A DNA stretch of 64,000 nt from Acetobacter lambici (GTDB taxonomy: Bacteria; Pseudomonadota; Alphaproteobacteria; Acetobacterales; Acetobacteraceae): NCBI RefSeq assembly GCF_011516885.1, contig NZ_WOTD01000007.1, positions 1-64,000 of the forward strand, given 5' to 3'. The notes beneath the pieces were generated by a model. That model ran no database searches. It worked only from the letters and a program-made list of their open reading frames with translations, and was not told where the DNA came from. A program made the translations under genes and the position numbers. Within the stretch, counting starts at the first letter, position 1. Every line of letters begins with the position of its first letter. Below are positions 1 to 64,000 of this stretch, in pieces.

Positions 1-1
1 C

Positions 2-691
2 ACTGAAGCGCAGCAGGCGCGTGGCGTTCTTTTCCGGGCCCGGCAGCGTCTGGTGCACCAGCGCACGGAACTGGTGAATGCCCTGCGTGCCGTTCTGTAT
101 GAATTCGGTCTCGTCGTGCCACAGGGGATTGCGCATATCAGACACATTGAAGCCATGCTGGATGAGGCGGTTCTGCCAGAGGCTGTGAAGCAGGAATGCC
201 TTGATCTGCTGCGACAGATTTCGGAGCAGAGTGTGCGGATTGATGTCAGAACAAAGAAGATCAGGATGCTTGCCCAGGAAAGTGAAAACACCTGCAGATT
301 GCAGAGCATGCCTGGAGTGGGTCCTCTGACCGCTCTTGCGATTGAAGCTTTTGCGCCTGACCTGCAGAGCTTCCGGCGCGGGCGCGACTTTGCTGCGTGG
401 CTGGGGCTGGTGCCCCGTCAGTTCTCATCTGGCGGAAAGGAAAGGCTGGGGAAGATATCAAAAGCCGGGCAGGCTGATATCCGCAGGCTTCTCATCATGG
501 GCGCCATGACCCAGGTGAACTGGGCCAGCCGTAAGGCCCCTGCACCGGGAAGCTGGCTGGCACGGATGCTGGCCCGCAAGCCCCGTATGCTGGTAGCCAT
601 TGCGCTGGCCAACAGGATGGCACGAGCCATCTGGGCCATGGCAACAAAACAGGAGGATTATCGGGATCCGGCCCTGTCCGTGGCAGCCTGA
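2..691 (+). CDS. IS110/IS1111-family transposase, 5'-truncated by the window edge
   Basis: The open frame runs in from the window edge without a stop, so only the C-terminal part is visible. It contains a long helical region and then a PGVGPLTALAIEAF segment followed by FSSGGKERLGKISKAGQ, the helix-hairpin-helix and Ser-containing signature of the Transposase_20 domain of IS110-type recombinases. The Ser in SSGGK is probably the nucleophile that works with an upstream DEDD/RuvC-like domain, which is outside the window. The family circularises its element and inserts it site-specifically. About 400 bp of non-coding, structured DNA follows before the tRNA gene, as in the IS1111 subgroup. The assignment to IS110 is firm; the subgroup is inferred from the long 3' non-coding end. 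Confidence 0.88.
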   Translation, partial: TEAQQARGVLFRARQRLVHQRTELVNALRAVLYEFGLVVPQGIAHIRHIEAMLDEAVLPEAVKQECLDLLRQISEQSVRIDVRTKKIRMLAQESENTCRLQSMPGVGPLTALAIEAFAPDLQSFRRGRDFAAWLGLVPRQFSSGGKERLGKISKAGQADIRRLLIMGAMTQVNWASRKAPAPGSWLARMLARKPRMLVAIALANRMARAIWAMATKQEDYRDPALSVAA

Positions 692-1000
692 GCGATGGCT
701 CGGCTCCCGCGGATGGAACCGGTAGGGGTGTGAGAGGGCGATGACCTGAATGGGCGCATGATCGTCTGATCCGGATCGGAAAAACCAGTGGATTTCTCTG
801 TGCTTTAAAGCACGCCTGTGAGATTTGGATCTGATCCGCTGATCACCATACTGGCCAGTGGCTTCTGAAAGGCCACATCAACAGGCCTTACAGAAGACCG
901 CACACGATCACACGTCAATATGGGTCAGAAAACTCTTGCATAACGGACGGCAACCACAGAAGAAATCCGCGTCGATCCCTCCACCTGCGGAGCACGCGGG
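692..1000 (+). ncRNA. Structured non-coding right end of the IS; candidate bridge RNA
   Basis: No convincing coding frame is present between the transposase stop and the tRNA gene. The stretch is rich in strong secondary structure: a perfect palindrome GTGCTTTAAAGCAC at 801-814, ACTGGCCAGT at 850-859, and a composite stem in which CTTCTG (862-867) pairs with CAGAAG (891-896), an AAA/TTA internal loop follows, and GGCC (871-874) pairs with GGCC (884-887) around a 9-nt apical loop. IS110 elements encode a bridge RNA with looped guides in a non-coding end, and in the IS1111 group it is expected 3' of the transposase. The exact RNA ends and the IS boundary cannot be fixed from one copy. Confidence 0.4.
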
Positions 1001-1101
1001 ATGTGCGTCGTCTGGTGCTTTGGTCATGCGGGCATGCTTGCGTAACGCTGTAAACGCGCCAGTGGCGTGCAGCAAAGCATATGACAATTTAGGGAAAAAG
1101 G

Positions 1102-1177
1102 TGGTGCCCGCTGACGGATTCGAACCATCGGCCCCATCATTACGAATGATGTGCTCTACCAACTGAGCTAAGCGGGC
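1102..1177 (-). tRNA. tRNA-Thr (anticodon CGT)
   Basis: Read on the minus strand, this folds as a full cloverleaf: acceptor GCCCGCT/AGCGGGC, D-arm GCTC..GAGC with AGTTGGTA in the loop, anticodon stem CATCA/TGATG with loop TTCGTAA (CGT at positions 34-36, reading ACG), a 5-nt variable loop, and T-arm GATGG-TTCGAAT-CCGTC. The 3' CCA is encoded at 1102-1104. The gene body without CCA is 1105-1177 (73 nt). tRNA genes are common insertion neighbourhoods, and the IS remnant lies just downstream of it. Confidence 0.97.
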
Positions 1178-1246
1178 ACAGCAGTGTGTGCGGTAGGCTG
1201 ACTATCATGATCATTCAGAGCATGCAACATCCATTACGGCAGTAAA

Positions 1247-1288
1247 GGGGGCTTTTCTCCCCCATATTCCGGTGTGGGCCGGTTTTTT
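1247..1288 (+). terminator. Two adjacent stem-loops, the second a plus-strand terminator
   Basis: GGGGG (1247-1251)/CCCCC (1259-1263) is followed by CCGG (1269-1272)/CCGG (1279-1282) and then six T (1283-1288). The second looks like a weak intrinsic terminator reading rightward, but no plus-strand gene is visible between the IS and pqiA. It may end read-through or a short RNA; nothing else is recognisable between the tRNA and pqiA. Confidence 0.35.
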
Positions 1289-1404
1289 ATTCTTTGCTTT
1301 GGGGGGGGCGGAGCACAAAAGCGCTGGGCGCAGGTCTGTATGGCAGGGGTGCCATACTGTTTTTTCAGTTACAGGGGGGGCGGTTGGTATTAAGAATAAA
1401 AGTG

Positions 1405-2883
1405 ATGAACGCAACGCAAGTCATGGCCCTGCTGCGGGAGGCCCTGTTTCCGGGGCAGGATGTGCCAGTTGATGAGGAACGGCACGCCCGGCTTTTGCGC
1501 GGGGTGGTGGAATGCCCGTGCTGCGGGCATTACCAGATTCTGCCAGAGCTTGCCCCGGGCACACAGGCGCGCTGCTGCCGGTGCAACCAGTTGCTGGACC
1601 GGCGCAACCGCACATCCCCCATAGCCACACCGCTGGCCTTTTGCATTAGTTCGGCAGCTCTTTACCTTGCCATGCTGGCCTCAACACTCATGATGCTGGA
1701 CCTGTATGGCCGCCAGCGCACGGTCAATATTCTGACCGGCCCGATTGAACTGCTGCATGAAGGCTGGGGCGAGGTGGGCGTGCTGGTGGCCATTGCCACC
1801 ATTGTTGTGCCCGGTCTGGTCATTGGCATGATGCTGTCCATTCTGGTGGGGGCGTTGCAGCCCAAGCTGCCCTTCTGGGTGCCGCATCTGCTCAAATGGT
1901 ACGAACGCCTGCGCCCGTGGTCCATGGTGGAAGTGTATATTCTGGGCGTGTTCGTGGCCTACACCAAACTGTCCGATCTGGCGTATGTGCAGATCGGGGC
2001 GGCGGTGTTTCTGGTCTCGGGGCTGATGCTCACCATGTCCGCCACCGATGCCACGCTGGATACGGAGTTGATCTGGGAGCGCAGGCAGACCGACCGCAGC
2101 CTGCGCCGCATGGACAACAAACGCATCCGCCTGACGTGTGAGAGCGTGGAGCGCACCACGCCCCTGCCGCCGCCATCGCATATGGCATCGTGCCTGTCCT
2201 GCGGGGCGGTGCTGGCGTTTGAGGAGGCCATGCCCACGACCGAGGCCCTGGGCTTTTGCCCGCGTTGTGGCCATGTGCTGCACCGCCGCAAGCCCAATGG
2301 CCGCATGCGCGCACTGGCCCTGCTTATTTCCGCCGTGGTGTTCTACCTGCCTGCCAATATCTACCCGGTCATGACCGTTATCCGGCTGGGTGGGGGCACG
2401 GGGCACACCATTATAGAAGGGGCGGTGGAACTGTGGGAGGACGGGATGATCCCGCTCTCGCTGCTGGTGCTGTTTGCCAGTGTGACCGTGCCCGTGCTCA
2501 AGATTTTTGGTCTGCTGTTCATGCTCTTTACCACATGGCGGCGCTCGGGCCGCTGGCTGGTGGTGCGGACCAGACTGTACCGTGTGATCGACGTGATCGG
2601 CCGGTGGTCCATGATCGATGTGTTCATGGTCTCCATTCTGGTGGCCATGGTCCGTTTTAACAGCATGGCCAGCATTACGGCCAACGGGGGCATGGTCTGC
2701 TTTGCCGCCGTTGTGGTGCTGACCATTTTTGCGGTGCATGCATTTGACCCCCGCGTTATGTGGGATGTTGTGGGCGATAATGACGCACAAGAGGATTGCG
2801 GCCTTGCCGGTCGGGGAGCATCCGCCCCCGCGCCGCAGACAACTGCCGCGTATTTGAACAATATGGAGCCGGACAGGGCGTGA
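1405..2883 (+). CDS. pqiA: PqiA-type integral membrane protein (MCE lipid-transport system)
   Basis: This 492-residue protein has the duplicated PqiA layout: a cysteine-rich ribbon near the N-terminus (C37-P-C-C40 and C57-C-R-C60), then membrane segments, a second CxxC pair (CLSC...CPRC) near mid-protein and four further membrane segments. PqiA is the inner-membrane part of an intermembrane lipid transporter with PqiB and PqiC. I chose ATG 1405 because the domain begins there; longer in-frame starts exist from 1294 but add an unlikely Gly/Arg-rich leader. Its stop overlaps the pqiB start (GTGA), so the two are probably translationally coupled. Confidence 0.88.
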   Translation: MNATQVMALLREALFPGQDVPVDEERHARLLRGVVECPCCGHYQILPELAPGTQARCCRCNQLLDRRNRTSPIATPLAFCISSAALYLAMLASTLMMLDLYGRQRTVNILTGPIELLHEGWGEVGVLVAIATIVVPGLVIGMMLSILVGALQPKLPFWVPHLLKWYERLRPWSMVEVYILGVFVAYTKLSDLAYVQIGAAVFLVSGLMLTMSATDATLDTELIWERRQTDRSLRRMDNKRIRLTCESVERTTPLPPPSHMASCLSCGAVLAFEEAMPTTEALGFCPRCGHVLHRRKPNGRMRALALLISAVVFYLPANIYPVMTVIRLGGGTGHTIIEGAVELWEDGMIPLSLLVLFASVTVPVLKIFGLLFMLFTTWRRSGRWLVVRTRLYRVIDVIGRWSMIDVFMVSILVAMVRFNSMASITANGGMVCFAAVVVLTIFAVHAFDPRVMWDVVGDNDAQEDCGLAGRGASAPAPQTTAAYLNNMEPDRA

Positions 2884-4586
2884 ACGACAGGCACAATTCT
2901 CCAAAACATGGTGAAAGTGACAATCAGGATGCGCTGGTGCGCAGGATCCGGTTTTCCATCATCTGGGTCATTCCCATTGTTTCGGTGCTGATTGCGGGCT
3001 TTCTGGTCTGGCGCAGCTTTATGGATAACGGGCCGGAAATTACCGTTATTTTTGACACAGCCGACGGCCTGACCAGTGGGCAGACACAGGTCAAAAACAA
3101 GTCCGTGGTGCTGGGAACGGTGCAGAACATCTCCCTCACCACCGACCTGCGCCATGTTCGTGTGCTGATCCGCATGAACAAGGGCACCAACGACATGCTG
3201 ACCGACAAGGCCCGGTTCTGGGTTGTGCGCCCGCGCATTAACGGGGCCAGCATTACCGGGCTGGAAACGCTTATGTCGGGGGCCTACATAGCCTTTGACC
3301 CCGGACTGGACGAAAATGGCCACACATCTGGCCAGCATATGGACCAGTTTGAAGGGCTGGAGGCGCCACCGGGCATGCGCTCGGACCAGCCGGGCCAGAC
3401 CTATACGTTGGTGGCCAATAATATTGGCTCCATCGGGCAGGGCGCTCCGGTCTTTTTCCGCGATGTGGATGTGGGGGAAGTGCTGGGCTACACCATGCCG
3501 CCGGGCGGGCGTGGGCCGGTGCTGATCCAGATTTTTGTCAAAGAACCCTACGATCATTACCTGAACGGGACCACACGCTTTTGGAACGTCTCTGGCGTTA
3601 AGGTGGGTTTTGGTGCAGGCGGGCTTAAGGTGCAGTTGCAGTCGTTGCAGGCACTGTTCTCTGGTGGGGTGGCCTTTGGCCTGCCCCCGTTGGAGGAGGG
3701 CAAGCCCCAGCGCGACCTGCCCATGGCCGCGGCCAACACGGTGTTCAAGCTCTATGAGAGCGAGGAAGATGCCCAGAATGCCGGGTACCATGAGCGCGTG
3801 CCACTGGCCACGTACCTGACATCCTCCGTCAAGGGGCTGGCTCCGGGGGCCGAGGTCAGCATGTTTGGCATTCAGGTGGGCAACGTGACCAGTGTGAAAC
3901 TGGACATGACCTCCACCCCCGGCCACCCGCGCGTGCGCATTGGCATGGAAATCCAGCCCGAACGTGTGATGACCTCCAAGGAGCTGTCGCATGAGGAAGT
4001 GACGGACATGCTGCGCACACTGGTGGCCAATGGCCTGCGCGCCTCCACCGACAGCGCCAGCCTGCTGACGGGGGAGGGCCTGATCTCGCTCAACTTTGTC
4101 AAGAACGCGGGCAAAGCGACCACCAGCATGGAGGGGACAACACTTGTCATCCCCGGTCAGCCGGGGGGCATGGGCGGGATTATGGAATCCGTTTCCACCC
4201 TGACAGACCGTCTGGCGGCCATGCCGTTCGAGCAGATTGGCACCAACGCCAACAACCTGCTGGCCCATGCGGACGAAACGCTGACCAGTCCGGATGTCAA
4301 ACAGTCCCTGGCCAGCCTGCGTGTGTCCATGCAGCATTTTCAGGCGCTTACGCAGGACCTGCAAAAAGGGCTGGCCCCGCTCAGTCAGCGCCTGCCCGCC
4401 ATGGCCGAGCAACTGGACCAGATGCTCCACAACGCCAACCGCCTGCTGGCAAGCTACGGTGGCAACAGCGACTTCAAGCGCAGCCTTCAGGCCATGGTTA
4501 TCCAGCTTGGGCAGACCGCGCGCTCACTGCGCTTTTTGTCCGACTTCCTGACCAACCACCCCTCCGCGCTGATATCGGGACGATAA
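2880..4586 (+). CDS. pqiB: PqiB-type MCE-domain protein
   Basis: This is a 568-residue periplasmic protein anchored by one N-terminal membrane helix (IIWVIPIVSVLIAGFLVW). Three MCE repeats follow: around residues 45-140 (EITVIFDTADGLTSGQ), 165-260 (YTLVANNIGSIGQGAPVFFRDVDVG type) and 290-390 (GLAPGAEVSMFGIQVG). A long helical C-terminus comes next, as expected for the PqiB needle that spans the periplasm. The GTG start at 2880 overlaps the pqiA stop. The frame is open upstream to 2796, but the extra residues would lie wholly inside pqiA and are unlikely to be translated. Confidence 0.9.
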   Translation: MNDRHNSPKHGESDNQDALVRRIRFSIIWVIPIVSVLIAGFLVWRSFMDNGPEITVIFDTADGLTSGQTQVKNKSVVLGTVQNISLTTDLRHVRVLIRMNKGTNDMLTDKARFWVVRPRINGASITGLETLMSGAYIAFDPGLDENGHTSGQHMDQFEGLEAPPGMRSDQPGQTYTLVANNIGSIGQGAPVFFRDVDVGEVLGYTMPPGGRGPVLIQIFVKEPYDHYLNGTTRFWNVSGVKVGFGAGGLKVQLQSLQALFSGGVAFGLPPLEEGKPQRDLPMAAANTVFKLYESEEDAQNAGYHERVPLATYLTSSVKGLAPGAEVSMFGIQVGNVTSVKLDMTSTPGHPRVRIGMEIQPERVMTSKELSHEEVTDMLRTLVANGLRASTDSASLLTGEGLISLNFVKNAGKATTSMEGTTLVIPGQPGGMGGIMESVSTLTDRLAAMPFEQIGTNANNLLAHADETLTSPDVKQSLASLRVSMQHFQALTQDLQKGLAPLSQRLPAMAEQLDQMLHNANRLLASYGGNSDFKRSLQAMVIQLGQTARSLRFLSDFLTNHPSALISGR

Positions 4587-4590
4587 GATC

Positions 4591-5298
4591 ATGGCTCGCG
4601 TTAAACCTTATGGACTGGCTGGGGCTGGTCTTTCCCGCCGTAATGTTCTGGCTGGTGGGGCCTCTTTGGGGCTTATGGCGCTTACCCTTACGGGCTGCGC
4701 CAGCAGTGGGGCCGCACTTTACACGCTGGCGGTAGTGCCCGGGCAGCCCCTTGCAGGTGGCCCGCGTTATGTGGAGGTGCGCCGGCCCACCATTGCCTCC
4801 GGTCTGGACCGGGACCGCATTGTCACGGCTGATAGTGGTTACAGGCTGAGTGTTTCCACCTCCGATGCATGGAGCGATTCCCTTGCAAGCCAGATCGGCC
4901 ACGCACTGGCGGGTGATCTGGCCCAGCGCCTGCCCGGCACCGGCGTGTTTGTGGAAAACGATGCTGCCGCCGCAGACCCGCAGGTGTATGTGGACCTCTC
5001 GGTCAGCCGCTTTTCCACCGGGCCATCGGGCAATGTGGAACTGGACGCCATGCTCTCCGTCCAGCCTGCGGCAGCGGGTGCGCCCTATGGGCAGGGTACG
5101 CTCCAGCGTATCAGCCTGAGTGGTGCCCCCGGTGGCAGCACCATGACCATGGTACAGGGGCTCAGCCAGCTTCTGGGGCAACTGGCGGATGTGGCCGCCG
5201 GGCAGATTCGGCTGCTCCCGCCCGATGCACCCAACGCCACGGCCGCTGCCGCAGCGCAGGATGCCGCCCAGTCCGCTACGCAGGCGCACTCCAAATAA
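4591..5298 (+). CDS. pqiC: PqiC-type outer-membrane lipoprotein
   Basis: The 235-residue product starts with a twin-arginine-like SRRNVLAGG stretch, a hydrophobic segment and a lipobox LTGC, so it should be lipid-modified at that Cys. The body matches the PqiC/YmbA (ABC-type transport auxiliary, DUF330) fold: YTLAVVPGQPL...RYVEVRRPTIASGLDRDRIV near the N-terminus and a SWSDSLASQIG-like region. Four bases separate it from pqiB, giving a three-gene pqiABC operon. The C-terminus is Ala/Gln-rich and probably unstructured. Confidence 0.85.
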   Translation: MARVKPYGLAGAGLSRRNVLAGGASLGLMALTLTGCASSGAALYTLAVVPGQPLAGGPRYVEVRRPTIASGLDRDRIVTADSGYRLSVSTSDAWSDSLASQIGHALAGDLAQRLPGTGVFVENDAAAADPQVYVDLSVSRFSTGPSGNVELDAMLSVQPAAAGAPYGQGTLQRISLSGAPGGSTMTMVQGLSQLLGQLADVAAGQIRLLPPDAPNATAAAAAQDAAQSATQAHSK

Positions 5299-5503
5299 AG
5301 GGTGCGCCCATGCGCGCAGGATGGGGTCGGACAGGACCACACTCTGCGGGCATGGGGGATGGCCAGCCTGGCCTATGGCGGTTATGGGACGGTATTTGAA
5401 GAAAAACATAGAAAATTTTAGCATTTAAATCGACAATACCACGCAGCATATGCATAAATCGGACTCTATTGGGCTTATGATTAAGTCAATAAAGGATTGC
5501 AAA

Positions 5504-5653
5504 ATGCAGCAATGGTATCAAAACCTGACAAAAGCGCAAAAAATACTGCTCTATACAGCCTCGGTTGTTCTGTGCTTTGCTGGAGGTATTGGGTTTGTGC
5601 CTTTGGTTTTTCTTCTGTATTTGAATTTTGGTGCGCCAAAGTACAAAAAATAA
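5504..5653 (+). CDS. Small single-pass membrane protein, function unknown
   Basis: A 49-residue frame with one strong hydrophobic segment (ILLYTASVVLCFAGGIGFVPLVFLLYL) flanked by basic residues at both ends. ATG 5504 is preferred over in-frame starts from 5450 because an AAAGGA Shine-Dalgarno sits 8 nt upstream. The region is AT-rich compared with its neighbours, and a short stem-loop follows the stop. No family is recognised, and it looks like a free-standing gene. Confidence 0.5.
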   Translation: MQQWYQNLTKAQKILLYTASVVLCFAGGIGFVPLVFLLYLNFGAPKYKK

Positions 5654-5654
5654 A

Positions 5655-5683
5655 GCCTGCACGGCTCCCCGCAGGTCTGTTTT
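5655..5683 (+). terminator. Weak terminator-like hairpin after the small membrane protein
   Basis: CCTGC (5656-5660) pairs with GCAGG (5671-5675) around a 10-nt loop, followed by TCTGTTTT. The stem is short but immediately follows the stop codon. Confidence 0.35.
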
Positions 5684-5911
5684 CATGGTGCATGGGAGGG
5701 GCGTTGCCTGCGCCATACCCGCTGCACATGCAAAGTGCCTCTACCCGGCCAGTCCGGCGGTTTACGGTCCGTCAAATCTGGTGCGGGCAGCATAGATCCG
5801 AATAAAAGCCAGCCTTCGCACCAGTCGTGCGTGGGCTCTTTTTTTGGTGATGGCTTTTTTTTGTTATTGCACTACGCTCGCCTCGTTTCTCATCACATGC
5901 GAGAGGTCCTC

Positions 5912-6694
5912 ATGGCGGATATTACAGGAAAAGTGGCGCTGGTTACGGGTGGCGGTCAGGGTATTGGCCGTGGCATTGCCCTGCGGCTGGCCAAGGATGG
6001 CGCAGACATTGCTCTGGTGGACATCCGCGAGGATCGTCTGGAAGGTGTGGTTAAGGAGATTGAGGCACTGGGCCGTAAGGCAACCAGCTTTGTTGCCGAT
6101 ATTGGCGACCGTGCGCAGGTGGCGGCCGCTATTGACCATGCGGAAAGCACGCTGGGCAGTTTTGACATTATGGTCAACAACGCCGGTATTGCCCAGATCA
6201 AGCCGCTGGCCGATGTCACACCAGAGGAAATCCAGCGTATTTACCGCATTAACGTGGAAGGCACGCTGTGGGGCATTCAGCTTGCCGCCGCCAAGTTTAT
6301 TGCGCGCAAGAGTAAAGGCAAGATCATTAACGCCTGCTCCATTGCCGGGCACGAGGGCTACGCCCTGCTGGGGGTTTATTCCTCCACCAAGTTTGCGGTG
6401 CGTGGGCTTACGCAGGCTGCCGCCAAGGAATATGCCTGCCACGGCATTAACGTAAACGCCTACTGCCCCGGCGTTGTGGGCACGGATATGTGGGTGGAAA
6501 TTGACAAGGAATTCGCCAGCCTGACCGGTGCCCCCGTGGGCGAGACCTACAAAAAGTTCGTGGACGGCATTGCCCTTGGCCGTGCGGAAACACCCGATGA
6601 TGTAGCGGGTCTTGTCTCGTGGTTTGCTGGCCCCGATTCCGATTACGTGACCGGCCAGTCGATCCTGATTGATGGGGGTATGGTGTACCGCTAA
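5912..6694 (+). CDS. Acetoin (diacetyl) reductase / 2,3-butanediol dehydrogenase, SDR family
   Basis: This 260-residue classical short-chain dehydrogenase has a cofactor-binding TGGGQGIG (12-19), NNAG (89-92), an active-site Asn near 114, Ser143 and the YxxxK pair Y156/K160. Its length and the C-terminal GQSILIDGGMVYR agree closely with BudC/ButA-type NAD-dependent acetoin(diacetyl) reductases, which reduce diacetyl to acetoin and acetoin to 2,3-butanediol. A GAGAGG ribosome-binding site 5 nt upstream fixes ATG 5912 over longer in-frame starts. It appears monocistronic and ends at a strong bidirectional terminator. Substrate and stereospecificity are inferred from family similarity. Confidence 0.82.
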   Translation: MADITGKVALVTGGGQGIGRGIALRLAKDGADIALVDIREDRLEGVVKEIEALGRKATSFVADIGDRAQVAAAIDHAESTLGSFDIMVNNAGIAQIKPLADVTPEEIQRIYRINVEGTLWGIQLAAAKFIARKSKGKIINACSIAGHEGYALLGVYSSTKFAVRGLTQAAAKEYACHGINVNAYCPGVVGTDMWVEIDKEFASLTGAPVGETYKKFVDGIALGRAETPDDVAGLVSWFAGPDSDYVTGQSILIDGGMVYR

Positions 6695-6720
6695 CGCGCG
6701 GGCCCAGAACACCCGGTCAC

Positions 6721-6761
6721 AAAAACCCCCGCCAGAGCAGGTCTCTGGCGGGGGTTTTTTT
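6721..6761. terminator. Strong bidirectional intrinsic terminator
   Basis: A 12-bp stem CCCCCGCCAGAG (6726-6737)/CTCTGGCGGGGG (6743-6754) has a 5-nt loop, an A-run on the left (6721-6725) and a T-run on the right (6755-6761). It sits between the convergent acetoin reductase and purF genes and can serve both strands. Confidence 0.93.
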
Positions 6762-6811
6762 ATCATGTGGCCGCAGGCAAGGCCCAAGGCCGCCAGGGTA
6801 GGTCGCGTGGC

Positions 6812-8299
6812 TCAGGCGGAGCCGGGGCCGTATTCCGCATCATGGTCCACCAGCGCAATGGGGTATTCGCCGGTAAAGCAGGCATCGCAGTAAGTGGAGC
6901 GGCTGGCCTTGCGGCTTTCATGCCCCATGGCGCGGTACAGGCCGTCGAGCGAGATAAAGGCCAGACTATCCACGCCAATCAGTTCGGCCATTTTTTGCAG
7001 GTCGTTCTGCGCAGCCAGCAGCTTGCTGCGTTCAGGCGTATCAATCCCGTAAAAGCAGGAGTGCTTGGTCGGGGGGGAGGAGATGCGCATATGCACCTCA
7101 CTTGCCCCGGCCGCGCGCACCATGTCCACGATCTTGCGCGAGGTGGTGCCACGCACAATGGAGTCGTCCACCAGAATAACCCGCTTGCCGTCCAGAATGG
7201 GGCGGTTGGGCGAGTGCTTCATTTTAACCCCCAGATGACGGATCTGGTCTGTGGGCTCAATAAAGGTGCGGCCCACATAGTGGTTGCGGATAATGCCCAG
7301 CTCGAACGGAATGCCGCTGGCCTCTGCATAGCCAATGGCCGAAGGCACGCCAGAGTCGGGCACAGGCACGACCACATCGGCCTCTACCCCGCTCTCATGG
7401 GCCAGTTTACGCCCGATTTCCTTGCGCACGTTGTAAACCGGCAGACCTTCGAGCACGGAATCGGGACGGGCGAAGTAGATGTATTCAAATACGCAGAAAT
7501 GCGGCTGCGTATCTCCAAACGGGCGCAGGGAGCGCACACCGTCGTCGTTGATCACAACCAGTTCGCCCGGTTCCACATCGCGCACGAATTCCGCGCCAAT
7601 AATGTCCAGCCCACAGGTTTCAGACGCCAGAACCCAGGCACCGTCCTTGCCGCCTTCGCTTGGCAGCTTGCCAAGCACAAGCGGGCGCACGCCCATGGGG
7701 TCCCGCACACCGATCAGCGCATCCTGCGAGAGAACGACAAGCGAATACGCTCCCGTAACCCGCTTGAGCGCATCAATCAGCCGGTCTTCCACCGTGGCGT
7801 AGAGCGATATGGCGATCAGGTGCACGAACACTTCCGTATCCGTGGTGGACTGGAACAGGCAGCCACGGCGGATCAACTCGCGGCGCAGGGTGTCCGCGTT
7901 GGTCAGGTTGCCGTTATGGGCCACGGCCAGACCGCCAAAGGCGAATTCGGCAAACAAAGGCTGCACGTTGCGCAGCAGGGTGGCCCCTGTGGTGGCGTAG
8001 CGGTTGTGGCCAATGGCGCGGGTGCCAGTCAGTGTGGCCATAACGCGCGAGTCACTGAACACGTCGCCCACAAGGCCCAGCCCACGGTGGGAGTTAAAGC
8101 GGTCATGGGCAGGGTCGAAGGAGACAATGCCAGCCGCTTCCTGCCCGCGGTGCTGGAGGGCATGCAGCCCAAGGGTTGTGAGTGTTGCTGCGTCCTTGGC
8201 GTTCCATATGCCAAAGACGGCACATTCCTCTTGCAGGTGGTCCTCGTCCGCACGGACAGGATCGGGGAGGGAAACGGACGGCGTGGAATGGGGGTGCAT
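6812..8299 (-). CDS. purF: Amidophosphoribosyltransferase
   Basis: It catalyses the first committed step of purine synthesis, PRPP + glutamine to 5-phosphoribosylamine. From ATG 8299 the protein is 495 aa: a 25-residue propeptide, then Cys26 (EECAVFGIW), the N-terminal nucleophile of the glutaminase domain, followed by the type-I phosphoribosyltransferase PRPP loop VILVDDSIVRGTTS. The C-terminal cysteine motif CDACFTGEYP is that of the Bacillus-type, 4Fe-4S-containing, propeptide-processed enzymes. GGAGG lies 12 nt upstream of the chosen start; the frame continues to 8401, but that extension would overlap cvpA. It follows cvpA, the usual arrangement. Confidence 0.95.
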   Translation of the reverse strand: MHPHSTPSVSLPDPVRADEDHLQEECAVFGIWNAKDAATLTTLGLHALQHRGQEAAGIVSFDPAHDRFNSHRGLGLVGDVFSDSRVMATLTGTRAIGHNRYATTGATLLRNVQPLFAEFAFGGLAVAHNGNLTNADTLRRELIRRGCLFQSTTDTEVFVHLIAISLYATVEDRLIDALKRVTGAYSLVVLSQDALIGVRDPMGVRPLVLGKLPSEGGKDGAWVLASETCGLDIIGAEFVRDVEPGELVVINDDGVRSLRPFGDTQPHFCVFEYIYFARPDSVLEGLPVYNVRKEIGRKLAHESGVEADVVVPVPDSGVPSAIGYAEASGIPFELGIIRNHYVGRTFIEPTDQIRHLGVKMKHSPNRPILDGKRVILVDDSIVRGTTSRKIVDMVRAAGASEVHMRISSPPTKHSCFYGIDTPERSKLLAAQNDLQKMAELIGVDSLAFISLDGLYRAMGHESRKASRSTYCDACFTGEYPIALVDHDAEYGPGSA

Positions 8300-8345
8300 A
8301 AGCGCGCAGGGCCTCCGCAAATGGCTGGTACTGGCCGTATGGGGA

Positions 8346-8870
8346 TTACAAGGTGGCGTCATGACCTGTTGGACGCTTTGGCGCAACCCCTTTTGCGTCA
8401 AATTCAGCCAGATAAGGGTGGATATAGGTTGTTGCGGCGCGAATATAAGGGGTCAGTCGCCCATGTGCCTCTATGGCTGCCATGTCCTCGGGCTCCAAAA
8501 GCCATTGCCCGGCCATAAACAGCAGCACCACCACGCACGCCCCGCGCACCAGCCCGAACAGCCCGCCCAGCGTGCGGTCCAGCCCGTCCAGCGGTGTTGC
8601 GCGCACCAGACGCACCACCAATGCCGCCAGCAGATACCCCGCGACCAGAAAAAACAGCAGCACCAGCGCAAAGCTGGCCAGTTGCAACCCCGTGGGGGAG
8701 TGGATGAACCGCGCAAGCCAGAGCACGGGCACGGAATGGAAGCGAAAAGCCAGCACAAACGCCACGGCCCAGCTGAGTAGGCCCAGCGCAAGCTGCGTAA
8801 ATCCCCGCCACAGCCCATGCAGGGTGGAAAGGGCCACAATTGTCAGGGATATTGCATCAATGGCTGCCAT
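8346..8870 (-). CDS. cvpA: CvpA family membrane protein
   Basis: This protein of about 174 residues has four hydrophobic segments, the family pattern of short loops with Gly/Arg-rich turns (LDRTLGGLFGLVRG), and a soluble C-terminus. CvpA is linked to colicin V production and envelope homeostasis and is often found just upstream of purF, as here (46-bp gap). ATG 8870 (MAAIDAIS) is preferred because CvpA proteins normally begin right at the first membrane helix; an in-frame GTG at 8894 would add eight residues. Confidence 0.85.
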   Translation of the reverse strand: MAAIDAISLTIVALSTLHGLWRGFTQLALGLLSWAVAFVLAFRFHSVPVLWLARFIHSPTGLQLASFALVLLFFLVAGYLLAALVVRLVRATPLDGLDRTLGGLFGLVRGACVVVLLFMAGQWLLEPEDMAAIEAHGRLTPYIRAATTYIHPYLAEFDAKGVAPKRPTGHDATL

Positions 8871-8936
8871 GGGAGCAGGTTTACAGGCCCCCACGGGGCG
8901 GAGGAAAGAGGGAAAAAAGCATAAAGGCCATGTAGC

Positions 8937-9266
8937 CTAGGGCAGCTTGCTGGTGGTAACGCGCCATGGCCTGCTGGGGCTACCGTTTTTCTTTTTGCGG
9001 TGGGGGGGCTGGTTGAGCTTGTGCAGCAGGTCGGACACTTCTACCCGGCGCAGCAGTTCGGTCCAGACATCGGCCTCGTCCACGCCGTCCTGCACCCACA
9101 TATGGCTCAGGGTTTGCAAGAACAGGGCACTCTCGCGCACAAGGTCCGCACGCCGCGCATCAATAAAAGCGGCTGTGCAGCCGGTCGCGTGCTGGCCCAC
9201 CTGCATATACAGGTCTTTGCGTTCCTGAGTAAGCGGGGGGACCTGATGCGGGCGGGAATAGACCAT
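8937..9266 (-). CDS. Small helical protein resembling a degenerate HisE/MazG-type pyrophosphohydrolase
   Basis: A 109-residue frame (121 from a TTG at 9302) lies between metH and cvpA on the same strand. The core DARRADLVRESALFLQTL...DGVDEADVWTELLRR follows the pattern of the C-terminal helices of phosphoribosyl-ATP pyrophosphatase (HisE), where one expects DxxxLVxEsADLlyHllVLl...gvxxxdVxxeLxrR. The metal-binding glutamates of the first helix are replaced (QHATGCTAAF), so it may be inactive or have another role. The tail is basic. This fold assignment is inference from pattern alone. The start codon is uncertain because no clear ribosome-binding site is visible. Confidence 0.5.
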   Translation of the reverse strand: MVYSRPHQVPPLTQERKDLYMQVGQHATGCTAAFIDARRADLVRESALFLQTLSHMWVQDGVDEADVWTELLRRVEVSDLLHKLNQPPHRKKKNGSPSRPWRVTTSKLP

Positions 9267-9313
9267 TGTGGGATGATGCACAGCACCATCCCCGCTGGTC
9301 AATGCCCGGCTAA

Positions 9314-12300
9314 TCAGATGGTAAAATATTTGGCGTGTTTGTTCATGATTATCAGTGCCGAGGTGGACTGCTCGGGGTGGAGCTGGTCCCCATCGGTCAG
9401 GGATACGCCAATACGCCCGGCATCGAGCAGGGTGAGAATACTGCTCTGTTCCTCCAGCCGGGGGCAGGCGGGGTAACCGAACGAATAGCGCGACCCACGG
9501 TAGCCCTGCTGGAGCAGGTCTTCCATGTTACGCGGGTCTTCGGCGGCAAAGCCCAGCTCGGCCCGGATGCGCTTGTGGGTGTATTCGGCCATGGCCTCGG
9601 CCATCTCAACCGAAAGCCCGTGCAGGTAGAGGTAATCCTGATACCGGTTTTCCTCAAACCAGTCGCGGGCAATGTCGGAGGCTTTCTGCCCTACGGTCAC
9701 AACCTGTAGGCCTACCACGTCGCGCTCGGGGTCGTTTATGTCGCGCACAAAGTCGGCAATGCAGTCGCCATCCGCGCGGGGCTGGCGGGGCAGGGCAAAG
9801 CGGGCGGCCTCGGTTGTGCCGTCCTGTTCAAACAGAACAAGGTCGTTGCCATCGCCCGCGGCTTTCCAGTAGCCGTAGCAGGCTTGTGGCTTGAGGATAT
9901 GCTCATCCGCGGCCAGTTTAAGCATGCGTTGCAGAATGGGCCGCAGCTCCTGCCGTGCCCAGACCAGAAACTCGTCCAAGGAGCGGCCCTGCTTACGGAA
10001 GCCCCACTGGAACTGGTACAAAGCGCGTTCGTTCAGGAACGGCAGAACAGCCTCTGGCGTGGCCTCCAGCACCTTGGCACCCCAGAACGGGGGCACAAGG
10101 CGGGGTTCATCCGCGTTCATGCGCGCGCGGCGGGTGGCGACCTCGGCCTTGTCCACAGGGCCGTAGCCGCGTGTTTCCGCTGCCTCTGGCGTGCGGGCGT
10201 TCTTGCGGGTGGCCTTGCCCTCGCGCCGCTTCTGAATGGCTGCCAGATACCCGTCAAATCCGTTCTGGGCGATCTGGTCCATCAGGGTCAGACCATCAAA
10301 CGCATCGCGCGCATAGGCCACGCGGCCGGTGGGGTTGTAGGCGGCTACGCAGTCTTCTTCCACGTAGTTGCGGGTCAGGGCGGCACCACCGAGCAGGACC
10401 GGGGTATCCAGCCCCGCACGGGCGATCTCTTCCAGATTTTCGCGCATGATCACGGTGGACTTGACCAGAAGGCCGGACATGCCAATGGCGTCCGCTTTTT
10501 CCTTACGGGCAGCGTCGATCATGTCTGCTACCGGCACCTTGATGCCAAGGTTGACCACGCGGTAACCGTTGTTGGTCAGAATGATGTCCACAAGGTTTTT
10601 GCCAATGTCGTGCACATCGCCCTTGACCGTGGCCAGTACGATTGTGCCGCGCTGCTGGCCCTCGGCCCGTTCCATGTGGGGTTCCAGCCACGCCACGGCG
10701 GTCTTCATGGTCTCGGCGGATTGCAGCACAAAGGGGAGCTGCATTTTGCCCGCGCCAAACAGTTCGCCCACCACCTTCATGCCGTCGAGCAGCACGGTGT
10801 TGATGATGTCCAGCGGGGCCATGGTCTGCATGGCTTCGGCAAGGTCGGCCTCCAGCCCCTTGCGGTCACCATCGACAATGCGGTCCTTCAGGCGTTCTTC
10901 CGCTGTTTCGGCCTGCTTACGCTTGACCGCCTCAGACGCCTTGCGGTCTGCGAACAGGGCCAGCAGGGCTTGCAGGGGATCGTAGTCCTCGGTCCGGCGG
11001 TCAAAGATCAGGTCTTCGGCAACCTTGACCTCTTCTGGGGCGATCAGGTGCAGCGGGCGAATTTTGGAGACATGCACAATGGCCGCCGTCATGCCCGCCT
11101 TGACCGCGAGGTCGAGGTACACCGAGTTCAGCACCGCGCGGGCGGCGGGGTTCAGCCCGAAGGAGATGTTGGACAGGCCCAGCACGATCTGGATATCGGG
11201 GAAGGCGTCGCGGATCATGCGAATACCTTCCAGCGTCCACTGGCCGAGCTTGCGGTCGTCCTCCGCCCCGGTGGCGATGGTGAAGGTCAGCGGGTCGATC
11301 ATCAGGTCCGACTGGGGCAGACCGTATTTGTTGCATGCAAAATCCACCAGACGGGCGGCAATGCGCAGCTTGTCCTCGGGTTTGCGGGCCATGCCCACTT
11401 CATCAATGGTCAGGGCCACAACGGCCGCGCCAAACTTGCGCGCAAGGGTCAGCCGGTCGGCGGCGGGGCCTTCGCCATCTTCAAAGTTGATGGAGTTGAT
11501 GATCGGCTTGCCGCCATGCAGCTTGAGTGCGGCCTCGATCACCGGTGTTTCGGTCGAGTCGATGACCAGCGGCGCGTTAACGGAGGAGGTGAAGCGCGTA
11601 ATGACCTCGTCCATTTCCTCCCGCTCGTTGCGGCCGACAAAGGCAGTGCAGATGTCCAGCGCGTTCGAGCCTTCGCGCAGTTGCTCGCGCCCTATGGCCA
11701 CGCAGCCGTCCCAGTCGTGTGCTTCTTGCAGTTCGCGCCATTTTTTGGAGCCGTTGGCGTTGCAGCGTTCGCCAATGGAAAAATACGCGTTTTCCTGCCG
11801 TAGCGGCACCTGCGAATACAGGCTGGCAACGGAGGGCACCCATACGGCGGTGCGCGCAACGGGTGCAGGGCGGTGGCGGCCCGTGGCCTGCGCCCGGCGG
11901 CGCAACATGGCGTCCAGTGCGGCAATATGGGGGGTGGAGGTGCCACAGCACCCGCCGGTCATGTTAATGCCGTCTTCTTGCACAAAGCGCTCGACCCATG
12001 TGGCCATGTCCTCGGGGCTGAGTGGGTAGTGGGTCGCACCGTCCACCAGTTCGGGCAGGCCCGCATTGGGCAGGACGGAAATCATGCGGGGCCAGTTTTC
12101 GGCTAGCCAGCGCACATGCTCGGCCATTTCCTGCGGGCCGGTAGCGCAGTTCAGGCCGATCAGGTCCACGTCCAGCGCGTTAATGACCGTGGCTGCGGCG
12201 GCAATGTCTGGCCCAACCAGCAAGGTGCCGGTGGTTTCCACCGTGACCTGCACAAAAATGGGAAGCTGTATGCCAGCCTCGGCCCGGGCGATTTTAACAC

Positions 12301-12820
12301 CGTTGACCGCGGCCTTGATCTGGAGCGTGTCCTGACAGGTTTCGATCAGCACCGCGTCCACGCCGCCTTCAATCAGGCCACGGGTCTGTTCGGCAAGGGC
12401 TGCCTCCAGACTGTCATAATCAATATTGCCAAGGGAGGGCAGCTTGGTGCCCGGCCCCATGGACCCCAGCACGTAGCGGTGGCGGCCATCGGCAAAGCTG
12501 TCTGCGGCCTCACGCGCCAGAATGGCGGAGGCACGATTGATCTCACGCGTGCGCTCAGTCAGCCCGAACTCGCCCAACGTAATGGGGGAGGCGCCAAAGG
12601 TGTTGGTCTCCACCATGTCGGCCCCGGCCTCAAAATACCCGCGATGGATCTCGCGGATCAGTTCAGGGCGTGACAGGGTCAGGACTTCGGTGCAGTTTTC
12701 CTGTCCCCAGTAGTCACGCTGGACATCAAGGTCGAGCATCTGGATACGCGAACCCATCCCTCCATCACAGAGCAGAACCTGATCACGCAGGGCATCAAGA
12801 AGCGGCAGACGAGAAGACAT
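9314..12820 (-). CDS. metH: Cobalamin-dependent methionine synthase
   Basis: A 1168-residue, full-length MetH transferring the methyl group of methyltetrahydrofolate through methylcobalamin to homocysteine. In order: the homocysteine/Zn domain (LLCDGGMGSRIQ at the start, GGCCGTSTPHI with the zinc cysteines near 310), the pterin-binding domain, the B12 cap and binding modules with the axial-His motif DVHDIGKNLVDIIL, and the AdoMet reactivation domain with RGSRYSFGYPACP. ATG 12820 gives the normal N-terminus; the frame extends to 12853 without reason. I looked for a cobalamin or SAM riboswitch in the short upstream gap and did not recognise one. Confidence 0.97.
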   Translation of the reverse strand: MSSRLPLLDALRDQVLLCDGGMGSRIQMLDLDVQRDYWGQENCTEVLTLSRPELIREIHRGYFEAGADMVETNTFGASPITLGEFGLTERTREINRASAILAREAADSFADGRHRYVLGSMGPGTKLPSLGNIDYDSLEAALAEQTRGLIEGGVDAVLIETCQDTLQIKAAVNGVKIARAEAGIQLPIFVQVTVETTGTLLVGPDIAAAATVINALDVDLIGLNCATGPQEMAEHVRWLAENWPRMISVLPNAGLPELVDGATHYPLSPEDMATWVERFVQEDGINMTGGCCGTSTPHIAALDAMLRRRAQATGRHRPAPVARTAVWVPSVASLYSQVPLRQENAYFSIGERCNANGSKKWRELQEAHDWDGCVAIGREQLREGSNALDICTAFVGRNEREEMDEVITRFTSSVNAPLVIDSTETPVIEAALKLHGGKPIINSINFEDGEGPAADRLTLARKFGAAVVALTIDEVGMARKPEDKLRIAARLVDFACNKYGLPQSDLMIDPLTFTIATGAEDDRKLGQWTLEGIRMIRDAFPDIQIVLGLSNISFGLNPAARAVLNSVYLDLAVKAGMTAAIVHVSKIRPLHLIAPEEVKVAEDLIFDRRTEDYDPLQALLALFADRKASEAVKRKQAETAEERLKDRIVDGDRKGLEADLAEAMQTMAPLDIINTVLLDGMKVVGELFGAGKMQLPFVLQSAETMKTAVAWLEPHMERAEGQQRGTIVLATVKGDVHDIGKNLVDIILTNNGYRVVNLGIKVPVADMIDAARKEKADAIGMSGLLVKSTVIMRENLEEIARAGLDTPVLLGGAALTRNYVEEDCVAAYNPTGRVAYARDAFDGLTLMDQIAQNGFDGYLAAIQKRREGKATRKNARTPEAAETRGYGPVDKAEVATRRARMNADEPRLVPPFWGAKVLEATPEAVLPFLNERALYQFQWGFRKQGRSLDEFLVWARQELRPILQRMLKLAADEHILKPQACYGYWKAAGDGNDLVLFEQDGTTEAARFALPRQPRADGDCIADFVRDINDPERDVVGLQVVTVGQKASDIARDWFEENRYQDYLYLHGLSVEMAEAMAEYTHKRIRAELGFAAEDPRNMEDLLQQGYRGSRYSFGYPACPRLEEQSSILTLLDAGRIGVSLTDGDQLHPEQSTSALIIMNKHAKYFTI

Positions 12821-12938
12821 GACAGCACAAGACCGAAACAGTGGGGGGGACAAGCCTCAGCCGCAGGATCGGGCCAAGGCCACATCCTTATTCCAGACAG
12901 AGGCAACCCTGTCCACCGCCATACATGCCCCGCCGCAA

Positions 12939-13307
12939 ATGCGTGGGGGGCGGATACCTCTTTTTGTGCTGGAGGACGCACCCCAAGGCGCAGCATGGCG
13001 GCAAAGAGGAGGAGTTGTGTTTGCCAGCGCGCCGCCCACGCCTGCGCAAACGCACGGGTGGGCCTGTGTGCTGGAATGGAGCGGAGCCACGCCGGAGGGG
13101 GGTATGCACGACAGGCATTGCCTGTGCTGTGTGGGGCGGGGTGGGCTGGACCAGTTTTTGCTCACGCAGGCGCAGAGCCGGGTGCGTGGGGTGGGCGATC
13201 CGCTGGAGGTTATGGTGGTGGTGTGCGCGCCCGAACTGGTGGGGGCTTATAAAACCCAGCTTAAAACTTCTATTTTTCTGTCTGCTTTTTACGCGCTGCA
13301 ACCTTAA
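12939..13307 (+). CDS. Orphan CxCC-motif protein, function unknown
   Basis: A 122-residue frame divergent from metH with neighbour-like, GC3-rich codon use. It contains HDRHCLCCVGRGGLDQFLL: a CxCC motif at the place where CobW/COG0523 metallochaperone GTPases have theirs, but there is no P-loop or other GTPase motif, so at most it is a stand-alone metal-binding or substrate-like piece. Hydrophobic strands (PLEVMVVVCAPELV) suggest a small alpha/beta fold. The frame is open back to 12819, overlapping the metH start palindrome; ATG 12939 begins the part that looks protein-like. Function is not known. Confidence 0.5.
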   Translation: MRGGRIPLFVLEDAPQGAAWRQRGGVVFASAPPTPAQTHGWACVLEWSGATPEGGMHDRHCLCCVGRGGLDQFLLTQAQSRVRGVGDPLEVMVVVCAPELVGAYKTQLKTSIFLSAFYALQP

Positions 13308-13343
13308 AAAAACAGCCTGATGGCGTGGGCCAGCAGGCTGTTT
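13304..13343 (-). terminator. Intrinsic terminator of the flgK-flgL transcript
   Basis: AAACAGCCTG (13310-13319) pairs with CAGGCTGTTT (13334-13343). Read on the minus strand, the stem is followed by a T-run (A-run 13306-13312 on the plus strand). It lies 28 bp after the flgL stop. Confidence 0.85.
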
Positions 13344-13371
13344 ACAAACCGTCGGTAAAAGGGACTGTGGC

Positions 13372-14469
13372 TTACAGGTAGCTAGCCAGCGTCATGTCCT
13401 TCATGTCCGCGATCAGCATGAAAGAGGCTTTCAGGCTTGTCTGCACGTTGGTGGTCTGGATGGCCACCTGAGCAATATCGGTCGTGCGGGCATCGTCGAG
13501 CTGGGTCGTCAGGGCTGTGGTCGTGTTGGTCAGCAGGGTGGAGCGCGAGGTCAGCGCGTTCTGCTGCGCACCCACGGTTGTTTCCATGTTGATGATCTGG
13601 TTGGTTGTATTGACCAGCGATGTATGGAGCTGGGTCACAAGGTCGGAATACCCAGTGCTGGTGGAAGACATGCCGCTCATGCCCGAAATCAGCATCATGT
13701 CCCGCAGCAGGTCCTTGATGGGGGAGCCTGTAGAGGTGCTGCTCGCATCCGTTGCGCTACCCTGAGTGGCAACAACACCGTAGGTGCTGGTCGTGCTGTC
13801 CCCCGTAACCGTGCTGGTCTGCTGGCTCTTGGCCAGACTGAGGGAAGCGGTCGCGCTGGTCGGGTCGGAAATGGTGCTTGAGAAAATGGAGCTGTCGCCG
13901 TTCATCAGCGTTGTGGCCTGCTGTAGCACGTCATCCACGCTAGACCCCGACGCAAGGGCGCTAATGGTGTTTGCAATCTGGGTGCTGATGCTGCTTGTGG
14001 CCACGCTGGTCGGGTCATTGACCGGTGCTTCGGTCGAGGTCTGCCCCGCAAACGCATAGCCCGTACCTGTGGAGGTGTTCAGGATCGTGGCGAGCTGGCT
14101 TAGGGTGCTGGACGCCTCGGTGGAGACCGTGCTGACCGTGGAGGATTCGGTTGAACCCCCAATGCTCAGCAGATCCGTGGCCATACTCTGTGCCAGCGAG
14201 ACAATCTGCGTAAGGGCGGTGGAGGTAACGGTCAGGCTGTTCTGGGCGTTGGTAATGTTGCTCTGCCAGGCCGCGACCTGCGTAATTTTGGGTGTCAGTT
14301 CAAACACGCTGGAGCGTGAGGTGCCAAGGCCCGCATAGGTCTCCGAGATAATACCTTTGTTGGAGGTCTGCCACGCCAGATTGGTCTGGGCGTTGGTCAG
14401 GTTTTCCACACCGGCGGAAAGAACGAGGCTTGCGGCGCTGGCGCCATACTGCCCGATAGAAGTACTCAT
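13372..14469 (-). CDS. flgL: Flagellar hook-filament junction protein FlgL
   Basis: This 365-residue flagellin-like protein has an N-terminal heptad-rich helix (GQYGASAASLVLSAGVENLTNAQ), a very Ser/Thr-rich central part and a C-terminal helix ending in DMTLASYL. It joins FlgK to the filament and is exported through the flagellar type III system, so no signal peptide is expected. It lies 26 bp downstream of flgK in the same operon. Because filament flagellin looks similar, the pairing with flgK and the length are the main reasons for calling FlgL. Confidence 0.85.
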   Translation of the reverse strand: MSTSIGQYGASAASLVLSAGVENLTNAQTNLAWQTSNKGIISETYAGLGTSRSSVFELTPKITQVAAWQSNITNAQNSLTVTSTALTQIVSLAQSMATDLLSIGGSTESSTVSTVSTEASSTLSQLATILNTSTGTGYAFAGQTSTEAPVNDPTSVATSSISTQIANTISALASGSSVDDVLQQATTLMNGDSSIFSSTISDPTSATASLSLAKSQQTSTVTGDSTTSTYGVVATQGSATDASSTSTGSPIKDLLRDMMLISGMSGMSSTSTGYSDLVTQLHTSLVNTTNQIINMETTVGAQQNALTSRSTLLTNTTTALTTQLDDARTTDIAQVAIQTTNVQTSLKASFMLIADMKDMTLASYL

Positions 14470-14495
14470 ATCAAAATAACTCCTTCTTTCAGGGC

Positions 14496-16088
14496 TTAGT
14501 TGATGGCGTCAAGCAGAGCGCTGAACATGGTCTGAACGGACGAAATAATCTTGGCGTTAGCCGTGTAGGCGTTTTGCAGCGCCACGATCTTGGCCATTTC
14601 GTTATTCACGTTCACGCCCGAAACATTGGTGACCTTGCCGCTAATGGTGGTCTGTACCGCTGTGGCGTAAGTCAGGTTGGTGGTGGCCGTGCTAATGGTG
14701 GCCCCCTGATTGGAGGTCAGGGAAGAGGCCAGTGCGACCAGTCCCTGCGCGCCGCTATACCCGGTGGTCTGCGTGCCGTCTGGCCCCAGACTGGAGGTCG
14801 GGGAATCCAGACTGACAACGGTTCCGTCTGAGAGGGTGGTGGTGCCGCTCACATTGGCGCTGGAGGTGCCAAAGGTGTCGCTTAGCACGTTGGTGATGGT
14901 GGTGATACTCCCGCTGGGCGCCAGATCGGAAGGTGTATCGGAATAGGTGGAGTTAACGGTAATGCCGTTCGCCAGATTTGTGAGCGAACTGTTCGATCCC
15001 GTGGTGGAAACAGCGACAGAGGTGTCGCCCGAGCCATCCGTGAACAGGGACATGCCAGCCGCTGTAAAGCGGTTGATCACGGTGGCGGAGAACGAATTAA
15101 GCTGCGCCTGCATGGTGGGGTAGGTCGTGTCACGCAGGGTGATGTTGGCACCCAGCGTGCCGCTGGTCAGGTGGGACGTAATGTCCGTGGTGGAGGTGCT
15201 GGTCTTGCCGTCCGCCACCGTAATGCCCGCAATGGCGGAGTCGGTGTCCCCCGCCTTGTAATACATGGAGTCGGTAATGGTGGTGCTGGCCGTGCCGCCA
15301 TCTGTGGCCGAGAGCGGCCATGTATTGCTGGGCAGGGTCTGTGTGTTGTCGCTCAGGCCGATCTGGTCCGGGCGGGTCGGCAGCTTGGTGCCGTCCTCGG
15401 TGGTGACAACCATGTCGCCCTTGGAGGTCTCGGTAAACGTGACGCCCACCTGGGTGGACAGGTCGTTCATGACCTGAAGGCGGCTGTTCTCAAGGCTGGA
15501 TGTATCCGAGCCGACAGCCTGCAACCCCATGATCTGCTTGGACAGTTGGCCGATCTGTGTGAGGTCCTGATTGATGGTGGAGACCGTGGCAACAATGCCA
15601 TCCTCCGCCGTCTGGCGCTGCTGCGTGTAGGTGGAGGCCAGCGTGTGGATTGTGTCGGTCAGGGATGTGGCGGCGGTAATGACCGCCGTCTGCGCCGAGC
15701 TTTCCTGCGGGGTGGAGGTCAGGGAGGTCAGCGCGGTCTGCACATTACCCAGTTCGTCGGACAGGGTCTCGGTGGAGCCGGAAACCGCAGAGGTGGACCC
15801 CTGAACGGACTCAACGGCTGCGAGCGAGTTGGAGGAGGCCGTCAGTGCCGAGACCTTGGCGTTCTGGGTATGGAGCGAGGATTGCAGGTAAGGGCTGACA
15901 TTGACCACGGTCTGGCCAATACGCACGCCCGTGCCCTGATTGCCCGCAACAGCCGAGGTCACGCTGGCCGATTCGGAGGCATAACCCGCAGTGCTGGAGT
16001 TGGCGACGTTCTGGGAGATGACGGAGTACTGGTATTCGATCCCGTTCAGCCCGCTCGAGGCTATTGATAGAGCTGATCCTAGATCCAT
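14496..16088 (-). CDS. flgK: Flagellar hook-associated protein FlgK
   Basis: The 530-residue protein begins with the Flg_bb_rod signature (LSIASSGLNGIEYQYSVISQNVANSSTAGY) and ends with the matching C-terminal coiled-coil helix (VNNEMAKIVALQNAYTANAKIISSVQTMFSALLDAIN). The middle is a low-complexity, Ser/Thr-dominated domain. FlgK is the first junction protein between hook and filament. A GAGGGATA ribosome-binding site precedes ATG 16088. It is cotranscribed with flgL on the minus strand and separated from flgF by 190 bp that could hold a promoter. Confidence 0.94.
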   Translation of the reverse strand: MDLGSALSIASSGLNGIEYQYSVISQNVANSSTAGYASESASVTSAVAGNQGTGVRIGQTVVNVSPYLQSSLHTQNAKVSALTASSNSLAAVESVQGSTSAVSGSTETLSDELGNVQTALTSLTSTPQESSAQTAVITAATSLTDTIHTLASTYTQQRQTAEDGIVATVSTINQDLTQIGQLSKQIMGLQAVGSDTSSLENSRLQVMNDLSTQVGVTFTETSKGDMVVTTEDGTKLPTRPDQIGLSDNTQTLPSNTWPLSATDGGTASTTITDSMYYKAGDTDSAIAGITVADGKTSTSTTDITSHLTSGTLGANITLRDTTYPTMQAQLNSFSATVINRFTAAGMSLFTDGSGDTSVAVSTTGSNSSLTNLANGITVNSTYSDTPSDLAPSGSITTITNVLSDTFGTSSANVSGTTTLSDGTVVSLDSPTSSLGPDGTQTTGYSGAQGLVALASSLTSNQGATISTATTNLTYATAVQTTISGKVTNVSGVNVNNEMAKIVALQNAYTANAKIISSVQTMFSALLDAIN

Positions 16089-16278
16089 TGTATCCCTCGT
16101 CCGTCCCGACGTATTTTGAAAATCTGATAACGAATAGCAGCCATTGGGCGGCAGTTAAAGAAGTCTTACGGTCCAATGGTTTTCAGAAGGTTAACGCAAT
16201 CCGCAAAATATGCGCCGGTATGGTCTGGCCTGTGGGCCTTTTGGCCGCCTGCGTGGGCGGTGTATGCGTATGGGGCTG

Positions 16279-17022
16279 TTAGTTGCTGGAATCCTGCGTG
16301 ATCTTGTCGATCGCGTTGCTCCGGCGGGTGGATTCGGTCTGCACAAGCTGGAAGTTCAGGTCATAATCACGCTGGATTTCCACCATGCGGGTGGTTTCCG
16401 TAATGGCGTTGACGTTGCTGCTCTCCAGCATGCCCTGCCGGATTTCCTTGTGGGCCAGAACCCGTGTGCGGGTTGTGGGCTTGAGCAGGTAATTGCCCTC
16501 GGGCTGGAGGGTGTTCAGGTTGTCCACCGTCATCAGGTCTATGGTGCCAACGGCCCCGTCCTGCGTGGAAATGGTGCCATCGGAGGAGACGGACAGAACG
16601 TCGTCCTCACGCGGGATAACAATGGGGCGCTGGAAACGGTTAAGGATCGGGTTGCCGTTAATGTCTACAATGGTGCCGTCGGAGCGGCGCTGGAACTGGC
16701 CGTTGCGCGTCAGCCGCACGCCCTGCGTGGTCTGTACGGCAAAAAACCCTTCCCCATTAATGGCAAAGTCGGTCGGGTTGCCGGTCTGGCGTAGCTGGCC
16801 CTGCCCGTGGTCCTGATAGGTGGCGCGGTCCTGCGTATAGGCTTCCGTGCGCGCGCCGGGGATGCCGTGAATGTCTTTTTGCTTGACGATATAGTCCGAA
16901 AACAGCTCGCGGGAGGATTTGAAGCCCGTTGTATTGGCGTTGGCCAGATTGTTGGACGTAACTTCAAGGTCATGCGTAAGCGCATTAATGCGGGACAAGG
17001 CGATGTAGGTCGTGTTGTCCAT
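16279..17022 (-). CDS. flgF: Flagellar proximal rod protein FlgF
   Basis: A 247-residue rod protein with the N-terminal motif LTHDLEVTSNNLANANTTGFK and the C-terminal rod motif SSNVNAITETTRMVEIQRDYD. FlgF builds the proximal rod on FlgB/FlgC, neither of which is in the window. Its divergence from flgG, separated by a long intergenic region, is unusual because flgF and flgG are commonly adjacent in one operon. Confidence 0.93.
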   Translation of the reverse strand: MDNTTYIALSRINALTHDLEVTSNNLANANTTGFKSSRELFSDYIVKQKDIHGIPGARTEAYTQDRATYQDHGQGQLRQTGNPTDFAINGEGFFAVQTTQGVRLTRNGQFQRRSDGTIVDINGNPILNRFQRPIVIPREDDVLSVSSDGTISTQDGAVGTIDLMTVDNLNTLQPEGNYLLKPTTRTRVLAHKEIRQGMLESSNVNAITETTRMVEIQRDYDLNFQLVQTESTRRSNAIDKITQDSSN

Positions 17023-17380
17023 GACGTCTCACTCCGGCGGGATGATGGCAAAAGGGGCAGGCTTTACGTGGAGCGCCCCGAATCATACAGACCATTATAG
17101 TATGGTTTTGCGTACCATAAAGCTATTGGATTACCCATAATACAGCAACAGTGGATGTGTATCCTGTACAACAAAAAATGGCTTATGTAGAAGTGGTAAG
17201 GAATCAGCCAGACAAAACCTCTTGCAATGGCCATGCTGTCGTCTTACCTGTTGCTGGCAATACATGGTGTGGCAGCTACCCGCTGTGCGTATGGCCATGT
17301 AAGTTCCCGCCCATGCCCCCATCATCGTGCTGTTGCTGGGGTGATCGTGGTGCAAGGCACACCCGGAGGCTTGTCATCCT
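17023..17380. promoter_or_regulatory. Divergent flgF/flgG control region with repeated ACCAT/ATGGT boxes
   Basis: The 358-bp gap has no plausible gene and is AT-richer than its surroundings. At 17091-17119 there are three half-sites in alternating orientation: ACCAT (17091-17095), TATGGT (17101-17106) and ACCATA (17114-17119), which make two overlapping inverted repeats 69-97 bp upstream of flgF. They could be an operator for a flagellar regulator. No clear sigma-54 or sigma-28 element was found. Confidence 0.35.
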
Positions 17381-18169
17381 ATGATGCGTTCCCTTGATAT
17401 CGCCGCTACGGGCATGCAGGCCCAGACGACGAACGTCGAGACAATTTCCCACAACATCGCCAACATGACGACCACTGGCTACAAGCGGCGTCGGGCGGAG
17501 TTTCAGGATCTTATCTATCAGGACATGCGGCGCGCGGGGACCATGAGCTCGGACACGGGCGATCTTGTCCCTTCTGGCGCGCAGGTTGGTCTTGGTGTGC
17601 GTACGGCTGGTATTTACCGTATTAACGAGCAGGGCACGCTTGAGCAGACGGGCAATGCGCTGGATATGGCCATTGAAGGGCGCGGTTACTTCCGTGTCAC
17701 TCTGCCATCGGGCGAATACGCCTACACGCGTGATGGCACGTTCTCCCTCTCCAACGACGGGACGATCGTGACCGCGGATGGTTACCCGCTCAGCCCCGAT
17801 ATTTCGCTGCCCAACAACGCCGAAAACATTACCGTCGATCAGAGCGGGCAGGTGCAGTACACCCTGTCCGGCCAGACCACGGCGCAGGTTGCCGGGCAGA
17901 TTCAGCTCGTAACCTTCCAGAACGAAAACGGTCTGGCCGCCATGGGGCAGAACCTGTTCACCTCCACGACCTCCTCGGGCGATCCCATTACGGGCACGCC
18001 GCAGAGCACGGGGTTTGGGGATATCCGGCAGGGCTTTGTGGAAGAATCGGCCGTGAACGTCGTGACCGAAATTACCGACCTCATTACCGCGCAGCGTGCG
18101 TATGAAATGAACAGTAAGGTCATCACGTCTTCCGACGAAATGCTTCAGACGCTCACGAACCTGAAATAA
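17381..18169 (+). CDS. flgG: Flagellar distal rod protein FlgG
   Basis: At 262 aa it has the usual FlgG length. The N-terminus (MRSLDIAATGMQAQTTNVETISHNIANMTTTGYK) and C-terminus (QGFVEESAVNVVTEITDLITAQRAYEMNSK...DEMLQTLTNL) are diagnostic. It forms the distal rod that passes through the P and L rings. ATG 17384 is an alternative second start codon. flgG is the first gene of a flgG-flgA-flgH run with 1- and 6-bp gaps. Confidence 0.97.
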   Translation: MMRSLDIAATGMQAQTTNVETISHNIANMTTTGYKRRRAEFQDLIYQDMRRAGTMSSDTGDLVPSGAQVGLGVRTAGIYRINEQGTLEQTGNALDMAIEGRGYFRVTLPSGEYAYTRDGTFSLSNDGTIVTADGYPLSPDISLPNNAENITVDQSGQVQYTLSGQTTAQVAGQIQLVTFQNENGLAAMGQNLFTSTTSSGDPITGTPQSTGFGDIRQGFVEESAVNVVTEITDLITAQRAYEMNSKVITSSDEMLQTLTNLK

Positions 18170-18170
18170 C

Positions 18171-19190
18171 ATGTCCCTGCGGGCAGCCATACTGCCGCTG
18201 CTGGCTGCGGTTCTTGCGGTGTTGCCACCCGTGGTCTGCCTTGCCGCCACACTGCGCACGGCAACGACGGTGACCTCGGATTCGGTCAAGCTGTCGGACC
18301 TGTTCATGGATCTGGAGGCGGGGCAGGACCGTGTGCTGGGGCCAGCGCCCCTGCCGGGCAACAGTTTTGTGGTTGGCGGGCGGCAGCTCCTTGCCATTGC
18401 CGACCAGTACGGCGTGGACTGGATGGACCAGTCCGCCTCCGCTCAGGCCACCATTACACGGGCAGGGCGCGTGCTGGACCGCGATTTTTTTATCAATCTG
18501 GTCAAGCGGAGCCTGCCTGATCTGAACGAAGGCCCGGTTACAGTTGAACTGGGGGACTTCCACCCCATGACCGTGGCCGCGGACGACGCCAAGCCGGTTG
18601 TGATGTCTGATGTGGACTGGGACCAGAAGAGCGGGCGCTTTTCCGCCACCGTGTACCGCAGTCACCCGCTAGGGGATATTACGCAGGATTCGTTCCTGCT
18701 GACCGGTGTGGTCCATGCGGCGCAGCGTGTGCTGGTTTACACACATTCGCTCTCGGCCGGGACGGTTGTTTCGGCGGCAGATGTGCGGGTGGATGATGCC
18801 TATACCGGGCGGACCGGGTCAAAGGCCTATACGAGTGATACGGATGTGGAGGGCATGACCCTCCTGCACAGTGTTGTGGTGGATGAGCCTGTTCTGGAGC
18901 GGGACCTGCGGCGGACAATTGTCATGCACAAGGGGGACCCCATCATGCTTTCCTACATCTCGCCGGGTCTGCGCCTGTCGGCCACGGGCCGCGCGCTGGA
19001 GGATGGGGGCACGGGTCAGTATGTGCATGCGCTCAACCTTGCCAGTAAAATGATTCTGACCGGGCGGGTCATCAATGCGTCCGAGGTGGAGGTGGACACC
19101 ACATCGGGTGCCATGCCGTCGGATGGTAATGCCTTGCGTCGCCTTAGCTCGTCCTCCCGCTCCGGTGGGCAGGTCGGCACATACCGGTAG
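18171..19190 (+). CDS. flgA: P-ring assembly chaperone FlgA
   Basis: This 339-residue periplasmic protein starts with a signal peptide (LLAAVLAVLPPVVCLAA). The SAF/FlgA domain occupies the C-terminal half (HSLSAGTVVSAADVRV...GDPIMLSYISPGLRLSATGRALEDGG). FlgA assists FlgI assembly into the P ring. Its start lies one base after the flgG stop. It is longer than enteric FlgA because of an N-terminal extension of the kind seen in other alphaproteobacteria. Confidence 0.9.
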   Translation: MSLRAAILPLLAAVLAVLPPVVCLAATLRTATTVTSDSVKLSDLFMDLEAGQDRVLGPAPLPGNSFVVGGRQLLAIADQYGVDWMDQSASAQATITRAGRVLDRDFFINLVKRSLPDLNEGPVTVELGDFHPMTVAADDAKPVVMSDVDWDQKSGRFSATVYRSHPLGDITQDSFLLTGVVHAAQRVLVYTHSLSAGTVVSAADVRVDDAYTGRTGSKAYTSDTDVEGMTLLHSVVVDEPVLERDLRRTIVMHKGDPIMLSYISPGLRLSATGRALEDGGTGQYVHALNLASKMILTGRVINASEVEVDTTSGAMPSDGNALRRLSSSSRSGGQVGTYR

Positions 19191-19196
19191 TAGCCA

Positions 19197-19949
19197 ATGA
19201 CTTGGAGAGACTTATTGACCCAACACCGTCTGTCTGGCGCCTTTATGGTCGGATTGCTGGGCCTTGCCTCCTGCTCCGGGCTGGCGGATATGAGCGAAAT
19301 GGGGCACCCCCCGCGCATGACCCGCACGTCCGACCCCACGCAAACCCCCGACTACCGGCCGGTTACCATGCCCATGCCGCCTTTGCAGGCGCCGCCAACG
19401 GAGGTGGGAAGCCTGTGGCGGCAGGGGAGCCGCGCCTTCTTCAAGGATCAGCGCGCATCTCAGGTGGGGGACCTGCTGACCATCAAGGTCGAGATCGCGG
19501 ATAATGCGGATGTCACGAACGACACCTCCGCCTCGTCCAGCGGGTCGGAAGATTTTGGTATTCCCAGCCTGTTCGGCCTCAAGGGCAAGGCGCTGTCGCA
19601 TCTGACTCAGTCTGATGCGCTGAACACGAGCAGTGCGAGCGCGAATGCAGGGACCGGCACCATCCGCCGGACGGAAGCGGTCACACTTACGCTTGCGGGC
19701 ACCATTACGCAGGTTCTGCCCAACGGCAACTTTGTGGTTGTAGCCCGTCAGGAAGTGCGGATTAACGGGGAGTTGCGCCAGCTTATGGTCAGCGGTGTTG
19801 TGCGTCCGCAGGATATTCTGGAAGACAATACCGTGACCCATGACCGCATTGCGGAGGCCCGCATTTCCTACGGTGGGCGTGGTCAGTTGACCAAGCAGCA
19901 GACTCCACGGTACGGCCAGCAGATTCTGGACAATGTGCTGCCGTTCTAA
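19197..19949 (+). CDS. flgH: Flagellar L-ring lipoprotein FlgH
   Basis: A 250-residue lipoprotein with lipobox LASC near residue 25, then the conserved FlgH features SLWRQGSRAFFKDQRASQVGDLLTIKVEI and the C-terminal VVRPQDILEDNTV...EARISYGGRGQL. It forms the L ring in the outer membrane. It closes the flgG-flgA-flgH operon. Confidence 0.95.
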   Translation: MTWRDLLTQHRLSGAFMVGLLGLASCSGLADMSEMGHPPRMTRTSDPTQTPDYRPVTMPMPPLQAPPTEVGSLWRQGSRAFFKDQRASQVGDLLTIKVEIADNADVTNDTSASSSGSEDFGIPSLFGLKGKALSHLTQSDALNTSSASANAGTGTIRRTEAVTLTLAGTITQVLPNGNFVVVARQEVRINGELRQLMVSGVVRPQDILEDNTVTHDRIAEARISYGGRGQLTKQQTPRYGQQILDNVLPF

Positions 19950-20198
19950 CGCGGGGGGAGCCATGTTTATGTTGCGCGGTGATGACGGTTTCAAAAAGGT
20001 GGGGCATTCCCTAACGCATAACTTGACATAAGGGTTCAATTCACCCCATTCAACAAGTTGTGCAATGCCTGTTTTCTGTGTGTTGCATGGCCATTAATGC
20101 CGGGGCGGGGCGTCGCGGCCAGAGGAACTGGCGGTAACTGGATCGCGCATGAATGGCGATGCTGGCATAGTCGGCAGGTAACACCACGGGAGATAAGC

Positions 20199-20864
20199 AT
20201 GAATAACGGTGACAACGCATTCGGCACCCTGGCCGAGCCTAACCAGACCATACTTGTTCAGGGGCTGAATGTTGCCAGCCTGAAGTGTGAGACCGATACC
20301 CCCATCGCCATTGGTGGTACGGTGCGCAGCGCCCAGTTGCAGGCCCCGATTGTTGATATTCTGGAAAGTGGTGTGGTCTCGGGCGAACTGGTGGCCGATG
20401 AAGTGGTCATCCGTGGCACGGCGGAAAATGTGATTATCCGCGCCAAACGCTTTTTTGCGACCGGCACAGCCAAAATTCAGAACTGCACGCTGTTCCTTGA
20501 AGGCGTGAGCGGGTGCAGCATCCATCAGGGTGCGGAACTGACGGGTGACTTCAAAATCACCACGGCGGCTCTGGCGGCAACGCCCACGGCACCGGCACCG
20601 GCCGCCCCTGTAACGCCTGCTCCGGCTCCTGCAAGCTTTGCGCCGTCTGCACCTCCTGCGTCCGCCAAGGCGGTCAAGGTTGAGGTCAAGCCCACCCCGG
20701 CTCCGGCATCTTCTTCTTCCAAGTCCACCACGGCTGAGTCCTTCAAATCCGCCAGCGCGGATAACGGTTCGGTCTGGGGGGATGTGGATCAGGTCATCCG
20801 TTCCTCAGCGGATACGGAAGATGGCCATGCCTCCCTTCTGGGCATGTCCGATACACAGCCATAA
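20199..20864 (+). CDS. Bactofilin-like polymer-forming protein in the flagellar cluster
   Basis: The 221-residue product has an N-terminal domain (about residues 15-125) built of short, Gly-punctuated strand repeats: TILVQGLNVASLKCETDTPI, LQAPIVDILESGVVSGELVADEVVIRGTAENVIIRAKRFFATGTAKIQ. This is the right-handed beta-helix pattern of bactofilins. A long Pro/Ala/Ser-rich tail and a short acidic end follow. No signal peptide or membrane segment is seen, so it should be cytoplasmic. ATG 20199 follows GGGAGAT at a good distance; the frame's longer start at 20058 runs through untranslated leader. Bactofilins BacE/BacF support flagellar assembly in Bacillus subtilis, so a scaffold role is plausible. 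The family call rests on pattern and is moderately secure. Confidence 0.55.
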   Translation: MNNGDNAFGTLAEPNQTILVQGLNVASLKCETDTPIAIGGTVRSAQLQAPIVDILESGVVSGELVADEVVIRGTAENVIIRAKRFFATGTAKIQNCTLFLEGVSGCSIHQGAELTGDFKITTAALAATPTAPAPAAPVTPAPAPASFAPSAPPASAKAVKVEVKPTPAPASSSSKSTTAESFKSASADNGSVWGDVDQVIRSSADTEDGHASLLGMSDTQP

Positions 20865-20898
20865 GTCCGTGTCTGGTCCCGGGCAGGGCGCGCCGGTA

Positions 20899-20922
20899 GG
20901 GTGTGTGGCTGGCTGCACACCC
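20899..20922 (+). terminator. Stem-loop after the bactofilin-like gene
   Basis: GGGTGTG (20899-20905) pairs with CACACCC (20916-20922). There is no T-run, so it may be an attenuator or mRNA-stabilising hairpin rather than a terminator. Confidence 0.3.
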
Positions 20923-20993
20923 TTATATGGAGCCGGTTTTGCCAGTATGTCCGGTCGCCAGAGTGTTATTATGAAGATATGTCGTAGGTTGTG

Positions 20994-21935
20994 ATGCTGA
21001 TACCCCGTTTGTCGTTCGGGAAACTTGTGCATATTTCATCAAGCCTGATGACTCTTCTTCTGGCGATGAATATCCACACCATTGCCGGGCACATGAAGGA
21101 CGATAGTGCTGATACGGGTGCGCAGCCTCTGGTTTCCGTCGCCAGTGCGGCAGCAGCCGAGAGTACGCCTTTGGTCAATGATTCGGCAAGCACGACAAAA
21201 AGCGACAAGGATGCGCTGGAGGGCTGGGTTTCCGTGCTGGACGCCAACGAGGCGGCGGAAATGTCCCCCGATGTGAGTGACACATCGGGTGGGAGCAAAA
21301 AGAAAGTTGCTGTTTCAGCCGATGATTGCGCCAAGGGTATTTCGTGCGCACAGGTCAAATCCGGCTCTGCCGGGCTTGGCCCGGACCCGGACCCCGAGGT
21401 CAGCAAGGCCGAGGCCGATCTGGTCAAGGACATTCTGGCCCGCCAGTCCACCATTGAGGGTGAACAGCAGCAACTGGACCAGCAGAAACACGTGCTGAAC
21501 GCAGCCCGCGCCGTGCTGGACCAGAAAATGAACACGCTGGATGCTTCCATGGCAACACTGGAGCAGAAGCAGGCCGCCCACCGTGAGGTGATGGACGCCG
21601 AGACGGACCGACTGGTCAAAATCTATGAGGACATGCCCCCCAAGGAGGCGGCGGCGGTCTTTAACATCATGGATATTCACGTGCTTATTGCCGTGGCCAG
21701 CAAAATGAACACCCGTAAGGTTTCGGCCATTATGGGCAATATGTCGCCTGAGCGGGTGAACCTTATCTCGCAGTTTATGGCAGGGGTCAGGAGCTTCCGC
21801 GCCGCATCCGACGGGGGTGATGGCGGGGACCGGGTTGCCCAGAACATGGGTACGGCCACATGGTGGGCCAAGCCCAGCACGGCCGCCCCCGTGGCAGGGG
21901 CACGCGGGGGAGCGCAGTCCACACAGCAGCCATAG
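20994..21935 (+). CDS. motE: MotE-like motility chaperone (MgtE-N/FliG-like domain)
   Basis: A protein of about 313 residues: an N-terminal hydrophobic segment (signal anchor, SSLMTLLLAMNIHTIAG), a Ser/Ala-rich linker, a coiled coil (about 145-200: EGEQQQLDQQKHVLNAARAVLDQKMNTLD) and a C-terminal MgtE_N-type module with DMPPKEAAAVFNIMDIHVLIAVASKMNTRKVSAIMGNMSPERV. MotE in Sinorhizobium is a periplasmic chaperone for MotC that supports stator assembly; several alphaproteobacterial flagellar clusters carry this family. GTG 20991 immediately before the ATG is an alternative start. The Ser/Ala-rich N-terminal spacer is longer than I would expect. Confidence 0.75.
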   Translation: MLIPRLSFGKLVHISSSLMTLLLAMNIHTIAGHMKDDSADTGAQPLVSVASAAAAESTPLVNDSASTTKSDKDALEGWVSVLDANEAAEMSPDVSDTSGGSKKKVAVSADDCAKGISCAQVKSGSAGLGPDPDPEVSKAEADLVKDILARQSTIEGEQQQLDQQKHVLNAARAVLDQKMNTLDASMATLEQKQAAHREVMDAETDRLVKIYEDMPPKEAAAVFNIMDIHVLIAVASKMNTRKVSAIMGNMSPERVNLISQFMAGVRSFRAASDGGDGGDRVAQNMGTATWWAKPSTAAPVAGARGGAQSTQQP

Positions 21936-22118
21936 GGCTGTCTGGTTTTTTGCCGCAAGGCTGGCTCTTGTCTCGCATTTGCATGGAAAGTGGCTTAAAA
22001 TAACACGTCATCTGGCAGCCATAGGCCCGCTTGCCGGGCTTGGCGGCATCTGGCACCCACGTCAGCCAGGTCGGGCGCAGGGTGCGCGTATGGGCTTGAA
22101 GGACGGGAACAAAAAGGC

Positions 22119-22454
22119 ATGATGATCAGGCGCGGAATGATGATAGCCCTGCTTGTGGCGGTCGCGGGGTGTTCTCCCGACCATATTGCCAGCAAAATAA
22201 CGGGGCGTGAGTGCAGCGCTGGTTACATTCAGGAAGGGGAGGACTGGTGTGCTCCCCCCGAGCGCCCACCTGCGCCGCAGCCGTACTGCACACAGAGCTG
22301 GAACGGTGTGGACTGCTGGGCCCGCCCGGATCTGATGCCTAACGTCGCGCGAGAGGTGGCCGAAGGCCCAACAGGGCTGACGCAGGACCAGAACGCGCAG
22401 CGGCTGAATATGTCGGTCAAAAAGGCGCCGCCAACAAACGCCTATTATCCATAA
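22119..22454 (+). CDS. Small cysteine-containing lipoprotein, flagellar-cluster associated
   Basis: A 111-residue predicted lipoprotein: a short basic N-terminus, a hydrophobic stretch and lipobox VAGC near residue 18. The mature part has several Cys (ECSAGY, DWCAPP, PYCTQSW, DCWARP) that could form disulfides in the periplasm, and ends in a Gln/Asn/Pro-rich tail. AAAAAGG lies just upstream of the start. It sits between motE and fliF, so a role at the motor or rings is possible, but no family is recognised. Confidence 0.65.
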   Translation: MMIRRGMMIALLVAVAGCSPDHIASKITGRECSAGYIQEGEDWCAPPERPPAPQPYCTQSWNGVDCWARPDLMPNVAREVAEGPTGLTQDQNAQRLNMSVKKAPPTNAYYP

Positions 22455-22536
22455 GCGGGGTTCGTTTGGCGCACCGGACCGGGGTTACAATACAAGCTGG
22501 AGTGGGTCTGGTGTTGCAAGGCTGTTCGTTTACTAT

Positions 22537-22549
22537 GGCACAACGTGCC
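22537..22549. promoter_or_regulatory. GGCAC-AAC-GTGCC palindrome upstream of fliF
   Basis: A 5-bp inverted repeat with a 3-nt spacer lies in the 259-bp non-coding gap before fliF, within the string TATGGCACAACGTGCCC. A related TATGGCACAAGG string occurs upstream of flgI (46859-46870). It could be an operator; spacing does not fit a sigma-54 -24/-12 element. Confidence 0.25.
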
Positions 22550-22713
22550 CATGATGTGTTTATGGCTATACAGCAGCCGGTTTGCCTTGACGGGCATAAC
22601 AAGGCAATGGCAAGGCCATGGTCTGGTGGAGCCGCGGAGTGTTTGGATGCTGAAACGTCTGGAGAGTTGTGTGGTTTCCCATTTTTCCATCGTGACAGCG
22701 TAGCCGTTCCCGC

Positions 22714-24360
22714 ATGAAGAATTTTCTCACAAGTCTCAAGGCTCTTGGTCGCGTCCAGCAGATCGCACTTGGTGTTGCTGGTGCGGCCCTTTTGGGCACG
22801 CTGGCCTATTTTTCCTTTTACGCCGGTGCTGGCGCGAGCGCTCTGCTCTATGGCGATCTGGACCTGACCGAGGCGGCCGAAATGGCCGATGACCTCGCCA
22901 AGGCGCATATCTCCTTCACCACCAGCCAGGACGGCACCCGCATTTTTGTGGCCAAGGACAAGGTTGCCAGCGCGCGCCTGCTGCTTGCCAAGGACGGCCT
23001 GCCCAGTGGTGGCGCGGTCGGGTACGAACTGTTTGACAAGAGCGGCACGCTCACCAGTACGCAGTTTGAACAGTCGATCAACGAAACCCGCGCAATGGAG
23101 GGGGAACTCGAACGTTCCATCCGCCTGCTGCATGGGGTGCGTAATGTGCGTGTGCATCTGGTTCTGCCGCACCGCGACCTGTTTTCCACCGAGACCAATC
23201 CCTCGCAGGCCAGTGTGGTGCTCGATATTGGCCGCGCTGGCAGCATGGCGCCCGACGGGATTCAGGCGATCCAGAACCTTGTTGCCGCCGCTGTGCCGGG
23301 CCTGCGCCCGCAGAATATTTCCATCGTGGATACGCGCGGCGATGTGCTGGTCAAACCGGGCGACCCGGACAGCCTTGCCGGGCAGGAATCGCAGATGGAA
23401 AAACAGCGCCACGCCGAGGAGCAGCGCCTTGCTCAGGCCGTGGAGGACATGCTGGTGCCCACACTGGGTATGGGCCATGTGCGCGCGCGTGCCGCTGTGA
23501 CCATGAACACCGACGAGGTGCATGAAACCGAAGAAAGCTTCGACCCCAACCAGCAGGTCCTGCGGTCGCAGCAGACAAGTTCGGACAAGAGCGTCAACAC
23601 CGAATCCAGCCCCAGCACCACGGTGGGCAACAACCTGCCCAACGCCAACGCCAATCAGGACAACAAGACCGGCTCGACCAACGACCGCGAGGAAGAGACC
23701 AATAATTACGAAATTGGCAAGCGCGTGCGGGTTGTTAACCAGTCGCGGCCCCGCGTTGCACGGGTGAGCATGGCGGTGCTGGTCGATGGCACCATGGTCA
23801 AGGACAAGAGTGGCAAGGAAGTCTGGACCCCGCTCGATGATTCCGAGCTGGAGCGGATTACCACCCTCGCCCAGACCGCCGTTGGTTTTGACAAGGCCCG
23901 TGGGGACGAGGTGCGTGTTGTTTCCATGCGCTTCATGCCCGATGGCGGGTTTGACTTTGCAGGCAGCCGCACGGACTACTTCAGCCGCGAAATGCTCATT
24001 TACATGGCGGAGTGGGTTATTCCCATCCTGCTGGTGCTGGGTGCGCTGTTTATTGGCCTGCGTCCCATGCTGCGCCGCACGGGTCTGGTCTCCCTTGTTT
24101 CCAAGGAACTGCACGGGCAGGAAAAACTGCTCGCAGGTGCGGAATCCGGCACCCTTGTCATGGGGCCCAATGGGCAGGTTCTGCCCGCTGGGGCTACTGT
24201 GGGTGAGGACGGCAACGTGGTTGATATTGATGGCGTTCAGGGCAAGCTGCGGCAGGAAGCGCTGGATAGGGTTGCCGATCGCTTTGAAAACAACCTGGAT
24301 GAAACCGTGCTGATTATCCGGAGCTGGCTGTCCGCCCCGGAACCGAAGAAGGGACCCTAA
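22714..24360 (+). CDS. fliF: Flagellar MS-ring protein FliF
   Basis: A 548-residue protein with a first membrane helix near residues 17-37, two ring-building YscJ/FliF domains (ALLYGDLDLTEAAEMADDL; ELERSIRLLHGVRNVRVHLVLP), a polar Asn/Ser-rich central loop, a second membrane helix (AEWVIPILLVLGALFIGL) and a cytoplasmic tail ending in VLIIRSWLSAPEPKKGP that binds FliG. It is the base on which rotor and export gate assemble. It starts the fliF-fliG-fliH-fliN-fliO-fliP operon, with 3 bp to fliG. Confidence 0.96.
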   Translation: MKNFLTSLKALGRVQQIALGVAGAALLGTLAYFSFYAGAGASALLYGDLDLTEAAEMADDLAKAHISFTTSQDGTRIFVAKDKVASARLLLAKDGLPSGGAVGYELFDKSGTLTSTQFEQSINETRAMEGELERSIRLLHGVRNVRVHLVLPHRDLFSTETNPSQASVVLDIGRAGSMAPDGIQAIQNLVAAAVPGLRPQNISIVDTRGDVLVKPGDPDSLAGQESQMEKQRHAEEQRLAQAVEDMLVPTLGMGHVRARAAVTMNTDEVHETEESFDPNQQVLRSQQTSSDKSVNTESSPSTTVGNNLPNANANQDNKTGSTNDREEETNNYEIGKRVRVVNQSRPRVARVSMAVLVDGTMVKDKSGKEVWTPLDDSELERITTLAQTAVGFDKARGDEVRVVSMRFMPDGGFDFAGSRTDYFSREMLIYMAEWVIPILLVLGALFIGLRPMLRRTGLVSLVSKELHGQEKLLAGAESGTLVMGPNGQVLPAGATVGEDGNVVDIDGVQGKLRQEALDRVADRFENNLDETVLIIRSWLSAPEPKKGP

Positions 24361-24363
24361 GCC

Positions 24364-25422
24364 ATGTCCGAGACCGCAGTAGGCCCCGAGGCACGGCAGG
24401 ACGCCGCCGTTGTGCATGATGAGACCCGGCACCTAAGCGGCAAACAGCGCGTTGCCGTTCTGCTACTGGCCGTAGGGCGCGAGCGCGCGGCCAAGGTGCT
24501 CAAGCAGTTGCAGGAAGATGAGGTGCGCGACGTATCCGTGGCCATGGCGGGGCTGGGGCTGATCAGCGCCTCCGTGGTGGAGGAGGTGTGCGCGCAGTTC
24601 AGCAAGAACTTCGAATCGTCCGAAGGGCTTGTCGGCACGTACGAAACCACCGAGGAACTGCTGCGCAAGGCGCTGTCGGGCGAGCAGGTCGACAAGATCA
24701 TGGAAGAAATCCGTGGTCCGGCCGGGCGCACCATGTGGGACAAGCTGGGCAATGTGCAGGAAATGGTTCTGGCCAACTACCTGCGCAACGAATACCCGCA
24801 GACCGCCGCCGTTATTCTCAGCCGCCTGCAACCCGCCCACGCAGCGCGTGTGCTGACCCTGCTGCCCGAGGACTATGCGACCGAGGTCATGATGCGCGTG
24901 CTGCACATGGAAACAGTGCAGCGCGAGGTGCTGGACAGTGTGGAGGCAACCTTGCGTTCGGAATTCATTTCCTCCCTTGGCCGTTCGTCCAAGCGCGACA
25001 GTTACGAACTGCTGGCCGAAGTGTTCAACAACTTCGATCGCAAGACCGAAACCCGCCTCATGGCGTCCATGGACAAGCGCAACCACGCCGATATGGAAAA
25101 GGTGAAAGCGCTTATGTTCACCTTCGAAGATATCAAGCGTCTGCCGCACGAAGCCCTTATGCGCATTGTGGCGCAGGTGGACCGCGAAAAACTGCCCCTC
25201 GCCCTCAAAGGTGCGTCCGAGACCGTGCGCAAGATGTTCTTGCAGTGCATGTCCAAACGTGCGGGCAGCATTCTGCTCGAGGAAATTTCGGCCCTTGGCC
25301 CTGTGCGCGTGAAAGACGCAGACGCCGCACAGGTCGATATTGTGACCATTATCAAAAATATGGCCAATGCGGGTGAGATTGATCTGACCGAAAACGGCGG
25401 TAACGACGAGATCATTCCATAA
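24364..25422 (+). CDS. fliG: Flagellar motor switch protein FliG
   Basis: This 352-residue rotor protein carries the three FliG domains. The N-terminal domain that binds FliF begins at LSGKQRVAVLLLAVGRERAAKVL, the middle domain contains EYPQTAAVILSRLQPAHAARVL, and the C-terminal torque domain contains MFTFEDIKRLPHEALMRIVAQVDREKLPLALKGA with the charged residues that face MotA. Length and order are normal. Its TAA overlaps the ATG of fliH (TAATG). Confidence 0.97.
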   Translation: MSETAVGPEARQDAAVVHDETRHLSGKQRVAVLLLAVGRERAAKVLKQLQEDEVRDVSVAMAGLGLISASVVEEVCAQFSKNFESSEGLVGTYETTEELLRKALSGEQVDKIMEEIRGPAGRTMWDKLGNVQEMVLANYLRNEYPQTAAVILSRLQPAHAARVLTLLPEDYATEVMMRVLHMETVQREVLDSVEATLRSEFISSLGRSSKRDSYELLAEVFNNFDRKTETRLMASMDKRNHADMEKVKALMFTFEDIKRLPHEALMRIVAQVDREKLPLALKGASETVRKMFLQCMSKRAGSILLEEISALGPVRVKDADAAQVDIVTIIKNMANAGEIDLTENGGNDEIIP

Positions 25423-26183
25423 TGGTGGAACGCGCACTCTTCCGGTCTGGTCCATGCCGCATGGCGGCGGATGGCGCCTCCTCCGGGGGGGTGTCGGATG
25501 CGCCTGTGCGCACCTACCCACGGGTGATGGATCTGGAGGATTTTGGCGCACCAGAGGAAGACCCCACGCCGCCCGAAGACCCGGCGGAGGAGGATGCCCC
25601 CCCCGAGCCCCCCCCCCCCGACCCCAATCTGCTCAGCATTACGCGTGACGAACTGGCCGCCATGCAGGCGCAGGCCCACGCGGAAGGGCATGCAGCGGGT
25701 GCTGCCGAAAAAGACGCCGAGCTACAGGCTTTTTACACCGGATGTCTGGCGGAGCTAACCAACGCCTTTAAGGCGGAAAACGCCCGGCGTGATCAGGCGC
25801 TGGCCAAGGCGTCTCAGGTTTTTGTGGCCACGGTGGTGGAGATCGTACGCAGCCTGACAGCGCTGGACGGCACGGTGTTGCAGGGCATGCAGCGCGACCT
25901 GCTGGCGGATGCCGCAAGTTTTGCCCGTGAATGCGAGGGTGATGTTACGGTCCAGTGCAGCCCGACCGACGCGCAGCGCCTACAGGCCGCCCTACAGAGC
26001 GAAGGCGGAGTGCAGGTCGAACCTGTGTCTGACATCGCACAGGGCATTATACGGATTTCCACAGCAGCCAACACCATTGTCATTGATCCAGTGCAGTGGC
26101 GCAAAAGTATGGCTGAGAAAATAGTTGCCAGTGTAACAGCCCTTGCGCGCCAGCGCATGCAGCAGAATACTGGGCAGGCATAA
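25422..26183 (+). CDS. fliH: Flagellar export ATPase regulator FliH
   Basis: A 253-residue protein with a Pro/Glu-rich N-terminal segment (residues 40-70, including a run of eight consecutive prolines interrupted by acidic residues), then a coiled coil (ELAAMQAQAHAEGHAAGAAEKDAEL, with the AxxxG-type repeats typical of FliH) and a C-terminal domain that binds FliI. Position after fliG and overlap with its stop support the call. The sequence is divergent, as FliH usually is. Confidence 0.8.
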   Translation: MVERALFRSGPCRMAADGASSGGVSDAPVRTYPRVMDLEDFGAPEEDPTPPEDPAEEDAPPEPPPPDPNLLSITRDELAAMQAQAHAEGHAAGAAEKDAELQAFYTGCLAELTNAFKAENARRDQALAKASQVFVATVVEIVRSLTALDGTVLQGMQRDLLADAASFARECEGDVTVQCSPTDAQRLQAALQSEGGVQVEPVSDIAQGIIRISTAANTIVIDPVQWRKSMAEKIVASVTALARQRMQQNTGQA

Positions 26184-26199
26184 GCAGGCGGAGACGACC

Positions 26200-26574
26200 A
26201 TGACAACAGACAACACCGATATCGGGCTTGAGGATTTTGCCACCAGTGCGGCACCGCCGGATGCTGCCGCCACGGCCGCTCCCGGTGCTGCCCCCGCCGC
26301 CGATGGCAAGGATGTGGACGACGCCCAGAAAGAGGCCGTTTACGATATTCCGGTCAAGATCACGGCGGTTATTGGCACGGCCACCATGCCGGTCAACCAG
26401 TTGCTGCGCCTTGGGCGCGGGGCTGTGGTCGAGCTGGACCGCAAGCTGGGTGAGGCCGTGGACATTTACGCCAATAACCGCCTGATCGCCCGTGGCGAAG
26501 TGGTGGTGGTGGATGACAACCATATTGGCGTGACCATGACGGAAATCCTGTCCTCCTCCACAACCAACGGTTAA
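26200..26574 (+). CDS. fliN: Flagellar motor switch protein FliN
   Basis: The 124-residue protein has a low-complexity Ala/Asp-rich N-terminus and a complete C-terminal SpoA/FliN domain (IPVKITAVIGTATMPVNQLLRLGRGAVVELDRKLGEAVDIYANNRLIARGEVVVVDDNHIGVTMTEIL). FliN forms the bottom of the C ring. ATG 26200 is preferred over upstream 26143 because the earlier frame overlaps the fliH end. fliM, its usual partner, is not in this window. Confidence 0.93.
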   Translation: MTTDNTDIGLEDFATSAAPPDAAATAAPGAAPAADGKDVDDAQKEAVYDIPVKITAVIGTATMPVNQLLRLGRGAVVELDRKLGEAVDIYANNRLIARGEVVVVDDNHIGVTMTEILSSSTTNG

Positions 26575-26579
26575 GAGCC

Positions 26580-27002
26580 TTGCCCGGAACCGGTACAGCC
26601 ACCGCCATTGCCGTCCAGCCTGTTGCCGGGCTGGGGGCGGGTGCGTTTGTTGTGCCGGTCATTACGTGCTTTGTGGCGTTTGCGGCAGTTATCGGGCTTA
26701 TTTTTCTGTCCCGCTATGGGCTTAAGCTCATGGAGCCGTATTTATCCAAAGGGCGGCAGACGCCCAATCTGGCGGTTATGGAGAGTGTGGCCGTGGACCA
26801 GCGCAGGCGCGTGAGCGTCATCCGCTACGGCCAGAAAAAAGGACTGGTCCTGACCGGGGGCAGCTCCGACGTGTTTATGGGCTGGGTGGAAGAGGGGGAT
26901 ACCCCTGTGGCTTCCCCAGCCCCCGGCTCTCCCCCACCCGGTGCTGCCGCGCATTCCCCGGTCAGCGCACAGCCCATGCCCCGGACTGCCCCCCATGCCT
27001 GA
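26580..27002 (+). CDS. fliO: Flagellar biosynthesis protein FliO
   Basis: A 140-residue protein with one N-terminal membrane helix (VVPVITCFVAFAAVIGLIFL) and a small cytoplasmic FliO domain (LAVMESVAVDQRRRVSVIRYGQKKGLVLTGGSSDVFMG), followed by a Pro/Ala-rich tail. FliO assists assembly of the FliP ring and here directly precedes fliP. The start is a TTG 5 bp after the fliN stop. Confidence 0.8.
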   Translation: MPGTGTATAIAVQPVAGLGAGAFVVPVITCFVAFAAVIGLIFLSRYGLKLMEPYLSKGRQTPNLAVMESVAVDQRRRVSVIRYGQKKGLVLTGGSSDVFMGWVEEGDTPVASPAPGSPPPGAAAHSPVSAQPMPRTAPHA

Positions 27003-27024
27003 TGCCCAAGCGGAGCCCTGAGCC

Positions 27025-27801
27025 TTGAGACTTCCTGCCTTTACAAGACGTGGCGTGTGGTTTGCGAGTCTGGCGCTATGTGCTGTAGCCGTGGGTGTGC
27101 TGGCGGGTCTGCCGGTTGTGGCCCATGCCCAGTCCATTGCCCTTGACCTTGGCAAAGGGGGCGACCCGGGGACCACCAGCCGCATTATCCAGCTGACCGC
27201 TCTGCTGACCGTGCTGTCCCTCGCACCCAGTCTGCTGGTTATGGTCACGGCTTTTACCCGGATTATTGTTGTGCTTTCTCTCCTGCGCGGGGCCATTGGC
27301 TCGCAGGGGACGCCGCCAAACATGGTGCTGATCGGGCTTGCCCTGTTCCTGACCTTTTTTGTCATGCAGCCAACCTTCCAGCAGTCGTGGGATCAGGGAA
27401 TTGCCCCCATGATGGATGGTCAGGTGGAGGAAATGGAGGGGCTCAAGGCCGCGGCGGAGCCATTTCGCACATTCATGCTCAAACATGTGCGTTCGGCCGA
27501 TCTGGCCACGTTTGAGCGTCTGGCCAATGTAACCCCCGCCGCTACCCCGGCGGATACGCCGTGGCGGGTGCTCATGCCCGCTTTTATGGTGGGGGAACTC
27601 AGCCGTGGGTTCGAGATGGGGTTCCTGCTTTACCTGCCGTTTCTGGTCATCGACATTGTCACCTCCAGCGTGTTGATGAGCCTTGGGATGATGATGTTGC
27701 CACCGGCGACCATTTCCTTGCCGTTCAAGCTCATTTTCTTTGTGCTGGTCGATGGTTGGCAGATGGTGGCGGGGGGGCTTGTCCGCAGTTTTGGCGGCTG
27801 A
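27025..27801 (+). CDS. fliP: Flagellar export gate protein FliP
   Basis: At 258 aa, FliP has a cleavable N-terminal signal sequence (to about VVAHA, residue 36) and the family motifs LAPSLLVMVTAFTRIIVVLSLLR and PAFMVGELSRGFEMGFLLYLPFLVIDIVTSSVLMSLGMMMLPP. It forms the core of the export channel with FliQ and FliR, both absent here. TTG start. The stop lies in a 13-bp tandem duplication. Confidence 0.97.
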   Translation: MRLPAFTRRGVWFASLALCAVAVGVLAGLPVVAHAQSIALDLGKGGDPGTTSRIIQLTALLTVLSLAPSLLVMVTAFTRIIVVLSLLRGAIGSQGTPPNMVLIGLALFLTFFVMQPTFQQSWDQGIAPMMDGQVEEMEGLKAAAEPFRTFMLKHVRSADLATFERLANVTPAATPADTPWRVLMPAFMVGELSRGFEMGFLLYLPFLVIDIVTSSVLMSLGMMMLPPATISLPFKLIFFVLVDGWQMVAGGLVRSFGG

Positions 27802-27818
27802 GCGTGGCGGCTGAGCGT
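27793..27818 (+). repeat. 13-bp tandem duplication over the fliP stop codon
   Basis: The unit GGCGGCTGAGCGT occurs twice in a row (27793-27805 and 27806-27818). The fliP stop TGA lies in the first copy; the second is untranslated. It looks like a simple slippage product. Confidence 0.9.
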
Positions 27819-28420
27819 GGGGGCTGCGCACAGGGTTGCCTGCGCGCCACGGTGCTCTGGCGGTGCTGCGGGGGAAGGTATTTGTCATGCCTTTGTCATC
27901 AAGTATGGTGGAGTCTGCCCGTGTTTATTACCCGATAATAATAAATAGTCGCATGTAGAGCGTTTGAGCCTTGTATATTGCAAGGTTTTTAGAAACCGCC
28001 GTGCGGTTACAGGCTTGCTCATCGCCACGAAAAAGCTATCATTTCCCGCAGGGCAGCCATCAATTCCACTTGGCATGAAAACCATGTGAGGTGGTGTTGG
28101 TTGCTACAGTATTGTTTTGTCAGTATTTTATCTATCGGGAGAGCAAAGCGGATTGTCTTTGGATCATACGATCTTCTGTAAAGACATCTAGTCACGAACG
28201 CGGTATGAAGGCGCTTGCTTGTCTGGTCCCTGTGTCTGGATGAGAACAGATTATCTGCTTTTTATCTCAAGGGGCGTCGCCTGGCGTTTCCTGGTTTTTG
28301 TGAATGTGCAAGGGGGGCCATTAAGGCCACGACTGGCTGGTGTTTTTTCCCGATCAAGGGAGGAACTGCCAGTAGTTGCCACGCAAGGTACCCCGACAAT
28401 ATGAAGGAAGTTGCACTGAT
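27802..28420. other. Long AT-rich intergenic region between fliP and the first receptor gene
   Basis: About 620 bp with no gene I can support. It contains a terminator-like hairpin CCTTG/CAAGG plus T5 (27969-27990), an adjacent perfect hairpin AACCGC-CGT-GCGGTT (27994-28008), and AT-rich sequence that probably carries the chemotaxis operon promoter. Several short frames here lack ribosome-binding sites and neighbour-like codon use. Confidence 0.6.
27969..27990 (+). terminator. Terminator-like hairpin after the fliF-fliP operon
   Basis: CCTTG (27969-27973) pairs with CAAGG (27981-27985), followed by five T. The stem is short (5 bp) and lies 168 bp after fliP. Confidence 0.45.
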
Positions 28421-29959
28421 ATGCTGCAATGGCTGAACAAGGACGCTCCGTTCCGCGATAAGATCCGGGTTGTGATGCTGTGTCTGGAAGCATATTTCAT
28501 GTTCCAGATTATTGTGGAGACGGTTGGCTTTTTCTGGCACGCGCCAGTCCATTACACGTATATCATCAACATGGCGGCCCTTGTTTTCGGGCAGCTTGTT
28601 GTCCTTCAGATATGGAGATGGTTCACAACCCTGATTACCGAACCGGTTGAAAAGCTGGTCACGATGGGTGAAGAACTGGGTGACGGCGTTACCCATAACA
28701 ACGTTCCCTTCCTCAAAAACAAAGATTGTGTTGGCCGCCTTGCCCGGATTATGGCGCGGTTCTCCCGTATGGTGGACGAGCAGGCGACGGCCCGCCAGCG
28801 GCAGGAAAAAATGGCGTCCGATATTCAGGATGCACTCGAAGGCAGCCAGGACCGGGACAAGCACACCCATCTGGTGATCGAACGTCTGGGTCAGGCTCTG
28901 GCCGACATGGCGCAAGGTGACCTGCGTGCCCGCATTGAAGACCCGATTTTTGATGGCGAGTTCGCCCCCCTGCGTGATGCGTTCAACCATTCCGCATCCC
29001 GCCTGAATGAAGCGCTGAGTGCGGTTGCCTCCAACTCGGACCTGATCTCCACTGGTGCCGCCGAAATTTCCACCGCATCGGACGATCTGGCCAAGCGGAC
29101 GGAAAAGCAGGCCGCCAACCTTGGGCAGGCCGCCTCCTCCGTGCGGACCATTACCGAAGGTGTGCAGAGCAACGCCAAAGCCTGTGCCGACGCCAATGCC
29201 GAAAGCCAGCAGGCGCTGGAAAAGGTCAAGGCGGCAACCACCGTCATGACCGAAACCACCAAGGCCATGGACGGGATCAAAAGCTCCTCCGATGCGATTG
29301 GTGAGATTATTTCGGTCATTGATGGCATTGCCTTCCAGACCAACGTGCTGGCCCTGAACGCAGGGGTGGAAGCCGCCCGTGCGGGTGAGGCCGGGCGTGG
29401 GTTTGCCGTGGTTGCGCAGGAAGTCCGCTCGCTTGCCGAGCAGTCCGCCACGTCGGCCAGCGAGATCAAACGCCTGATTTCCGTTGCGGCTGAACAGGTG
29501 ACCAAAGGTGTGGATCTGGTGCAGCAGACCGGCCGTTACCTGAACGACTTTGCAGGCAGCACCCAGAATATTGCGACCCGTGTGGAAGAAATTTCCTCCT
29601 CCACACAGGATCAGGCCCAGCGCCTGTCCGAAGTGACCGCCTCCATTGGTGGTATGGATCAGGTTACGCAGCAGAATGCGGCCATGGTGGAAGAAACCAC
29701 AGCCGCCAGCCATAATCTGACAGCCGAAACCCGGACACTGGCGGCAACTCTGAGCCGCTTTAAAATGGATGCGTCGGGTGCGCGCGCAGGCCGTGCCGCC
29801 CGTCCCGCACTGGCAGCGCCCCGTCCTTCGGCCCCCCGGCCCAAGCCGTCCAGCCCGGCCCGTGTGGCGGCCCCCGCACCACAGCAGGCTCCGGCCCCGG
29901 CAACGCCTGCGCTGTCCATGCCCACCACATCTTCCGATGCGGGTTGGGAAGAGTTTTAA
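28421..29959 (+). CDS. Methyl-accepting chemotaxis protein with no periplasmic domain and a C-terminal WxxF tether
   Basis: From ATG 28421 (GAAGGAAG upstream) the receptor has 512 residues. Two membrane helices (about 17-38 and 47-68) enclose only about 8 periplasmic residues, followed by a HAMP-like segment, a coiled-coil bundle and the invariant signalling tip ([40 protein letters not shown]). A Pro/Ala-rich linker leads to the final residues GWEEF, matching the xWxxF pentapeptide that docks CheR/CheB. With almost no exposed domain it more likely senses a cytoplasmic or membrane-related cue. It is the first gene of the chemotaxis operon, the place taken by icpA in S. meliloti. Confidence 0.93.
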
Positions 29960-30027
29960 TGGCCATTATTCCAGCATGTCAGGGGTCGGTCGGCCCCTGT
30001 CTGTGCGGCTGACAAGGGAGCGGACCG

Positions 30028-30294
30028 TTGGCTAGTGTGACCTTACCTGAACGTCTGGACACCTCTGCGGCGTTTGCCCTGAAGAGTGAGATCGAACAGG
30101 CTGTTAAAAGTGCTGGAGGGGAGCCGGTTGCTCTGGATGCCTCTGGCGTTACGTACCTTGGAGGTCTGTGCTTGCAGGTTCTCCTCGCCAGCAGATGCCC
30201 TCTTGTGGCGCCATCGGAGCCCGTTGTGGAGGCTTATGGCCTTTTTGGCGTAAGTGCGTGTCTGACCGAGCCGCTGGCGCCATTCAAGGAGTAA
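30028..30294 (+). CDS. cheS: STAS-domain chemotaxis protein CheS
   Basis: An 88-residue single STAS domain (PERLDTSAAFALKSEIEQAV...VALDASGVTYLGGLCLQVLLAS). The Ser/Thr region around LDASGVTYLGG is the anti-sigma-antagonist-like loop. Such a gene stands between the receptor and cheY1 in alphaproteobacterial che operons; in S. meliloti the corresponding CheS binds CheA and speeds CheY1-P turnover. It starts at TTG 30028 and its stop overlaps the cheY1 ATG (TAATG), so the two are coupled. The symbol rests on domain plus synteny. Confidence 0.75.
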   Translation: MASVTLPERLDTSAAFALKSEIEQAVKSAGGEPVALDASGVTYLGGLCLQVLLASRCPLVAPSEPVVEAYGLFGVSACLTEPLAPFKE

Positions 30295-30686
30295 TGAAGA
30301 ATATGGTGGAAAAAGTGGGCATTCGTGTCCTGACGGTTGATGACTCGCGCACCATGCAGGGTATGCTACGCAAGGCTCTGGAAGGGGCCGGGTACGATGT
30401 TATTCAGGGTGGGGATGGCGTTGAGGGGCTGGAAGTCCTTAAGGCTGCTGATCCTACCCCCAATGCGATTATTACAGACATCAACATGCCGCGCATGGAT
30501 GGCTTTGAGTTTATCGAGGCAGTCCGGGCGCTGGAGCAGTACAAACATCTGCCAATGATCGTTCTGACAACGGAAAGCGATCCCGAGAAAAAGGCCCGTG
30601 CCCGTGCGGCGGGCGCTACGGGGTGGATTGTCAAACCGTTCAGCACAGACAGCCTCGTGGCGGCTATCCGCCGGGTGACCGCCTGA
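30294..30686 (+). CDS. cheY1: Chemotaxis response regulator CheY1
   Basis: A 130-residue single receiver domain. The acidic pair is D16/D17, the phosphoacceptor D62 (ITDINMPRMDG), the switch Thr near 92 (VLTTES) and the conserved Lys114 (VKPF). All key residues are present. It is coupled to cheS upstream and lies 15 bp before cheA. By analogy with S. meliloti CheY1 it may act as a phosphate sink or modulator while CheY2 binds the motor; this division is inferred from gene order. Confidence 0.93.
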   Translation: MKNMVEKVGIRVLTVDDSRTMQGMLRKALEGAGYDVIQGGDGVEGLEVLKAADPTPNAIITDINMPRMDGFEFIEAVRALEQYKHLPMIVLTTESDPEKKARARAAGATGWIVKPFSTDSLVAAIRRVTA

Positions 30687-30701
30687 AGGAGAGAGACCAG
30701 A

Positions 30702-32984
30702 ATGAGTGGTGACATGGACGATATCCTTCTGGTTTTTTTCCAGGAGTGTGAAGAGCAGCTTCAGGAACTGGAGCGTGGGCTGTCCGCCCTTTCGGATGGT
30801 GAATCCGGGAAGGAGACAATCAACGCCGTTTTTCGTGCCGTGCATTCGGTCAAGGGTGGGGCCGCATCGTTCGGTCTGGAAAACCTTGTCCGCTTCGCGC
30901 ATGTGTTCGAAAGTTCCCTCGATGGCCTGCGCTCCGGTCGTGTTGCCCCAACGCCTGAGATCGTCAAAACCTTTCTCAAGGCCATGGACGTTCTGAGCGA
31001 TCTGGTTGCCGAAGCACAGGGCGAGGCCACGGTTGATCCGGGCCGGATTGAGGAAAGCCGGGTTGAGCTACAGGCCATTATAGGCGAAGGCACTGGCGGT
31101 GCCCAAAAGCAGGATGACACGGTCCTTGCCGACTTTACGCCCGTGCCGGTCGATTTTGAGCCAGTCATGGCTGATTTTGACTTTGGCGATTTTGGCTTTG
31201 AAGAAGAAACACCCGCCCCTGAATCGGCATCTCTTGTCGTAACGTTTACCCCCCACACGGCCATGTATGGCCGGGGGGATGATGCGCGTAACCTGCTGAT
31301 CGGTCTGGCCGATGTGGCGGTTGCCCACGGTGGCACCAGCACAGTTACGTGCGAGACGGCTGCCCTGCCCGCACTGGGCAGCATGGAAACCGAAAAATCC
31401 TACCTGTCGTGGCGTGTGCTCCTGCCTGCCGCTGTACCGGAGGAGAGCGTACACACGGTTTTCGACTGGGTGAGCGATGTGTGTGACGTCAATGTCACGC
31501 GCGATGGCGGGTCTGGCCCAAGTGGTGGGGAGAGCGTGCCTGAGGTGGCAGCAGCCCCGGCAGCCCCGGAGCAGCCTGCGCCTGTAGCACCACCCGTTGC
31601 GGCCCCGGCTCCGGCCCCGGTTGCTGCCAGCCCGGCCCCACAGGCCCCCGCAGCCCCCGCAACCATTGCAGAAAAAATTATGGCGGAACTGCCGCCAACC
31701 CCCTCACCAGCAGCCACAGCCCCGATTGCTGCGGGTAATACCGCCACAACGCGCCGCCCGGTAGAACAGGCGACCATCCGCGTGGACCTGCACCGCGTGG
31801 ACGACCTGATGGACCTTGTGGGCGAATTGGTTATTGCACAGGCAGCCCTTGAATCCATTGACCAGCGTGAAGATGGCGGCCAGCAGGAAATGATCAAGCG
31901 CATTGCCAGCATGAAAACCTTAACGCGAGACATTCAGGACGCGGTTATGGCCGTGCGTGCCCAGCCTGTACGCAGCGTGTTCCAGCGCATGCAGCGCGTT
32001 GTGCGCGAGGCCTGCTCCATGACCAGCAAGGACGTGGTGCTGACACTGGAGGGCGAGGACACGGAAGTGGACCGCACACTGGTGGAAAAACTCTCCGACC
32101 CGCTGACCCACATGCTGCGCAATGCGGTTGACCACGGCATTGAAAGTGCAGAGGACCGGATTGCTGCGGGCAAGTCCCCCACAGGGCAGATTCTGCTTTC
32201 TGCCGGGCATCGGTCTGGCCGTATCCTGATTACCATCAAGGACGATGGGGGCGGGATCAACCACGAGCGCGTGCTGGCCATTGCCATCAAGCGCGGCATT
32301 GTCGCCCCCGATGCGGTGCTGACGGATGATGAGATCAATAACCTTATCTTCGCGCCGGGCTTTTCCACAGCAACGACCGTCTCCGACCTGTCTGGCCGTG
32401 GGGTGGGGATGGATGTGGTCAAGCAGGCCATTCTGGGCCTTGGCGGGCGCGTGACCATCAGCAGTGTACAGGGGGAGGGTACGACCTTCTGCCTGAGCCT
32501 GCCGCTAACACTGGCCGTGCTGGATGGAATGCTGATTGTGGCCGCCGGGTCCACAATGGTTGTGCCTGTCTCCTCCGTGGTGGAAACCATGATGGTCAAC
32601 CACAAGGATATTTACATGCTGCCCGATGGCGCCAATGTGGTGTCCATCCGTGGGGTCTGTATGCCGCTTATTCCCCTTGCGTCCGAACTGGGGCTGGGGG
32701 GCTACGGCACATCGCGTGGCCTGTCCGAGGATGACGTGATTCTGGTGGTGGAAAACGAGTCCGGAGCACGGGCGGCACTGATTGTGGAGGATATCCGCGA
32801 TCAGGCGCAGGTGGTGATCAAAAGCATTGAAAAGAATTATCGCCAGATGCCCGGTGTATCTGCCGCGACCATTCTGGGGGATGGCAGCGTGTCCCTTATT
32901 CTGGATGTGCCCGCACTGGTTGCCAATGCCCTTGGCCGGATAGACACAAGGCCCTCGGCTGTTCGCACAGGGATTGCGGCCTAA
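30702..32984 (+). CDS. cheA: Chemotaxis histidine kinase CheA
   Basis: A full-length 760-residue CheA. The HPt domain has His48 in AVHSVKGGAASFG; an acidic linker and a P2-like domain (about 180-260) follow, then a Pro/Ala-rich linker (about 285-345), dimerisation helices (HRVDDLMDLVGELVIAQAAL), the ATPase domain with N box HMLRNAVDHGIE, G1 DDGGGI and G2 GRGVGMDVV, and a C-terminal CheW-like domain. It receives receptor signals through CheW and phosphorylates the CheY proteins and CheB. AAGGAGAGA precedes the ATG. Confidence 0.97.
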   Translation: MSGDMDDILLVFFQECEEQLQELERGLSALSDGESGKETINAVFRAVHSVKGGAASFGLENLVRFAHVFESSLDGLRSGRVAPTPEIVKTFLKAMDVLSDLVAEAQGEATVDPGRIEESRVELQAIIGEGTGGAQKQDDTVLADFTPVPVDFEPVMADFDFGDFGFEEETPAPESASLVVTFTPHTAMYGRGDDARNLLIGLADVAVAHGGTSTVTCETAALPALGSMETEKSYLSWRVLLPAAVPEESVHTVFDWVSDVCDVNVTRDGGSGPSGGESVPEVAAAPAAPEQPAPVAPPVAAPAPAPVAASPAPQAPAAPATIAEKIMAELPPTPSPAATAPIAAGNTATTRRPVEQATIRVDLHRVDDLMDLVGELVIAQAALESIDQREDGGQQEMIKRIASMKTLTRDIQDAVMAVRAQPVRSVFQRMQRVVREACSMTSKDVVLTLEGEDTEVDRTLVEKLSDPLTHMLRNAVDHGIESAEDRIAAGKSPTGQILLSAGHRSGRILITIKDDGGGINHERVLAIAIKRGIVAPDAVLTDDEINNLIFAPGFSTATTVSDLSGRGVGMDVVKQAILGLGGRVTISSVQGEGTTFCLSLPLTLAVLDGMLIVAAGSTMVVPVSSVVETMMVNHKDIYMLPDGANVVSIRGVCMPLIPLASELGLGGYGTSRGLSEDDVILVVENESGARAALIVEDIRDQAQVVIKSIEKNYRQMPGVSAATILGDGSVSLILDVPALVANALGRIDTRPSAVRTGIAA

Positions 32985-33029
32985 TACCAGACCACATCAG
33001 ACGATCTGTATTTGAGTAGGAAAACGGAT

Positions 33030-33485
33030 ATGACGGACGAAGCCGGGGCCGACGCCAAGCTTGTAAAAATGATCGTGTTTGCAGTGGGTGATCAGGAATA
33101 TTGCATTCCCATTCTGAGCGTGCGCGAAATTCGTAGGTTTGAAAAAACTACGGCACTGCCTTTTGCGCCGCATTATGTGTGCGGTGCGATCAACCTACGT
33201 GGCATTATCCTGACCGTTATTGACCTTGCGGTGTACCTGAACGTGGAGCCACAGGCCGATAACCCGCGCCGGGTGGTGATTATTGTGGAATCGCGCAATG
33301 GTACGGTGTGTGGTCTGCTGGTGGACCGGGTGATTGACATGGCGAACGTAAACCTGTCCGACATTCAGGCCGTGGCGGAGGAAGATAGCAGCCTGAGCGG
33401 TCTGGTCATGATTGCAGACCGCATGATTGGCGTGCTCCGGCTGGAAGTGGTGGTCGGTCAGCTGGTAGGCGGGATGATCTCCTGA
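33030..33485 (+). CDS. cheW: Chemotaxis coupling protein CheW
   Basis: At 151 aa this is a single CheW domain (VKMIVFAVGDQEYCIPILSVREIRRF ... NLRGIILTVIDL ... GLLVDRVIDMANV). It links receptors to CheA. ATG 33030 is preferred because AGTAGG lies at proper distance; an in-frame TTG at 33012 would add six residues. Its TGA overlaps the cheR ATG. Confidence 0.95.
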   Translation: MTDEAGADAKLVKMIVFAVGDQEYCIPILSVREIRRFEKTTALPFAPHYVCGAINLRGIILTVIDLAVYLNVEPQADNPRRVVIIVESRNGTVCGLLVDRVIDMANVNLSDIQAVAEEDSSLSGLVMIADRMIGVLRLEVVVGQLVGGMIS

Positions 33486-34327
33486 TGGTCGACACGCGTT
33501 CCACTGTTGACCCGGAGTACACGGACGCTGACTTTCAGATGGTGCGGCGGATTGCCAAGCATGAAGCCGGTATTTTTATTCCTGATTCCAAAAGTACGCT
33601 TGTTTACTCCCGTGTGTCCCGCCGTGTGCGCGAAAGCGGGATGGACAGCTTTCAGGCGTATCTGGGCTTTGTGCAAAGCCCAGCCGGCCGGGCGGAAATG
33701 AACAAGCTTGTCTGTGCGTTGACCACCAACGTGACCAGCTTTTTTAGGGAACGGCCACATTTTGTGCATATGGAACAGAATGTGCTGCCCGGACTGGCCG
33801 CCAAGCTGCGCAGTGGTGGGCGGGGGCGCATGTGGTCCGCGGCCTGCTCCACCGGGCAGGAACCGTGGAGCATAGCCATGTCCATTATGTCCGCGTTCCC
33901 CGAAGCGGCATCGTACGACATGCGTATTCTGGCGACCGATATTAATTCCGAAGTTGTGGCTCAGGCCGCATCAGGCACATATGTCGAGAGCGAGACGGAC
34001 GGTATTTCCACCAAACAGAAAAGCCAGTTCATGCAGGCCGATGACCGGGGAAACCTGACCTTTGTCGGCAATATCCGCTCGCTTCCGGTGTTCAAGGTGC
34101 TCAACCTGAATGCCGACTGGCCAATGCGGGGGCAGTTTTCGGTTATTTTCTGCCGGAACGTCGTGATTTATTTTGATGAACCCACGCGGGAGCGCCTGTG
34201 GGGCCGTCTGGCCGACAAGCTGGAAAGCGGTGGGTTCCTGTATGTTGGTCATTCCGAAAAAGTAGCCAACCCCCGCCAATGCGGCCTGGAGCAGGTGGCT
34301 CCGACCATTTACCGGAAAGCGAGCTGA
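33485..34327 (+). CDS. cheR: Chemotaxis receptor methyltransferase CheR
   Basis: A 280-residue SAM-dependent methyltransferase: N-terminal helical domain (FQMVRRIAKHEAGIFI), NVTSFFRERPHF, a SAM-binding region WSAACSTGQEPWSIAMSI, LATDINSEVVAQA and FCRNVVIYFDEPTRE. It methylates receptor glutamates. The beta-subdomain that binds the xWxxF tether should lie around residues 190-240, in keeping with the two receptors that end in WxxF. Overlaps cheW by one base. Confidence 0.96.
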   Translation: MVDTRSTVDPEYTDADFQMVRRIAKHEAGIFIPDSKSTLVYSRVSRRVRESGMDSFQAYLGFVQSPAGRAEMNKLVCALTTNVTSFFRERPHFVHMEQNVLPGLAAKLRSGGRGRMWSAACSTGQEPWSIAMSIMSAFPEAASYDMRILATDINSEVVAQAASGTYVESETDGISTKQKSQFMQADDRGNLTFVGNIRSLPVFKVLNLNADWPMRGQFSVIFCRNVVIYFDEPTRERLWGRLADKLESGGFLYVGHSEKVANPRQCGLEQVAPTIYRKAS

Positions 34328-34330
34328 TTT

Positions 34331-35371
34331 ATGGCCCAGCCAGTAAAAGTTCTGATTGTTGATGATTCGCGTACGATCCGTGCCCTGATTAAACGCTCCT
34401 TTGCCCAGAACCCCGATATTGAAGTCTGTGGCGAGGCAGCCAATCCGCTCGAAGCCCGTGACCTGATTATCAAGGACCAGCCCGACGTCATTACCCTGGA
34501 CGTGGAAATGCCGGGCATGAACGGCTTGCAGTTTTTGGAAAAAATCATGCGGATGCGGCCCATCCCTGTTGTCATGGTGTCCAGCCTGACAGCCAAGGGA
34601 GCCGATACCGCCATTACCGCGCTCCAGATGGGGGCGTTTGACTGCTACCCCAAACACAATGTGGGTGCGGGGGAAGACGCGTTTGCGGGCCTTGGGCGGC
34701 TGGTTGTGCTGGCGGCGCGCTCGCAGCCTGTCTCACGCATTCAGCGCCGCACACCCACAGCACCGGTTGCCCGGACGCAGACAACATGGGGCAACTCGGT
34801 GGATCTGGTGGCCATTGGCTCGTCCACCGGTGGGGTGGAAGCGCTGGAGGAAGTGCTCTCCGGTTTTCCGCAAAAAAGCCCGCCGGTTGTTATTTGCCAG
34901 CATATGCCACCGCTATTTACGGCAAGCTTTGCGAATCGCCTTAACCAGTCCATGTCCGCTCTCTCCATTGCCGAAGCGCGCGACGGCGAAGTGCTGCAAC
35001 CCGGTATGGTCAGAATTGCACCGGGTGGAGACAGGCACCTTGTGATAGACAACAGCGGCGGCAAATACATGACGCGGCTGATAAGTGGCGCGCCAGTTAG
35101 CGGGCATTGCCCTTCTGTGGATGTGCTGTTCAAGTCTGTGGCCAAGCATGCGGGGCGCAATGCGCTGGGCATTATCCTGACCGGCATGGGCCGTGATGGG
35201 GCGGAAGGACTGCTGAGCATGCGGCAGGCCGGGGCCTTTACAATCGCGCAGGACAAAACGTCTTCAGTTGTTTATGGAATGCCACGGGTCGCGGCGGAAA
35301 TTGGTGCGGCCTGCCAGGTTGTTACGTTGCGCCAGATCAGCTCTGCGGCCATGGCCATCCATACGCGCTGA
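34331..35371 (+). CDS. cheB: Chemotaxis methylesterase/deamidase CheB
   Basis: A 346-residue two-domain protein. The receiver domain carries D11/D12 and phosphoacceptor D57 (ITLDVEMPGMNGL). A linker (about 125-150) leads to the esterase domain with the catalytic Ser in IGSSTGG, His in CQHMP and Asp in LTGMGRDG. It removes methyl groups from receptors when phosphorylated by CheA. Confidence 0.96.
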   Translation: MAQPVKVLIVDDSRTIRALIKRSFAQNPDIEVCGEAANPLEARDLIIKDQPDVITLDVEMPGMNGLQFLEKIMRMRPIPVVMVSSLTAKGADTAITALQMGAFDCYPKHNVGAGEDAFAGLGRLVVLAARSQPVSRIQRRTPTAPVARTQTTWGNSVDLVAIGSSTGGVEALEEVLSGFPQKSPPVVICQHMPPLFTASFANRLNQSMSALSIAEARDGEVLQPGMVRIAPGGDRHLVIDNSGGKYMTRLISGAPVSGHCPSVDVLFKSVAKHAGRNALGIILTGMGRDGAEGLLSMRQAGAFTIAQDKTSSVVYGMPRVAAEIGAACQVVTLRQISSAAMAIHTR

Positions 35372-35462
35372 CTGCAAAAAAAGGGCGGGTCTTAACCGCC
35401 TTGGATTATCGGACGCCGGTCTTTGATGGCTGGAATTGAGACTAGGAATAAGGGGGAGACAA

Positions 35463-35852
35463 ATGCCTGCCGCTTCACAAATCAAGGCCCTGATCGTTGA
35501 TGACCAGGCCTCTATCCGTCAGGTTCTGGCCAACAGCATGGCGGAAATCGGTTTTACCAACATTGCCCAGCGCAAGGATGGCAAGGAGGCTTTGGAATAT
35601 CTGGACCAGAACCCCACGCATCTGGTGATTTCCGATTTTAACATGCCGGTTATGGATGGTCTGGCCCTGTTGCGCGCGGTGCGTAGCAACCCCAAAATTC
35701 AGAAAGTGGCGTTTATTATCCTGACCGGCGAGGCCAGCAAGGATCTGGTGCAGGAAGCGGTCAAGGCTGGCGTTAATAACTTCCTTGCCAAACCTTACAC
35801 CGTAGCCAAGCTGCGTGAGGTTCTGGAAAAGGTGTTCGGACCCATAAAGTGA
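35463..35852 (+). CDS. cheY2: Chemotaxis response regulator CheY2
   Basis: A 129-residue receiver domain with D13/D14, phosphoacceptor D58 (ISDFNMPVMDG), Thr88 (ILTGEAS) and Lys110 (AKPY). ATG 35463 follows a GGGGGAG Shine-Dalgarno. The 91-bp gap after cheB holds a weak GGCGG/CCGCC hairpin (35384-35400) and might contain an internal promoter. By synteny with S. meliloti it should be the motor-binding regulator. Its TGA overlaps the cheD GTG. Confidence 0.94.
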   Translation: MPAASQIKALIVDDQASIRQVLANSMAEIGFTNIAQRKDGKEALEYLDQNPTHLVISDFNMPVMDGLALLRAVRSNPKIQKVAFIILTGEASKDLVQEAVKAGVNNFLAKPYTVAKLREVLEKVFGPIK

Positions 35853-36409
35853 ACGATCACCCTGCGGTCAAAACGGTTATTCAGGGGGAAGTGGCAATCT
35901 CTGGCGATTCGTCAGTAGTTTTTGCAACACTGCTTGGCTCCTGTGTTTCGGTCTGTATGTTTGACCCGCTTGCGCGTGTTGGTGGCATTAACCACTTTTT
36001 GCTGCCAGATGGGGGGGAGGGTCATTCCGGTACAGCCATGCGGTTTGGCGTTAACTCCATGGAAATGCTGGTCAATGGTCTGCTCAAGGCCGGGGGGCAG
36101 CGCAGCCGTCTGGCGTGCAAGGTATTTGGTGGTGCTGCCGTTGTGCCCAGTCTGGGCCGCATCGGGCAGGAAAATATTAAGTTTGTAACCCACTATCTGG
36201 TGGATGAAGGCATTCGTTGTGTATCCCAGAGTCTGGGCGGCACGTTGGCCCGGCGTATTCGGTTCTGGCCGACCACGGGCCGCGCGCAGCAGAATCTGGT
36301 GCAGGACGTGCAGGGTATTGGCAAGCAGGAAGTCGCCTACAGCCGGCGTGAGGCTGAAGCAGAGCGGAAATGGGCTAAGGAAGCCAGTTCCGAGGTCGAG
36401 CTGTTTTAA
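35849..36409 (+). CDS. cheD: Chemoreceptor glutamine deamidase CheD
   Basis: A 186-residue CheD. The catalytic Cys lies in LLGSCVSVCMFD and the His in GGINHFLLPD; the RFGVNSMEMLVNGLLKAGGQRSRLACKVFGGA region is also typical. It deamidates receptor glutamines and in some species works with CheC, absent here. It begins at GTG 35849, overlapping cheY2. The C-terminus ends EVELF, nearly the same as the end of the next gene product. Confidence 0.93.
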   Translation: MNDHPAVKTVIQGEVAISGDSSVVFATLLGSCVSVCMFDPLARVGGINHFLLPDGGEGHSGTAMRFGVNSMEMLVNGLLKAGGQRSRLACKVFGGAAVVPSLGRIGQENIKFVTHYLVDEGIRCVSQSLGGTLARRIRFWPTTGRAQQNLVQDVQGIGKQEVAYSRREAEAERKWAKEASSEVELF

Positions 36410-36437
36410 AAAAGCCGGGCCGGAGAGGATTAAAGAC

Positions 36438-36824
36438 ATGGATGTGGTGCCCCCTTTGCCCCATGGTGCGGCCGGGACCGAACGCAGTGTGTGCGATGTA
36501 ATGGAGCATCTGGTGAGTTTGCTGGATGAGACCTGCCAGGATTTTATGGGGGTGCAGCGCGTGGTGGGCGAGAATATGTCCGTAGCTCCCTTGAGCGATG
36601 CGGACGTGCAGGCTCTGCAAAGGCTGGATTCGGCCACACAGACGGTGGAAGCCGTGTCCACCGTGCTGAAAAATCTGGTGGCCTGTTATGGGCAACGCGA
36701 TGAACAACCGCTTGATGTTGGCGTGTTGAGCCATGGCGTAAAACTCTGCCATGTTATTCAGGTGCTCCGTAATGGTGCTCAGGCCGAAAGCACCTGCCAC
36801 TCGGGCGAAGTGGACCTGTTCTAA
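36438..36824 (+). CDS. cheT: CheT-like chemotaxis phosphatase candidate
   Basis: A 128-residue, mostly helical protein that closes the che operon. It contains D64-S-A-T-Q68 in ALQRLDSATQTVEAVSTVL, a match to the DxxxQ catalytic motif of CheZ-type phosphatases. The S. meliloti gene after cheD encodes CheT, reported to have DxxxQ and to act on CheY1-P, so motif and synteny agree. GGAGAGGA lies upstream of ATG 36438; the earlier frame from 36204 is a shadow of cheD. The protein ends EVDLF. A hairpin terminator follows 34 bp later. Confidence 0.7.
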   Translation: MDVVPPLPHGAAGTERSVCDVMEHLVSLLDETCQDFMGVQRVVGENMSVAPLSDADVQALQRLDSATQTVEAVSTVLKNLVACYGQRDEQPLDVGVLSHGVKLCHVIQVLRNGAQAESTCHSGEVDLF

Positions 36825-36857
36825 CTCCCTTATTAATGTCCGATAAAATATATGTCT

Positions 36858-36887
36858 GGCCCGCTGTTATGGCGGGCCTTTCTGTTT
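36858..36887 (+). terminator. Terminator of the chemotaxis operon
   Basis: GGCCCGC (36858-36864) pairs with GCGGGCC (36872-36878), followed by TTTCTGTTT. It lies between the convergent cheT and O-antigen-ligase-like genes; on the minus strand it is followed by an AT-rich run and may work there too. Confidence 0.8.
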
Positions 36888-38199
36888 AGTGCGTGCCAGT
36901 GCCAGTGCCAGTGCCAGTGCCAGTGCCAGTGCTCTGTGTGCCGCTGGTTGCTCTGGCCTGCGCCAGCCCCCACCCGACCATAAGGAACACCCATCCCGCA
37001 GTGCGCTCGGTAAAGAGGGAACTGGTTGAGGCAAGCGGCCAGAACAGCATGCACAGCGTAATAAAGAGCATGGACGGCATAAGCTCCTTGCTGGCAAGGG
37101 CTGCCAGAAACAGCGTTTTCCACCAGATCAGAACGGTGCAGACAAACAGCAGCAGACCGGCCAACCCCGCCGTGGTGGCGATTTCCAGATAAATGTTGTG
37201 TGGGTGAATGTTGCACCCTGTCGCAATTTCCTGCCCTGCGACTAGGTGGGCAAATTGCGGTATGCCATAGACATAGGTTGTCTCGGCGCAGTGCGCGCGA
37301 AAACCGTTATACCCCACACCGAGCAGGGGGTGGGCGTGGACCATGTTGAGCGCGCGCATATAAATCTGGCCATAGGCAGATTGCGAAAAATGCCCGATCT
37401 GCTGCACAAAATGCAGTACCAGCTTGTCATAGGCCGGGGGGGAGAGGAAGGGCAGAAGGGCCAGACCGACAAACCCGGACAAGGTGGCCAGAATAACCGG
37501 CACTCTGGTTGTTTTGACCAGCAAGGCACACAGGAAAAACCCAAAAAGCACAAGGAGTGCGGGCATTCTTTGCCCGATAATGACCATGGTCAGCAGCAAA
37601 AAGGACATAACGCCCAATGCGAGCAGTTTTTTGCCGGGTTCCTTAGCCTGCACCATGCGCATGGGGTAGATCATTAATCCGGGGAACATAATGACCATAA
37701 GCGGTGGCCCGGCGCGTGGTTCAAAAAAAGGGCCGGTCAGAGCGCCATCTTTCCAGCGGGCATATCCCCAGATATTGACCCCGAACAGATACTGCTCCCA
37801 GCACTGGCTGATCAGCCAGACCCCGGCCAGCGTTACACTCAGGCCAAGCCACTGCTGTTTTTGTCTGCTATCAAGCAGCCATTCCTCCAGTGCTTTGGCA
37901 AAAACAAAGTACCGCACGAGTGCAATAGATTCCATAAGGGTATGTGCGGACCCGTTGAGTGTGGAAGATACAACAATAAGCCCCCACAAACCCATGGCAT
38001 ATGGGAACCATCCGTGCAGCAGGCAGTAATAACGTTTGTTAAAAAATGAGTGCAGTAAAAAACTTATTCCAATGAACAGAATAATCAGATCGGCTATGGC
38101 ACGGCCCCGTAACTGAAAAAAGGGCAGAAAGACGCAGAGTACGAAAGCAAGTTTTTTTAAATTTGCATCACAGAACATAAAAATGTTTTTCACGGTCAT
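36886..38199 (-). CDS. O-antigen ligase/polymerase family membrane protein (WaaL/Wzy-like)
   Basis: A 437-residue integral membrane protein with 10 or more hydrophobic segments and a large periplasmic loop containing LNMVHAHPLLGVGYNGFRAHCAE ... CNIHPHNIYLEIATTAGLAGLLLF. The HPHNxYLE motif is the hallmark of the Wzy_C/O-antigen ligase superfamily, which transfers or polymerises undecaprenyl-linked glycans in the periplasm. ATG 38199 has GGAG upstream; an in-frame TTG at 38214 is less likely. The C-terminus is a (Thr-Gly) repeat encoded by hexamers. Its place inside the motility cluster suggests a role in surface or appendage glycans, which is inference. Confidence 0.85.
   Translation of the reverse strand: MTVKNIFMFCDANLKKLAFVLCVFLPFFQLRGRAIADLIILFIGISFLLHSFFNKRYYCLLHGWFPYAMGLWGLIVVSSTLNGSAHTLMESIALVRYFVFAKALEEWLLDSRQKQQWLGLSVTLAGVWLISQCWEQYLFGVNIWGYARWKDGALTGPFFEPRAGPPLMVIMFPGLMIYPMRMVQAKEPGKKLLALGVMSFLLLTMVIIGQRMPALLVLFGFFLCALLVKTTRVPVILATLSGFVGLALLPFLSPPAYDKLVLHFVQQIGHFSQSAYGQIYMRALNMVHAHPLLGVGYNGFRAHCAETTYVYGIPQFAHLVAGQEIATGCNIHPHNIYLEIATTAGLAGLLLFVCTVLIWWKTLFLAALASKELMPSMLFITLCMLFWPLASTSSLFTERTAGWVFLMVGWGLAQARATSGTQSTGTGTGTGTGTGTH
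36895..36930 (-). repeat. Hexanucleotide repeat (GCCAGT)6 in the ligase-like gene
   Basis: Six perfect tandem copies of GCCAGT (ACTGGC on the coding strand) encode alternating Thr-Gly at the extreme C-terminus, directly before the stop. A 6-bp unit keeps the frame, so copy-number changes would only change tail length. Confidence 0.95.
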
Positions 38200-38672
38200 G
38201 CCAAGGCTCTCCAATTACACAAAGATTAAAAGACTCTGTGCGGGAAAGCTATTCTTAAATAATGCGTCATTCTGGGTATGCGTTAAGGGTATGCTCAGGA
38301 CAAAGACCGGCTCTGTTGTGGTGGAGCTTTGTATGCTGTTTGGAAATATCCTTATTTTTTAAGAGTATTTTGTAAGTATTTTCTGAATTTTGTTGTGTAT
38401 ATGGCTCGCTATTTTGGTTGGGCATATGTAGGGTTGAGCGCGCCGCTGTGGGTGTTCAGGCTATAGGAATGCCAGAGATGGTGCGGGTGTCAGAAGGTAA
38501 AACAGTCTGATGCAGCCGGTTGTTTTCCACAGCAGGTGCATGGTCAAGCCCTTGCAGCCCTTCGGTCTGTGGAGGGGGCGGGGCAGTATTTGGGCGGAAG
38601 CACACCCGACCTGCCGTTGGTGTAGGCTGGTCGGGTGCTTTTGTCTGGCGTGCGGCGCAGGGGCAGCGCCAA
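38200..38672. other. AT-rich intergenic region between the ligase-like gene and flhF
   Basis: No supported gene is present. The left half (about 38220-38440) is strongly AT-rich and probably holds the promoter of the ligase-like gene; the right half is GC-richer and contains the hairpin at 38603-38637. Short frames here do not have convincing starts or codon use. Confidence 0.55.
38603..38641. terminator. Strong hairpin downstream of flhF
   Basis: CACCCGACC (38603-38611) pairs with GGTCGGGTG (38629-38637), followed on the plus strand by CTTTT. It lies 36 bp after the flhF stop; the T-run orientation favours plus-strand termination, but the stem could also end the minus-strand flhA-flhF transcript. 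Confidence 0.55.
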
Positions 38673-39533
38673 TCAGGAGGGGAGGGTCAGCAGCCGGTTT
38701 GCCAGAATGGGGGCGTTGAGCGGCACTAGCCCGCCCACAATGGAGGACGAGCAACTGCCATAGGTCAGGGTCAGACCACAGGCGGCGGCGGCAATAATGC
38801 CCCCAACCCGGCCCGCCTGATCCATTTTGCTGGCAACCATGGTGGTCGCTCCGCGTTGAGCAAAGGCATAGCCAATATCGGCCGATTCCTCGGCATCCAG
38901 CCCGGCGGGCAGGACAAGGCTGAGCGTTGCGCCAACGCGTTCGACCATCTGCATCATTTTGCCCATGCTTACGGGGGAGTAGACGCAAATACCGGGCAGA
39001 TCGACCAGAATGGGCTGCCCCGGCTCCTTGTGGCGCACGGCGTCGGCCAGAATTTCGGACGTGCTGCCCTGAATAATGGGAATGTTATAGGGCTGGAGCA
39101 GGGCGGAAAGCTTGGCAAAGCTGCCTGCCGTATGGTCGCACGCAATAATCAGCGGTGGGGGGCTGTTTTTGTGTTCCTCGGCAAGAATGTAGCGCGCGGC
39201 CAGTTTGGCCAGCACCAGCGTTTTGCCAGAGCCAGACGCCCCACCAAAGGCAAGGGGAGCCTCCGTTGCGTCAGGCAGGGTGCCAAAGGACAGAACATTG
39301 TTCAGCCCATCCGCCAGAGTTTTACCCGCAAGGGCATGGATAAGCGGCTGGGGCACGGAGTGCCAGCGCAGAATGTCCTCTACCGTCAGGTGGCTGACCG
39401 GCAGGGCCACGCCACTGGTCGCGTTTGTGGAGTTCTCCGCCACCTGTTCGGGCACGGATAACTCCTCCCGCGTGTTTCCCTGACGGCGCTCCGCAGCCTT
39501 CTGGCTTGCGGTGTCGGAGGGACTATCCTGCAT
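38673..39533 (-). CDS. flhF: FlhF-like SRP-family GTPase (short form)
   Basis: A 286-residue protein with a P-loop GGASGSGKT (97-105), a G3-like region VDLPGICVYS and a G4/closing region ASKMDQAGRVGGIIAAA, which is the SRP-GTPase pattern. It directly follows flhA (35 bp), as FlhF does. It is shorter than typical FlhF because the N-terminal basic domain is reduced to about 90 mostly polar residues. The VSHLTVEDILRWHSVPQPL segment resembles an SRP N-domain. FlhF controls flagellar placement, usually with FlhG; no flhG lies in the window. Confidence 0.8.
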   Translation of the reverse strand: MQDSPSDTASQKAAERRQGNTREELSVPEQVAENSTNATSGVALPVSHLTVEDILRWHSVPQPLIHALAGKTLADGLNNVLSFGTLPDATEAPLAFGGASGSGKTLVLAKLAARYILAEEHKNSPPPLIIACDHTAGSFAKLSALLQPYNIPIIQGSTSEILADAVRHKEPGQPILVDLPGICVYSPVSMGKMMQMVERVGATLSLVLPAGLDAEESADIGYAFAQRGATTMVASKMDQAGRVGGIIAAAACGLTLTYGSCSSSIVGGLVPLNAPILANRLLTLPS

Positions 39534-39568
39534 ATTCTACTCCCATGGTGCGGTCTTCTGGCGGACTG

Positions 39569-41764
39569 TCACGATATGGTCGCAACCGTCTTGATCCGGG
39601 CACGAGGGTATATCTCAGCTTGTGACAGAACGGAAATGGAAGGACGGACCCGTTCGACAATGGCGTGCATGGAATCTCTTACAGGGGAGGCGACAACAAT
39701 AACCGGAATTTCGCCGTTAGTGGAAAGGGCGTTAAATGTATCGCGCAGTTTTCCCACAAAAACATTGAGCATGGAAGGTGGCATGGCCAGCTTACGGTCT
39801 TCTGCCGGGCCGGTAATATGCGCCATAAAATCCGATTCCCATTTGGAGGAGAGGGTGACAATGGGAATATACCCACCCGGCCCCACCAGTGTGTTGCAGA
39901 TCTGGCGCGACAGACGCACGCGCACATGGTTGGTCAGCGGCTGAATGCCGCGCAGGCCCATGCCGCAGGCTTCCTGAATACTTTCCAAAATTGTGGGCAG
40001 GTCACGGATGGAAACCCGCTCGGCCAACAGGGCCTGCAACACGCGCTGCACGGTGCTGAGCGGCACCTGCGAGGGAATAAGGTCGTTGATCAGCTTCTGC
40101 TGCTCACGCGGCATATCGTCCAGCAGGGCCTGTGTTGCCACGTAGGTCAGCAGGTCGGGCAGGTTCTGGCGCACCATCTCGCTCAGATGGGTCACAATCA
40201 CACTGGCCGGGTCCACCACGGTGCAGTTCAGGGCCATGGCTTTGGTTTTCTGGGCGGGGTCTATCCACACCGCAGGCAGGCCAAAGGCGGGCTCGGTCGT
40301 TTTTTCACCCGGTATGGGAGGCACGCCGCCCGAGGGGGTCATGGCCAGCAGCTTGTGGGGTTTGACCTCGCCCGATGCAATCTCGATCTCCTTCAGCCTG
40401 ATGACGTATTTTTCCGAAGGCAGATGGATGTTGTCCTGAATACGCACAGGCGGGGTGACAAAGCCCATTTCTGTTGCAACCGAGCGGCGTAGCGCCTTGA
40501 TCTGTTCGGCAAGCTGGGGGGTGTCTCCACCTGTTAAGGGCAGCAGGCCAAAGCCCAGCTCAAGACGGAGCAGGTCCAGTTTGAGAATTTCGGAAATGGG
40601 GGAGGCTGTGGGTTGCGGGGTAATTTCGGTTACGTCGCCATCGCTGTCGGCGGCGGGGGCGCGGCTCCGCAGCCATGCACCTGTGCCCGCGGCTGCGGCA
40701 ATAGCCAGAAAGGGGAAAGCAGGCAGGCCGGGCATAAGTGCGAACAGAGCGGACAGGGCAGCAGCCACCCCCAGCGGCTTGGCGTTGCCACTGAGCTGGC
40801 GGGCCAGAATAACGTCGGCCGTGCCATCTGTTCCGCCCTTGGTCACCACAATACCGGCAGCAGTGGAGACCAGCAGTGCTGGTATTTGCGAGACAAGACC
40901 ATCGCCCACGGTCAGCATGGTAAAGGTGCTGGCGGCCTCGCTGAGCGGCATGCCGTGGCGGAGCACGCCAATGGTCAGCCCCCCCACGATGTTGATGGCG
41001 GTGATGATGATGCTGGCAATGGCATCGCCACGCACAAACTTGGCCGCACCATCCATGGAGCCGTAAAAGGCACTTTCCTCTTCCAGTTCCTTGCGCTTGG
41101 TGCGGGCGGTGCGTTCGTTAATCGCGCCGGAGGCCAGATCCGCGTCAATGGCCATCTGCTTACCCGGAATGGAGTCCAGGAAGAAGCGGGCCGCGACCTC
41201 GGCAATACGCCCAGACCCCTTGGTGATGACCATAAAGTTCACGACCAGCAGGATACAGAAGATGATCCCCCCGATGACCACATCCCCACCCATAAGGAAC
41301 CCGCCAAAGGCTGCCACAACGTGGCCAGCGGCATAGGGGCCTTCGCTCCCGTGGCTCAGGATCAGCCGGGTTGTGGCGATTTCGAGCGACAGGCGCAACA
41401 GGGTGGTGAGCAGCAAAAGGGTGGGGAAAGAGGTAAAGTCCAGCGGCCGCTCAAGGAACAGGGCCACCATCAGCACCAGCACCGAGGAGGTGATGGAGAT
41501 GGACAGCCCCATATCCAGAATAAAGGTGGGCAGCGGCAGGATAAGGATGGACAGCAAAAGCACCACGCCCAGAGCCAGCCCGATATCGGTGCCCGGCACG
41601 GCGGCGCGCCATGGCAGGGCTTTCCACCCACCATTGCGCAGCGTGCCCATAGCATGGGTCAGCAGGCGTGAACCCGAGGCCAGCCTTGTGCGTGCGGCCG
41701 CGGTCCTGTCCGCCAGTTTGCCAGCAGCGGCTTTTTTGACCGAGTTGCCATCGGCAGTATCCAA
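39569..41764 (-). CDS. flhA: Flagellar export gate protein FlhA
   Basis: A 731-residue FlhA with an N-terminal membrane domain of about eight helices, the FHIPEP-family signature RPLDFTSFPTLLLLTTLLRL and the cytoplasmic loop EVAARFFLDSIPGKQMAIDADL. The large cytoplasmic C-domain (from about 390) forms the nonameric docking ring for chaperone-cargo complexes. The chosen TTG 41764 has GGGAAC 8 nt upstream. The N-terminal 50 residues before the first helix are longer and more basic than in many homologues. It heads a flhA-flhF transcript. Confidence 0.96.
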   Translation of the reverse strand: MDTADGNSVKKAAAGKLADRTAAARTRLASGSRLLTHAMGTLRNGGWKALPWRAAVPGTDIGLALGVVLLLSILILPLPTFILDMGLSISITSSVLVLMVALFLERPLDFTSFPTLLLLTTLLRLSLEIATTRLILSHGSEGPYAAGHVVAAFGGFLMGGDVVIGGIIFCILLVVNFMVITKGSGRIAEVAARFFLDSIPGKQMAIDADLASGAINERTARTKRKELEEESAFYGSMDGAAKFVRGDAIASIIITAINIVGGLTIGVLRHGMPLSEAASTFTMLTVGDGLVSQIPALLVSTAAGIVVTKGGTDGTADVILARQLSGNAKPLGVAAALSALFALMPGLPAFPFLAIAAAAGTGAWLRSRAPAADSDGDVTEITPQPTASPISEILKLDLLRLELGFGLLPLTGGDTPQLAEQIKALRRSVATEMGFVTPPVRIQDNIHLPSEKYVIRLKEIEIASGEVKPHKLLAMTPSGGVPPIPGEKTTEPAFGLPAVWIDPAQKTKAMALNCTVVDPASVIVTHLSEMVRQNLPDLLTYVATQALLDDMPREQQKLINDLIPSQVPLSTVQRVLQALLAERVSIRDLPTILESIQEACGMGLRGIQPLTNHVRVRLSRQICNTLVGPGGYIPIVTLSSKWESDFMAHITGPAEDRKLAMPPSMLNVFVGKLRDTFNALSTNGEIPVIVVASPVRDSMHAIVERVRPSISVLSQAEIYPRARIKTVATIS

Positions 41765-41819
41765 GAACTACGTTCCCTTTTGTGTTTTTGGCGGCACGGT
41801 TTATGGCGGATTCCGTAAC

Positions 41820-41839
41820 GGTTCATCCTGCTATGAACC
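41820..41839. promoter_or_regulatory. 7-bp inverted repeat in the divergent flhA/TPR-GT region
   Basis: GGTTCAT (41820-41826) and ATGAACC (41833-41839) are separated by 6 nt. The repeat lies 56 bp upstream of flhA in the 276-bp divergent gap and has no T-run, so an operator is more likely than a terminator. No other gene is seen in this gap. Confidence 0.35.
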
Positions 41840-42040
41840 ATGACAGAGTGCGCCTTTAAGGCCCATGTCCGTGCGACACAAGTACAGTTATCACCAAGTG
41901 CAATCCAAGGCCAGAAAATGGTTCTGGCGGGTTTTGCTCTTTGGCGTGTCTGGTGCGGGCGTGGGTGGGTATGGTTAAGTCCGGCCGGTATGGTAAGGTC
42001 AGGGCAGATCACTGGCGGGATATTGAGGGTTTAAGGCAGT

Positions 42041-43633
42041 ATGGAAGAGATCTGGGAACCAGCAAAGGCCAATATGCACAAGCTGATGGCGCGCAAAAAA
42101 GCCGTTATGCTGGCCCCCACTCCAGCCAGCGTTGGGGCGCTGTGCGAGGCATTCTGCGCGGGTAGCCTGCCGCATGAGGCTGTGACCCTTTCGCTCGAAA
42201 TGGTGCAGCGTGAGCCTGATAACCCGCATTATCTGTTAATTGCGGCGCTGGTTCTGACCAACCATGTTTTTCGGTACGATATTGCCGCCGCCCTGCTGCG
42301 CAAGCTTGCACTGCTGGAGCCAGATAATTATGGGGTCAAAATCCTGCTGGCGCAGGCTCTGATCGTTAATGGTGATCTGGCCGGAGGGTCGGGGATTTTT
42401 GCCGAGGTGATCAAGCGTTATCCCGAGCAGCGTGTGTTTTCGGCCCTTCAGATCTCCCAGATATTCATACGCATGGGCTACCCAAGGGAGGCGCTGGATA
42501 TTCTTCTGTTTGCTGTTCAGCTCGAACCTTCCAACCCCATGCTCTATAATACCATTGGCTGTGCGCTGGGGTGCCTGAACCGTTCGGATGAGGCCCGTCC
42601 GTGGTACGAACAGGCCCAACGCATGGCCCCCGAGGACGAGGGCGTTCTGCTCGGCCATACTATGGTCCTGCTCAAAAGCGGGCATTATGGCAAGGGCTGG
42701 GAACTGTTTGCCCAACGGCGCAACAAGTTAACGGCTGTGACCAAATGGTTCGGCCAGTTCCCCCAACTCCAGTGTGGTGATGTGGTCGCGGACAAAACCA
42801 TTGCCCTGTATCAGGAGCAGGGGCTGGGGGACACGCTTCAGTTCATCCGCTTCGCCGCGATTTTGGTGGAGCGGGGCGCGCGGGTTACGGTTGCGGTCGG
42901 GGCGGAAATGGTGCGCCTGCTGAGTATGTCCTGCCCGGACCTGATCGTGCGGGACGTGGCGCAGTTGGTTCTTGATGAGACGTTTGATTACGTTCTGCCC
43001 ATTCCCAGCCTGCCGTGTGTTACCAACATGCAGACCATTGCGGATATTCCCGGCACGGTGCCCTACCTGCGGGCGGACCCGAAGGATGTGGCGCGGTTTG
43101 CGGGCCGGTTGCCTGCGCGTGGTCCGCGTATTGGCCTTGTCTGGTCGGGAGATAGGCGGACCAATGCGGTGGACGTTATGGCCGACCAACTCCGTTCCAC
43201 CACGCTGGCGGTCATGGGGGCGGCACTGACCCCGGTGGATGCAGCACTTGTTTGCCTACAGTTCGGCAAACCGCGGGAAGATATGGAGAACTGGCACGGT
43301 CAGCCGCTTTGCGACCCCATGGGGGAGGTCAAGGATATGGCCGACACCGCCGCGATCATAGAAAATCTGGATCTTGTCATTTCGGTCGACACCTCCGTCC
43401 TGCATCTGGCGGGTGCTCTGGGCAAGCCGGTGTGGCTGCTCAGCCGGTGGGATGCATGCTGGCGGTGGGGGGAGGCGGGGGACACGTCGCCTTGGTACCC
43501 CTCCTTGCGTATTTTTCGGCCGCAGGAACGTTCGTTTCAGCCGGTGCTGGAGCAGATGGGGCAGGCTCTGCGGGCATGGGTGGGCGCGTGGCATGCGGCG
43601 CACCCACAGGGGACGCAGGCCACGTCCCTCTGA
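42041..43633 (+). CDS. TPR protein with C-terminal glycosyltransferase-like domain, copy 1
   Basis: A 530-residue protein. Residues about 35-245 form TPR-type helical repeats (LSLEMVQREPDNPHYLLIAALVL; ALDILLFAVQLEPSNPMLYNTIGCALGCLNRSDEARPWYEQA). The C-terminal half is a GT-B/GT9-like domain with LYQEQGLGDTLQFIRF, PRIGLVWSGDRRT and VISVDTSVLHLAGALGKPVWLL. Such TPR-glycosyltransferase fusions are known in alphaproteobacteria; Caulobacter FlmG, a TPR-GT fusion of another GT type, glycosylates flagellins. The start has AAGG upstream. It is followed by a paralogue 29 bp later. Acceptor specificity is unknown. Confidence 0.8.
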   Translation: MEEIWEPAKANMHKLMARKKAVMLAPTPASVGALCEAFCAGSLPHEAVTLSLEMVQREPDNPHYLLIAALVLTNHVFRYDIAAALLRKLALLEPDNYGVKILLAQALIVNGDLAGGSGIFAEVIKRYPEQRVFSALQISQIFIRMGYPREALDILLFAVQLEPSNPMLYNTIGCALGCLNRSDEARPWYEQAQRMAPEDEGVLLGHTMVLLKSGHYGKGWELFAQRRNKLTAVTKWFGQFPQLQCGDVVADKTIALYQEQGLGDTLQFIRFAAILVERGARVTVAVGAEMVRLLSMSCPDLIVRDVAQLVLDETFDYVLPIPSLPCVTNMQTIADIPGTVPYLRADPKDVARFAGRLPARGPRIGLVWSGDRRTNAVDVMADQLRSTTLAVMGAALTPVDAALVCLQFGKPREDMENWHGQPLCDPMGEVKDMADTAAIIENLDLVISVDTSVLHLAGALGKPVWLLSRWDACWRWGEAGDTSPWYPSLRIFRPQERSFQPVLEQMGQALRAWVGAWHAAHPQGTQATSL

Positions 43634-43662
43634 TCCACAGCCTTGCAACGCCACAACACTCA

Positions 43663-45273
43663 ATGGACCGACCGATGGAAGACCCAGCAGACGCCCGCGC
43701 CATAAGGCTGCCCAAGGGCATGACCGTGGAAGCGTTGTGGGAGGCAAGGCAGGCCCTTGTGCAGAACCCCACCCCGGAGGGGCTGAAACATCTGGCCCGG
43801 CAGATTTTTGATGTCCAGCAGTACGTGGCGGGTGAGCGTCTGGTGCTGGACGTTATGGCCGCAGATCAGGATAACCTGCCCCTGCTGCTGGCCGGAGCGG
43901 ACCTGCTGGCAAATTATACAACCCGGTATGATGTTGTGGTGGCCGTGCTGGCCAAGGTGCTGGCTGCGTTGCCGCACCTGAGCGAGCTCAAGGTTTTTAT
44001 GGCCGCAGCACTGGTTGCCAAGGGCGATGTTGCTCTGGGCCTGCGTGTTTTTGCCGACATTATGCAAAACCACCCCGAGCACCATGTTGCTGCCTGCGAG
44101 CACCTTGCCGTTGCCCTGCTGGAAGTGGGGTACATGCAGGAAGGCCATACGGTGCTGGACACATGGTTCAGGGACAACAAACCGGTTACCGCCGCGCTGC
44201 TCAACAACATGGGGTGTGTTCTCCAGCGGCTGAACCGCTCGGAGGAAGCCTTGCCGTGGTACAGGCGGGCTCTGGAACTCCAGCCGGACAATGCAGGAAC
44301 CATTATGGGGTATGCCGTGGCCCTGTTCAAAGCCGGACATTATGCACAGGGCGCGCCCTATTACGCCGGGCGTGAAGGCTTGGTGGAGGACACGGTCAGT
44401 TGGTATCGGGCCTTGCCCCGCATGGAAAAAAACACCTCCCTGCACGGCAGGAAGGTTATCCTGTTTCAAGATCAGGGGTTGGGAGATACGCTCCAGTTCA
44501 TACGGTATCTGCCCATGGTGCAGGCGCGGGGGGCGCTGGTTACGGTTGTGGTGCCGACCGGGCTTGTCCGTCTGCTTACCCTGTCTTTTCCTCAGGCGCA
44601 GGTTGTGGCGGAAAAGGATTTTGCTCCGCAGGATGGATACGATCTGGGCTTGCCCATTCCCGATCTGCCCTTTGTTATGGGGCTGCGCACGCCAGCCGAT
44701 ATTATTGCGAATATTCCCTATCTGTTGGCACCCCCTGCGGATGTGGCGCGTTTTGCTGCCCTGCTGGGTGCCCAGCGCCCCCGGATCGGCCTTGTCTGGG
44801 CGGGCAGCAGGCGCACAAAACCCGCCGATGTACTGACCGACCAGCGTCGTTCCGCAACTCTGGAGCAGGTGCTGGGGGCCATAACCCCGGTGGATGCCGC
44901 GCTGGTCAACCTCCAGTTTGCCCCCCGCCGGGAGGACCTTGCCGCATGGAATGGCCAACCCGTGTGCGACCTGATGGACCATGTGCAGGACATGGCCGAT
45001 ACCGCCGCGATTATAGACAATCTGGATCTGGTGATTTCGGTCGATACTTCGGTCGTGCATCTGGCGGGGGCTCTGGGCAAACCCGCGTGGCTGCTCAGCC
45101 GGTGGGATGGATGCTGGCGGTGGGGGGATAGTGGCGAGACATCGCCGTGGTACCCCAATATGCGGATATTCCGCGCGCAGGAGCGCTCATTTGCGCCGGT
45201 GCTGGAGCAGATGGGGCAGGCGCTGCGCACATGGGTTGCCACATGGCAGCCGGGTAAGGGCGAGCTGGACTAA
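43663..45273 (+). CDS. TPR protein with C-terminal glycosyltransferase-like domain, copy 2
   Basis: A 536-residue paralogue of the preceding gene with the same TPR plus GT architecture. The C-terminal block is strongly conserved between the two (FQDQGLGDTLQFIRY; DLVISVDTSVVHLAGALGKP; LLSRWDGCWRWG; ERSFAPVLEQMGQALRTW), while the TPR halves have diverged, which suggests two acceptors or two partner proteins for similar chemistry. ATG 43663 is chosen because the frame upstream to 43252 only shadows copy 1. The two form a transcriptional unit. Confidence 0.8.
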   Translation: MDRPMEDPADARAIRLPKGMTVEALWEARQALVQNPTPEGLKHLARQIFDVQQYVAGERLVLDVMAADQDNLPLLLAGADLLANYTTRYDVVVAVLAKVLAALPHLSELKVFMAAALVAKGDVALGLRVFADIMQNHPEHHVAACEHLAVALLEVGYMQEGHTVLDTWFRDNKPVTAALLNNMGCVLQRLNRSEEALPWYRRALELQPDNAGTIMGYAVALFKAGHYAQGAPYYAGREGLVEDTVSWYRALPRMEKNTSLHGRKVILFQDQGLGDTLQFIRYLPMVQARGALVTVVVPTGLVRLLTLSFPQAQVVAEKDFAPQDGYDLGLPIPDLPFVMGLRTPADIIANIPYLLAPPADVARFAALLGAQRPRIGLVWAGSRRTKPADVLTDQRRSATLEQVLGAITPVDAALVNLQFAPRREDLAAWNGQPVCDLMDHVQDMADTAAIIDNLDLVISVDTSVVHLAGALGKPAWLLSRWDGCWRWGDSGETSPWYPNMRIFRAQERSFAPVLEQMGQALRTWVATWQPGKGELD

Positions 45274-45531
45274 CACCCGGCTCCTCCCAAACGGCTTTTT
45301 GCTCCGCTTCTGCCGTATGGGACCAGCCTCTCAGTCAGCCCCGCAGTCGGGCTCTGCCGCCTTGCTGCTGTGGTGGCATGGCGGGGTGTTGGTCGGATTA
45401 TTTATTGGTCGGGCTGTCTGCTGGGCGCTTACGGTTGCGTGCCGGGGTGCGGATTAAGGCTGCTGGTGTGCAGGCCGGGTTCTCCGGTCTGGCATGGACT
45501 GGCAGGTGTGGCGCATGCGCGGCCAGCCTGC

Positions 45532-46422
45532 TTACTCGTTCCCCTGAGTAGCGATGCGCTGCGTGCTGGCCCGCGCCACGGGGGCTGAACGGTAGGAGGC
45601 AAGCGAGCGCCCACGCATGGCGCTGCCCCGGCTGTTACCTACAGGGCCGGGTTCCACAAAATTACGCATGCCCTGAAAAGGGTGGAACGCCTTGGGGTGC
45701 GAAATCTGGGGCGTGCCGTCTGGCCCCATGCCTGTGCTGGCTTCCGCCACCATCATGGGGGTATGGTGGATGGCCGGGGTAACAGGGTGCGGGAATACCT
45801 GTGGCATTAACGGGGATTTTTGCGCAGTCTGCGGGCCTTCACGCCCATCTTGCGGCATGGCCCATGCTTCAAGCACCTTCCACTGGTAGGGGGTGCCTAT
45901 GCCCGGTGTCTGCGAGTGGTAGGCTGCTGCCGCGCGTGGCCAGCTTCCCATTTTTTCATACATCTGGAGCAGAAAGCTGCCCGCATACATGGCGTTGCGC
46001 AGCGGGTCGAACGCCTGATCGAGCGAGGGGAACGCTTCGGGGTGTTGTTGCAGGTTGACCTGCATGCACCCCACATCAATGGACATAATGCCTTGGTGGC
46101 GGAAGTTCTGCACCGCCGCCACAGCCTCGGCCCGGCTGTTGTAATGGTAGCCAATGCCTGCCGCGTTAATGGTCCATGGCCAAGCGGAAACCGTGCCGTC
46201 GGATTCGACCTTCCCGCTTTCCACCCGCCCCATGGCGGACAAAAACCCGTCGGGAATATGCAGGCTGCGTTCGGCCTGTGCCGTGGCCTCCGTGCATAGT
46301 CCGGCCTCGGCCGAGCGGGCGTGGGCCTGTGTGGCGCTGGTGGCCGCATGGGCTGCGCCTGCAAGGGCTGCAACGCCAAGGAGCCAGCGTGCGGGCCGGG
46401 TACGGGGGAAGTGTGGCGTCAT
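45532..46422 (-). CDS. Lytic transglycosylase (SLT domain), probably flagellum-associated
   Basis: A 296-residue exported protein: an N-terminal signal sequence ending near AHA (residue 26), then an SLT domain with the catalytic Glu68 in AMGRVESGK, SIDVGCMQVNLQQHP and the closing AYHSQTPG. The C-terminal 100 residues are Pro/Ser-rich and low complexity. It should cleave peptidoglycan. The FlgJ encoded nearby lacks a muramidase domain, so this enzyme may make the hole for the rod, as SltF does in Rhodobacter. That role is inferred from context. Confidence 0.82.
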   Translation of the reverse strand: MTPHFPRTRPARWLLGVAALAGAAHAATSATQAHARSAEAGLCTEATAQAERSLHIPDGFLSAMGRVESGKVESDGTVSAWPWTINAAGIGYHYNSRAEAVAAVQNFRHQGIMSIDVGCMQVNLQQHPEAFPSLDQAFDPLRNAMYAGSFLLQMYEKMGSWPRAAAAYHSQTPGIGTPYQWKVLEAWAMPQDGREGPQTAQKSPLMPQVFPHPVTPAIHHTPMMVAEASTGMGPDGTPQISHPKAFHPFQGMRNFVEPGPVGNSRGSAMRGRSLASYRSAPVARASTQRIATQGNE

Positions 46423-46926
46423 GCGCGGTGTGGCGGGGGGCCGGGGTGGAGCTGGCTCCGGGCGGCGGGTCCCTTACCTCCTTGGCTGGTGTGGCTCTAT
46501 GGCAGTCATGGCCCGACTATACAGGGCGGCACGCAAGTAATGGCGGGCTTGCCCGGTCGGTTCTATACATGGCTGTATGCCTGCCGCACCGATCGTGCAA
46601 GGATTCATGTCCTTAACATCATGCCATGTCTGGTCTGGCCAAAGTATGGCGTGGCGCGGGTGGGGCATGGTTTTTTTTGCAGCCTCCGGCGTGCTGCCTG
46701 ATTAATGTCATGATTTTGCATGATCTTTGGCGGGTTATGTCTCCACCCGCGTGCAAGCACGTGCGCCACCGGGGTGGAGGTTGGGCAAAAAAGGCTTTTG
46801 GGCATGGGCTGCGGCAGGTTACATGGGCATTGAATGTAATGGCCAGCGCGCCTATTCTTATGGCACAAGGTTACGTGATGACCCTGCACTGTGTGCCGGG
46901 CTGATCAATCAGGGGTAAACAGGTAT
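46423..46926. other. Divergent control region between the transglycosylase and flgI
   Basis: About 500 bp with no supported gene. It contains a TATGGCACAAGG string at 46859-46870 related to one upstream of fliF, and a T-run at 46671-46678. Promoters for both divergent genes must lie here, but I could not assign a clear -35/-10 or -24/-12 pair. Confidence 0.5.
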
Positions 46927-48147
46927 ATGAGGAACCGCCTCAAGGCGAGCAACGGGCAGGCCGGCATGGCCCGCCAGCATGGTGGCAGGGCGGCCCCTTT
47001 GTTGAACCCAATGGGCCGCGTTTTTGGCGCGCCACGGTGGGTCCGGGCTGTTATGGCCGCCTTTATCCTGCTCTCCCTGTTTGTGCCGGTATCCCCCGCC
47101 CACGCCATTACGGTGCGGGTGAAGGATATTGTTGATTACGAAGGCGTGCGGGACAACCAACTGGTCGGTTACGGGCTGGTCGTGGGCCTGCATGGCACGG
47201 GCGACCGTCTGACCAACATCATATTCACGCGTGAAACACTGATCAGTATGCTCAACCGTCTGGGCGTGAACATTCGTGACCGCGAAATCCAGTTGCAGAC
47301 GCATGACGTGGCCGCCGTTATGGTCACCGCCACACTGCCCCCGTTCTCCCATGGGGGCGGGCGGATTGACGTAACCGTTTCCGCCGTGGGTGACGCACAG
47401 GACCTGACCGGGGGCACCCTGCTGGTCACCCCCCTACAGGCAGCCGATGGCGAGGTTTACGCCGTGGCGCAGGGATCGCTTGTGACCAACGCCTTTACGG
47501 CGGGCGGGCAGGCGGCCACGGTCACGCGTAACATTCCGACCAGCGGGCATATTGCCAATGGCGGGGTGGTCGAACGTGAGGTGCCGGTCAAACTGGGCGA
47601 GACGGGGGTTGTCCATCTCTCGCTCCACAATCCTAATTTTACCACCGCGACCCGTGTGGCCGAGGTGATCAACCGCAGCATTGGCGCGCATATGGCGCAG
47701 GTGGATGACCCGCGCACCATTGCCGTGGACCTGACCGGGCGCAACGCATCGCTCACCCTGTACCGTATTGGTGACCTCCAGATCGAGCCGGATACCATGG
47801 CCAAGGTTGTGGTGGACGAGGCCAGCGGTACTATTGTTATGGGTGATAGCGTGCGCATCAGCACTGTGGCCATTGCGCAGGGCAACCTGACCATTCAGGT
47901 GACCGAAACTCCGCAGGTGGTCCAGCCAGCGCCCTTCTCTAACGGCGTGACCGCCGTTGTGCCACGGACAGAAGCCAATGTGAGCACGGATAGCTCGCAC
48001 AGGCTGGGTATTCTGCGCGAGGGACCAACACTGGCCAGCCTTGTGGCGGGCATGAACGCGCTGGGCATGGGCCCGCGTGACATGATTGGTATTTTGCAGG
48101 CCATCAAGGCCGATGGCGCCCTTCAGGCCGATCTGGAAGTAAGGTAG
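46927..48147 (+). CDS. flgI: Flagellar P-ring protein FlgI
   Basis: A 406-residue FlgI. After an extended basic leader, a signal sequence (AVMAAFILLSLFVPVSPAHA) is followed by the diagnostic VRVKDIVDYEGVRDNQLVGYGLVVGLHGTGD and ITRETLISMLNRLGVNIRD-type region, and the C-terminus ends GMNALGMGPRDMIGILQAIKADGALQADLEVR. It forms the P ring in the periplasm with help from FlgA. Shorter starts within the leader (for example the Met just before AAFILL) are possible. First gene of flgI-flgJ-flgN. Confidence 0.95.
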   Translation: MRNRLKASNGQAGMARQHGGRAAPLLNPMGRVFGAPRWVRAVMAAFILLSLFVPVSPAHAITVRVKDIVDYEGVRDNQLVGYGLVVGLHGTGDRLTNIIFTRETLISMLNRLGVNIRDREIQLQTHDVAAVMVTATLPPFSHGGGRIDVTVSAVGDAQDLTGGTLLVTPLQAADGEVYAVAQGSLVTNAFTAGGQAATVTRNIPTSGHIANGGVVEREVPVKLGETGVVHLSLHNPNFTTATRVAEVINRSIGAHMAQVDDPRTIAVDLTGRNASLTLYRIGDLQIEPDTMAKVVVDEASGTIVMGDSVRISTVAIAQGNLTIQVTETPQVVQPAPFSNGVTAVVPRTEANVSTDSSHRLGILREGPTLASLVAGMNALGMGPRDMIGILQAIKADGALQADLEVR

Positions 48148-48154
48148 GCACAGC

Positions 48155-48499
48155 ATGAGCACGGTAGCCAACGTAAGCGCGGCCCAGATTGCCAGCGCGC
48201 AGACCACCGCCTCCACCCAGTCCGGGTTGAAGGAGGAAGTGCTGGAAAAAACCCGCAAGGCTGCCATCGAGTTCGAAGGCATGACCATTGGCGAAATGCT
48301 CCAGCCGATGTTTGATACGGTGGATAGCGCCCACGGCCTGTTTGGCGGCGGTGCCGCCGAGTCCCAGTTCCGCTCCCTGCAGGTGCTGGAAATGGGCAAG
48401 CAGATTGCCAATAATGGCGGCATTGGTCTGGCCGACAGCGTTTACCGCCAGATGCTGGCCATGCAGGAAAAAGCCCAGCAGGAAAAAGGTGAGTCATGA
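48155..48499 (+). CDS. flgJ: Rod-binding protein FlgJ (single-domain form)
   Basis: The 114-residue protein is only the N-terminal FlgJ/rod-binding domain: KAAIEFEGMTIGEMLQPMFDTV ... FGGGAAESQFRSLQVLEMGKQIANNGGIGLADSVYRQML. The muramidase domain of enteric FlgJ is absent, as in other alphaproteobacteria. It acts as rod cap. Its stop overlaps the next gene by 4 bp (ATGA). Confidence 0.9.
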   Translation: MSTVANVSAAQIASAQTTASTQSGLKEEVLEKTRKAAIEFEGMTIGEMLQPMFDTVDSAHGLFGGGAAESQFRSLQVLEMGKQIANNGGIGLADSVYRQMLAMQEKAQQEKGES

Positions 48500-48924
48500 C
48501 CGATAAGCCTGAAGACCTGCAAAGCCGCCTGTTGCAGGCATTTGGATCCGTAAGTGCCCTGCTGGAGCACGAAAACACGCTGCTCAAAACCGGTCAGTGG
48601 CAGGATGTGGAAAAACTGCTGCCGCGCAAGCGTGAGCTTATGGATGTGTTGCGCAAGCTGCTCCCACCGGGGCAGACCAAGCCGCTGACCGCCGAACAGC
48701 GCAGCGCCAAGGTTGAGCCGGACATGGAAGCAGCCGCCAAGCAGTTTAATGCTCTGGTGCGCGCCAACGAGGAACTGCTGCAAAGTGCCATTGCCGCGCA
48801 GGGTACGCTGATCAAACTTGTGCTCGATGATGCGGCACAGGAGCAGCGCACTGGCTATGGCGCATCGGGTGGCTATACGCTGGACCCCCACGCCGGAGCA
48901 CTGGCGTTGCGGAGCGACGTATAG
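48496..48924 (+). CDS. flgN: FlgN-like export chaperone
   Basis: A 142-residue helical protein with the FlgN pattern (LLQAFGSVSALLEHENTLLKTGQWQDVEKLLPRKRELMDVLRKLL, then a central amphipathic helix with ANEELLQSAIAAQGTLIKLVL). FlgN protects FlgK and FlgL before export. Overlap with flgJ supports cotranslation. Sequence identity of FlgN proteins is always low, so the call rests on length, helix pattern and position. Confidence 0.72.
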   Translation: MTDKPEDLQSRLLQAFGSVSALLEHENTLLKTGQWQDVEKLLPRKRELMDVLRKLLPPGQTKPLTAEQRSAKVEPDMEAAAKQFNALVRANEELLQSAIAAQGTLIKLVLDDAAQEQRTGYGASGGYTLDPHAGALALRSDV

Positions 48925-48966
48925 TCGCACCCGCGTAAGCCCTTGCCGTGGTGGGGCTGTCAGCTT

Positions 48967-49473
48967 TTACCAGTAACCGCCAATAACCTTGCGTGGCTGG
49001 TCCCCTGCGGGGTCGGCCCCGGCGTACCATGCGCTCCAGTCCCACAAAAAGGTGTCGCGCCGGTTTTCCGCCGTCATGCCCGCCAGTTCATCCACAACCG
49101 ATTTGGGCTGCTGCTTTTTGTTCCGTATTTCGGTCGATGTCATGTTGTGCAGTGTGTGGAAGGCCGTTTCCGACCCCATATAAACACACCCACACCCGAT
49201 CGGGTCTGCGTAAAGGTAGATCGGGCCATCGGGGGAGGGGCGGTAGGTCAACTCCCCGGGGGGGAGAAGGTTCATCATGGCGTAGCGCGCGGTTGTGTCC
49301 GCCTGATGGGCAATAAACCCGGCTTCGGACAGCTTTCTGCCTTCCGTCAGATACGGCGCGGCGGGGGACGAGCACCCCGCAAGCGCTATGCACAGCAGGC
49401 CGGTCGCAGCCTGCGCCAGCCGTTTTGCGGGGCGGGGTGTGGCCTTGGCCTGTAAGGGGCTGCCTGTGTGCAT
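48967..49473 (-). CDS. Predicted lipoprotein, function unknown
   Basis: A 168-residue protein with a basic N-terminus, a hydrophobic stretch and lipobox LAGC near residue 34. The mature part has no repeats or known motif that I recognise; a GCGCVYMG cluster and aromatic-rich end (WDWSAWYAGA...GGYW) are distinctive. It is downstream of the GT25-like gene on the same strand (36 bp) and convergent with flgI-flgN. It may act at the outer membrane of the flagellar apparatus, but this is only context. Confidence 0.65.
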   Translation of the reverse strand: MHTGSPLQAKATPRPAKRLAQAATGLLCIALAGCSSPAAPYLTEGRKLSEAGFIAHQADTTARYAMMNLLPPGELTYRPSPDGPIYLYADPIGCGCVYMGSETAFHTLHNMTSTEIRNKKQQPKSVVDELAGMTAENRRDTFLWDWSAWYAGADPAGDQPRKVIGGYW

Positions 49474-49508
49474 CTGGCGGGTTCCGTATTGTGGTTTTTA
49501 AGGGTGGG

Positions 49509-50210
49509 TCAGGCCGCGTCTGTCATGCACAGCGGCGGCACGCAGACAAACGCCTTCATGGTTGAATAATGCAGGCTCATCAACTGCGGGAGCGTTTGCG
49601 CGGCAGTGCCGCCATCCTGTGGGTTGGCCGCGGGTACGGTTGTGCTGGTCAGCGGCAGGCAGGCCTTGATCATTTTTTCCGCCCCCGTGGGGGAGATGGC
49701 GTAGCCGCTCACGCTCTGCGTGGCCAGCAGCGGGAAGGCAAGGGAGGTGACTTCCATCTCGCTCAGCGCACCCGCGCCACGGGCGGAATAGGGGGGCTGC
49801 ACCGCGCCGTTGAACAGGGCCAGCTCGGGCAGGACATCAAACTGCAACGTGGAGCCGGGTGTGTTGCCCCACAGCACAAAGTCCCAGTCATGCGGCAGGC
49901 TGGCCAGAATGCGCGTGCTTTCGGCCTCAAAATTGGCGCACAGCACGGCGTTGCTTTCAAACACATGGGCGGCGGTCTGGTGCTGGGCCACATTGCCCCA
50001 CAGCGAGACATGCGACAGGGCCTGTGCAAAGGCCGCGTGCGAGAACAGACATTCGGCCGAGATCAGGTTCATCTGCTTCATGGCCTGCACGTCCAGCGCC
50101 TGCTCGTCCATGCCGATGGAACGCACAAGGTCTGGCACATGGGCATTCAGTTGCAAGAACCGCTCTGTCTGGTTGAGTGCTGCATCGTTGCTGATGAAAA
50201 ACTTGAACAT
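49509..50210 (-). CDS. Glycosyltransferase family 25-like protein
   Basis: The 233-residue product resembles GT25 (LPS beta-galactosyltransferase-like) proteins: NLISAECLFSHAAFAQALSHVSLWGNVAQ follows the S-E-x-G-C-x-x-S-H-x-x-x-W pattern of the nucleotide-sugar site, and LPHDWDFVLWG matches the next conserved strand. The LEDD acidic motif expected between them is not clear (VFESNAVLC), so catalytic competence is uncertain. It is transcribed with the downstream lipoprotein gene. A surface-glycan or flagellar-glycan role is possible. Confidence 0.6.
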   Translation of the reverse strand: MFKFFISNDAALNQTERFLQLNAHVPDLVRSIGMDEQALDVQAMKQMNLISAECLFSHAAFAQALSHVSLWGNVAQHQTAAHVFESNAVLCANFEAESTRILASLPHDWDFVLWGNTPGSTLQFDVLPELALFNGAVQPPYSARGAGALSEMEVTSLAFPLLATQSVSGYAISPTGAEKMIKACLPLTSTTVPAANPQDGGTAAQTLPQLMSLHYSTMKAFVCVPPLCMTDAA

Positions 50211-50349
50211 CTATGGTTCCTGTCGGGTGGCGAGTACAAAAAATGCGCTCACAGATCGGGCGCATTGGGGGGCAGGCGCGGTCATGAGCAGAATACAACA
50301 ACCATGACGGAACCAAATTTTGAGCAAAGGATACGGCAGAGTAGGGCGC

Positions 50350-50502
50350 ATGAAAAGCCTAGACCTGTCACCAGACACGCAGGGGTATATTCCTGTGGCT
50401 TTGTTGGGTGCAAAATCGTATAATGGAGTGGAATACATATTTGTTTGGGGCCAGCAGGCAGTAACCGCTACGTTGGCAAAAGCACGTAAAGGATTGGATT
50501 GA
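50350..50502 (+). CDS. 50-residue microprotein translationally coupled to the DUF1217 gene
   Basis: The frame encodes MKSLDLSPDTQGYIPVALLGAKSYNGVEYIFVWGQQAVTATLAKARKGLD in total, with an extended N-terminal half rich in aromatic residues and a short basic C-terminal helix. Its TGA overlaps the next gene's ATG (TGATG), the classical coupling layout, and AAAGGA inside its end serves that gene. A weak AGGG precedes its own ATG 50350; an in-frame ATG/GTG further upstream at 50320 lacks support. No family is recognised. A chaperone or regulator of the downstream repeat protein is an inference. Confidence 0.5.
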   Translation: MKSLDLSPDTQGYIPVALLGAKSYNGVEYIFVWGQQAVTATLAKARKGLD

Positions 50503-52658
50503 TGAGCATTAGCGGTATCTCGCCGGTAAGCCAGTATCTGACGGCCCTGAAAAATGAAGATACCGCAGCCTCCACCTTTGCTAAAACGGATGTGACCACC
50601 AAGCAGGCCTCGGTCGCGTTTGAGGAAGATGCCTCGTCCATCACTACCGTTGATGGGCTGATGAAAAATTATTCGGCTCTGAACGTGGTGCTGGGCGCGT
50701 ATGGCATGGATTCGTATTCCTCCGCCACGGCGCTGGTCAAAAAGCTGTTGACGCAGGACCCGTCCTCCTCCTCGTCGCTGGCCAAGTCGTCCAGCAACGC
50801 CACGTGGCTGGCCTTTGCCGATGCGTTTAAAACATGGGGGGAAGGCGGGGGCACCGTGCAGACATCGCCGCTCACATCCTCTTCCATCTCCTCCATTATC
50901 AACGAATACGAAAGCGATACGGACACGTCGGTCCAGAGCGATATTTCGACGTTCAAACTCGCAGCCCCCGGCATTACCACCGCCTCTGCGCTGCTGGCCA
51001 ATACAACTGTGCTCAATGTTGTTCTGAGTGCGTATGGCATGGATGCGCTGGAGGGAGACACCGCGGTCCTGAGTTCCCTGCTGACGCAGGACCCGTCCTC
51101 CTCCACATCACTGGCGCAAACATCGGGTAACTCCGCGTGGCAGATGTTCGCCTATGCTTTTCAGGACATGGGCAAAAACGGCGGTACGGCCACAGCCACG
51201 CCCTTTACCTCCAGCGTTATGACCACCATAGCGCAGGGGTACCAGATTGCTGTTGATTCGGCGGTGGATACGAACGTCAATACGTTCAAGGCGCAGGCGA
51301 GCACCATGACCTCGGCCTCCGATCTGCTGAACAACCAGACCGTCCTGTCCATGGTTATGTCCACCTATGGGCTGGATTCCAGCACGGACAACGCCAGTAT
51401 TCTGAGTTCCCTGCTGACGCAGGACCCCACGTCCTCCACATCGCTGGCCCAGACGTCGGGTAACGCGGCGTGGCAGACCTTTGCCGAGGCGTTTAAAAAT
51501 CTTGGCCAAAATGGCGGTACGGCTACCTCAACGCTGTTTACATCTGCAACCATTGCCGACATTGCCAGCAAATATTCCGATGCCATTGATGATGGGGCTA
51601 CCAGCGCCATTAGCTCGTTCAAAAGCGATGCGGCGGGCATTACCTCCGCGTCCGCCCTGCTGAATAACAGCACGGCCCTGCAGGTTGTGCTGGGGGCCTA
51701 TGGTCTTGGCTCGCTTGCGTCCGACCCCGCCGTGGTCAAGACCCTGCTGACGCAGGATCCCGATTCCTCCACATCACTCGCTCAGACATCGGGCAATACG
51801 GCGTGGCAGACTTTTGCCGAGGCATTTAAAGCATGGGGGCAAAACAACGGGCAGGGGGCAATTATGTCCACCTCCTTTGTGGCGTCGCTCACATCGGCCT
51901 TCCAGTCCAACACCAATGCGCTGGTGCAGTCGGGCGTAACGAGCTTTGAAAATGCGGCCGGTTCCATTACCACGGCGTCCGCTCTGCTGGCCAATACAGC
52001 CGTGCTTAATGTTGTGACCGGTGCGTATGGCATGGATGCATCGAGCAATGAACTCACCCTTCTGAGTTCCCTGCTGACGCAGGATCCGGCATCCTCCACA
52101 TCGCTGGCGAGTGCTTCGAGTAATGCGTCCTGGCAGAGTTTTGCCACGGACTTCAAGGTCTGGGGAGCAAACGGCGGGAGTGTGAGCGCAACACCGTTCA
52201 CGGCCACAAAAATTCAGAGCATCGTGGAAGATTACCAGTTGCGCCAGTACGAGGATAGCTCGGCTCTAAGTGATAATGGCGTGGGTAACGCGCTGTACTT
52301 TACCCGCACCATGAGCAGCATTACGTCCCTGTCGCAGCTTATGTCGGACCCGACCCTGCTCAAGGTGGCGGAGACCGTGTCGGGCTATGACCCGGACCAG
52401 TTTGGCGCGCTGGACTATGACCAGCAGGTGCGTCTGTTGTCCAAAAAAGTGGACCTGACCAAGCTGTCCACGCCCAAGCAGATCCAGCAGTACGCGGAGC
52501 AGTATCTGGCCATGTTACAGATCAACCCGCAAACGCCGGACACCCCCGCCAGCCTGCTTGACCTGTTTGGTGGGGATGACAGTGACGATGGCATTCTCGC
52601 TCTGTTTGGGGATAGTAGCGACGATTCCTCGGGCGATCTTTATTCCAGCCTGTTCTAG
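50502..52658 (+). CDS. Long DUF1217-type repeat protein of the flagellar cluster
   Basis: A 718-residue Ser/Thr/Ala-rich protein built of five near-identical units of 111 residues, each with a core of the form LLxNxxxLNVVLxAYGMD...LLxxLLTQDPSSSTSLA..SxNxxWQxFAxAFK.WG, and a sixth diverged unit (LMSDPTLLKVAETVSGYDPDQF) before an acidic Asp/Ser tail. The repeat matches DUF1217, a family often found in alphaproteobacterial flagellar loci. No signal peptide or membrane helix is present, so export by the flagellar system is plausible. ATG 50502 has AAAGGA 8 nt upstream; TTG 50499 is an alternative. Function unknown. Confidence 0.75.
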   Translation: MSISGISPVSQYLTALKNEDTAASTFAKTDVTTKQASVAFEEDASSITTVDGLMKNYSALNVVLGAYGMDSYSSATALVKKLLTQDPSSSSSLAKSSSNATWLAFADAFKTWGEGGGTVQTSPLTSSSISSIINEYESDTDTSVQSDISTFKLAAPGITTASALLANTTVLNVVLSAYGMDALEGDTAVLSSLLTQDPSSSTSLAQTSGNSAWQMFAYAFQDMGKNGGTATATPFTSSVMTTIAQGYQIAVDSAVDTNVNTFKAQASTMTSASDLLNNQTVLSMVMSTYGLDSSTDNASILSSLLTQDPTSSTSLAQTSGNAAWQTFAEAFKNLGQNGGTATSTLFTSATIADIASKYSDAIDDGATSAISSFKSDAAGITSASALLNNSTALQVVLGAYGLGSLASDPAVVKTLLTQDPDSSTSLAQTSGNTAWQTFAEAFKAWGQNNGQGAIMSTSFVASLTSAFQSNTNALVQSGVTSFENAAGSITTASALLANTAVLNVVTGAYGMDASSNELTLLSSLLTQDPASSTSLASASSNASWQSFATDFKVWGANGGSVSATPFTATKIQSIVEDYQLRQYEDSSALSDNGVGNALYFTRTMSSITSLSQLMSDPTLLKVAETVSGYDPDQFGALDYDQQVRLLSKKVDLTKLSTPKQIQQYAEQYLAMLQINPQTPDTPASLLDLFGGDDSDDGILALFGDSSDDSSGDLYSSLF
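50745..52085 (+). repeat. Tandem 333-bp repeats within the DUF1217 gene
   Basis: The string CTG(C/T)TGACGCAGGA recurs at 50745, 51078, 51411, 51744 and 52071, i.e. with a period of 333, 333, 333 and 327 bp, together with similar flanks in each unit. Such long direct repeats can recombine and change unit number in frame. Confidence 0.9.
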
Positions 52659-52666
52659 GCAAGGTG

Positions 52667-52693
52667 GCCCCACCCGCATGACGGGGGTGGGGC
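52667..52693 (+). terminator. GC-rich hairpin between the DUF1217 gene and fliI
   Basis: GCCCCACCC (52667-52675) pairs with GGGTGGGGC (52685-52693). There is no T-run; it may attenuate transcription or protect the upstream mRNA. Confidence 0.5.
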
Positions 52694-52724
52694 AGCATAA
52701 CCCCGCATCTGGTTTGTTGTTGAC

Positions 52725-54149
52725 GTGAGTTCGGACCCGCATTCCCCCTCGCCTGTTGAGGTCTCCGTATCCGCCCTATCAGGCGTGCTGGACGCGGTGC
52801 GTGGCGCCATTGCCGGCCCCCGGCATGACGTGCCGGTGGGTGTGCTGGAGGGGCGGGTGACCGGGCTTTCGGGCTTGTCGGTCTCGCTCAGCGGGCTGCG
52901 TGATTTTACGGGTGTGGGCGACCGCGTGACCATTTATGGGCTGGATGGGCGGCAGACGCAGGCCGAAATTGTGGCCTTTGCGCAGGATATTGCCATTGCC
53001 ATGCCCTTTGGCTCGCTGGAGGGCATTGGCTCGGGGTGCCGCGCGACCTTCCGGCTGTATGATCAGGAGCAGCGCCGCCGCCGGGCGGGGGGCACGCTCA
53101 TTGTCAATGCTGGGTGGCAGGGCCGGGTGGTGGACCCCATGGGCCGCCCGATGGATGGCAAAGGCCCGCTTCCGTCCGAAGGCACGGCCCAGCGGCTCCA
53201 TGCCTCCCCGCCAGAGGCCGCCATGCGTGGCCGCCTTGGCCCGCGCATAGACCTTGGGGTGCGCGCACTCAACCTGTTTACCACCTGCCGCGAGGGCCAG
53301 CGCCTTGGCCTGTTCGCAGGCTCGGGCGTGGGTAAATCCACCCTTATGGGCATGCTTGCGCGTGATACGGCATGCGATGTGGCGGTCATTGCGCTGGTGG
53401 GCGAACGTGGGCGTGAAGTGCGCGAGTTTGTGGAGGATGATCTGGGGCCGGAGGGGCTGGCCAAGTCCGTTGTGGTGGTCGCCACGTCCGATACATCCCC
53501 CCTTATGCGGCGTGAGGCCGCTTATGCCGCCATGGCCGTGGCCGAGCACTTCCGTGATCAGGGCAAATCGGTGCTGATGCTGATGGATAGCGTGACCCGC
53601 TTCTGTCAGGCATTGCGAGAGATCGGTCTGTCCTCGGGCGAGCCACCGGCCACGCGCGGCTATCCGCCCAGTGTGTTTGCTGAACTCCCCCGCCTGCTCG
53701 AACGCGCAGGCCCGGGCCTGATGGACGAGCACGGCCATGCAGGGCAGATGACGGCCATGTTCTCCGTACTTGTGGAAGGCGATGACCAGAACGAACCCGT
53801 GGCCGATGCCGTGCGCGGTATTCTGGACGGGCATGTGGTGCTGGAGCGCCGCATTGCGGAATCCGGGCGTTACCCTGCGGTCAACGTCCTGCGCTCGCTC
53901 TCGCGCACCGTGCCGGGATGCCTGACGGAGGAGGAGAACCAGCTTGTGCTGCAAGCGCGCTCCTGCCTGTCCACATGGGATGAGATGCAGGATATGGTGC
54001 GCCTTGGTGCGTACCGCCCCGGCAACGACCAGCGCGTGGACGAGGCCATTCGCGTGGCTCCCGCGGTGGAGGAAATGCTCAAGCAGCGCAAGGGCGAACG
54101 CGCGACCCTGCCTGAAAGTTTTGATGCTCTGCGCGGCGCGCTATCGTAG
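52725..54149 (+). CDS. fliI: Flagellar export ATPase FliI
   Basis: A 474-residue F1-beta-like ATPase. The Walker A motif GSGVGKST is at 199-206, VGERGREVREFVED follows, Walker B is in SVLMLMDSVTRF, and the C-terminal LVLQARSCLSTWDEMQDMVRLGAY is typical of FliI. It powers export with FliH and FliJ. The start is GTG 52725; the first 35 residues are variable. fliJ follows after 10 bp. Confidence 0.96.
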   Translation: MSSDPHSPSPVEVSVSALSGVLDAVRGAIAGPRHDVPVGVLEGRVTGLSGLSVSLSGLRDFTGVGDRVTIYGLDGRQTQAEIVAFAQDIAIAMPFGSLEGIGSGCRATFRLYDQEQRRRRAGGTLIVNAGWQGRVVDPMGRPMDGKGPLPSEGTAQRLHASPPEAAMRGRLGPRIDLGVRALNLFTTCREGQRLGLFAGSGVGKSTLMGMLARDTACDVAVIALVGERGREVREFVEDDLGPEGLAKSVVVVATSDTSPLMRREAAYAAMAVAEHFRDQGKSVLMLMDSVTRFCQALREIGLSSGEPPATRGYPPSVFAELPRLLERAGPGLMDEHGHAGQMTAMFSVLVEGDDQNEPVADAVRGILDGHVVLERRIAESGRYPAVNVLRSLSRTVPGCLTEEENQLVLQARSCLSTWDEMQDMVRLGAYRPGNDQRVDEAIRVAPAVEEMLKQRKGERATLPESFDALRGALS

Positions 54150-54159
54150 CTGAACACCC

Positions 54160-54585
54160 ATGAGCAGTGCGCGAATCCGCTCCCTTAAAGCGCTTATCCG
54201 TGTGCGCAAAAAAGAGGTGGACGAGGCCCGTGCAGGCATGTCCCGCGCGCTGGCGGCCGAAAACGCGGCCATGACCGAGCTTGAGCGGCAACTGACCCAG
54301 ATTGAAGTGGAGCGTGACGAGGCCGAGGGCGATGCCGGGCGGGAGACCTTCCGCCTGTGGCTGCCTGTTGCGCAGGAGAACCTGGCGCGGGCGGAAGATG
54401 TGGTGCGCAAGACCCGCAACGATTCCATGCGTGTGCGGGAGGAGCTGATACAGGCCAACGCCGCCTTCAAGGCCGCGCAGACCCTGCTTGACAAGCGCGA
54501 GGAGGAGGAGCGTGTTCTACAGGCCCGGCGCGAACAGGCCGAACTGGACGATCTGGCCCGGCGCGCCCGCCCGTTTTTTTTGTAA
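54160..54585 (+). CDS. fliJ: Flagellar export protein FliJ
   Basis: A 141-residue, almost wholly helical, charged protein with two long antiparallel coiled-coil segments (LIRVRKKEVDEARAGMSRALAAENAAMTELERQL and ENLARAEDVVRKTRNDSMRVREELIQANAAF...EEEERVLQARREQAELDDLARR). This is the FliJ (F1-gamma-like) layout, and it follows fliI directly. It couples the ATPase ring to FlhA. Confidence 0.85.
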   Translation: MSSARIRSLKALIRVRKKEVDEARAGMSRALAAENAAMTELERQLTQIEVERDEAEGDAGRETFRLWLPVAQENLARAEDVVRKTRNDSMRVREELIQANAAFKAAQTLLDKREEEERVLQARREQAELDDLARRARPFFL

Positions 54586-54598
54586 GTCCGGGTCAGTT

Positions 54599-54656
54599 CC
54601 ATCGTTTGGTCGGAATAAACGGCAAAGCCGTGAAAAAACGATGGCAAATGGCTCTT
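54599..54656 (+). terminator. Nested stem-loop after fliJ
   Basis: An outer 9-bp stem CCATCGTTT (54599-54607)/AAACGATGG (54636-54644) encloses a perfect inner hairpin ACGGC-AAA-GCCGT (54619-54631). CTCTTTTCTT follows at 54652-54661. It could terminate the fliI-fliJ transcript or be a structured leader of the next gene, which starts 125 bp further on. Confidence 0.6.
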
Positions 54657-54780
54657 TTCTTATGTTTGATCCTTGAGAAAGCAGAGTGCGCCCGCTATCG
54701 CTTACAGATCATAAGGGGCTGACAGTGATCGTGAGATGCGACCCGTTTCTCCCCACACTCGTGAGTGATTAGGAAAACGT

Positions 54781-55545
54781 ATGCAACAGACAGCGCAGCA
54801 ACCCGCAAAAATTTTTATTGCGACCCCCTGTTTTGGTGGGATGGTTACGCAGGAGTATATGGAATCCATCATTGCATGCGCCGGAGTGCTTCAGGTCCCC
54901 ATGACCCTCTCCCTGTTGGGGGATGACGCCATGATCAGCCGCGCGCGCAACACCCTTACGCATAAATTCCTCACGCTGTCTGACGCAACGCATCTTTTGT
55001 TCATTGATGCCGATATCGGCTTTCCGGCCGAAGCTCCCGCCCGCCTGCTGGCCGCTGGCAAGGATGTGGTGGCCGGTGCCTACCCGATCCGCGAATATTT
55101 CTGGGACAAAACCACGCAGGAAAACATGCTGCATGGTGAGCCGCAGGACACCGCCTCCCTCCGTTATGTGGGCGAGACGGAGGCCATGCACCAGCAGATT
55201 GAAAAAGGGCCAATGGTCAAAACCCATTACGCGGGTACGGGGTTCATGCTCATCAGCCGCACCGCACTTGAGCGTATGGTCAAAGCCTACCCCGAGACCG
55301 CCTATACCCGCATAGACGCCGCTAACGGCGAGACAGGCAGCACCGCCCACGCTCTGTTTGACGGCAGCATTGACCCCGAAACCGGAACCTATCAGAGCGA
55401 GGACTTTACCTTCTGCCGCCGCTGGCGCGAAATTGGGGGCGAAGTCTGGCTGGATACATCCATCAATCTGACACATGCAGGCCGCGCCGCGTTCCACGGC
55501 AAGCCGGGCTGCCGTGTTGGCATGGTTCACCACAAGGGCGCCTAA
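54781..55545 (+). CDS. GT-A-fold glycosyltransferase-like protein
   Basis: A 254-residue soluble protein. It opens with KIFIATPCFGG and has a DxD motif D76-A-D78 in HLLFIDADIGFPAEAPARLL, followed by DVVAGAYPIREYFWD and, near the end, SEDFTFCRRWREIGGEVWLDTSINLTHAGR, which looks like the acceptor-side ED and His residues of GT2-like enzymes. It sits alone between fliJ and motB, with a 195-bp leader containing the nested stem-loop. Acceptor unknown; flagellar-protein or surface glycan modification is possible. Confidence 0.7.
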   Translation: MQQTAQQPAKIFIATPCFGGMVTQEYMESIIACAGVLQVPMTLSLLGDDAMISRARNTLTHKFLTLSDATHLLFIDADIGFPAEAPARLLAAGKDVVAGAYPIREYFWDKTTQENMLHGEPQDTASLRYVGETEAMHQQIEKGPMVKTHYAGTGFMLISRTALERMVKAYPETAYTRIDAANGETGSTAHALFDGSIDPETGTYQSEDFTFCRRWREIGGEVWLDTSINLTHAGRAAFHGKPGCRVGMVHHKGA

Positions 55546-55562
55546 GGTCGCAATAGCACCAC

Positions 55563-56870
55563 ATGCCAGATAACAAAAAACGCCCCATCATTATCAAACG
55601 TGTGAGTGATTCGGGCGAGTCGGGTCATCATGGCGGCGCATGGAAAATTGCGTACGCTGACTTTATGACGGCCATGATGGCCTTCTTTCTGGTCATGTGG
55701 CTGATCAATGCAACAACGGAGGAACAGCGCAAGGGTATTGCGCAGTTCTTTAACCCCATGGCGGAAAAAGACACCCGCCTTGGTTCCTCCAACGGCATGC
55801 TCGAAACATCTCCCTCTCCCCTTACGGCAGGGACCACCTTGCGCAAGGTCAAGGATGGAGATGCCCCAGATGATGACGGCGGCGAACAGTCCGGTGCCAA
55901 GGATGCGGCCCGCCGCTCGGAGGAGGGTGGCTCGCCCGATAATATTACCCGTGGGCTCAAGGCGCATCTGACCCCCGCATCTCCTGCCATTATTCCCGTT
56001 GGCGGGCCGGAGAGCGGTGGTGGCAAAAGTATTGGCACCATTGGCGTGGACAACCCCGTGGCCGCTGCTGCCGAACAGACCAAGATCGACAACATGGTGC
56101 AGGGGCTTGAGCAGTCCGTGGCGCAGAACCCCGATACGCAGGAGGCGGCCAAGAACATGTCCGTCTCCTTCGGGCGGGATGACATCCGTATTGAACTGCG
56201 TGACGCCAACAACACCCCCATGTTCGACACGGCCTCGGCCACCCCCAACGCCGCCGGGCGCAAAATGCTGGAGCAGATTGGCGCGTGGCTGGCCCCCATG
56301 CCCGAGCAGCTCTCCATTGTGGGTTATACGGATGCCGACCAGTACCGCGCCACCAAGCGCGGCAATGGCATGTCCAACTGGACCCTGTCCGCCCAGCGGG
56401 CCGACGGCGCGCGTGAGGTGCTGGTCAGGGCCGGTTACCCTGATCGCAATATCCTGAGCGTTTCGGGCCGTGCGGATCGGGACCTCGCTTTGCCATCAGA
56501 CCCCGGATCGGCTGCCAACCGACGTGTGGTGCTTATTCTGCACCGCCGCTTTGTAAACCCCGATCAGGCGGGTGGGGCCATTGTGCCACTCCCTGCCGCC
56601 GGTGGCGCGCCAGCAACGCAGCCCACAGGTGCGGCTGGCCAGCCCGCAACACCCCCGGCTGCAGCCAATGGCGCGCCCGCTGCCCCCGTAGGCGGGCAGA
56701 CGCCCCCAGCCCCCGCTCCGGCAGCACCCGCTCCCGCGGCGCGGCGGACCAGAGGTGTGCGTGTGCGCGCGGCAACACGCCCAAGAGCAGCCCAGCCCGA
56801 GCAGGCCCAGCCTCCGGCAGACCAGCCTTTTCAACCCTCGCAGGATACGTGGACACCCGCGCCGCAGTAG
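55563..56870 (+). CDS. motB: Flagellar stator protein MotB
   Basis: A 435-residue MotB. After a basic N-terminus, one membrane helix carries the proton-binding Asp33 in YADFMTAMMAFFLVMWLINA; a plug-like region follows (EEQRKGIAQFFNP). The periplasmic OmpA-type peptidoglycan-binding domain (about 215-325) has the usual LSIVGYTDADQY...LSAQRADGAREVLVRAGY and RRVVLIL. A long Pro/Ala/Gln tail (about 340-435) is an unusual addition. motB precedes motA here, the reverse of the common order. Confidence 0.94.
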   Translation: MPDNKKRPIIIKRVSDSGESGHHGGAWKIAYADFMTAMMAFFLVMWLINATTEEQRKGIAQFFNPMAEKDTRLGSSNGMLETSPSPLTAGTTLRKVKDGDAPDDDGGEQSGAKDAARRSEEGGSPDNITRGLKAHLTPASPAIIPVGGPESGGGKSIGTIGVDNPVAAAAEQTKIDNMVQGLEQSVAQNPDTQEAAKNMSVSFGRDDIRIELRDANNTPMFDTASATPNAAGRKMLEQIGAWLAPMPEQLSIVGYTDADQYRATKRGNGMSNWTLSAQRADGAREVLVRAGYPDRNILSVSGRADRDLALPSDPGSAANRRVVLILHRRFVNPDQAGGAIVPLPAAGGAPATQPTGAAGQPATPPAAANGAPAAPVGGQTPPAPAPAAPAPAARRTRGVRVRAATRPRAAQPEQAQPPADQPFQPSQDTWTPAPQ

Positions 56871-56951
56871 CCCGCCCGTAACACGATGATGATTGTGCCC
56901 CCCGCAGTTGCTGACCGCGTGGTGCAAGTAGATGGAAGTGGAGACCGTTAA

Positions 56952-57836
56952 ATGCTGTTCATCGGGGGGCTCATTTTTGCGCTGCTCTGCGTATTTGGTT
57001 CGTTCGTGGCATCGGGTGGGGCGCTTGCTCCGCTTATCATGTCCATGCCGTTCGAGCTGCTGACCATTCTTGGGGCCGCGGTGGGTATTTTTGTCATGTC
57101 CAATTCCAAGGACGTGCTCAAGGAGTTCCCGCACTACCTGCGCCGCACCATCAAAGGCCCGCGCTACAACAAGGCGGCTTACACGGAGCTTCTGGTCACG
57201 CTGTTCCGCTTCATGCGGCTGGCGCAGGCCAAGGGCAACATGGCGCTTGAAGAGCACATTGAAAACCCGAACGACAGCAGCATTTTCGCGCTCTCCCCCA
57301 ATGTGCGGGACGACGTGCCAACCCGCGCGCTGATCTGCGATTACCTGCGTCTGGTCAGCCTGAACATGGATGACGCCTACCAGCTGGATGAGGTCATGGG
57401 CCGCGAGCTCAAAAAGAACCTGAGCGAGGAGCTGCATACATCCGAAAGCCTGCAAAGCATTGCCGACGCCCTGCCAGCCCTTGGCATTGTGGCCGCCGTG
57501 CTCGGGGTTATCAAAACCATGGCCTCCATCAGCAAGCCGCCGGTCATTCTGGGTGAGATGATTGCTGGCGCGCTTGTAGGGACCTTCCTTGGTGTGCTTT
57601 TGTCTTATGGCGTTGTGGCCCCACTTTCGTCTAGAATGCGCGATGTGGTCATGCAGGACGCACGGTACCAGGACCTGATCCGCACGGTGTTTGTGGCGCA
57701 TCTGCAAGGCAACCCGCCGCAGATCTGCGCGGAAATCGGGCGTAAGGATATTCCTCATGCGTTTATGCCAACCTTTGCCGAGCTTGATTCTGCCCTGTCC
57801 GAGGCCAGCAACCCCGGCGCGGGTGCCGCTGCCTGA
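56952..57836 (+). CDS. motA: Flagellar stator protein MotA
   Basis: A 294-residue MotA of the long alphaproteobacterial/enteric type with four membrane helices. The N-terminal pair spans LFIGGLIFALLCVFGSFVASGG and ELLTILGAAVGIFVM, a cytoplasmic loop of about 120 residues contains the charged stretch that meets FliG, and the third and fourth helices contain LPALGIVAAVLGVIKTM and GEMIAGALVGTFLGVLLSYGVVAPL. It lies 81 bp after motB. Confidence 0.95.
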   Translation: MLFIGGLIFALLCVFGSFVASGGALAPLIMSMPFELLTILGAAVGIFVMSNSKDVLKEFPHYLRRTIKGPRYNKAAYTELLVTLFRFMRLAQAKGNMALEEHIENPNDSSIFALSPNVRDDVPTRALICDYLRLVSLNMDDAYQLDEVMGRELKKNLSEELHTSESLQSIADALPALGIVAAVLGVIKTMASISKPPVILGEMIAGALVGTFLGVLLSYGVVAPLSSRMRDVVMQDARYQDLIRTVFVAHLQGNPPQICAEIGRKDIPHAFMPTFAELDSALSEASNPGAGAAA

Positions 57837-57884
57837 GCGTAGGATAATGTTGGCGGCCGCACCGCTGGCGGGATGGAGGACGTA

Positions 57885-59957
57885 ATGGGTATCAAGTCTA
57901 CAAATGCTTCGAACCTGAGCGAAAGTGCACAGGAAACGCCTCTGTCCTCCCTGTTGGCCGCCATTGCGTCACGCAGCACCACGGGGGTTTCCTCCCCCAC
58001 TACGCAGAGCAGTGGCTTTGCTGCCGTGCTCAAAAGCATGTCCGCCCCCGCCACCACCACGCAGGCCCGTGCCGCCAGCACGCAGCAGAGCGCCACCAGC
58101 GCATCCAGCTCCAGCGCAACACAGACGGATACGGACAACACGGCCGATACCGCCGACCAGACCAGCCAGTCCGGCAGTACCCCTGCTGCGCGGGCCAGCA
58201 CAACGGCGGATACAAAGTCCACCAAGTCCCACGCCACAGCGAACAAAACTACCAGTAAAACCGCTAGTGGCGCCAAGGCCACAGACCAGTCAGACAAGGC
58301 CCAGAGTGCCGCCAAAGCCCGGAAAATCCAGTCCGACACCAGTGATGACGACACCACGCCGACGACAGCCAGTACCACGGATGCCACCACCACGGCCGAT
58401 GCCAGCCAGAGCGTTCAGGACGCAACACCCCTGAGCATGGCCGAAACCCTGATGCAGATGCTCTTGCAAAGTGCCGCCAGCATGCCGGTGCAAACCCAGA
58501 GCACAGCGGGGGATACAGCCGGGAGCAGTGGCAGTAGCGACAGCGCATCCGCCACGGCCAGCACAACGGACGCCACGCAGGCTGCAACAGCACTTGCCGC
58601 CACGTTGGCCGCAGCCGAGCAGGCAGGAGGGGGGCAGGGTGTAACCTCCGCGACCAATACATTGCAGAACATGTTGAACACTACCGTGGATTCGCTTGCG
58701 GCCATGGGGCTGGGTGCGGGGCAGAGTGGTTCCCTCTCGCTCACCGCCGGGTTGTCCGGGGTTGCCACGGCGTTGGCCTCGGCTTTGGCCCAGCCCGCAA
58801 CGAGTGCCACAGGGGCAGGTCTTGCCAGCGTTTTGCAGGATATGGCCACCACGCAGGCACAGGCTGGCGTGGCATCGGCTGTGTCGGTGCCCGTGGCGCA
58901 GAGCACGCCTTTGGAGCAACTGGCGGGTAGTATGGCCACCAGTAAGGCTGCCAGCGGTGCGGTCGGGGTGTCCGCCGCAGGTGGGGCAGCTGCTCAGGTA
59001 TCGGGCACGCAGGCGGCTTCCACCGGCACTACGGACACGGAGCAGCAGGTGGCGTTAACGCTCCAGCAGGTTGCCGCGTCCATGAGCAATGTGAGCGTTA
59101 CCCAGTCCCCGCAGCAGGCAACGCAGGCCGCGGACGAAGCGAATGGCACCCCCCTGAATGCCACCAGCCTGACCCCCGATGCCACAACCGCCATGGTGGC
59201 GCTGGGCAGCACAGTGCAGGAATCCACGGCTCAGGGGCAGTCCGCTTTTTCCGGGCAGTCCGGTAACGGTGGGGGGGAAGAAGGGCAGGCCATGCTGGCC
59301 GATGGTACAGCGCAGGCCGGCACGCTGGCGCAGAATGCCGTGGCGCAGGGGGCTTCCTCCTTTGCGTCCACACTGGGTACGGCGCTGGGTGGGAATAGTG
59401 GTCAGACAACTGCATCCGCGCAGACCCCGGCTGCCAATACTGTGACGACCGAAGACGAACAGACAGGTGGCCTGTTCTCCCTCGCCAGTACGGGAAGTGG
59501 CGATACGGATGTTTCCATGACCGTCATGACCGCCGATTCCACACCCGTGCATGTGCGCGTGCAGGGGGCTGATGGCGTGACCACAGGTGTTGTTCTGCAA
59601 AGCGAGGACGCCGCAACCGCGCACCATTTGGCCAACACACGGCACGAGCTTGTTGCAGCATTGGATGCGGCGGGTGTAAACGTAGGACAGATCAAGATTG
59701 ATGTTGTGAACCCGAGTGACACGGGCAACAGCACCTCCCAGCAGGATACCGGCAGTGGTGCGGCCTCCGGTGGAGCGTTTGGGGGGGCAAATACCAGTGC
59801 GGGGCAGGGCAGTGGCCAGCAGACAGGCGGTAACGCATGGACTGCCAGTGCCTCATCCGCAGGGCAGGATGTGACGGATGCCGCAGCGCAGGGCAGCAGT
59901 ACGGCGGCTTCTGCCACGCGCGCATATGATGGACGTGGGGTTAACATTACCGCCTGA
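57885..59957 (+). CDS. fliK: Flagellar hook-length control protein FliK
   Basis: A 690-residue protein of extreme Ser/Thr/Ala/Gln composition. The C-terminal Flg_hook domain (about 520-610) is recognisable in VHVRVQGADGVTTGVVLQSEDAATAHHLANTRHELVAALDAAGVNVGQIKIDVV. The disordered N-terminal part is the ruler. ATG 57885 (MGIKSTNAS) has GGAGG 5 nt upstream; an in-frame ATG at 57873 precedes that site. It is followed by flgD after 39 bp. The size is much larger than enteric FliK (about 400 aa). Confidence 0.88.
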   Translation: MGIKSTNASNLSESAQETPLSSLLAAIASRSTTGVSSPTTQSSGFAAVLKSMSAPATTTQARAASTQQSATSASSSSATQTDTDNTADTADQTSQSGSTPAARASTTADTKSTKSHATANKTTSKTASGAKATDQSDKAQSAAKARKIQSDTSDDDTTPTTASTTDATTTADASQSVQDATPLSMAETLMQMLLQSAASMPVQTQSTAGDTAGSSGSSDSASATASTTDATQAATALAATLAAAEQAGGGQGVTSATNTLQNMLNTTVDSLAAMGLGAGQSGSLSLTAGLSGVATALASALAQPATSATGAGLASVLQDMATTQAQAGVASAVSVPVAQSTPLEQLAGSMATSKAASGAVGVSAAGGAAAQVSGTQAASTGTTDTEQQVALTLQQVAASMSNVSVTQSPQQATQAADEANGTPLNATSLTPDATTAMVALGSTVQESTAQGQSAFSGQSGNGGGEEGQAMLADGTAQAGTLAQNAVAQGASSFASTLGTALGGNSGQTTASAQTPAANTVTTEDEQTGGLFSLASTGSGDTDVSMTVMTADSTPVHVRVQGADGVTTGVVLQSEDAATAHHLANTRHELVAALDAAGVNVGQIKIDVVNPSDTGNSTSQQDTGSGAASGGAFGGANTSAGQGSGQQTGGNAWTASASSAGQDVTDAAAQGSSTAASATRAYDGRGVNITA

Positions 59958-59996
59958 CCCGGGCGTATTACAGGCACACAGGAAGGAAGCGGGCGC

Positions 59997-60800
59997 ATGT
60001 CCACGACATCACTGACAACAAACGAGTACACCCTGCTCTCGGCAGCAGAATCGACGGCCAAAAGCTCCGCGGCTACGTCCAGCTCGACGTCTTCTTCCAC
60101 GTCGTCCACCTCGTCGACGGCGGCCCTGTCCTCGCTTGCTGATAACTACACCACGTTCCTGACCCTGCTGACCACGCAGCTCCAGCATCAGGACCCCAGC
60201 AGCCCCATGAGCAGTGACTCGTTCACCAGCGAACTGGTGGAGTTTGCCGGGGTGGAACAGCAGGTGCAGACCAATACCAAGCTGTCCTCGCTTATTTCGC
60301 TCAACGAGAGCGGGCAGCTCAGTGCGGACAGTGCGCTTGTTGGCTCGCAGGCCACGGCCACCACCACCACCCTGCCGTTGCAGAACAGCTCTGCCACACT
60401 CAACTATCAGGGCACATCGGGGCAGACCGTGGCTATTGCCGTGTCCAATTCCGCTGGCACCATTGTCAAGGACGATCTGGTTACCGCCAGCAGCGGCACC
60501 AACACCTGGACATGGGACGGCACGGACAACAGTGGCAACAAGCTGTCCGATGGGGCTTACAGCGTTGCGGTCAAGACCATGGATTCGTCGGGTAACACGT
60601 CCGATGCTTCCTTTACGGTTACGGGCACCATTACCGGCATCCAGACCGGTACGGACGATATGGAAGTGCAGATGGGTGGGGCCACCATCCCCATGAGCAG
60701 CCTTATCAACGTGTCCAAGTCTTCCACGTCGTCCACAACCTCGGATACATCGACCTCGTCGGATACAGATGCGGATACGTCTTCCTCGACCGGGTCGTAA
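59997..60800 (+). CDS. flgD: Flagellar hook scaffold protein FlgD
   Basis: A 267-residue FlgD: a Ser-rich N-terminus, the diagnostic FLTLLTTQLQHQDPSSPMSSDSFTSELVEFAGVEQQVQTN, a tudor/FnIII-like core with NTWTWDGTDNSGNKLSDGAYSVAV, and a C-terminal Ser/Thr/Asp tail. It caps the hook during assembly; FlgE lies elsewhere. A clear terminator follows. Confidence 0.95.
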   Translation: MSTTSLTTNEYTLLSAAESTAKSSAATSSSTSSSTSSTSSTAALSSLADNYTTFLTLLTTQLQHQDPSSPMSSDSFTSELVEFAGVEQQVQTNTKLSSLISLNESGQLSADSALVGSQATATTTTLPLQNSSATLNYQGTSGQTVAIAVSNSAGTIVKDDLVTASSGTNTWTWDGTDNSGNKLSDGAYSVAVKTMDSSGNTSDASFTVTGTITGIQTGTDDMEVQMGGATIPMSSLINVSKSSTSSTTSDTSTSSDTDADTSSSTGS

Positions 60801-60873
60801 TTTATGGGGGGGGTGTGGCGTTGCCATGCCCCTCCTCAACGGTTGAGCAATTGCGCCCATGGTGGCGGGGCGG

Positions 60874-60898
60874 GCCATGTATTCATGGCTCTTTTTTT
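60874..60898 (+). terminator. Intrinsic terminator after flgD
   Basis: GCCATG (60874-60879) pairs with CATGGC (60884-60889) around a 4-nt loop, followed by CT and seven T (60892-60898). Confidence 0.88.
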
Positions 60899-60954
60899 GC
60901 CAACGTTAAAATAAACCTGACATATGTCTTAACATTAAATTGACTAACCCGGGG

Positions 60955-60982
60955 TAAAACCGGCTATGCCTTACGCTGATAA
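60955..60982 (+). promoter_or_regulatory. Candidate sigma-28 (FliA)-type promoter of the second receptor
   Basis: TAAA (60955-60958), a 16-nt spacer and GCTGATAA (60975-60982) resemble the flagellar sigma-28 consensus TAAA-N15-GCCGATAA with one mismatch in the -10 element. The ATG is 22 nt further on with AAGGCGG between. Whether the genome has FliA is not visible here. Confidence 0.4.
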
Positions 60983-61004
60983 CTGGCAGTAAGGCGGAAA
61001 AATT

Positions 61005-62516
61005 ATGTTGGCATGGTTTACCGAAAAAGCACCGCTACGGCGGAAAATCTCCATCGTTATGGCCTGCCTGCAAGCCTACATGATTTTACAGATTCTGATG
61101 CAGCTCGTCAGTTCCGAGTTGGACCTGCCGCTGGCTGTGCAGCGTTATCTGGGGTTGGGTGGCTTTGCGGTCAGCTCCCTTATGGTGTTTCTGGCCCGCT
61201 GGCTGCTGATCAGCCGTGCCGCTGTTTCGTTTGAGACCATTACGACCCTGACCGAGCGGATTGCTGATGGCAAGCTGGATGAGAGCATTCCCTATCTCAA
61301 CTGGTCCGACTGTGCAGGCCGTCTTGCCAAGGCGCTGGCCACGTTCCGCACGGCGCTGGTCAAACAGCTTGACCTGCAACAGATCGCACAGAACATTGCG
61401 GCCGAGCAGCAGCGCCTGAGCACCCTGACGCAAGAGCGTGCGGTGGAGCAGAATGGCCTTATTACGGAGCTGGGCAAGGGGCTGCGCACACTGGCTGACC
61501 GCAATCTGGCATTCCAGTTTACATCTCCTTTTGCGCCGGAGTTCGACGCCCTGCGCCGCGATTTTAACGAGGCTGTATCTTCCTTGGCGGAAGCCATGGA
61601 AGAAGTGGCTGCGGCCTCCGCCCTTATTCAGGGCGGGTCGATGGAAATTGCGGAAGCCTCGCAGGATTTTGCCCAGCGGACCGAGCGGCAGGCTGCGGCC
61701 ATGGGCCAGATGGCGGCCTCTATTACCAGTGTTAAAAACGGCGTGGACGACCAGTCCGAAGCCGCGCAGGAAGCGCGCGATGCAGCCCAGAGCGCTCATG
61801 CCGCCGTGCAGCGTTCCACCAAGGTCATGCTGACTGCCATGTCTGCCATTCAGGAAATTGCAACGTCGTCGGCCAAAATGTCCGCTATTATTGGCATTAT
61901 TGATGACATTGCCTTCCAGACCAACCTGCTGGCCCTGAACGCAGGGGTGGAAGCTGCCCGCGCGGGCGATGCAGGGCGTGGCTTTGCCGTGGTGGCGACC
62001 GAAATCCGGGCACTGGCCCAGCGTTCCTCCACATCCTCGCGCGATATTCGCAGCCTGATCGAAATTTCCACCAAACAGGTGACCGAGGGCGTGCGCCTTG
62101 TGGAACAGACCGACAAGGAACTCAGACTGGTGGCCGGGCAGGTGGAGGCCATTACCGGCCATGTGTCCAACATAGCCAGTGTTGCGCGTGAGCAGGTGGG
62201 CAGCCTGGGTGAGGTCAACACCGCCGCCACCCATATTGACGCCACCACCCAGCAGAACGCGGCCATGGTGGAACAGACCGCGGCTGCTGCCCATAACCTC
62301 AAGACCGAGGCGGCTAATCTGGTAAGCGTTGTTGGCCACTTTACGCTGCCCGGCGCAGGTCCGGCACTGGCGGGGCCAAGTGGTGGCAAGGGGCGTGCCG
62401 CACTGGCGGGTCCGGGTTCCTCCGCGCCGCGCCGTCCGGCCGCTATTGCACCAAGCAAACCGGCACCTGCCCGCCAGTTGGAAAGCAGTGGGGCGGACGG
62501 CTGGTCGGAGTTCTAA
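61005..62516 (+). CDS. Methyl-accepting chemotaxis protein, second copy, C-terminal WxxF tether
   Basis: A 503-residue receptor with the same plan as the one at 28421: two membrane helices (about 15-36 and 48-70) with about a dozen residues between them, HAMP-like segment, coiled-coil bundle and signalling tip [40 protein letters not shown]. The tail is Pro/Ala-rich and ends GWSEF, again xWxxF. It is monocistronic, between two terminators. The two receptors share similar N-termini (MLxWxxxxAPxRxKI), so they are probably paralogues. Confidence 0.93.
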   Translation: MLAWFTEKAPLRRKISIVMACLQAYMILQILMQLVSSELDLPLAVQRYLGLGGFAVSSLMVFLARWLLISRAAVSFETITTLTERIADGKLDESIPYLNWSDCAGRLAKALATFRTALVKQLDLQQIAQNIAAEQQRLSTLTQERAVEQNGLITELGKGLRTLADRNLAFQFTSPFAPEFDALRRDFNEAVSSLAEAMEEVAAASALIQGGSMEIAEASQDFAQRTERQAAAMGQMAASITSVKNGVDDQSEAAQEARDAAQSAHAAVQRSTKVMLTAMSAIQEIATSSAKMSAIIGIIDDIAFQTNLLALNAGVEAARAGDAGRGFAVVATEIRALAQRSSTSSRDIRSLIEISTKQVTEGVRLVEQTDKELRLVAGQVEAITGHVSNIASVAREQVGSLGEVNTAATHIDATTQQNAAMVEQTAAAAHNLKTEAANLVSVVGHFTLPGAGPALAGPSGGKGRAALAGPGSSAPRRPAAIAPSKPAPARQLESSGADGWSEF

Positions 62517-62528
62517 GGAATAATTTTG

Positions 62529-62576
62529 GCCGTGACTATGGTGGTGTTCATGCACTGCCATTCACGGCTGATTTTT
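62529..62576 (+). terminator. Terminator after the second receptor gene
   Basis: GCCGTGA (62529-62535) pairs with TCACGGC (62562-62568), with an inner ATGG/CCAT pairing in the loop and TGATTTTT after the stem. Confidence 0.8.
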
Positions 62577-62793
62577 AGGATGTAAAAATCCCAGATTGCT
62601 CAGGCAGACAGCGCGTAGGAGCGGGGCACATAGTCTTTGTGTTTGTGCCGCAATGCTACTCTTCTGTCCTTATCTTGGCTCTGACCAATTTAGTCAGCCA
62701 TCAATGCGCCAGAAAGCTAGTGGCAATTTAACATGGCATTTTGGTGGAGGCGGTGTAATATGAGAGATAAGGTCAGGAAAGGTTTCCAAGAGT

Positions 62794-64000
62794 ATGCAGC
62801 CACTTCATGTTATTGTGCAGGCAGGTGGTCGTGGTAGTCGTCTTCGTCATCACACATGGAACAAGCCAAAATGTTTGGTTTCCGTAAATGGAAAACCAAT
62901 TCTCTATCATTTGTTCGATAGATTTCCGGATGCACATTTTGTTATTATCGGGGATTATCTTCATGAGCAGTTGAAGAAGTATCTCCAGATCAATCCACCT
63001 GACGTGCCCTATAAACTGGTGCAGGCAAGTGGAAAAGGCACCCTTTCGGGTGTGAGTCAGGCACTGGACTATATTCCAGCACAAGCGCCTTTGGTGCTAA
63101 CATGGAGTGACCTGATTATTGGAAACTTACCGCCATGGCCACAAACAGATCTGCCAGTGGTGTGCACAACAGATAGTTTTACATGCCGATGGACTGTTGC
63201 CCCTGATGGGACTTTTCATGAACAGGTCGGTAGCAAAGACGGCATTCCCGGCATGTTTTATTTCTCGCATGCTTCGGCTTTTCCAAAACCGCCAGTTCAG
63301 GGCGAGTTTATGAAATGGTTTGCCGCAAACGTAAAGCTTAGTGTTCTTCTGAATTGTCCGGATATGGAAGAACTGGGAGAGTTTTCCAGTATTGAAGAAA
63401 GCAATGATAGAGCAGGATTTTGTCGTTTTTTCAATAAGGTGGAAATTAAAGAGACGCAGGTCATAAAAACTGTTGTTGACCCACAGTACAACTCTTTGCA
63501 TGAAAAAGAAATCGCTTGGTATTCTGCGGCACAAGCGTTGGGTTTTCGGCGCATTCCAAAGATTTTTTCAAAAAATCCTTTAGTCCTTGAGCGCATTAGT
63601 GGACAGCATGCTTACGACATAAAAGATTTTACAAAACGTGAGCGTCGGGCAGTTATGGCGGACTATCTGGATTCCCTTATTGCTCTGCATGAACTTGACC
63701 GTGCTCCAGCAAATGCTGGTGCGGTAAAAGAAGTTTATCTTAATAAAACAGTGCAGCGTGTTGAGAGTGTTTCGGATATTATTATCGGATTTGAAAATGA
63801 CACCATGACAATTAATGGTAGGAAATGCAGGAATGTTTTTTCTATTAAATATATGGGAATATTGCAAAGTATATTGCATGAACTCGCAGTTGAAGAATTT
63901 GTTCCTATTCATGGAGATGCTACATTTTCTAATACATTGATAGATGATAAGTTGCGCGTGTGGTTTATTGACCCGCGTGGTTACTTTGATAAGCCAGGCA
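62794..64000 (+). CDS. Bifunctional sugar nucleotidyltransferase / phosphotransferase, incomplete at the window end
   Basis: From ATG 62794 the frame is open through the window edge (at least 402 residues). The N-terminal half (about 1-215) is an NTP-transferase: HVIVQAGGRGSRLRHHTWNKPKCLV has the GxGxR loop and PK signature. The C-terminal half looks like an aminoglycoside/choline-kinase-type fold with HGD (373-375), Asn380 and Asp393 (FIDPRGYFDKPG), the catalytic and metal ligands. Such fusions occur in capsule and LPS loci and modify sugar intermediates. Codon use is clearly AT-richer than in the flagellar genes, suggesting transfer. The upstream gap (62577-62793) shows no gene. Confidence 0.75.
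   Translation, partial: MQPLHVIVQAGGRGSRLRHHTWNKPKCLVSVNGKPILYHLFDRFPDAHFVIIGDYLHEQLKKYLQINPPDVPYKLVQASGKGTLSGVSQALDYIPAQAPLVLTWSDLIIGNLPPWPQTDLPVVCTTDSFTCRWTVAPDGTFHEQVGSKDGIPGMFYFSHASAFPKPPVQGEFMKWFAANVKLSVLLNCPDMEELGEFSSIEESNDRAGFCRFFNKVEIKETQVIKTVVDPQYNSLHEKEIAWYSAAQALGFRRIPKIFSKNPLVLERISGQHAYDIKDFTKRERRAVMADYLDSLIALHELDRAPANAGAVKEVYLNKTVQRVESVSDIIIGFENDTMTINGRKCRNVFSIKYMGILQSILHELAVEEFVPIHGDATFSNTLIDDKLRVWFIDPRGYFDKPG

Follow-up and report, generated by a model that had tools for sequence, protein, structure and literature searches.

DUF1217 genes occur in alphaproteobacterial flagellar clusters, yet the family has no assigned function. The domain is already known to Pfam (PF06748), multi-unit members are common, and one member, Agrobacterium AGR_C_984, has been solved as 2o8s; our literature search found no paper linking 2O8S with Agrobacterium. 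We take SMc03023 to be the Sinorhizobium DUF1217 gene, and COG5460 is presumably the COG of the family. A Brucella listing gives motA, DUF1217, flgF and fliI in that order, and the accessible text of another study lists SMc03023 among flagellar genes of unknown function (PMC2848241). Of the 37 gene products that the accessible text of a ‘nearly saturating’ Agrobacterium fabrum motility screen names, none is described as DUF1217 (PMC9812332); swimming may not require the family, or the screen overlooked it.

Here we describe a 718-residue DUF1217 protein encoded in the window, the whole stretch of 64,000 nucleotides of Acetobacter lambici that was analysed. The 2o8s match covers one unit, as against five in this protein. 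The hook D2 domain of FlgE (PF07559; 6ndx and relatives) is found in Gluconacetobacter orthologues at the very junction where the 718-residue protein has its extra units; the protein itself has no FlgE domain, and the separate FlgE_D2 match of the window genome lies at G000:C7:69734-70057 (E 1.0e-5). The FlgG-type D1 domain shared by FlgE, FlgF and FlgG (PF22692) is present in a contig-end-truncated DUF1217 protein, L087, and not in the 718-residue protein. The hook-length ruler FliK lies in the same cluster and is similar in composition, but the 718-residue protein lacks a FliK domain and its unit number is fixed. The preliminary description of the locus had spoken of an undescribed flagellar component, which holds in that DUF1217 has no assigned function and fails in that the family is in Pfam and its multi-unit members are common. 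Hook and rod domains at one DUF1217 junction turn this into a concrete and cheap question: are these proteins exported flagellar parts?

The repeat gene and its flagellar setting

The gene, its units and its flagellar neighbours are as follows.

50502..52658, + strand: DUF1217 repeat protein, 718 residues (ATG at 50502, stop TAG at 52656-52658; five PF06748 matches)
50619..50951, + strand: unit 1, residues 40-150 (self-alignment, anchors; PF06748 match)
50952..51284, + strand: unit 2, residues 151-261 (self-alignment, anchors; PF06748 match)
51285..51617, + strand: unit 3, residues 262-372 (self-alignment, anchors; PF06748 match)
51618..51944, + strand: unit 4, residues 373-481, 109 residues to the next anchor (self-alignment, anchors; PF06748 match)
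51945..52277, + strand: unit 5, residues 482-592 (self-alignment, anchors; the full PF06748 match, residues 508-660, begins here)
52299..52517, + strand: diverged sixth unit, about residues 600-672 (self-alignment; 2o8s matches residues 482-692)
52725..54149, + strand: fliI, the gene that follows, for the flagellar export ATPase (ATP-synt_ab, 3.9e-82; T3SS_ATPase_C, 2.1e-18)
54160..54585, + strand: fliJ (PF02050, 9e-7)
57873..59957, + strand: gene of fliK type for hook-length control, separate from the repeat gene (PF02120 at 6.7e-6, short of the curated cut-off)
59997..60800, + strand: flgD, hook cap (PF03963, 2.9e-19)

The repeat protein is real. Its open frame spans 50499-52658 on the + strand, and the Pfam profile search returned five PF06748 matches with a total E of 4.6e-80 and 267.5 bits, above the curated cut-off of 22.9 bits. 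DUF1217 alone passes a profile cut-off: hook or rod body domains are absent, the profile scan gave no match to FliD_N, FliD_C or Flg_hook (PF02120), and VCIP135_N, SUS_EPBD and TIGR02452, each below its own cut-off, were taken as chance. Compared with itself, the protein scores highest at a lag of 111 (1.00; the scores for lags 20-399 have a mean of -0.52 and an sd of 0.15), and LLTQDP-type anchors at residues 81, 192, 303, 414 and 523 (0-based) are spaced by 111, 111, 111 and 109. The first description, a 333-bp DNA period with five units and a diverged sixth, stands as regards the units. DNA identity at lag 333 is 43% against 25.6% (sd 2.4%), and the period is not exact. Because the DNA period is inexact, Tandem Repeats Finder called no array within the gene and unit positions of the five-unit proteins are 44-59% identical, a young DNA repeat array was rejected; judged by their divergence, these are old protein repeats. 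In the diverged sixth unit we recognise the C-terminal half found in ordinary DUF1217 domains.

The gene directly precedes fliI inside the Acetobacter flagellar cluster. The order DUF1217-fliI-fliJ-GT-motB-motA is retained in the named relatives over the extent of their loci, and DUF1217-flgF-fliI-like runs occur in four further loci. FlgI is present in 30 of 31 DUF1217 genomes against 168 of 289 in the class sample (Fisher p 4e-7, which ignores phylogeny); within the genus, DUF1217 and FlgI occur together in 15 of 25 genomes, neither occurs in 8 and only one in 2. The 39 DUF1217 positives in a phylum sample of 299 all come from the class of the window, in a listing that does not show the number of genomes from other classes. 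Several relatives lie apart from flagellar genes: in seven genus genomes (L041, L042, L044-L048) DUF1217 is the only one of 23 window-protein queries to match in the locus, which extends roughly 5 kb to either side (for L046, to one side alone).

In composition the protein is acidic (pI 4.1) and Cys-free, with 27.7% S+T, as rich in Ser and Thr as first noted, and 0.4% R. Judged on these figures it resembles the cluster's FliK (29.5% S+T, 1.2% R, pI 4.1) and FlgD (41.2%, 0.0%, 4.1), and the remaining 13 of 16 selected window proteins range over 7.1-15.0% S+T, 2.6-15.6% R and pI 4.8-8.7. FlgJ is an export substrate in model bacteria; its composition is unlike that of the repeat protein (14.9% S+T). 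High S+T is limited to genus members (25-31%), other DUF1217 proteins having 7-23%. Reading of the N-terminus by eye revealed no hydrophobic or Sec-type export signal, in agreement with the preliminary description.

Hook and rod domains inside DUF1217 relatives

A sequence search matches 2o8s to residues 482-692 of the repeat protein (E 2.8e-15), and 2o8s is also rank 1 for the window-protein model in both structure searches. The Foldseek E is only 1.1e-2, with a probability of 1.00, and all further Foldseek rows have E >1. VIA gives a Z of 10.5, but its alignment spans several beads with an rmsd of 39.8; the VIA rows under rank 1 were taken as helical look-alikes. Flagellar structures were not among the rows shown in these searches. 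The unit is predicted to be all-helical. As the full-length model has a pTM of 0.36, its arrangement of beads carries no meaning; nor can its C-terminal part, over most of residues 584-718, be relied on.

What occupies the middle of the DUF1217 domain in other members of the family? FlgE_D2 lies within the domain in the fliI-adjacent Gluconacetobacter orthologues L057 (2.2e-10) and L058 (4e-6), and likewise in G002/L039 (4.5e-7); all these matches are above the curated cut-off, and that of G002 was recovered by genome search (1.1e-8). For the AlphaFold2 model of L057, solved FlgE D2 domains fill ranks 1-7, the best being 6ndx (E 1.4e-6) and six having E <0.001; the mean pLDDT of this model is only 43.6, with block means of 45-79 over residues 141-280. 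In two other families of the same class, L087 carries the rod/hook D1 domain PF22692 (6e-10) followed by DUF1217, and L083 carries FlgE_D2 (6e-7) followed by DUF1217, the DUF1217 stretch covering positions 52-149 and 50-149, respectively. L087 also matches the NCBIfam FlgG model (3.6e-19, under that model's full-length cut-off). Since both proteins end at contig ends, the junction is visible there from the C-terminal side only. Other relatives have long unknown repeats at the same junction, and single-unit relatives have nothing inserted.

FlgE_D2 was found in only 4 and the D1 domain in 1 of the 44 DUF1217 proteins scanned, a selection that omitted L046 (cut), L047, L051-L056, L059, L060 and antisense frames, as well as L093, scanned apart, and the L118-L137 proteins, of which eight were scanned. 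Matches to Flagellin_N, flagellin and FlgL in the large L090 and L103 (E 1e-4 to 8e-3) are below cut-off and may reflect coiled-coil bias; Flagellin_IN in L118 is likewise below its cut-off. In the literature searched, we did not find hook or rod domains described as inserts of DUF1217 proteins.

A proposed model for DUF1217 proteins in the flagellar axis

Based on these observations, we favour, on balance, a model in which the 718-residue protein is a flagellar-export substrate that sits in or on the axis formed by rod, hook and filament, and combines conserved helical ends with a middle open to exchange and expansion. We infer export from sequence features: the FlgE D2 and FlgG/FlgE D1 domains of relatives and the FliK/FlgD-like composition speak for a secreted structural flagellar part, as the preliminary description had suggested. 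The flagellar type III system would export the protein, which would then be built into or attached to the axis. Two conserved helical ends, unit 1 on one side and unit 5 with the sixth on the other, would form an attachment module common to DUF1217 proteins, and the segment between them would be an exchangeable, surface-type middle. In the Acetobacter clade this middle would have grown, by tandem duplication of a unit of the protein itself, into a chain of helical beads linked by helices some 30 residues long. Hook-protein D2 domains take up the same junction in Gluconacetobacter, and single-unit relatives have nothing there. Such a protein may adjust how stiff the hook or filament is, or its surface properties, and not serve basic assembly. 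Against the model, the 718-residue protein itself lacks a hook or rod domain, few of the scanned relatives carry one, two of those that do end at contig ends, several relatives lie apart from flagellar genes, and the composition is neither shared by FlgJ nor general among DUF1217 proteins. If the model is true, the alphaproteobacterial flagellum gains a component, and one scaffold accepts interchangeable surface domains that come from the hook, the rod or elsewhere.

An unlikely alternative is that the protein stays in the cytoplasm as an export accessory, a chaperone or adaptor that binds FliI/FliJ or export substrates through its repeats as several binding beads. The position directly before fliI, the DUF1217 genes near flgF-fliI elsewhere, the FlaF-, FlbT- and flagellin-like neighbours in L050, L096 and L102 (read from sequence starts, not profiles) and the predicted all-helical unit would all suit this role. 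Hook and rod surface domains in relatives are, however, difficult to explain for a chaperone, the composition differs from that of FlgN, FliJ and FliI, and DUF1217 open frames in the phylum sample reach 1137 residues. In the same sample 18 of 39 DUF1217-bearing genomes have at least two matches, not always in the same gene, so the initial remark that DUF1217 proteins are usually shorter was only partly right.

It is improbable that the protein belongs to the surface or matrix, travels by another export route and shares no more than its inheritance with the flagellar cluster, its repeats serving as a spacer or adhesin stalk. Some large members do lie away from flagellar genes: neighbours of this kind are not obvious by eye around L049, L089, L091, L092, L100 and L103, and L090 has a MotB/OmpA-type match about 7 kb from its DUF1217 gene. 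The S/T-rich, Cys-free, acidic composition would also fit. The near-constant company of FlgI, the flagellar nature of the inserted domains and the lack of a Sec signal by eye argue the other way.

A bolder version of the axial model, to which we give little credence, would make DUF1217 proteins an unrecognised alphaproteobacterial axial class, possibly the tip or junction protein that takes the place of the cap in flagella lacking FliD, with a middle swapped among hook, rod, unknown and self-duplicated domains. FliD_C was found in 2 of 30 FlgI genomes with DUF1217 against 56 of 138 without (p 2e-4, which ignores relatedness), and the genome profile search gave no FliD match to PF02465 or PF07195 in the window genome. 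Here the FliD set was reduced from 64 to 61 by leaving out G050, G212 and G312, whose FliD_C matches (E >1e-4) are below cut-off. Against the cap part, FliD_C is also absent from 82 of the 138 FlgI genomes without DUF1217, and DUF1217 products are missing from those named in the accessible text of the Agrobacterium motility screen (PMC9812332).

Unit number and the upstream region

Does the number of units set a length? The preliminary description envisaged a length-variable, ruler-like part. The regular units and the differences in protein length between genera could be read as the mark of a FliK-like ruler. In all eight Acetobacter-type proteins, however, unit number and spacing are identical, and each unit position is monophyletic across them (support 0.98-1.00); these are distinct sequences, the same-genome loci L053/L034, L054/L037, L055/L036 and L056/L038 being counted once. 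Unit number is therefore not strain-variable in this clade. With a separate fliK-type gene about 5 kb downstream and single-unit relatives common, a ruler is highly improbable.

The features upstream of the repeat gene are these.

50331..50359, + strand: second conserved upstream block, ATACGGCAGAG...AAAGCC (alignment of relatives)
50350..50502, + strand: supposed microprotein frame of 50 codons, which we reject as a gene
50390..50424, + strand: conserved block resembling a promoter, TTCCTGTGGCTTTGTTGGGTGCAAAATCGTATAAT, within the supposed microprotein frame (alignment of relatives)
50488..50493, + strand: AAAGGA, Shine-Dalgarno-like, 8 nt before the ATG at 50502 (alignment; sequence reading)

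The 50-codon frame and its TGATG overlap, once proposed to encode a chaperone or translational regulator of the repeat protein, are present as letters; the relatives argue against a gene. Among the eight aligned sequences the stop overlaps the start codon in seven and the frame is open for at least 52 codons in four, and mononucleotide shuffles produce an ATG-started frame of at least 50 codons here with a chance of only 1.4%. Such a frame is nevertheless confined to the window and L053, it is interrupted in L054, L055 and L056, and L035 lacks the overlapping stop, so that the small frame or its coupling is largely lacking in relatives. The distance from conserved block to ATG varies over 110-115 nt with all three remainders, which places the conserved letters in different reading frames. 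After the block the window peptide is 0-14% identical to those of three long-enough relatives; the L051 and L052 peptides are 52% identical, and their DNA there is also alike. As a test for coding conservation in relatives found none, the frame is very unlikely to be a gene, and a translated microprotein, the least probable of the readings considered, can be set aside as a false lead.

The block at 50390-50424 is called promoter-like because of its conservation and its TATAAT, not because of a sigma-70 scan, whose sole match over 49900-52900 lies on the other strand at chance level. Sigma-54 elements have the spacing GG-N10-GC; by-eye comparison gave 11 instead of 10 in the block, and a sigma-54 element was rejected. 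A genome search for the first 24 positions of the block, allowing up to 3 mismatches, recovered the block itself and nothing else. Under the axial model we infer that this element would drive transcription of the repeat gene from within the supposed microprotein frame, and that the gene would be translated from its own Shine-Dalgarno site, AAAGGA, which is the same in seven of the eight aligned sequences and differs by one base in the eighth (L056).

Repeat units of a known family

The DUF1217 protein (718 residues, 50502-52658, +) lies in a frame at 50499-52658 (+) that is open for 719 codons, beginning with TTG; its 718 residues are counted from the ATG at 50502. Pfam family PF06748 (DUF1217) matches it five times (total E 4.6e-80), self-similarity of the protein at lag 111 rises about 10 standard deviations above the mean for lags 20-399, and the DNA is 43% identical at lag 333, compared with 25.6% (sd 2.4%). 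The five 111-residue tandem units and diverged sixth of the preliminary description are therefore real, within an already known family. Judged by a full-length match at residues 508-660 and by alignments, the sixth unit corresponds to the latter half of a normal DUF1217 domain. Tandem Repeats Finder reports nothing in this gene, so the repeats are old and belong to the protein level. A six-frame search of the genome returned five DUF1217 stretches, all within the 50499-52658 frame, and no second DUF1217 gene at E 0.001.

What is the history of the units? Their anchors occupy identical positions in all eight Acetobacter-type proteins (the window's and those of loci L035 and L051-L056; spacing 111, 111, 111, 109). 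When the 40 units are placed in one tree they group by position, as five separate clades of eight members with support of 0.98-1.00. Unit number is thus not strain-variable in this clade, and the idea of a length-variable, ruler-like part fails. Unit identity across species is 79-84% at the same position and 44-59% between different positions; the duplications predate the split of these Acetobacter-type species, with no homogenisation afterwards. A FastTree tree of the C-terminal domain places the five-unit proteins in one clade and interleaves single-unit and hook-domain forms on other branches. Family-wide, open frames with DUF1217 range from about 250 to 1137 residues. At least two DUF1217 matches occur in 18 of the 39 positive phylum-sample genomes, the window's among them, a count in which G445 and G460 contribute two halves of one domain and some others matches across more than one gene.

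Inserted domains and a possible axial role

The best-supported reading, to which we incline with modest confidence, is that the DUF1217 protein is an exported, axial component of the flagellum; it is favoured mainly by hook and rod domains found at one junction in relatives. Gluconacetobacter proteins (581-592 residues) align to the window protein only at both ends. Between the ends lies FlgE_D2, the hook protein D2 domain, over the cut-off in both loci taken into the domain scan, L057 (E 2.2e-10, two stretches) and L058 (4e-6); L057 has 98% identity with L059 and 79% with L060. The genus genome G002 (locus L039) likewise carries FlgE_D2 over the cut-off (4.5e-7), and a genome search recovered it in the same 587-residue frame at 1.1e-8. 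NCBIfam assigns the L057 stretch to FlgE (5.1e-12, under the model's full-length cut-off), and the predicted L057 structure, poor overall (mean pLDDT 43.6) with block means of 45-79 over residues 141-280, retrieves solved FlgE D2 domains as its first seven matches (E from 1.4e-6 for the best to 8e-3 for the seventh). In other families of the class, FlgE_D2 is present in L083 (6e-7) and the FlgE/F/G D1 domain in L087 (6e-10; FlgG by NCBIfam, 3.6e-19, under the full-length cut-off), both cut at contig ends so that only the C-terminal side is visible. Among 44 DUF1217 proteins scanned together, FlgE_D2 was found in four and the D1 domain in one. In the window protein the extra units occupy this junction too, with the FAxAFxxWG helix on one side and the YQLRQYE helix on the other. 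Inserts of another kind also exist: the DUF1217 protein of L118 (genome G460; 5582-8695, -) carries a 495-bp repeat of 4.4 copies between the DUF1217 halves, with a Flagellin_IN match below the cut-off, and that of its genus mate L119 (genome G445; 5819-6856, +) a single long insert, by eye seemingly of the same kind. The large DUF1217 proteins of L090 (7866-10202, +) and L103 (8451-10892, +) show weak flagellin/FlgL matches around residues 450-545, below the cut-off. In the accessible parts of the open-licence literature searched, two papers name DUF1217, both in passing, and none was found to describe a DUF1217 protein with a hook or rod domain.

FliK, FlgD and FlgJ are exported in model bacteria. 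Compared over 16 selected window proteins, the DUF1217 protein resembles window FliK and FlgD in its high serine plus threonine (27.7%, 29.5% and 41.2%, respectively; 7.1-15.0% in the other 13), low arginine (0.4%, 1.2% and 0.0%; 2.6-15.6%) and pI of 4.1 (4.8-8.7), whereas window FlgJ is unlike all three in make-up (14.9% serine plus threonine, pI 4.8). Serine plus threonine amounts to 25-31% in DUF1217 proteins of the genus sample and 7-23% outside that sample, which limits the composition argument to this group. In the predicted structure of the window protein (pTM 0.36, C-terminal part unreliable) block means are good for units 2 and 4 (76-89) and mixed for units 1, 3 and 5 (about 37-88), with the units connected by helices of 30-32 residues. 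Structure 2o8s ranks first for this model in both structure searches, and its sequence matches the window protein at E 2.8e-15.

The company of flagellar genes

The window gene stands among the following features.

46891-48147, flgI
48155-48499, rod-binding FlgJ type
48496-48924, FlgN type (match below cut-off)
49509-50210, reverse strand, glycosyltransferase-25-like frame (weak match, below cut-off)
between the FlgN type and DUF1217, other strand, lipoprotein-like gene (no match over cut-off)
52725-54149, fliI, directly 3' of DUF1217, with fliJ next
54781-55545, forward strand, small glycosyltransferase-like frame after fliJ, labelled from sequence and position (no family from Pfam)
between that frame and the fliK type, MotB-type and MotA-type genes, named from sequence and position
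57873-59957, fliK type (match below cut-off)
59997-60800, flgD, after the fliK type

DUF1217 lies immediately 5' of fliI in the relatives (Acetobacter lovaniensis, two A. okinawensis, A. fabarum, A. syzygii, an Acetobacter MAG and four Gluconacetobacter species) and in eight genus genomes (L034-L040, L043), four of which are the same genomes as the relatives' loci. FliI is near DUF1217 in other families (L088, L093, L095, L107). Also in other families, and going by sequence starts, FlgK-/FlgL-, FlaF-, FlbT- and flagellin-like frames are its neighbours in L050, L096 and L102, flgF-like and fliI-like frames follow it in L124, L127, L131 and L134, and a divergent MotA-like frame flanks it in L127 and L134. 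A Brucella table gives the order MotA, DUF1217 (unknown), FlgF, FliI (PMC7410920). By contrast, seven genomes of the genus and a number of the large members have DUF1217 apart from recognisable flagellar genes. The seven (L041, L042, L044, L045, L046, L047, L048) have a single-unit gene; FlgI is still present in six, and DsbA-like and decarboxylase-like frames appear by eye near DUF1217 in several of L041, L042, L044 and L046-L048. In L049 two DUF1217 frames of 981 and 973 residues stand in tandem (3386-9326, -), by eye beside a topoisomerase-like frame and with no obvious flagellar gene nearby.

In the genus sample (25 genomes, the window's included) DUF1217 and FlgI each occur in 16; 15 genomes have the two together, eight have neither and two have one alone (G019, G011). 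The class sample has DUF1217 in 31 and FlgI in 168 of 289 genomes, with FlgI in 30 of the 31 (p 4e-7, genomes treated as independent). All 39 positives among 299 phylum-sample genomes, class proportions unstated, belong to the window's class. Could DUF1217 be a swap for FliD? FliD_C is found in 2 of 30 genomes with DUF1217 and FlgI, against 56 of 138 with FlgI and without DUF1217 (p 2e-4); profile searches of the window genome gave no FliD_N or FliD_C match, one Flagellin_N match and a separate FlgE_D2 match outside the DUF1217 gene. Rhizobiaceae are stated to lack FliD (PMC6913195), but a FliD-annotated gene listed in Brucella sits less well with such a swap (PMC8781033). A nearly saturating Agrobacterium fabrum screen yielded 37 motility genes, none of the products named in the accessible part being described as DUF1217 (PMC9812332). 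This speaks against DUF1217 being indispensable, for instance as a cap, although such a screen may miss a gene.

A TPR and glycosyltransferase-9 protein (42041-43633, +) also lies among the window's flagellar genes; together with the frames at 49509-50210 and 54781-55545 it may reflect flagellin glycosylation. At 36893-36932, GTGCCA is repeated 6.7 times in perfect copies within an O-antigen-ligase-type gene of the other strand.

Conserved DNA upstream of the repeat gene

A coupled 50-codon microprotein had been proposed at 50350-50502 (+). We aligned the upstream DNA of the eight Acetobacter-type sequences and read in each the frame ending on the DUF1217 start codon. The stop-start overlap holds in seven of the eight, because the bases 5' of the ATG hardly vary; the frame stays open over at least 52 codons in four (window, L051, L052, L053), and an ATG-started frame of at least 50 codons exists only in the window and L053. 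Downstream of a conserved block (50390-50424) the window peptide has an identity of 5% with L052, 0% with L053 and 14% with L051, although the main DUF1217 proteins of these relatives share 84-87% of their residues with the window's; between L051 and L052 the identity of this stretch is 52%. Mononucleotide shuffling of the region yields a window-like frame in 1.4% of cases, a figure that by itself is no proof for or against chance; the absent peptide conservation is decisive. With the frame shifted or short in relatives, we reject the microprotein gene: what is conserved is DNA.

The block contains 18 contiguous invariant bases (ATATTCCTGTGGCTTTGT) across the eight sequences and ends in a TATAAT-like hexamer (TATAAT, TATGAT or TATACT). 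Its reading frame differs among species, its distance to the ATG being 110-115 nt with all three remainders represented, and its first 24 positions occur once in the window genome at up to three mismatches. A second conserved non-coding block lies 31-59 nt further upstream (50331-50359), and AAAGGA precedes the DUF1217 ATG in seven of the eight sequences. We interpret the conserved block as the putative promoter region of a DUF1217-fliI operon.
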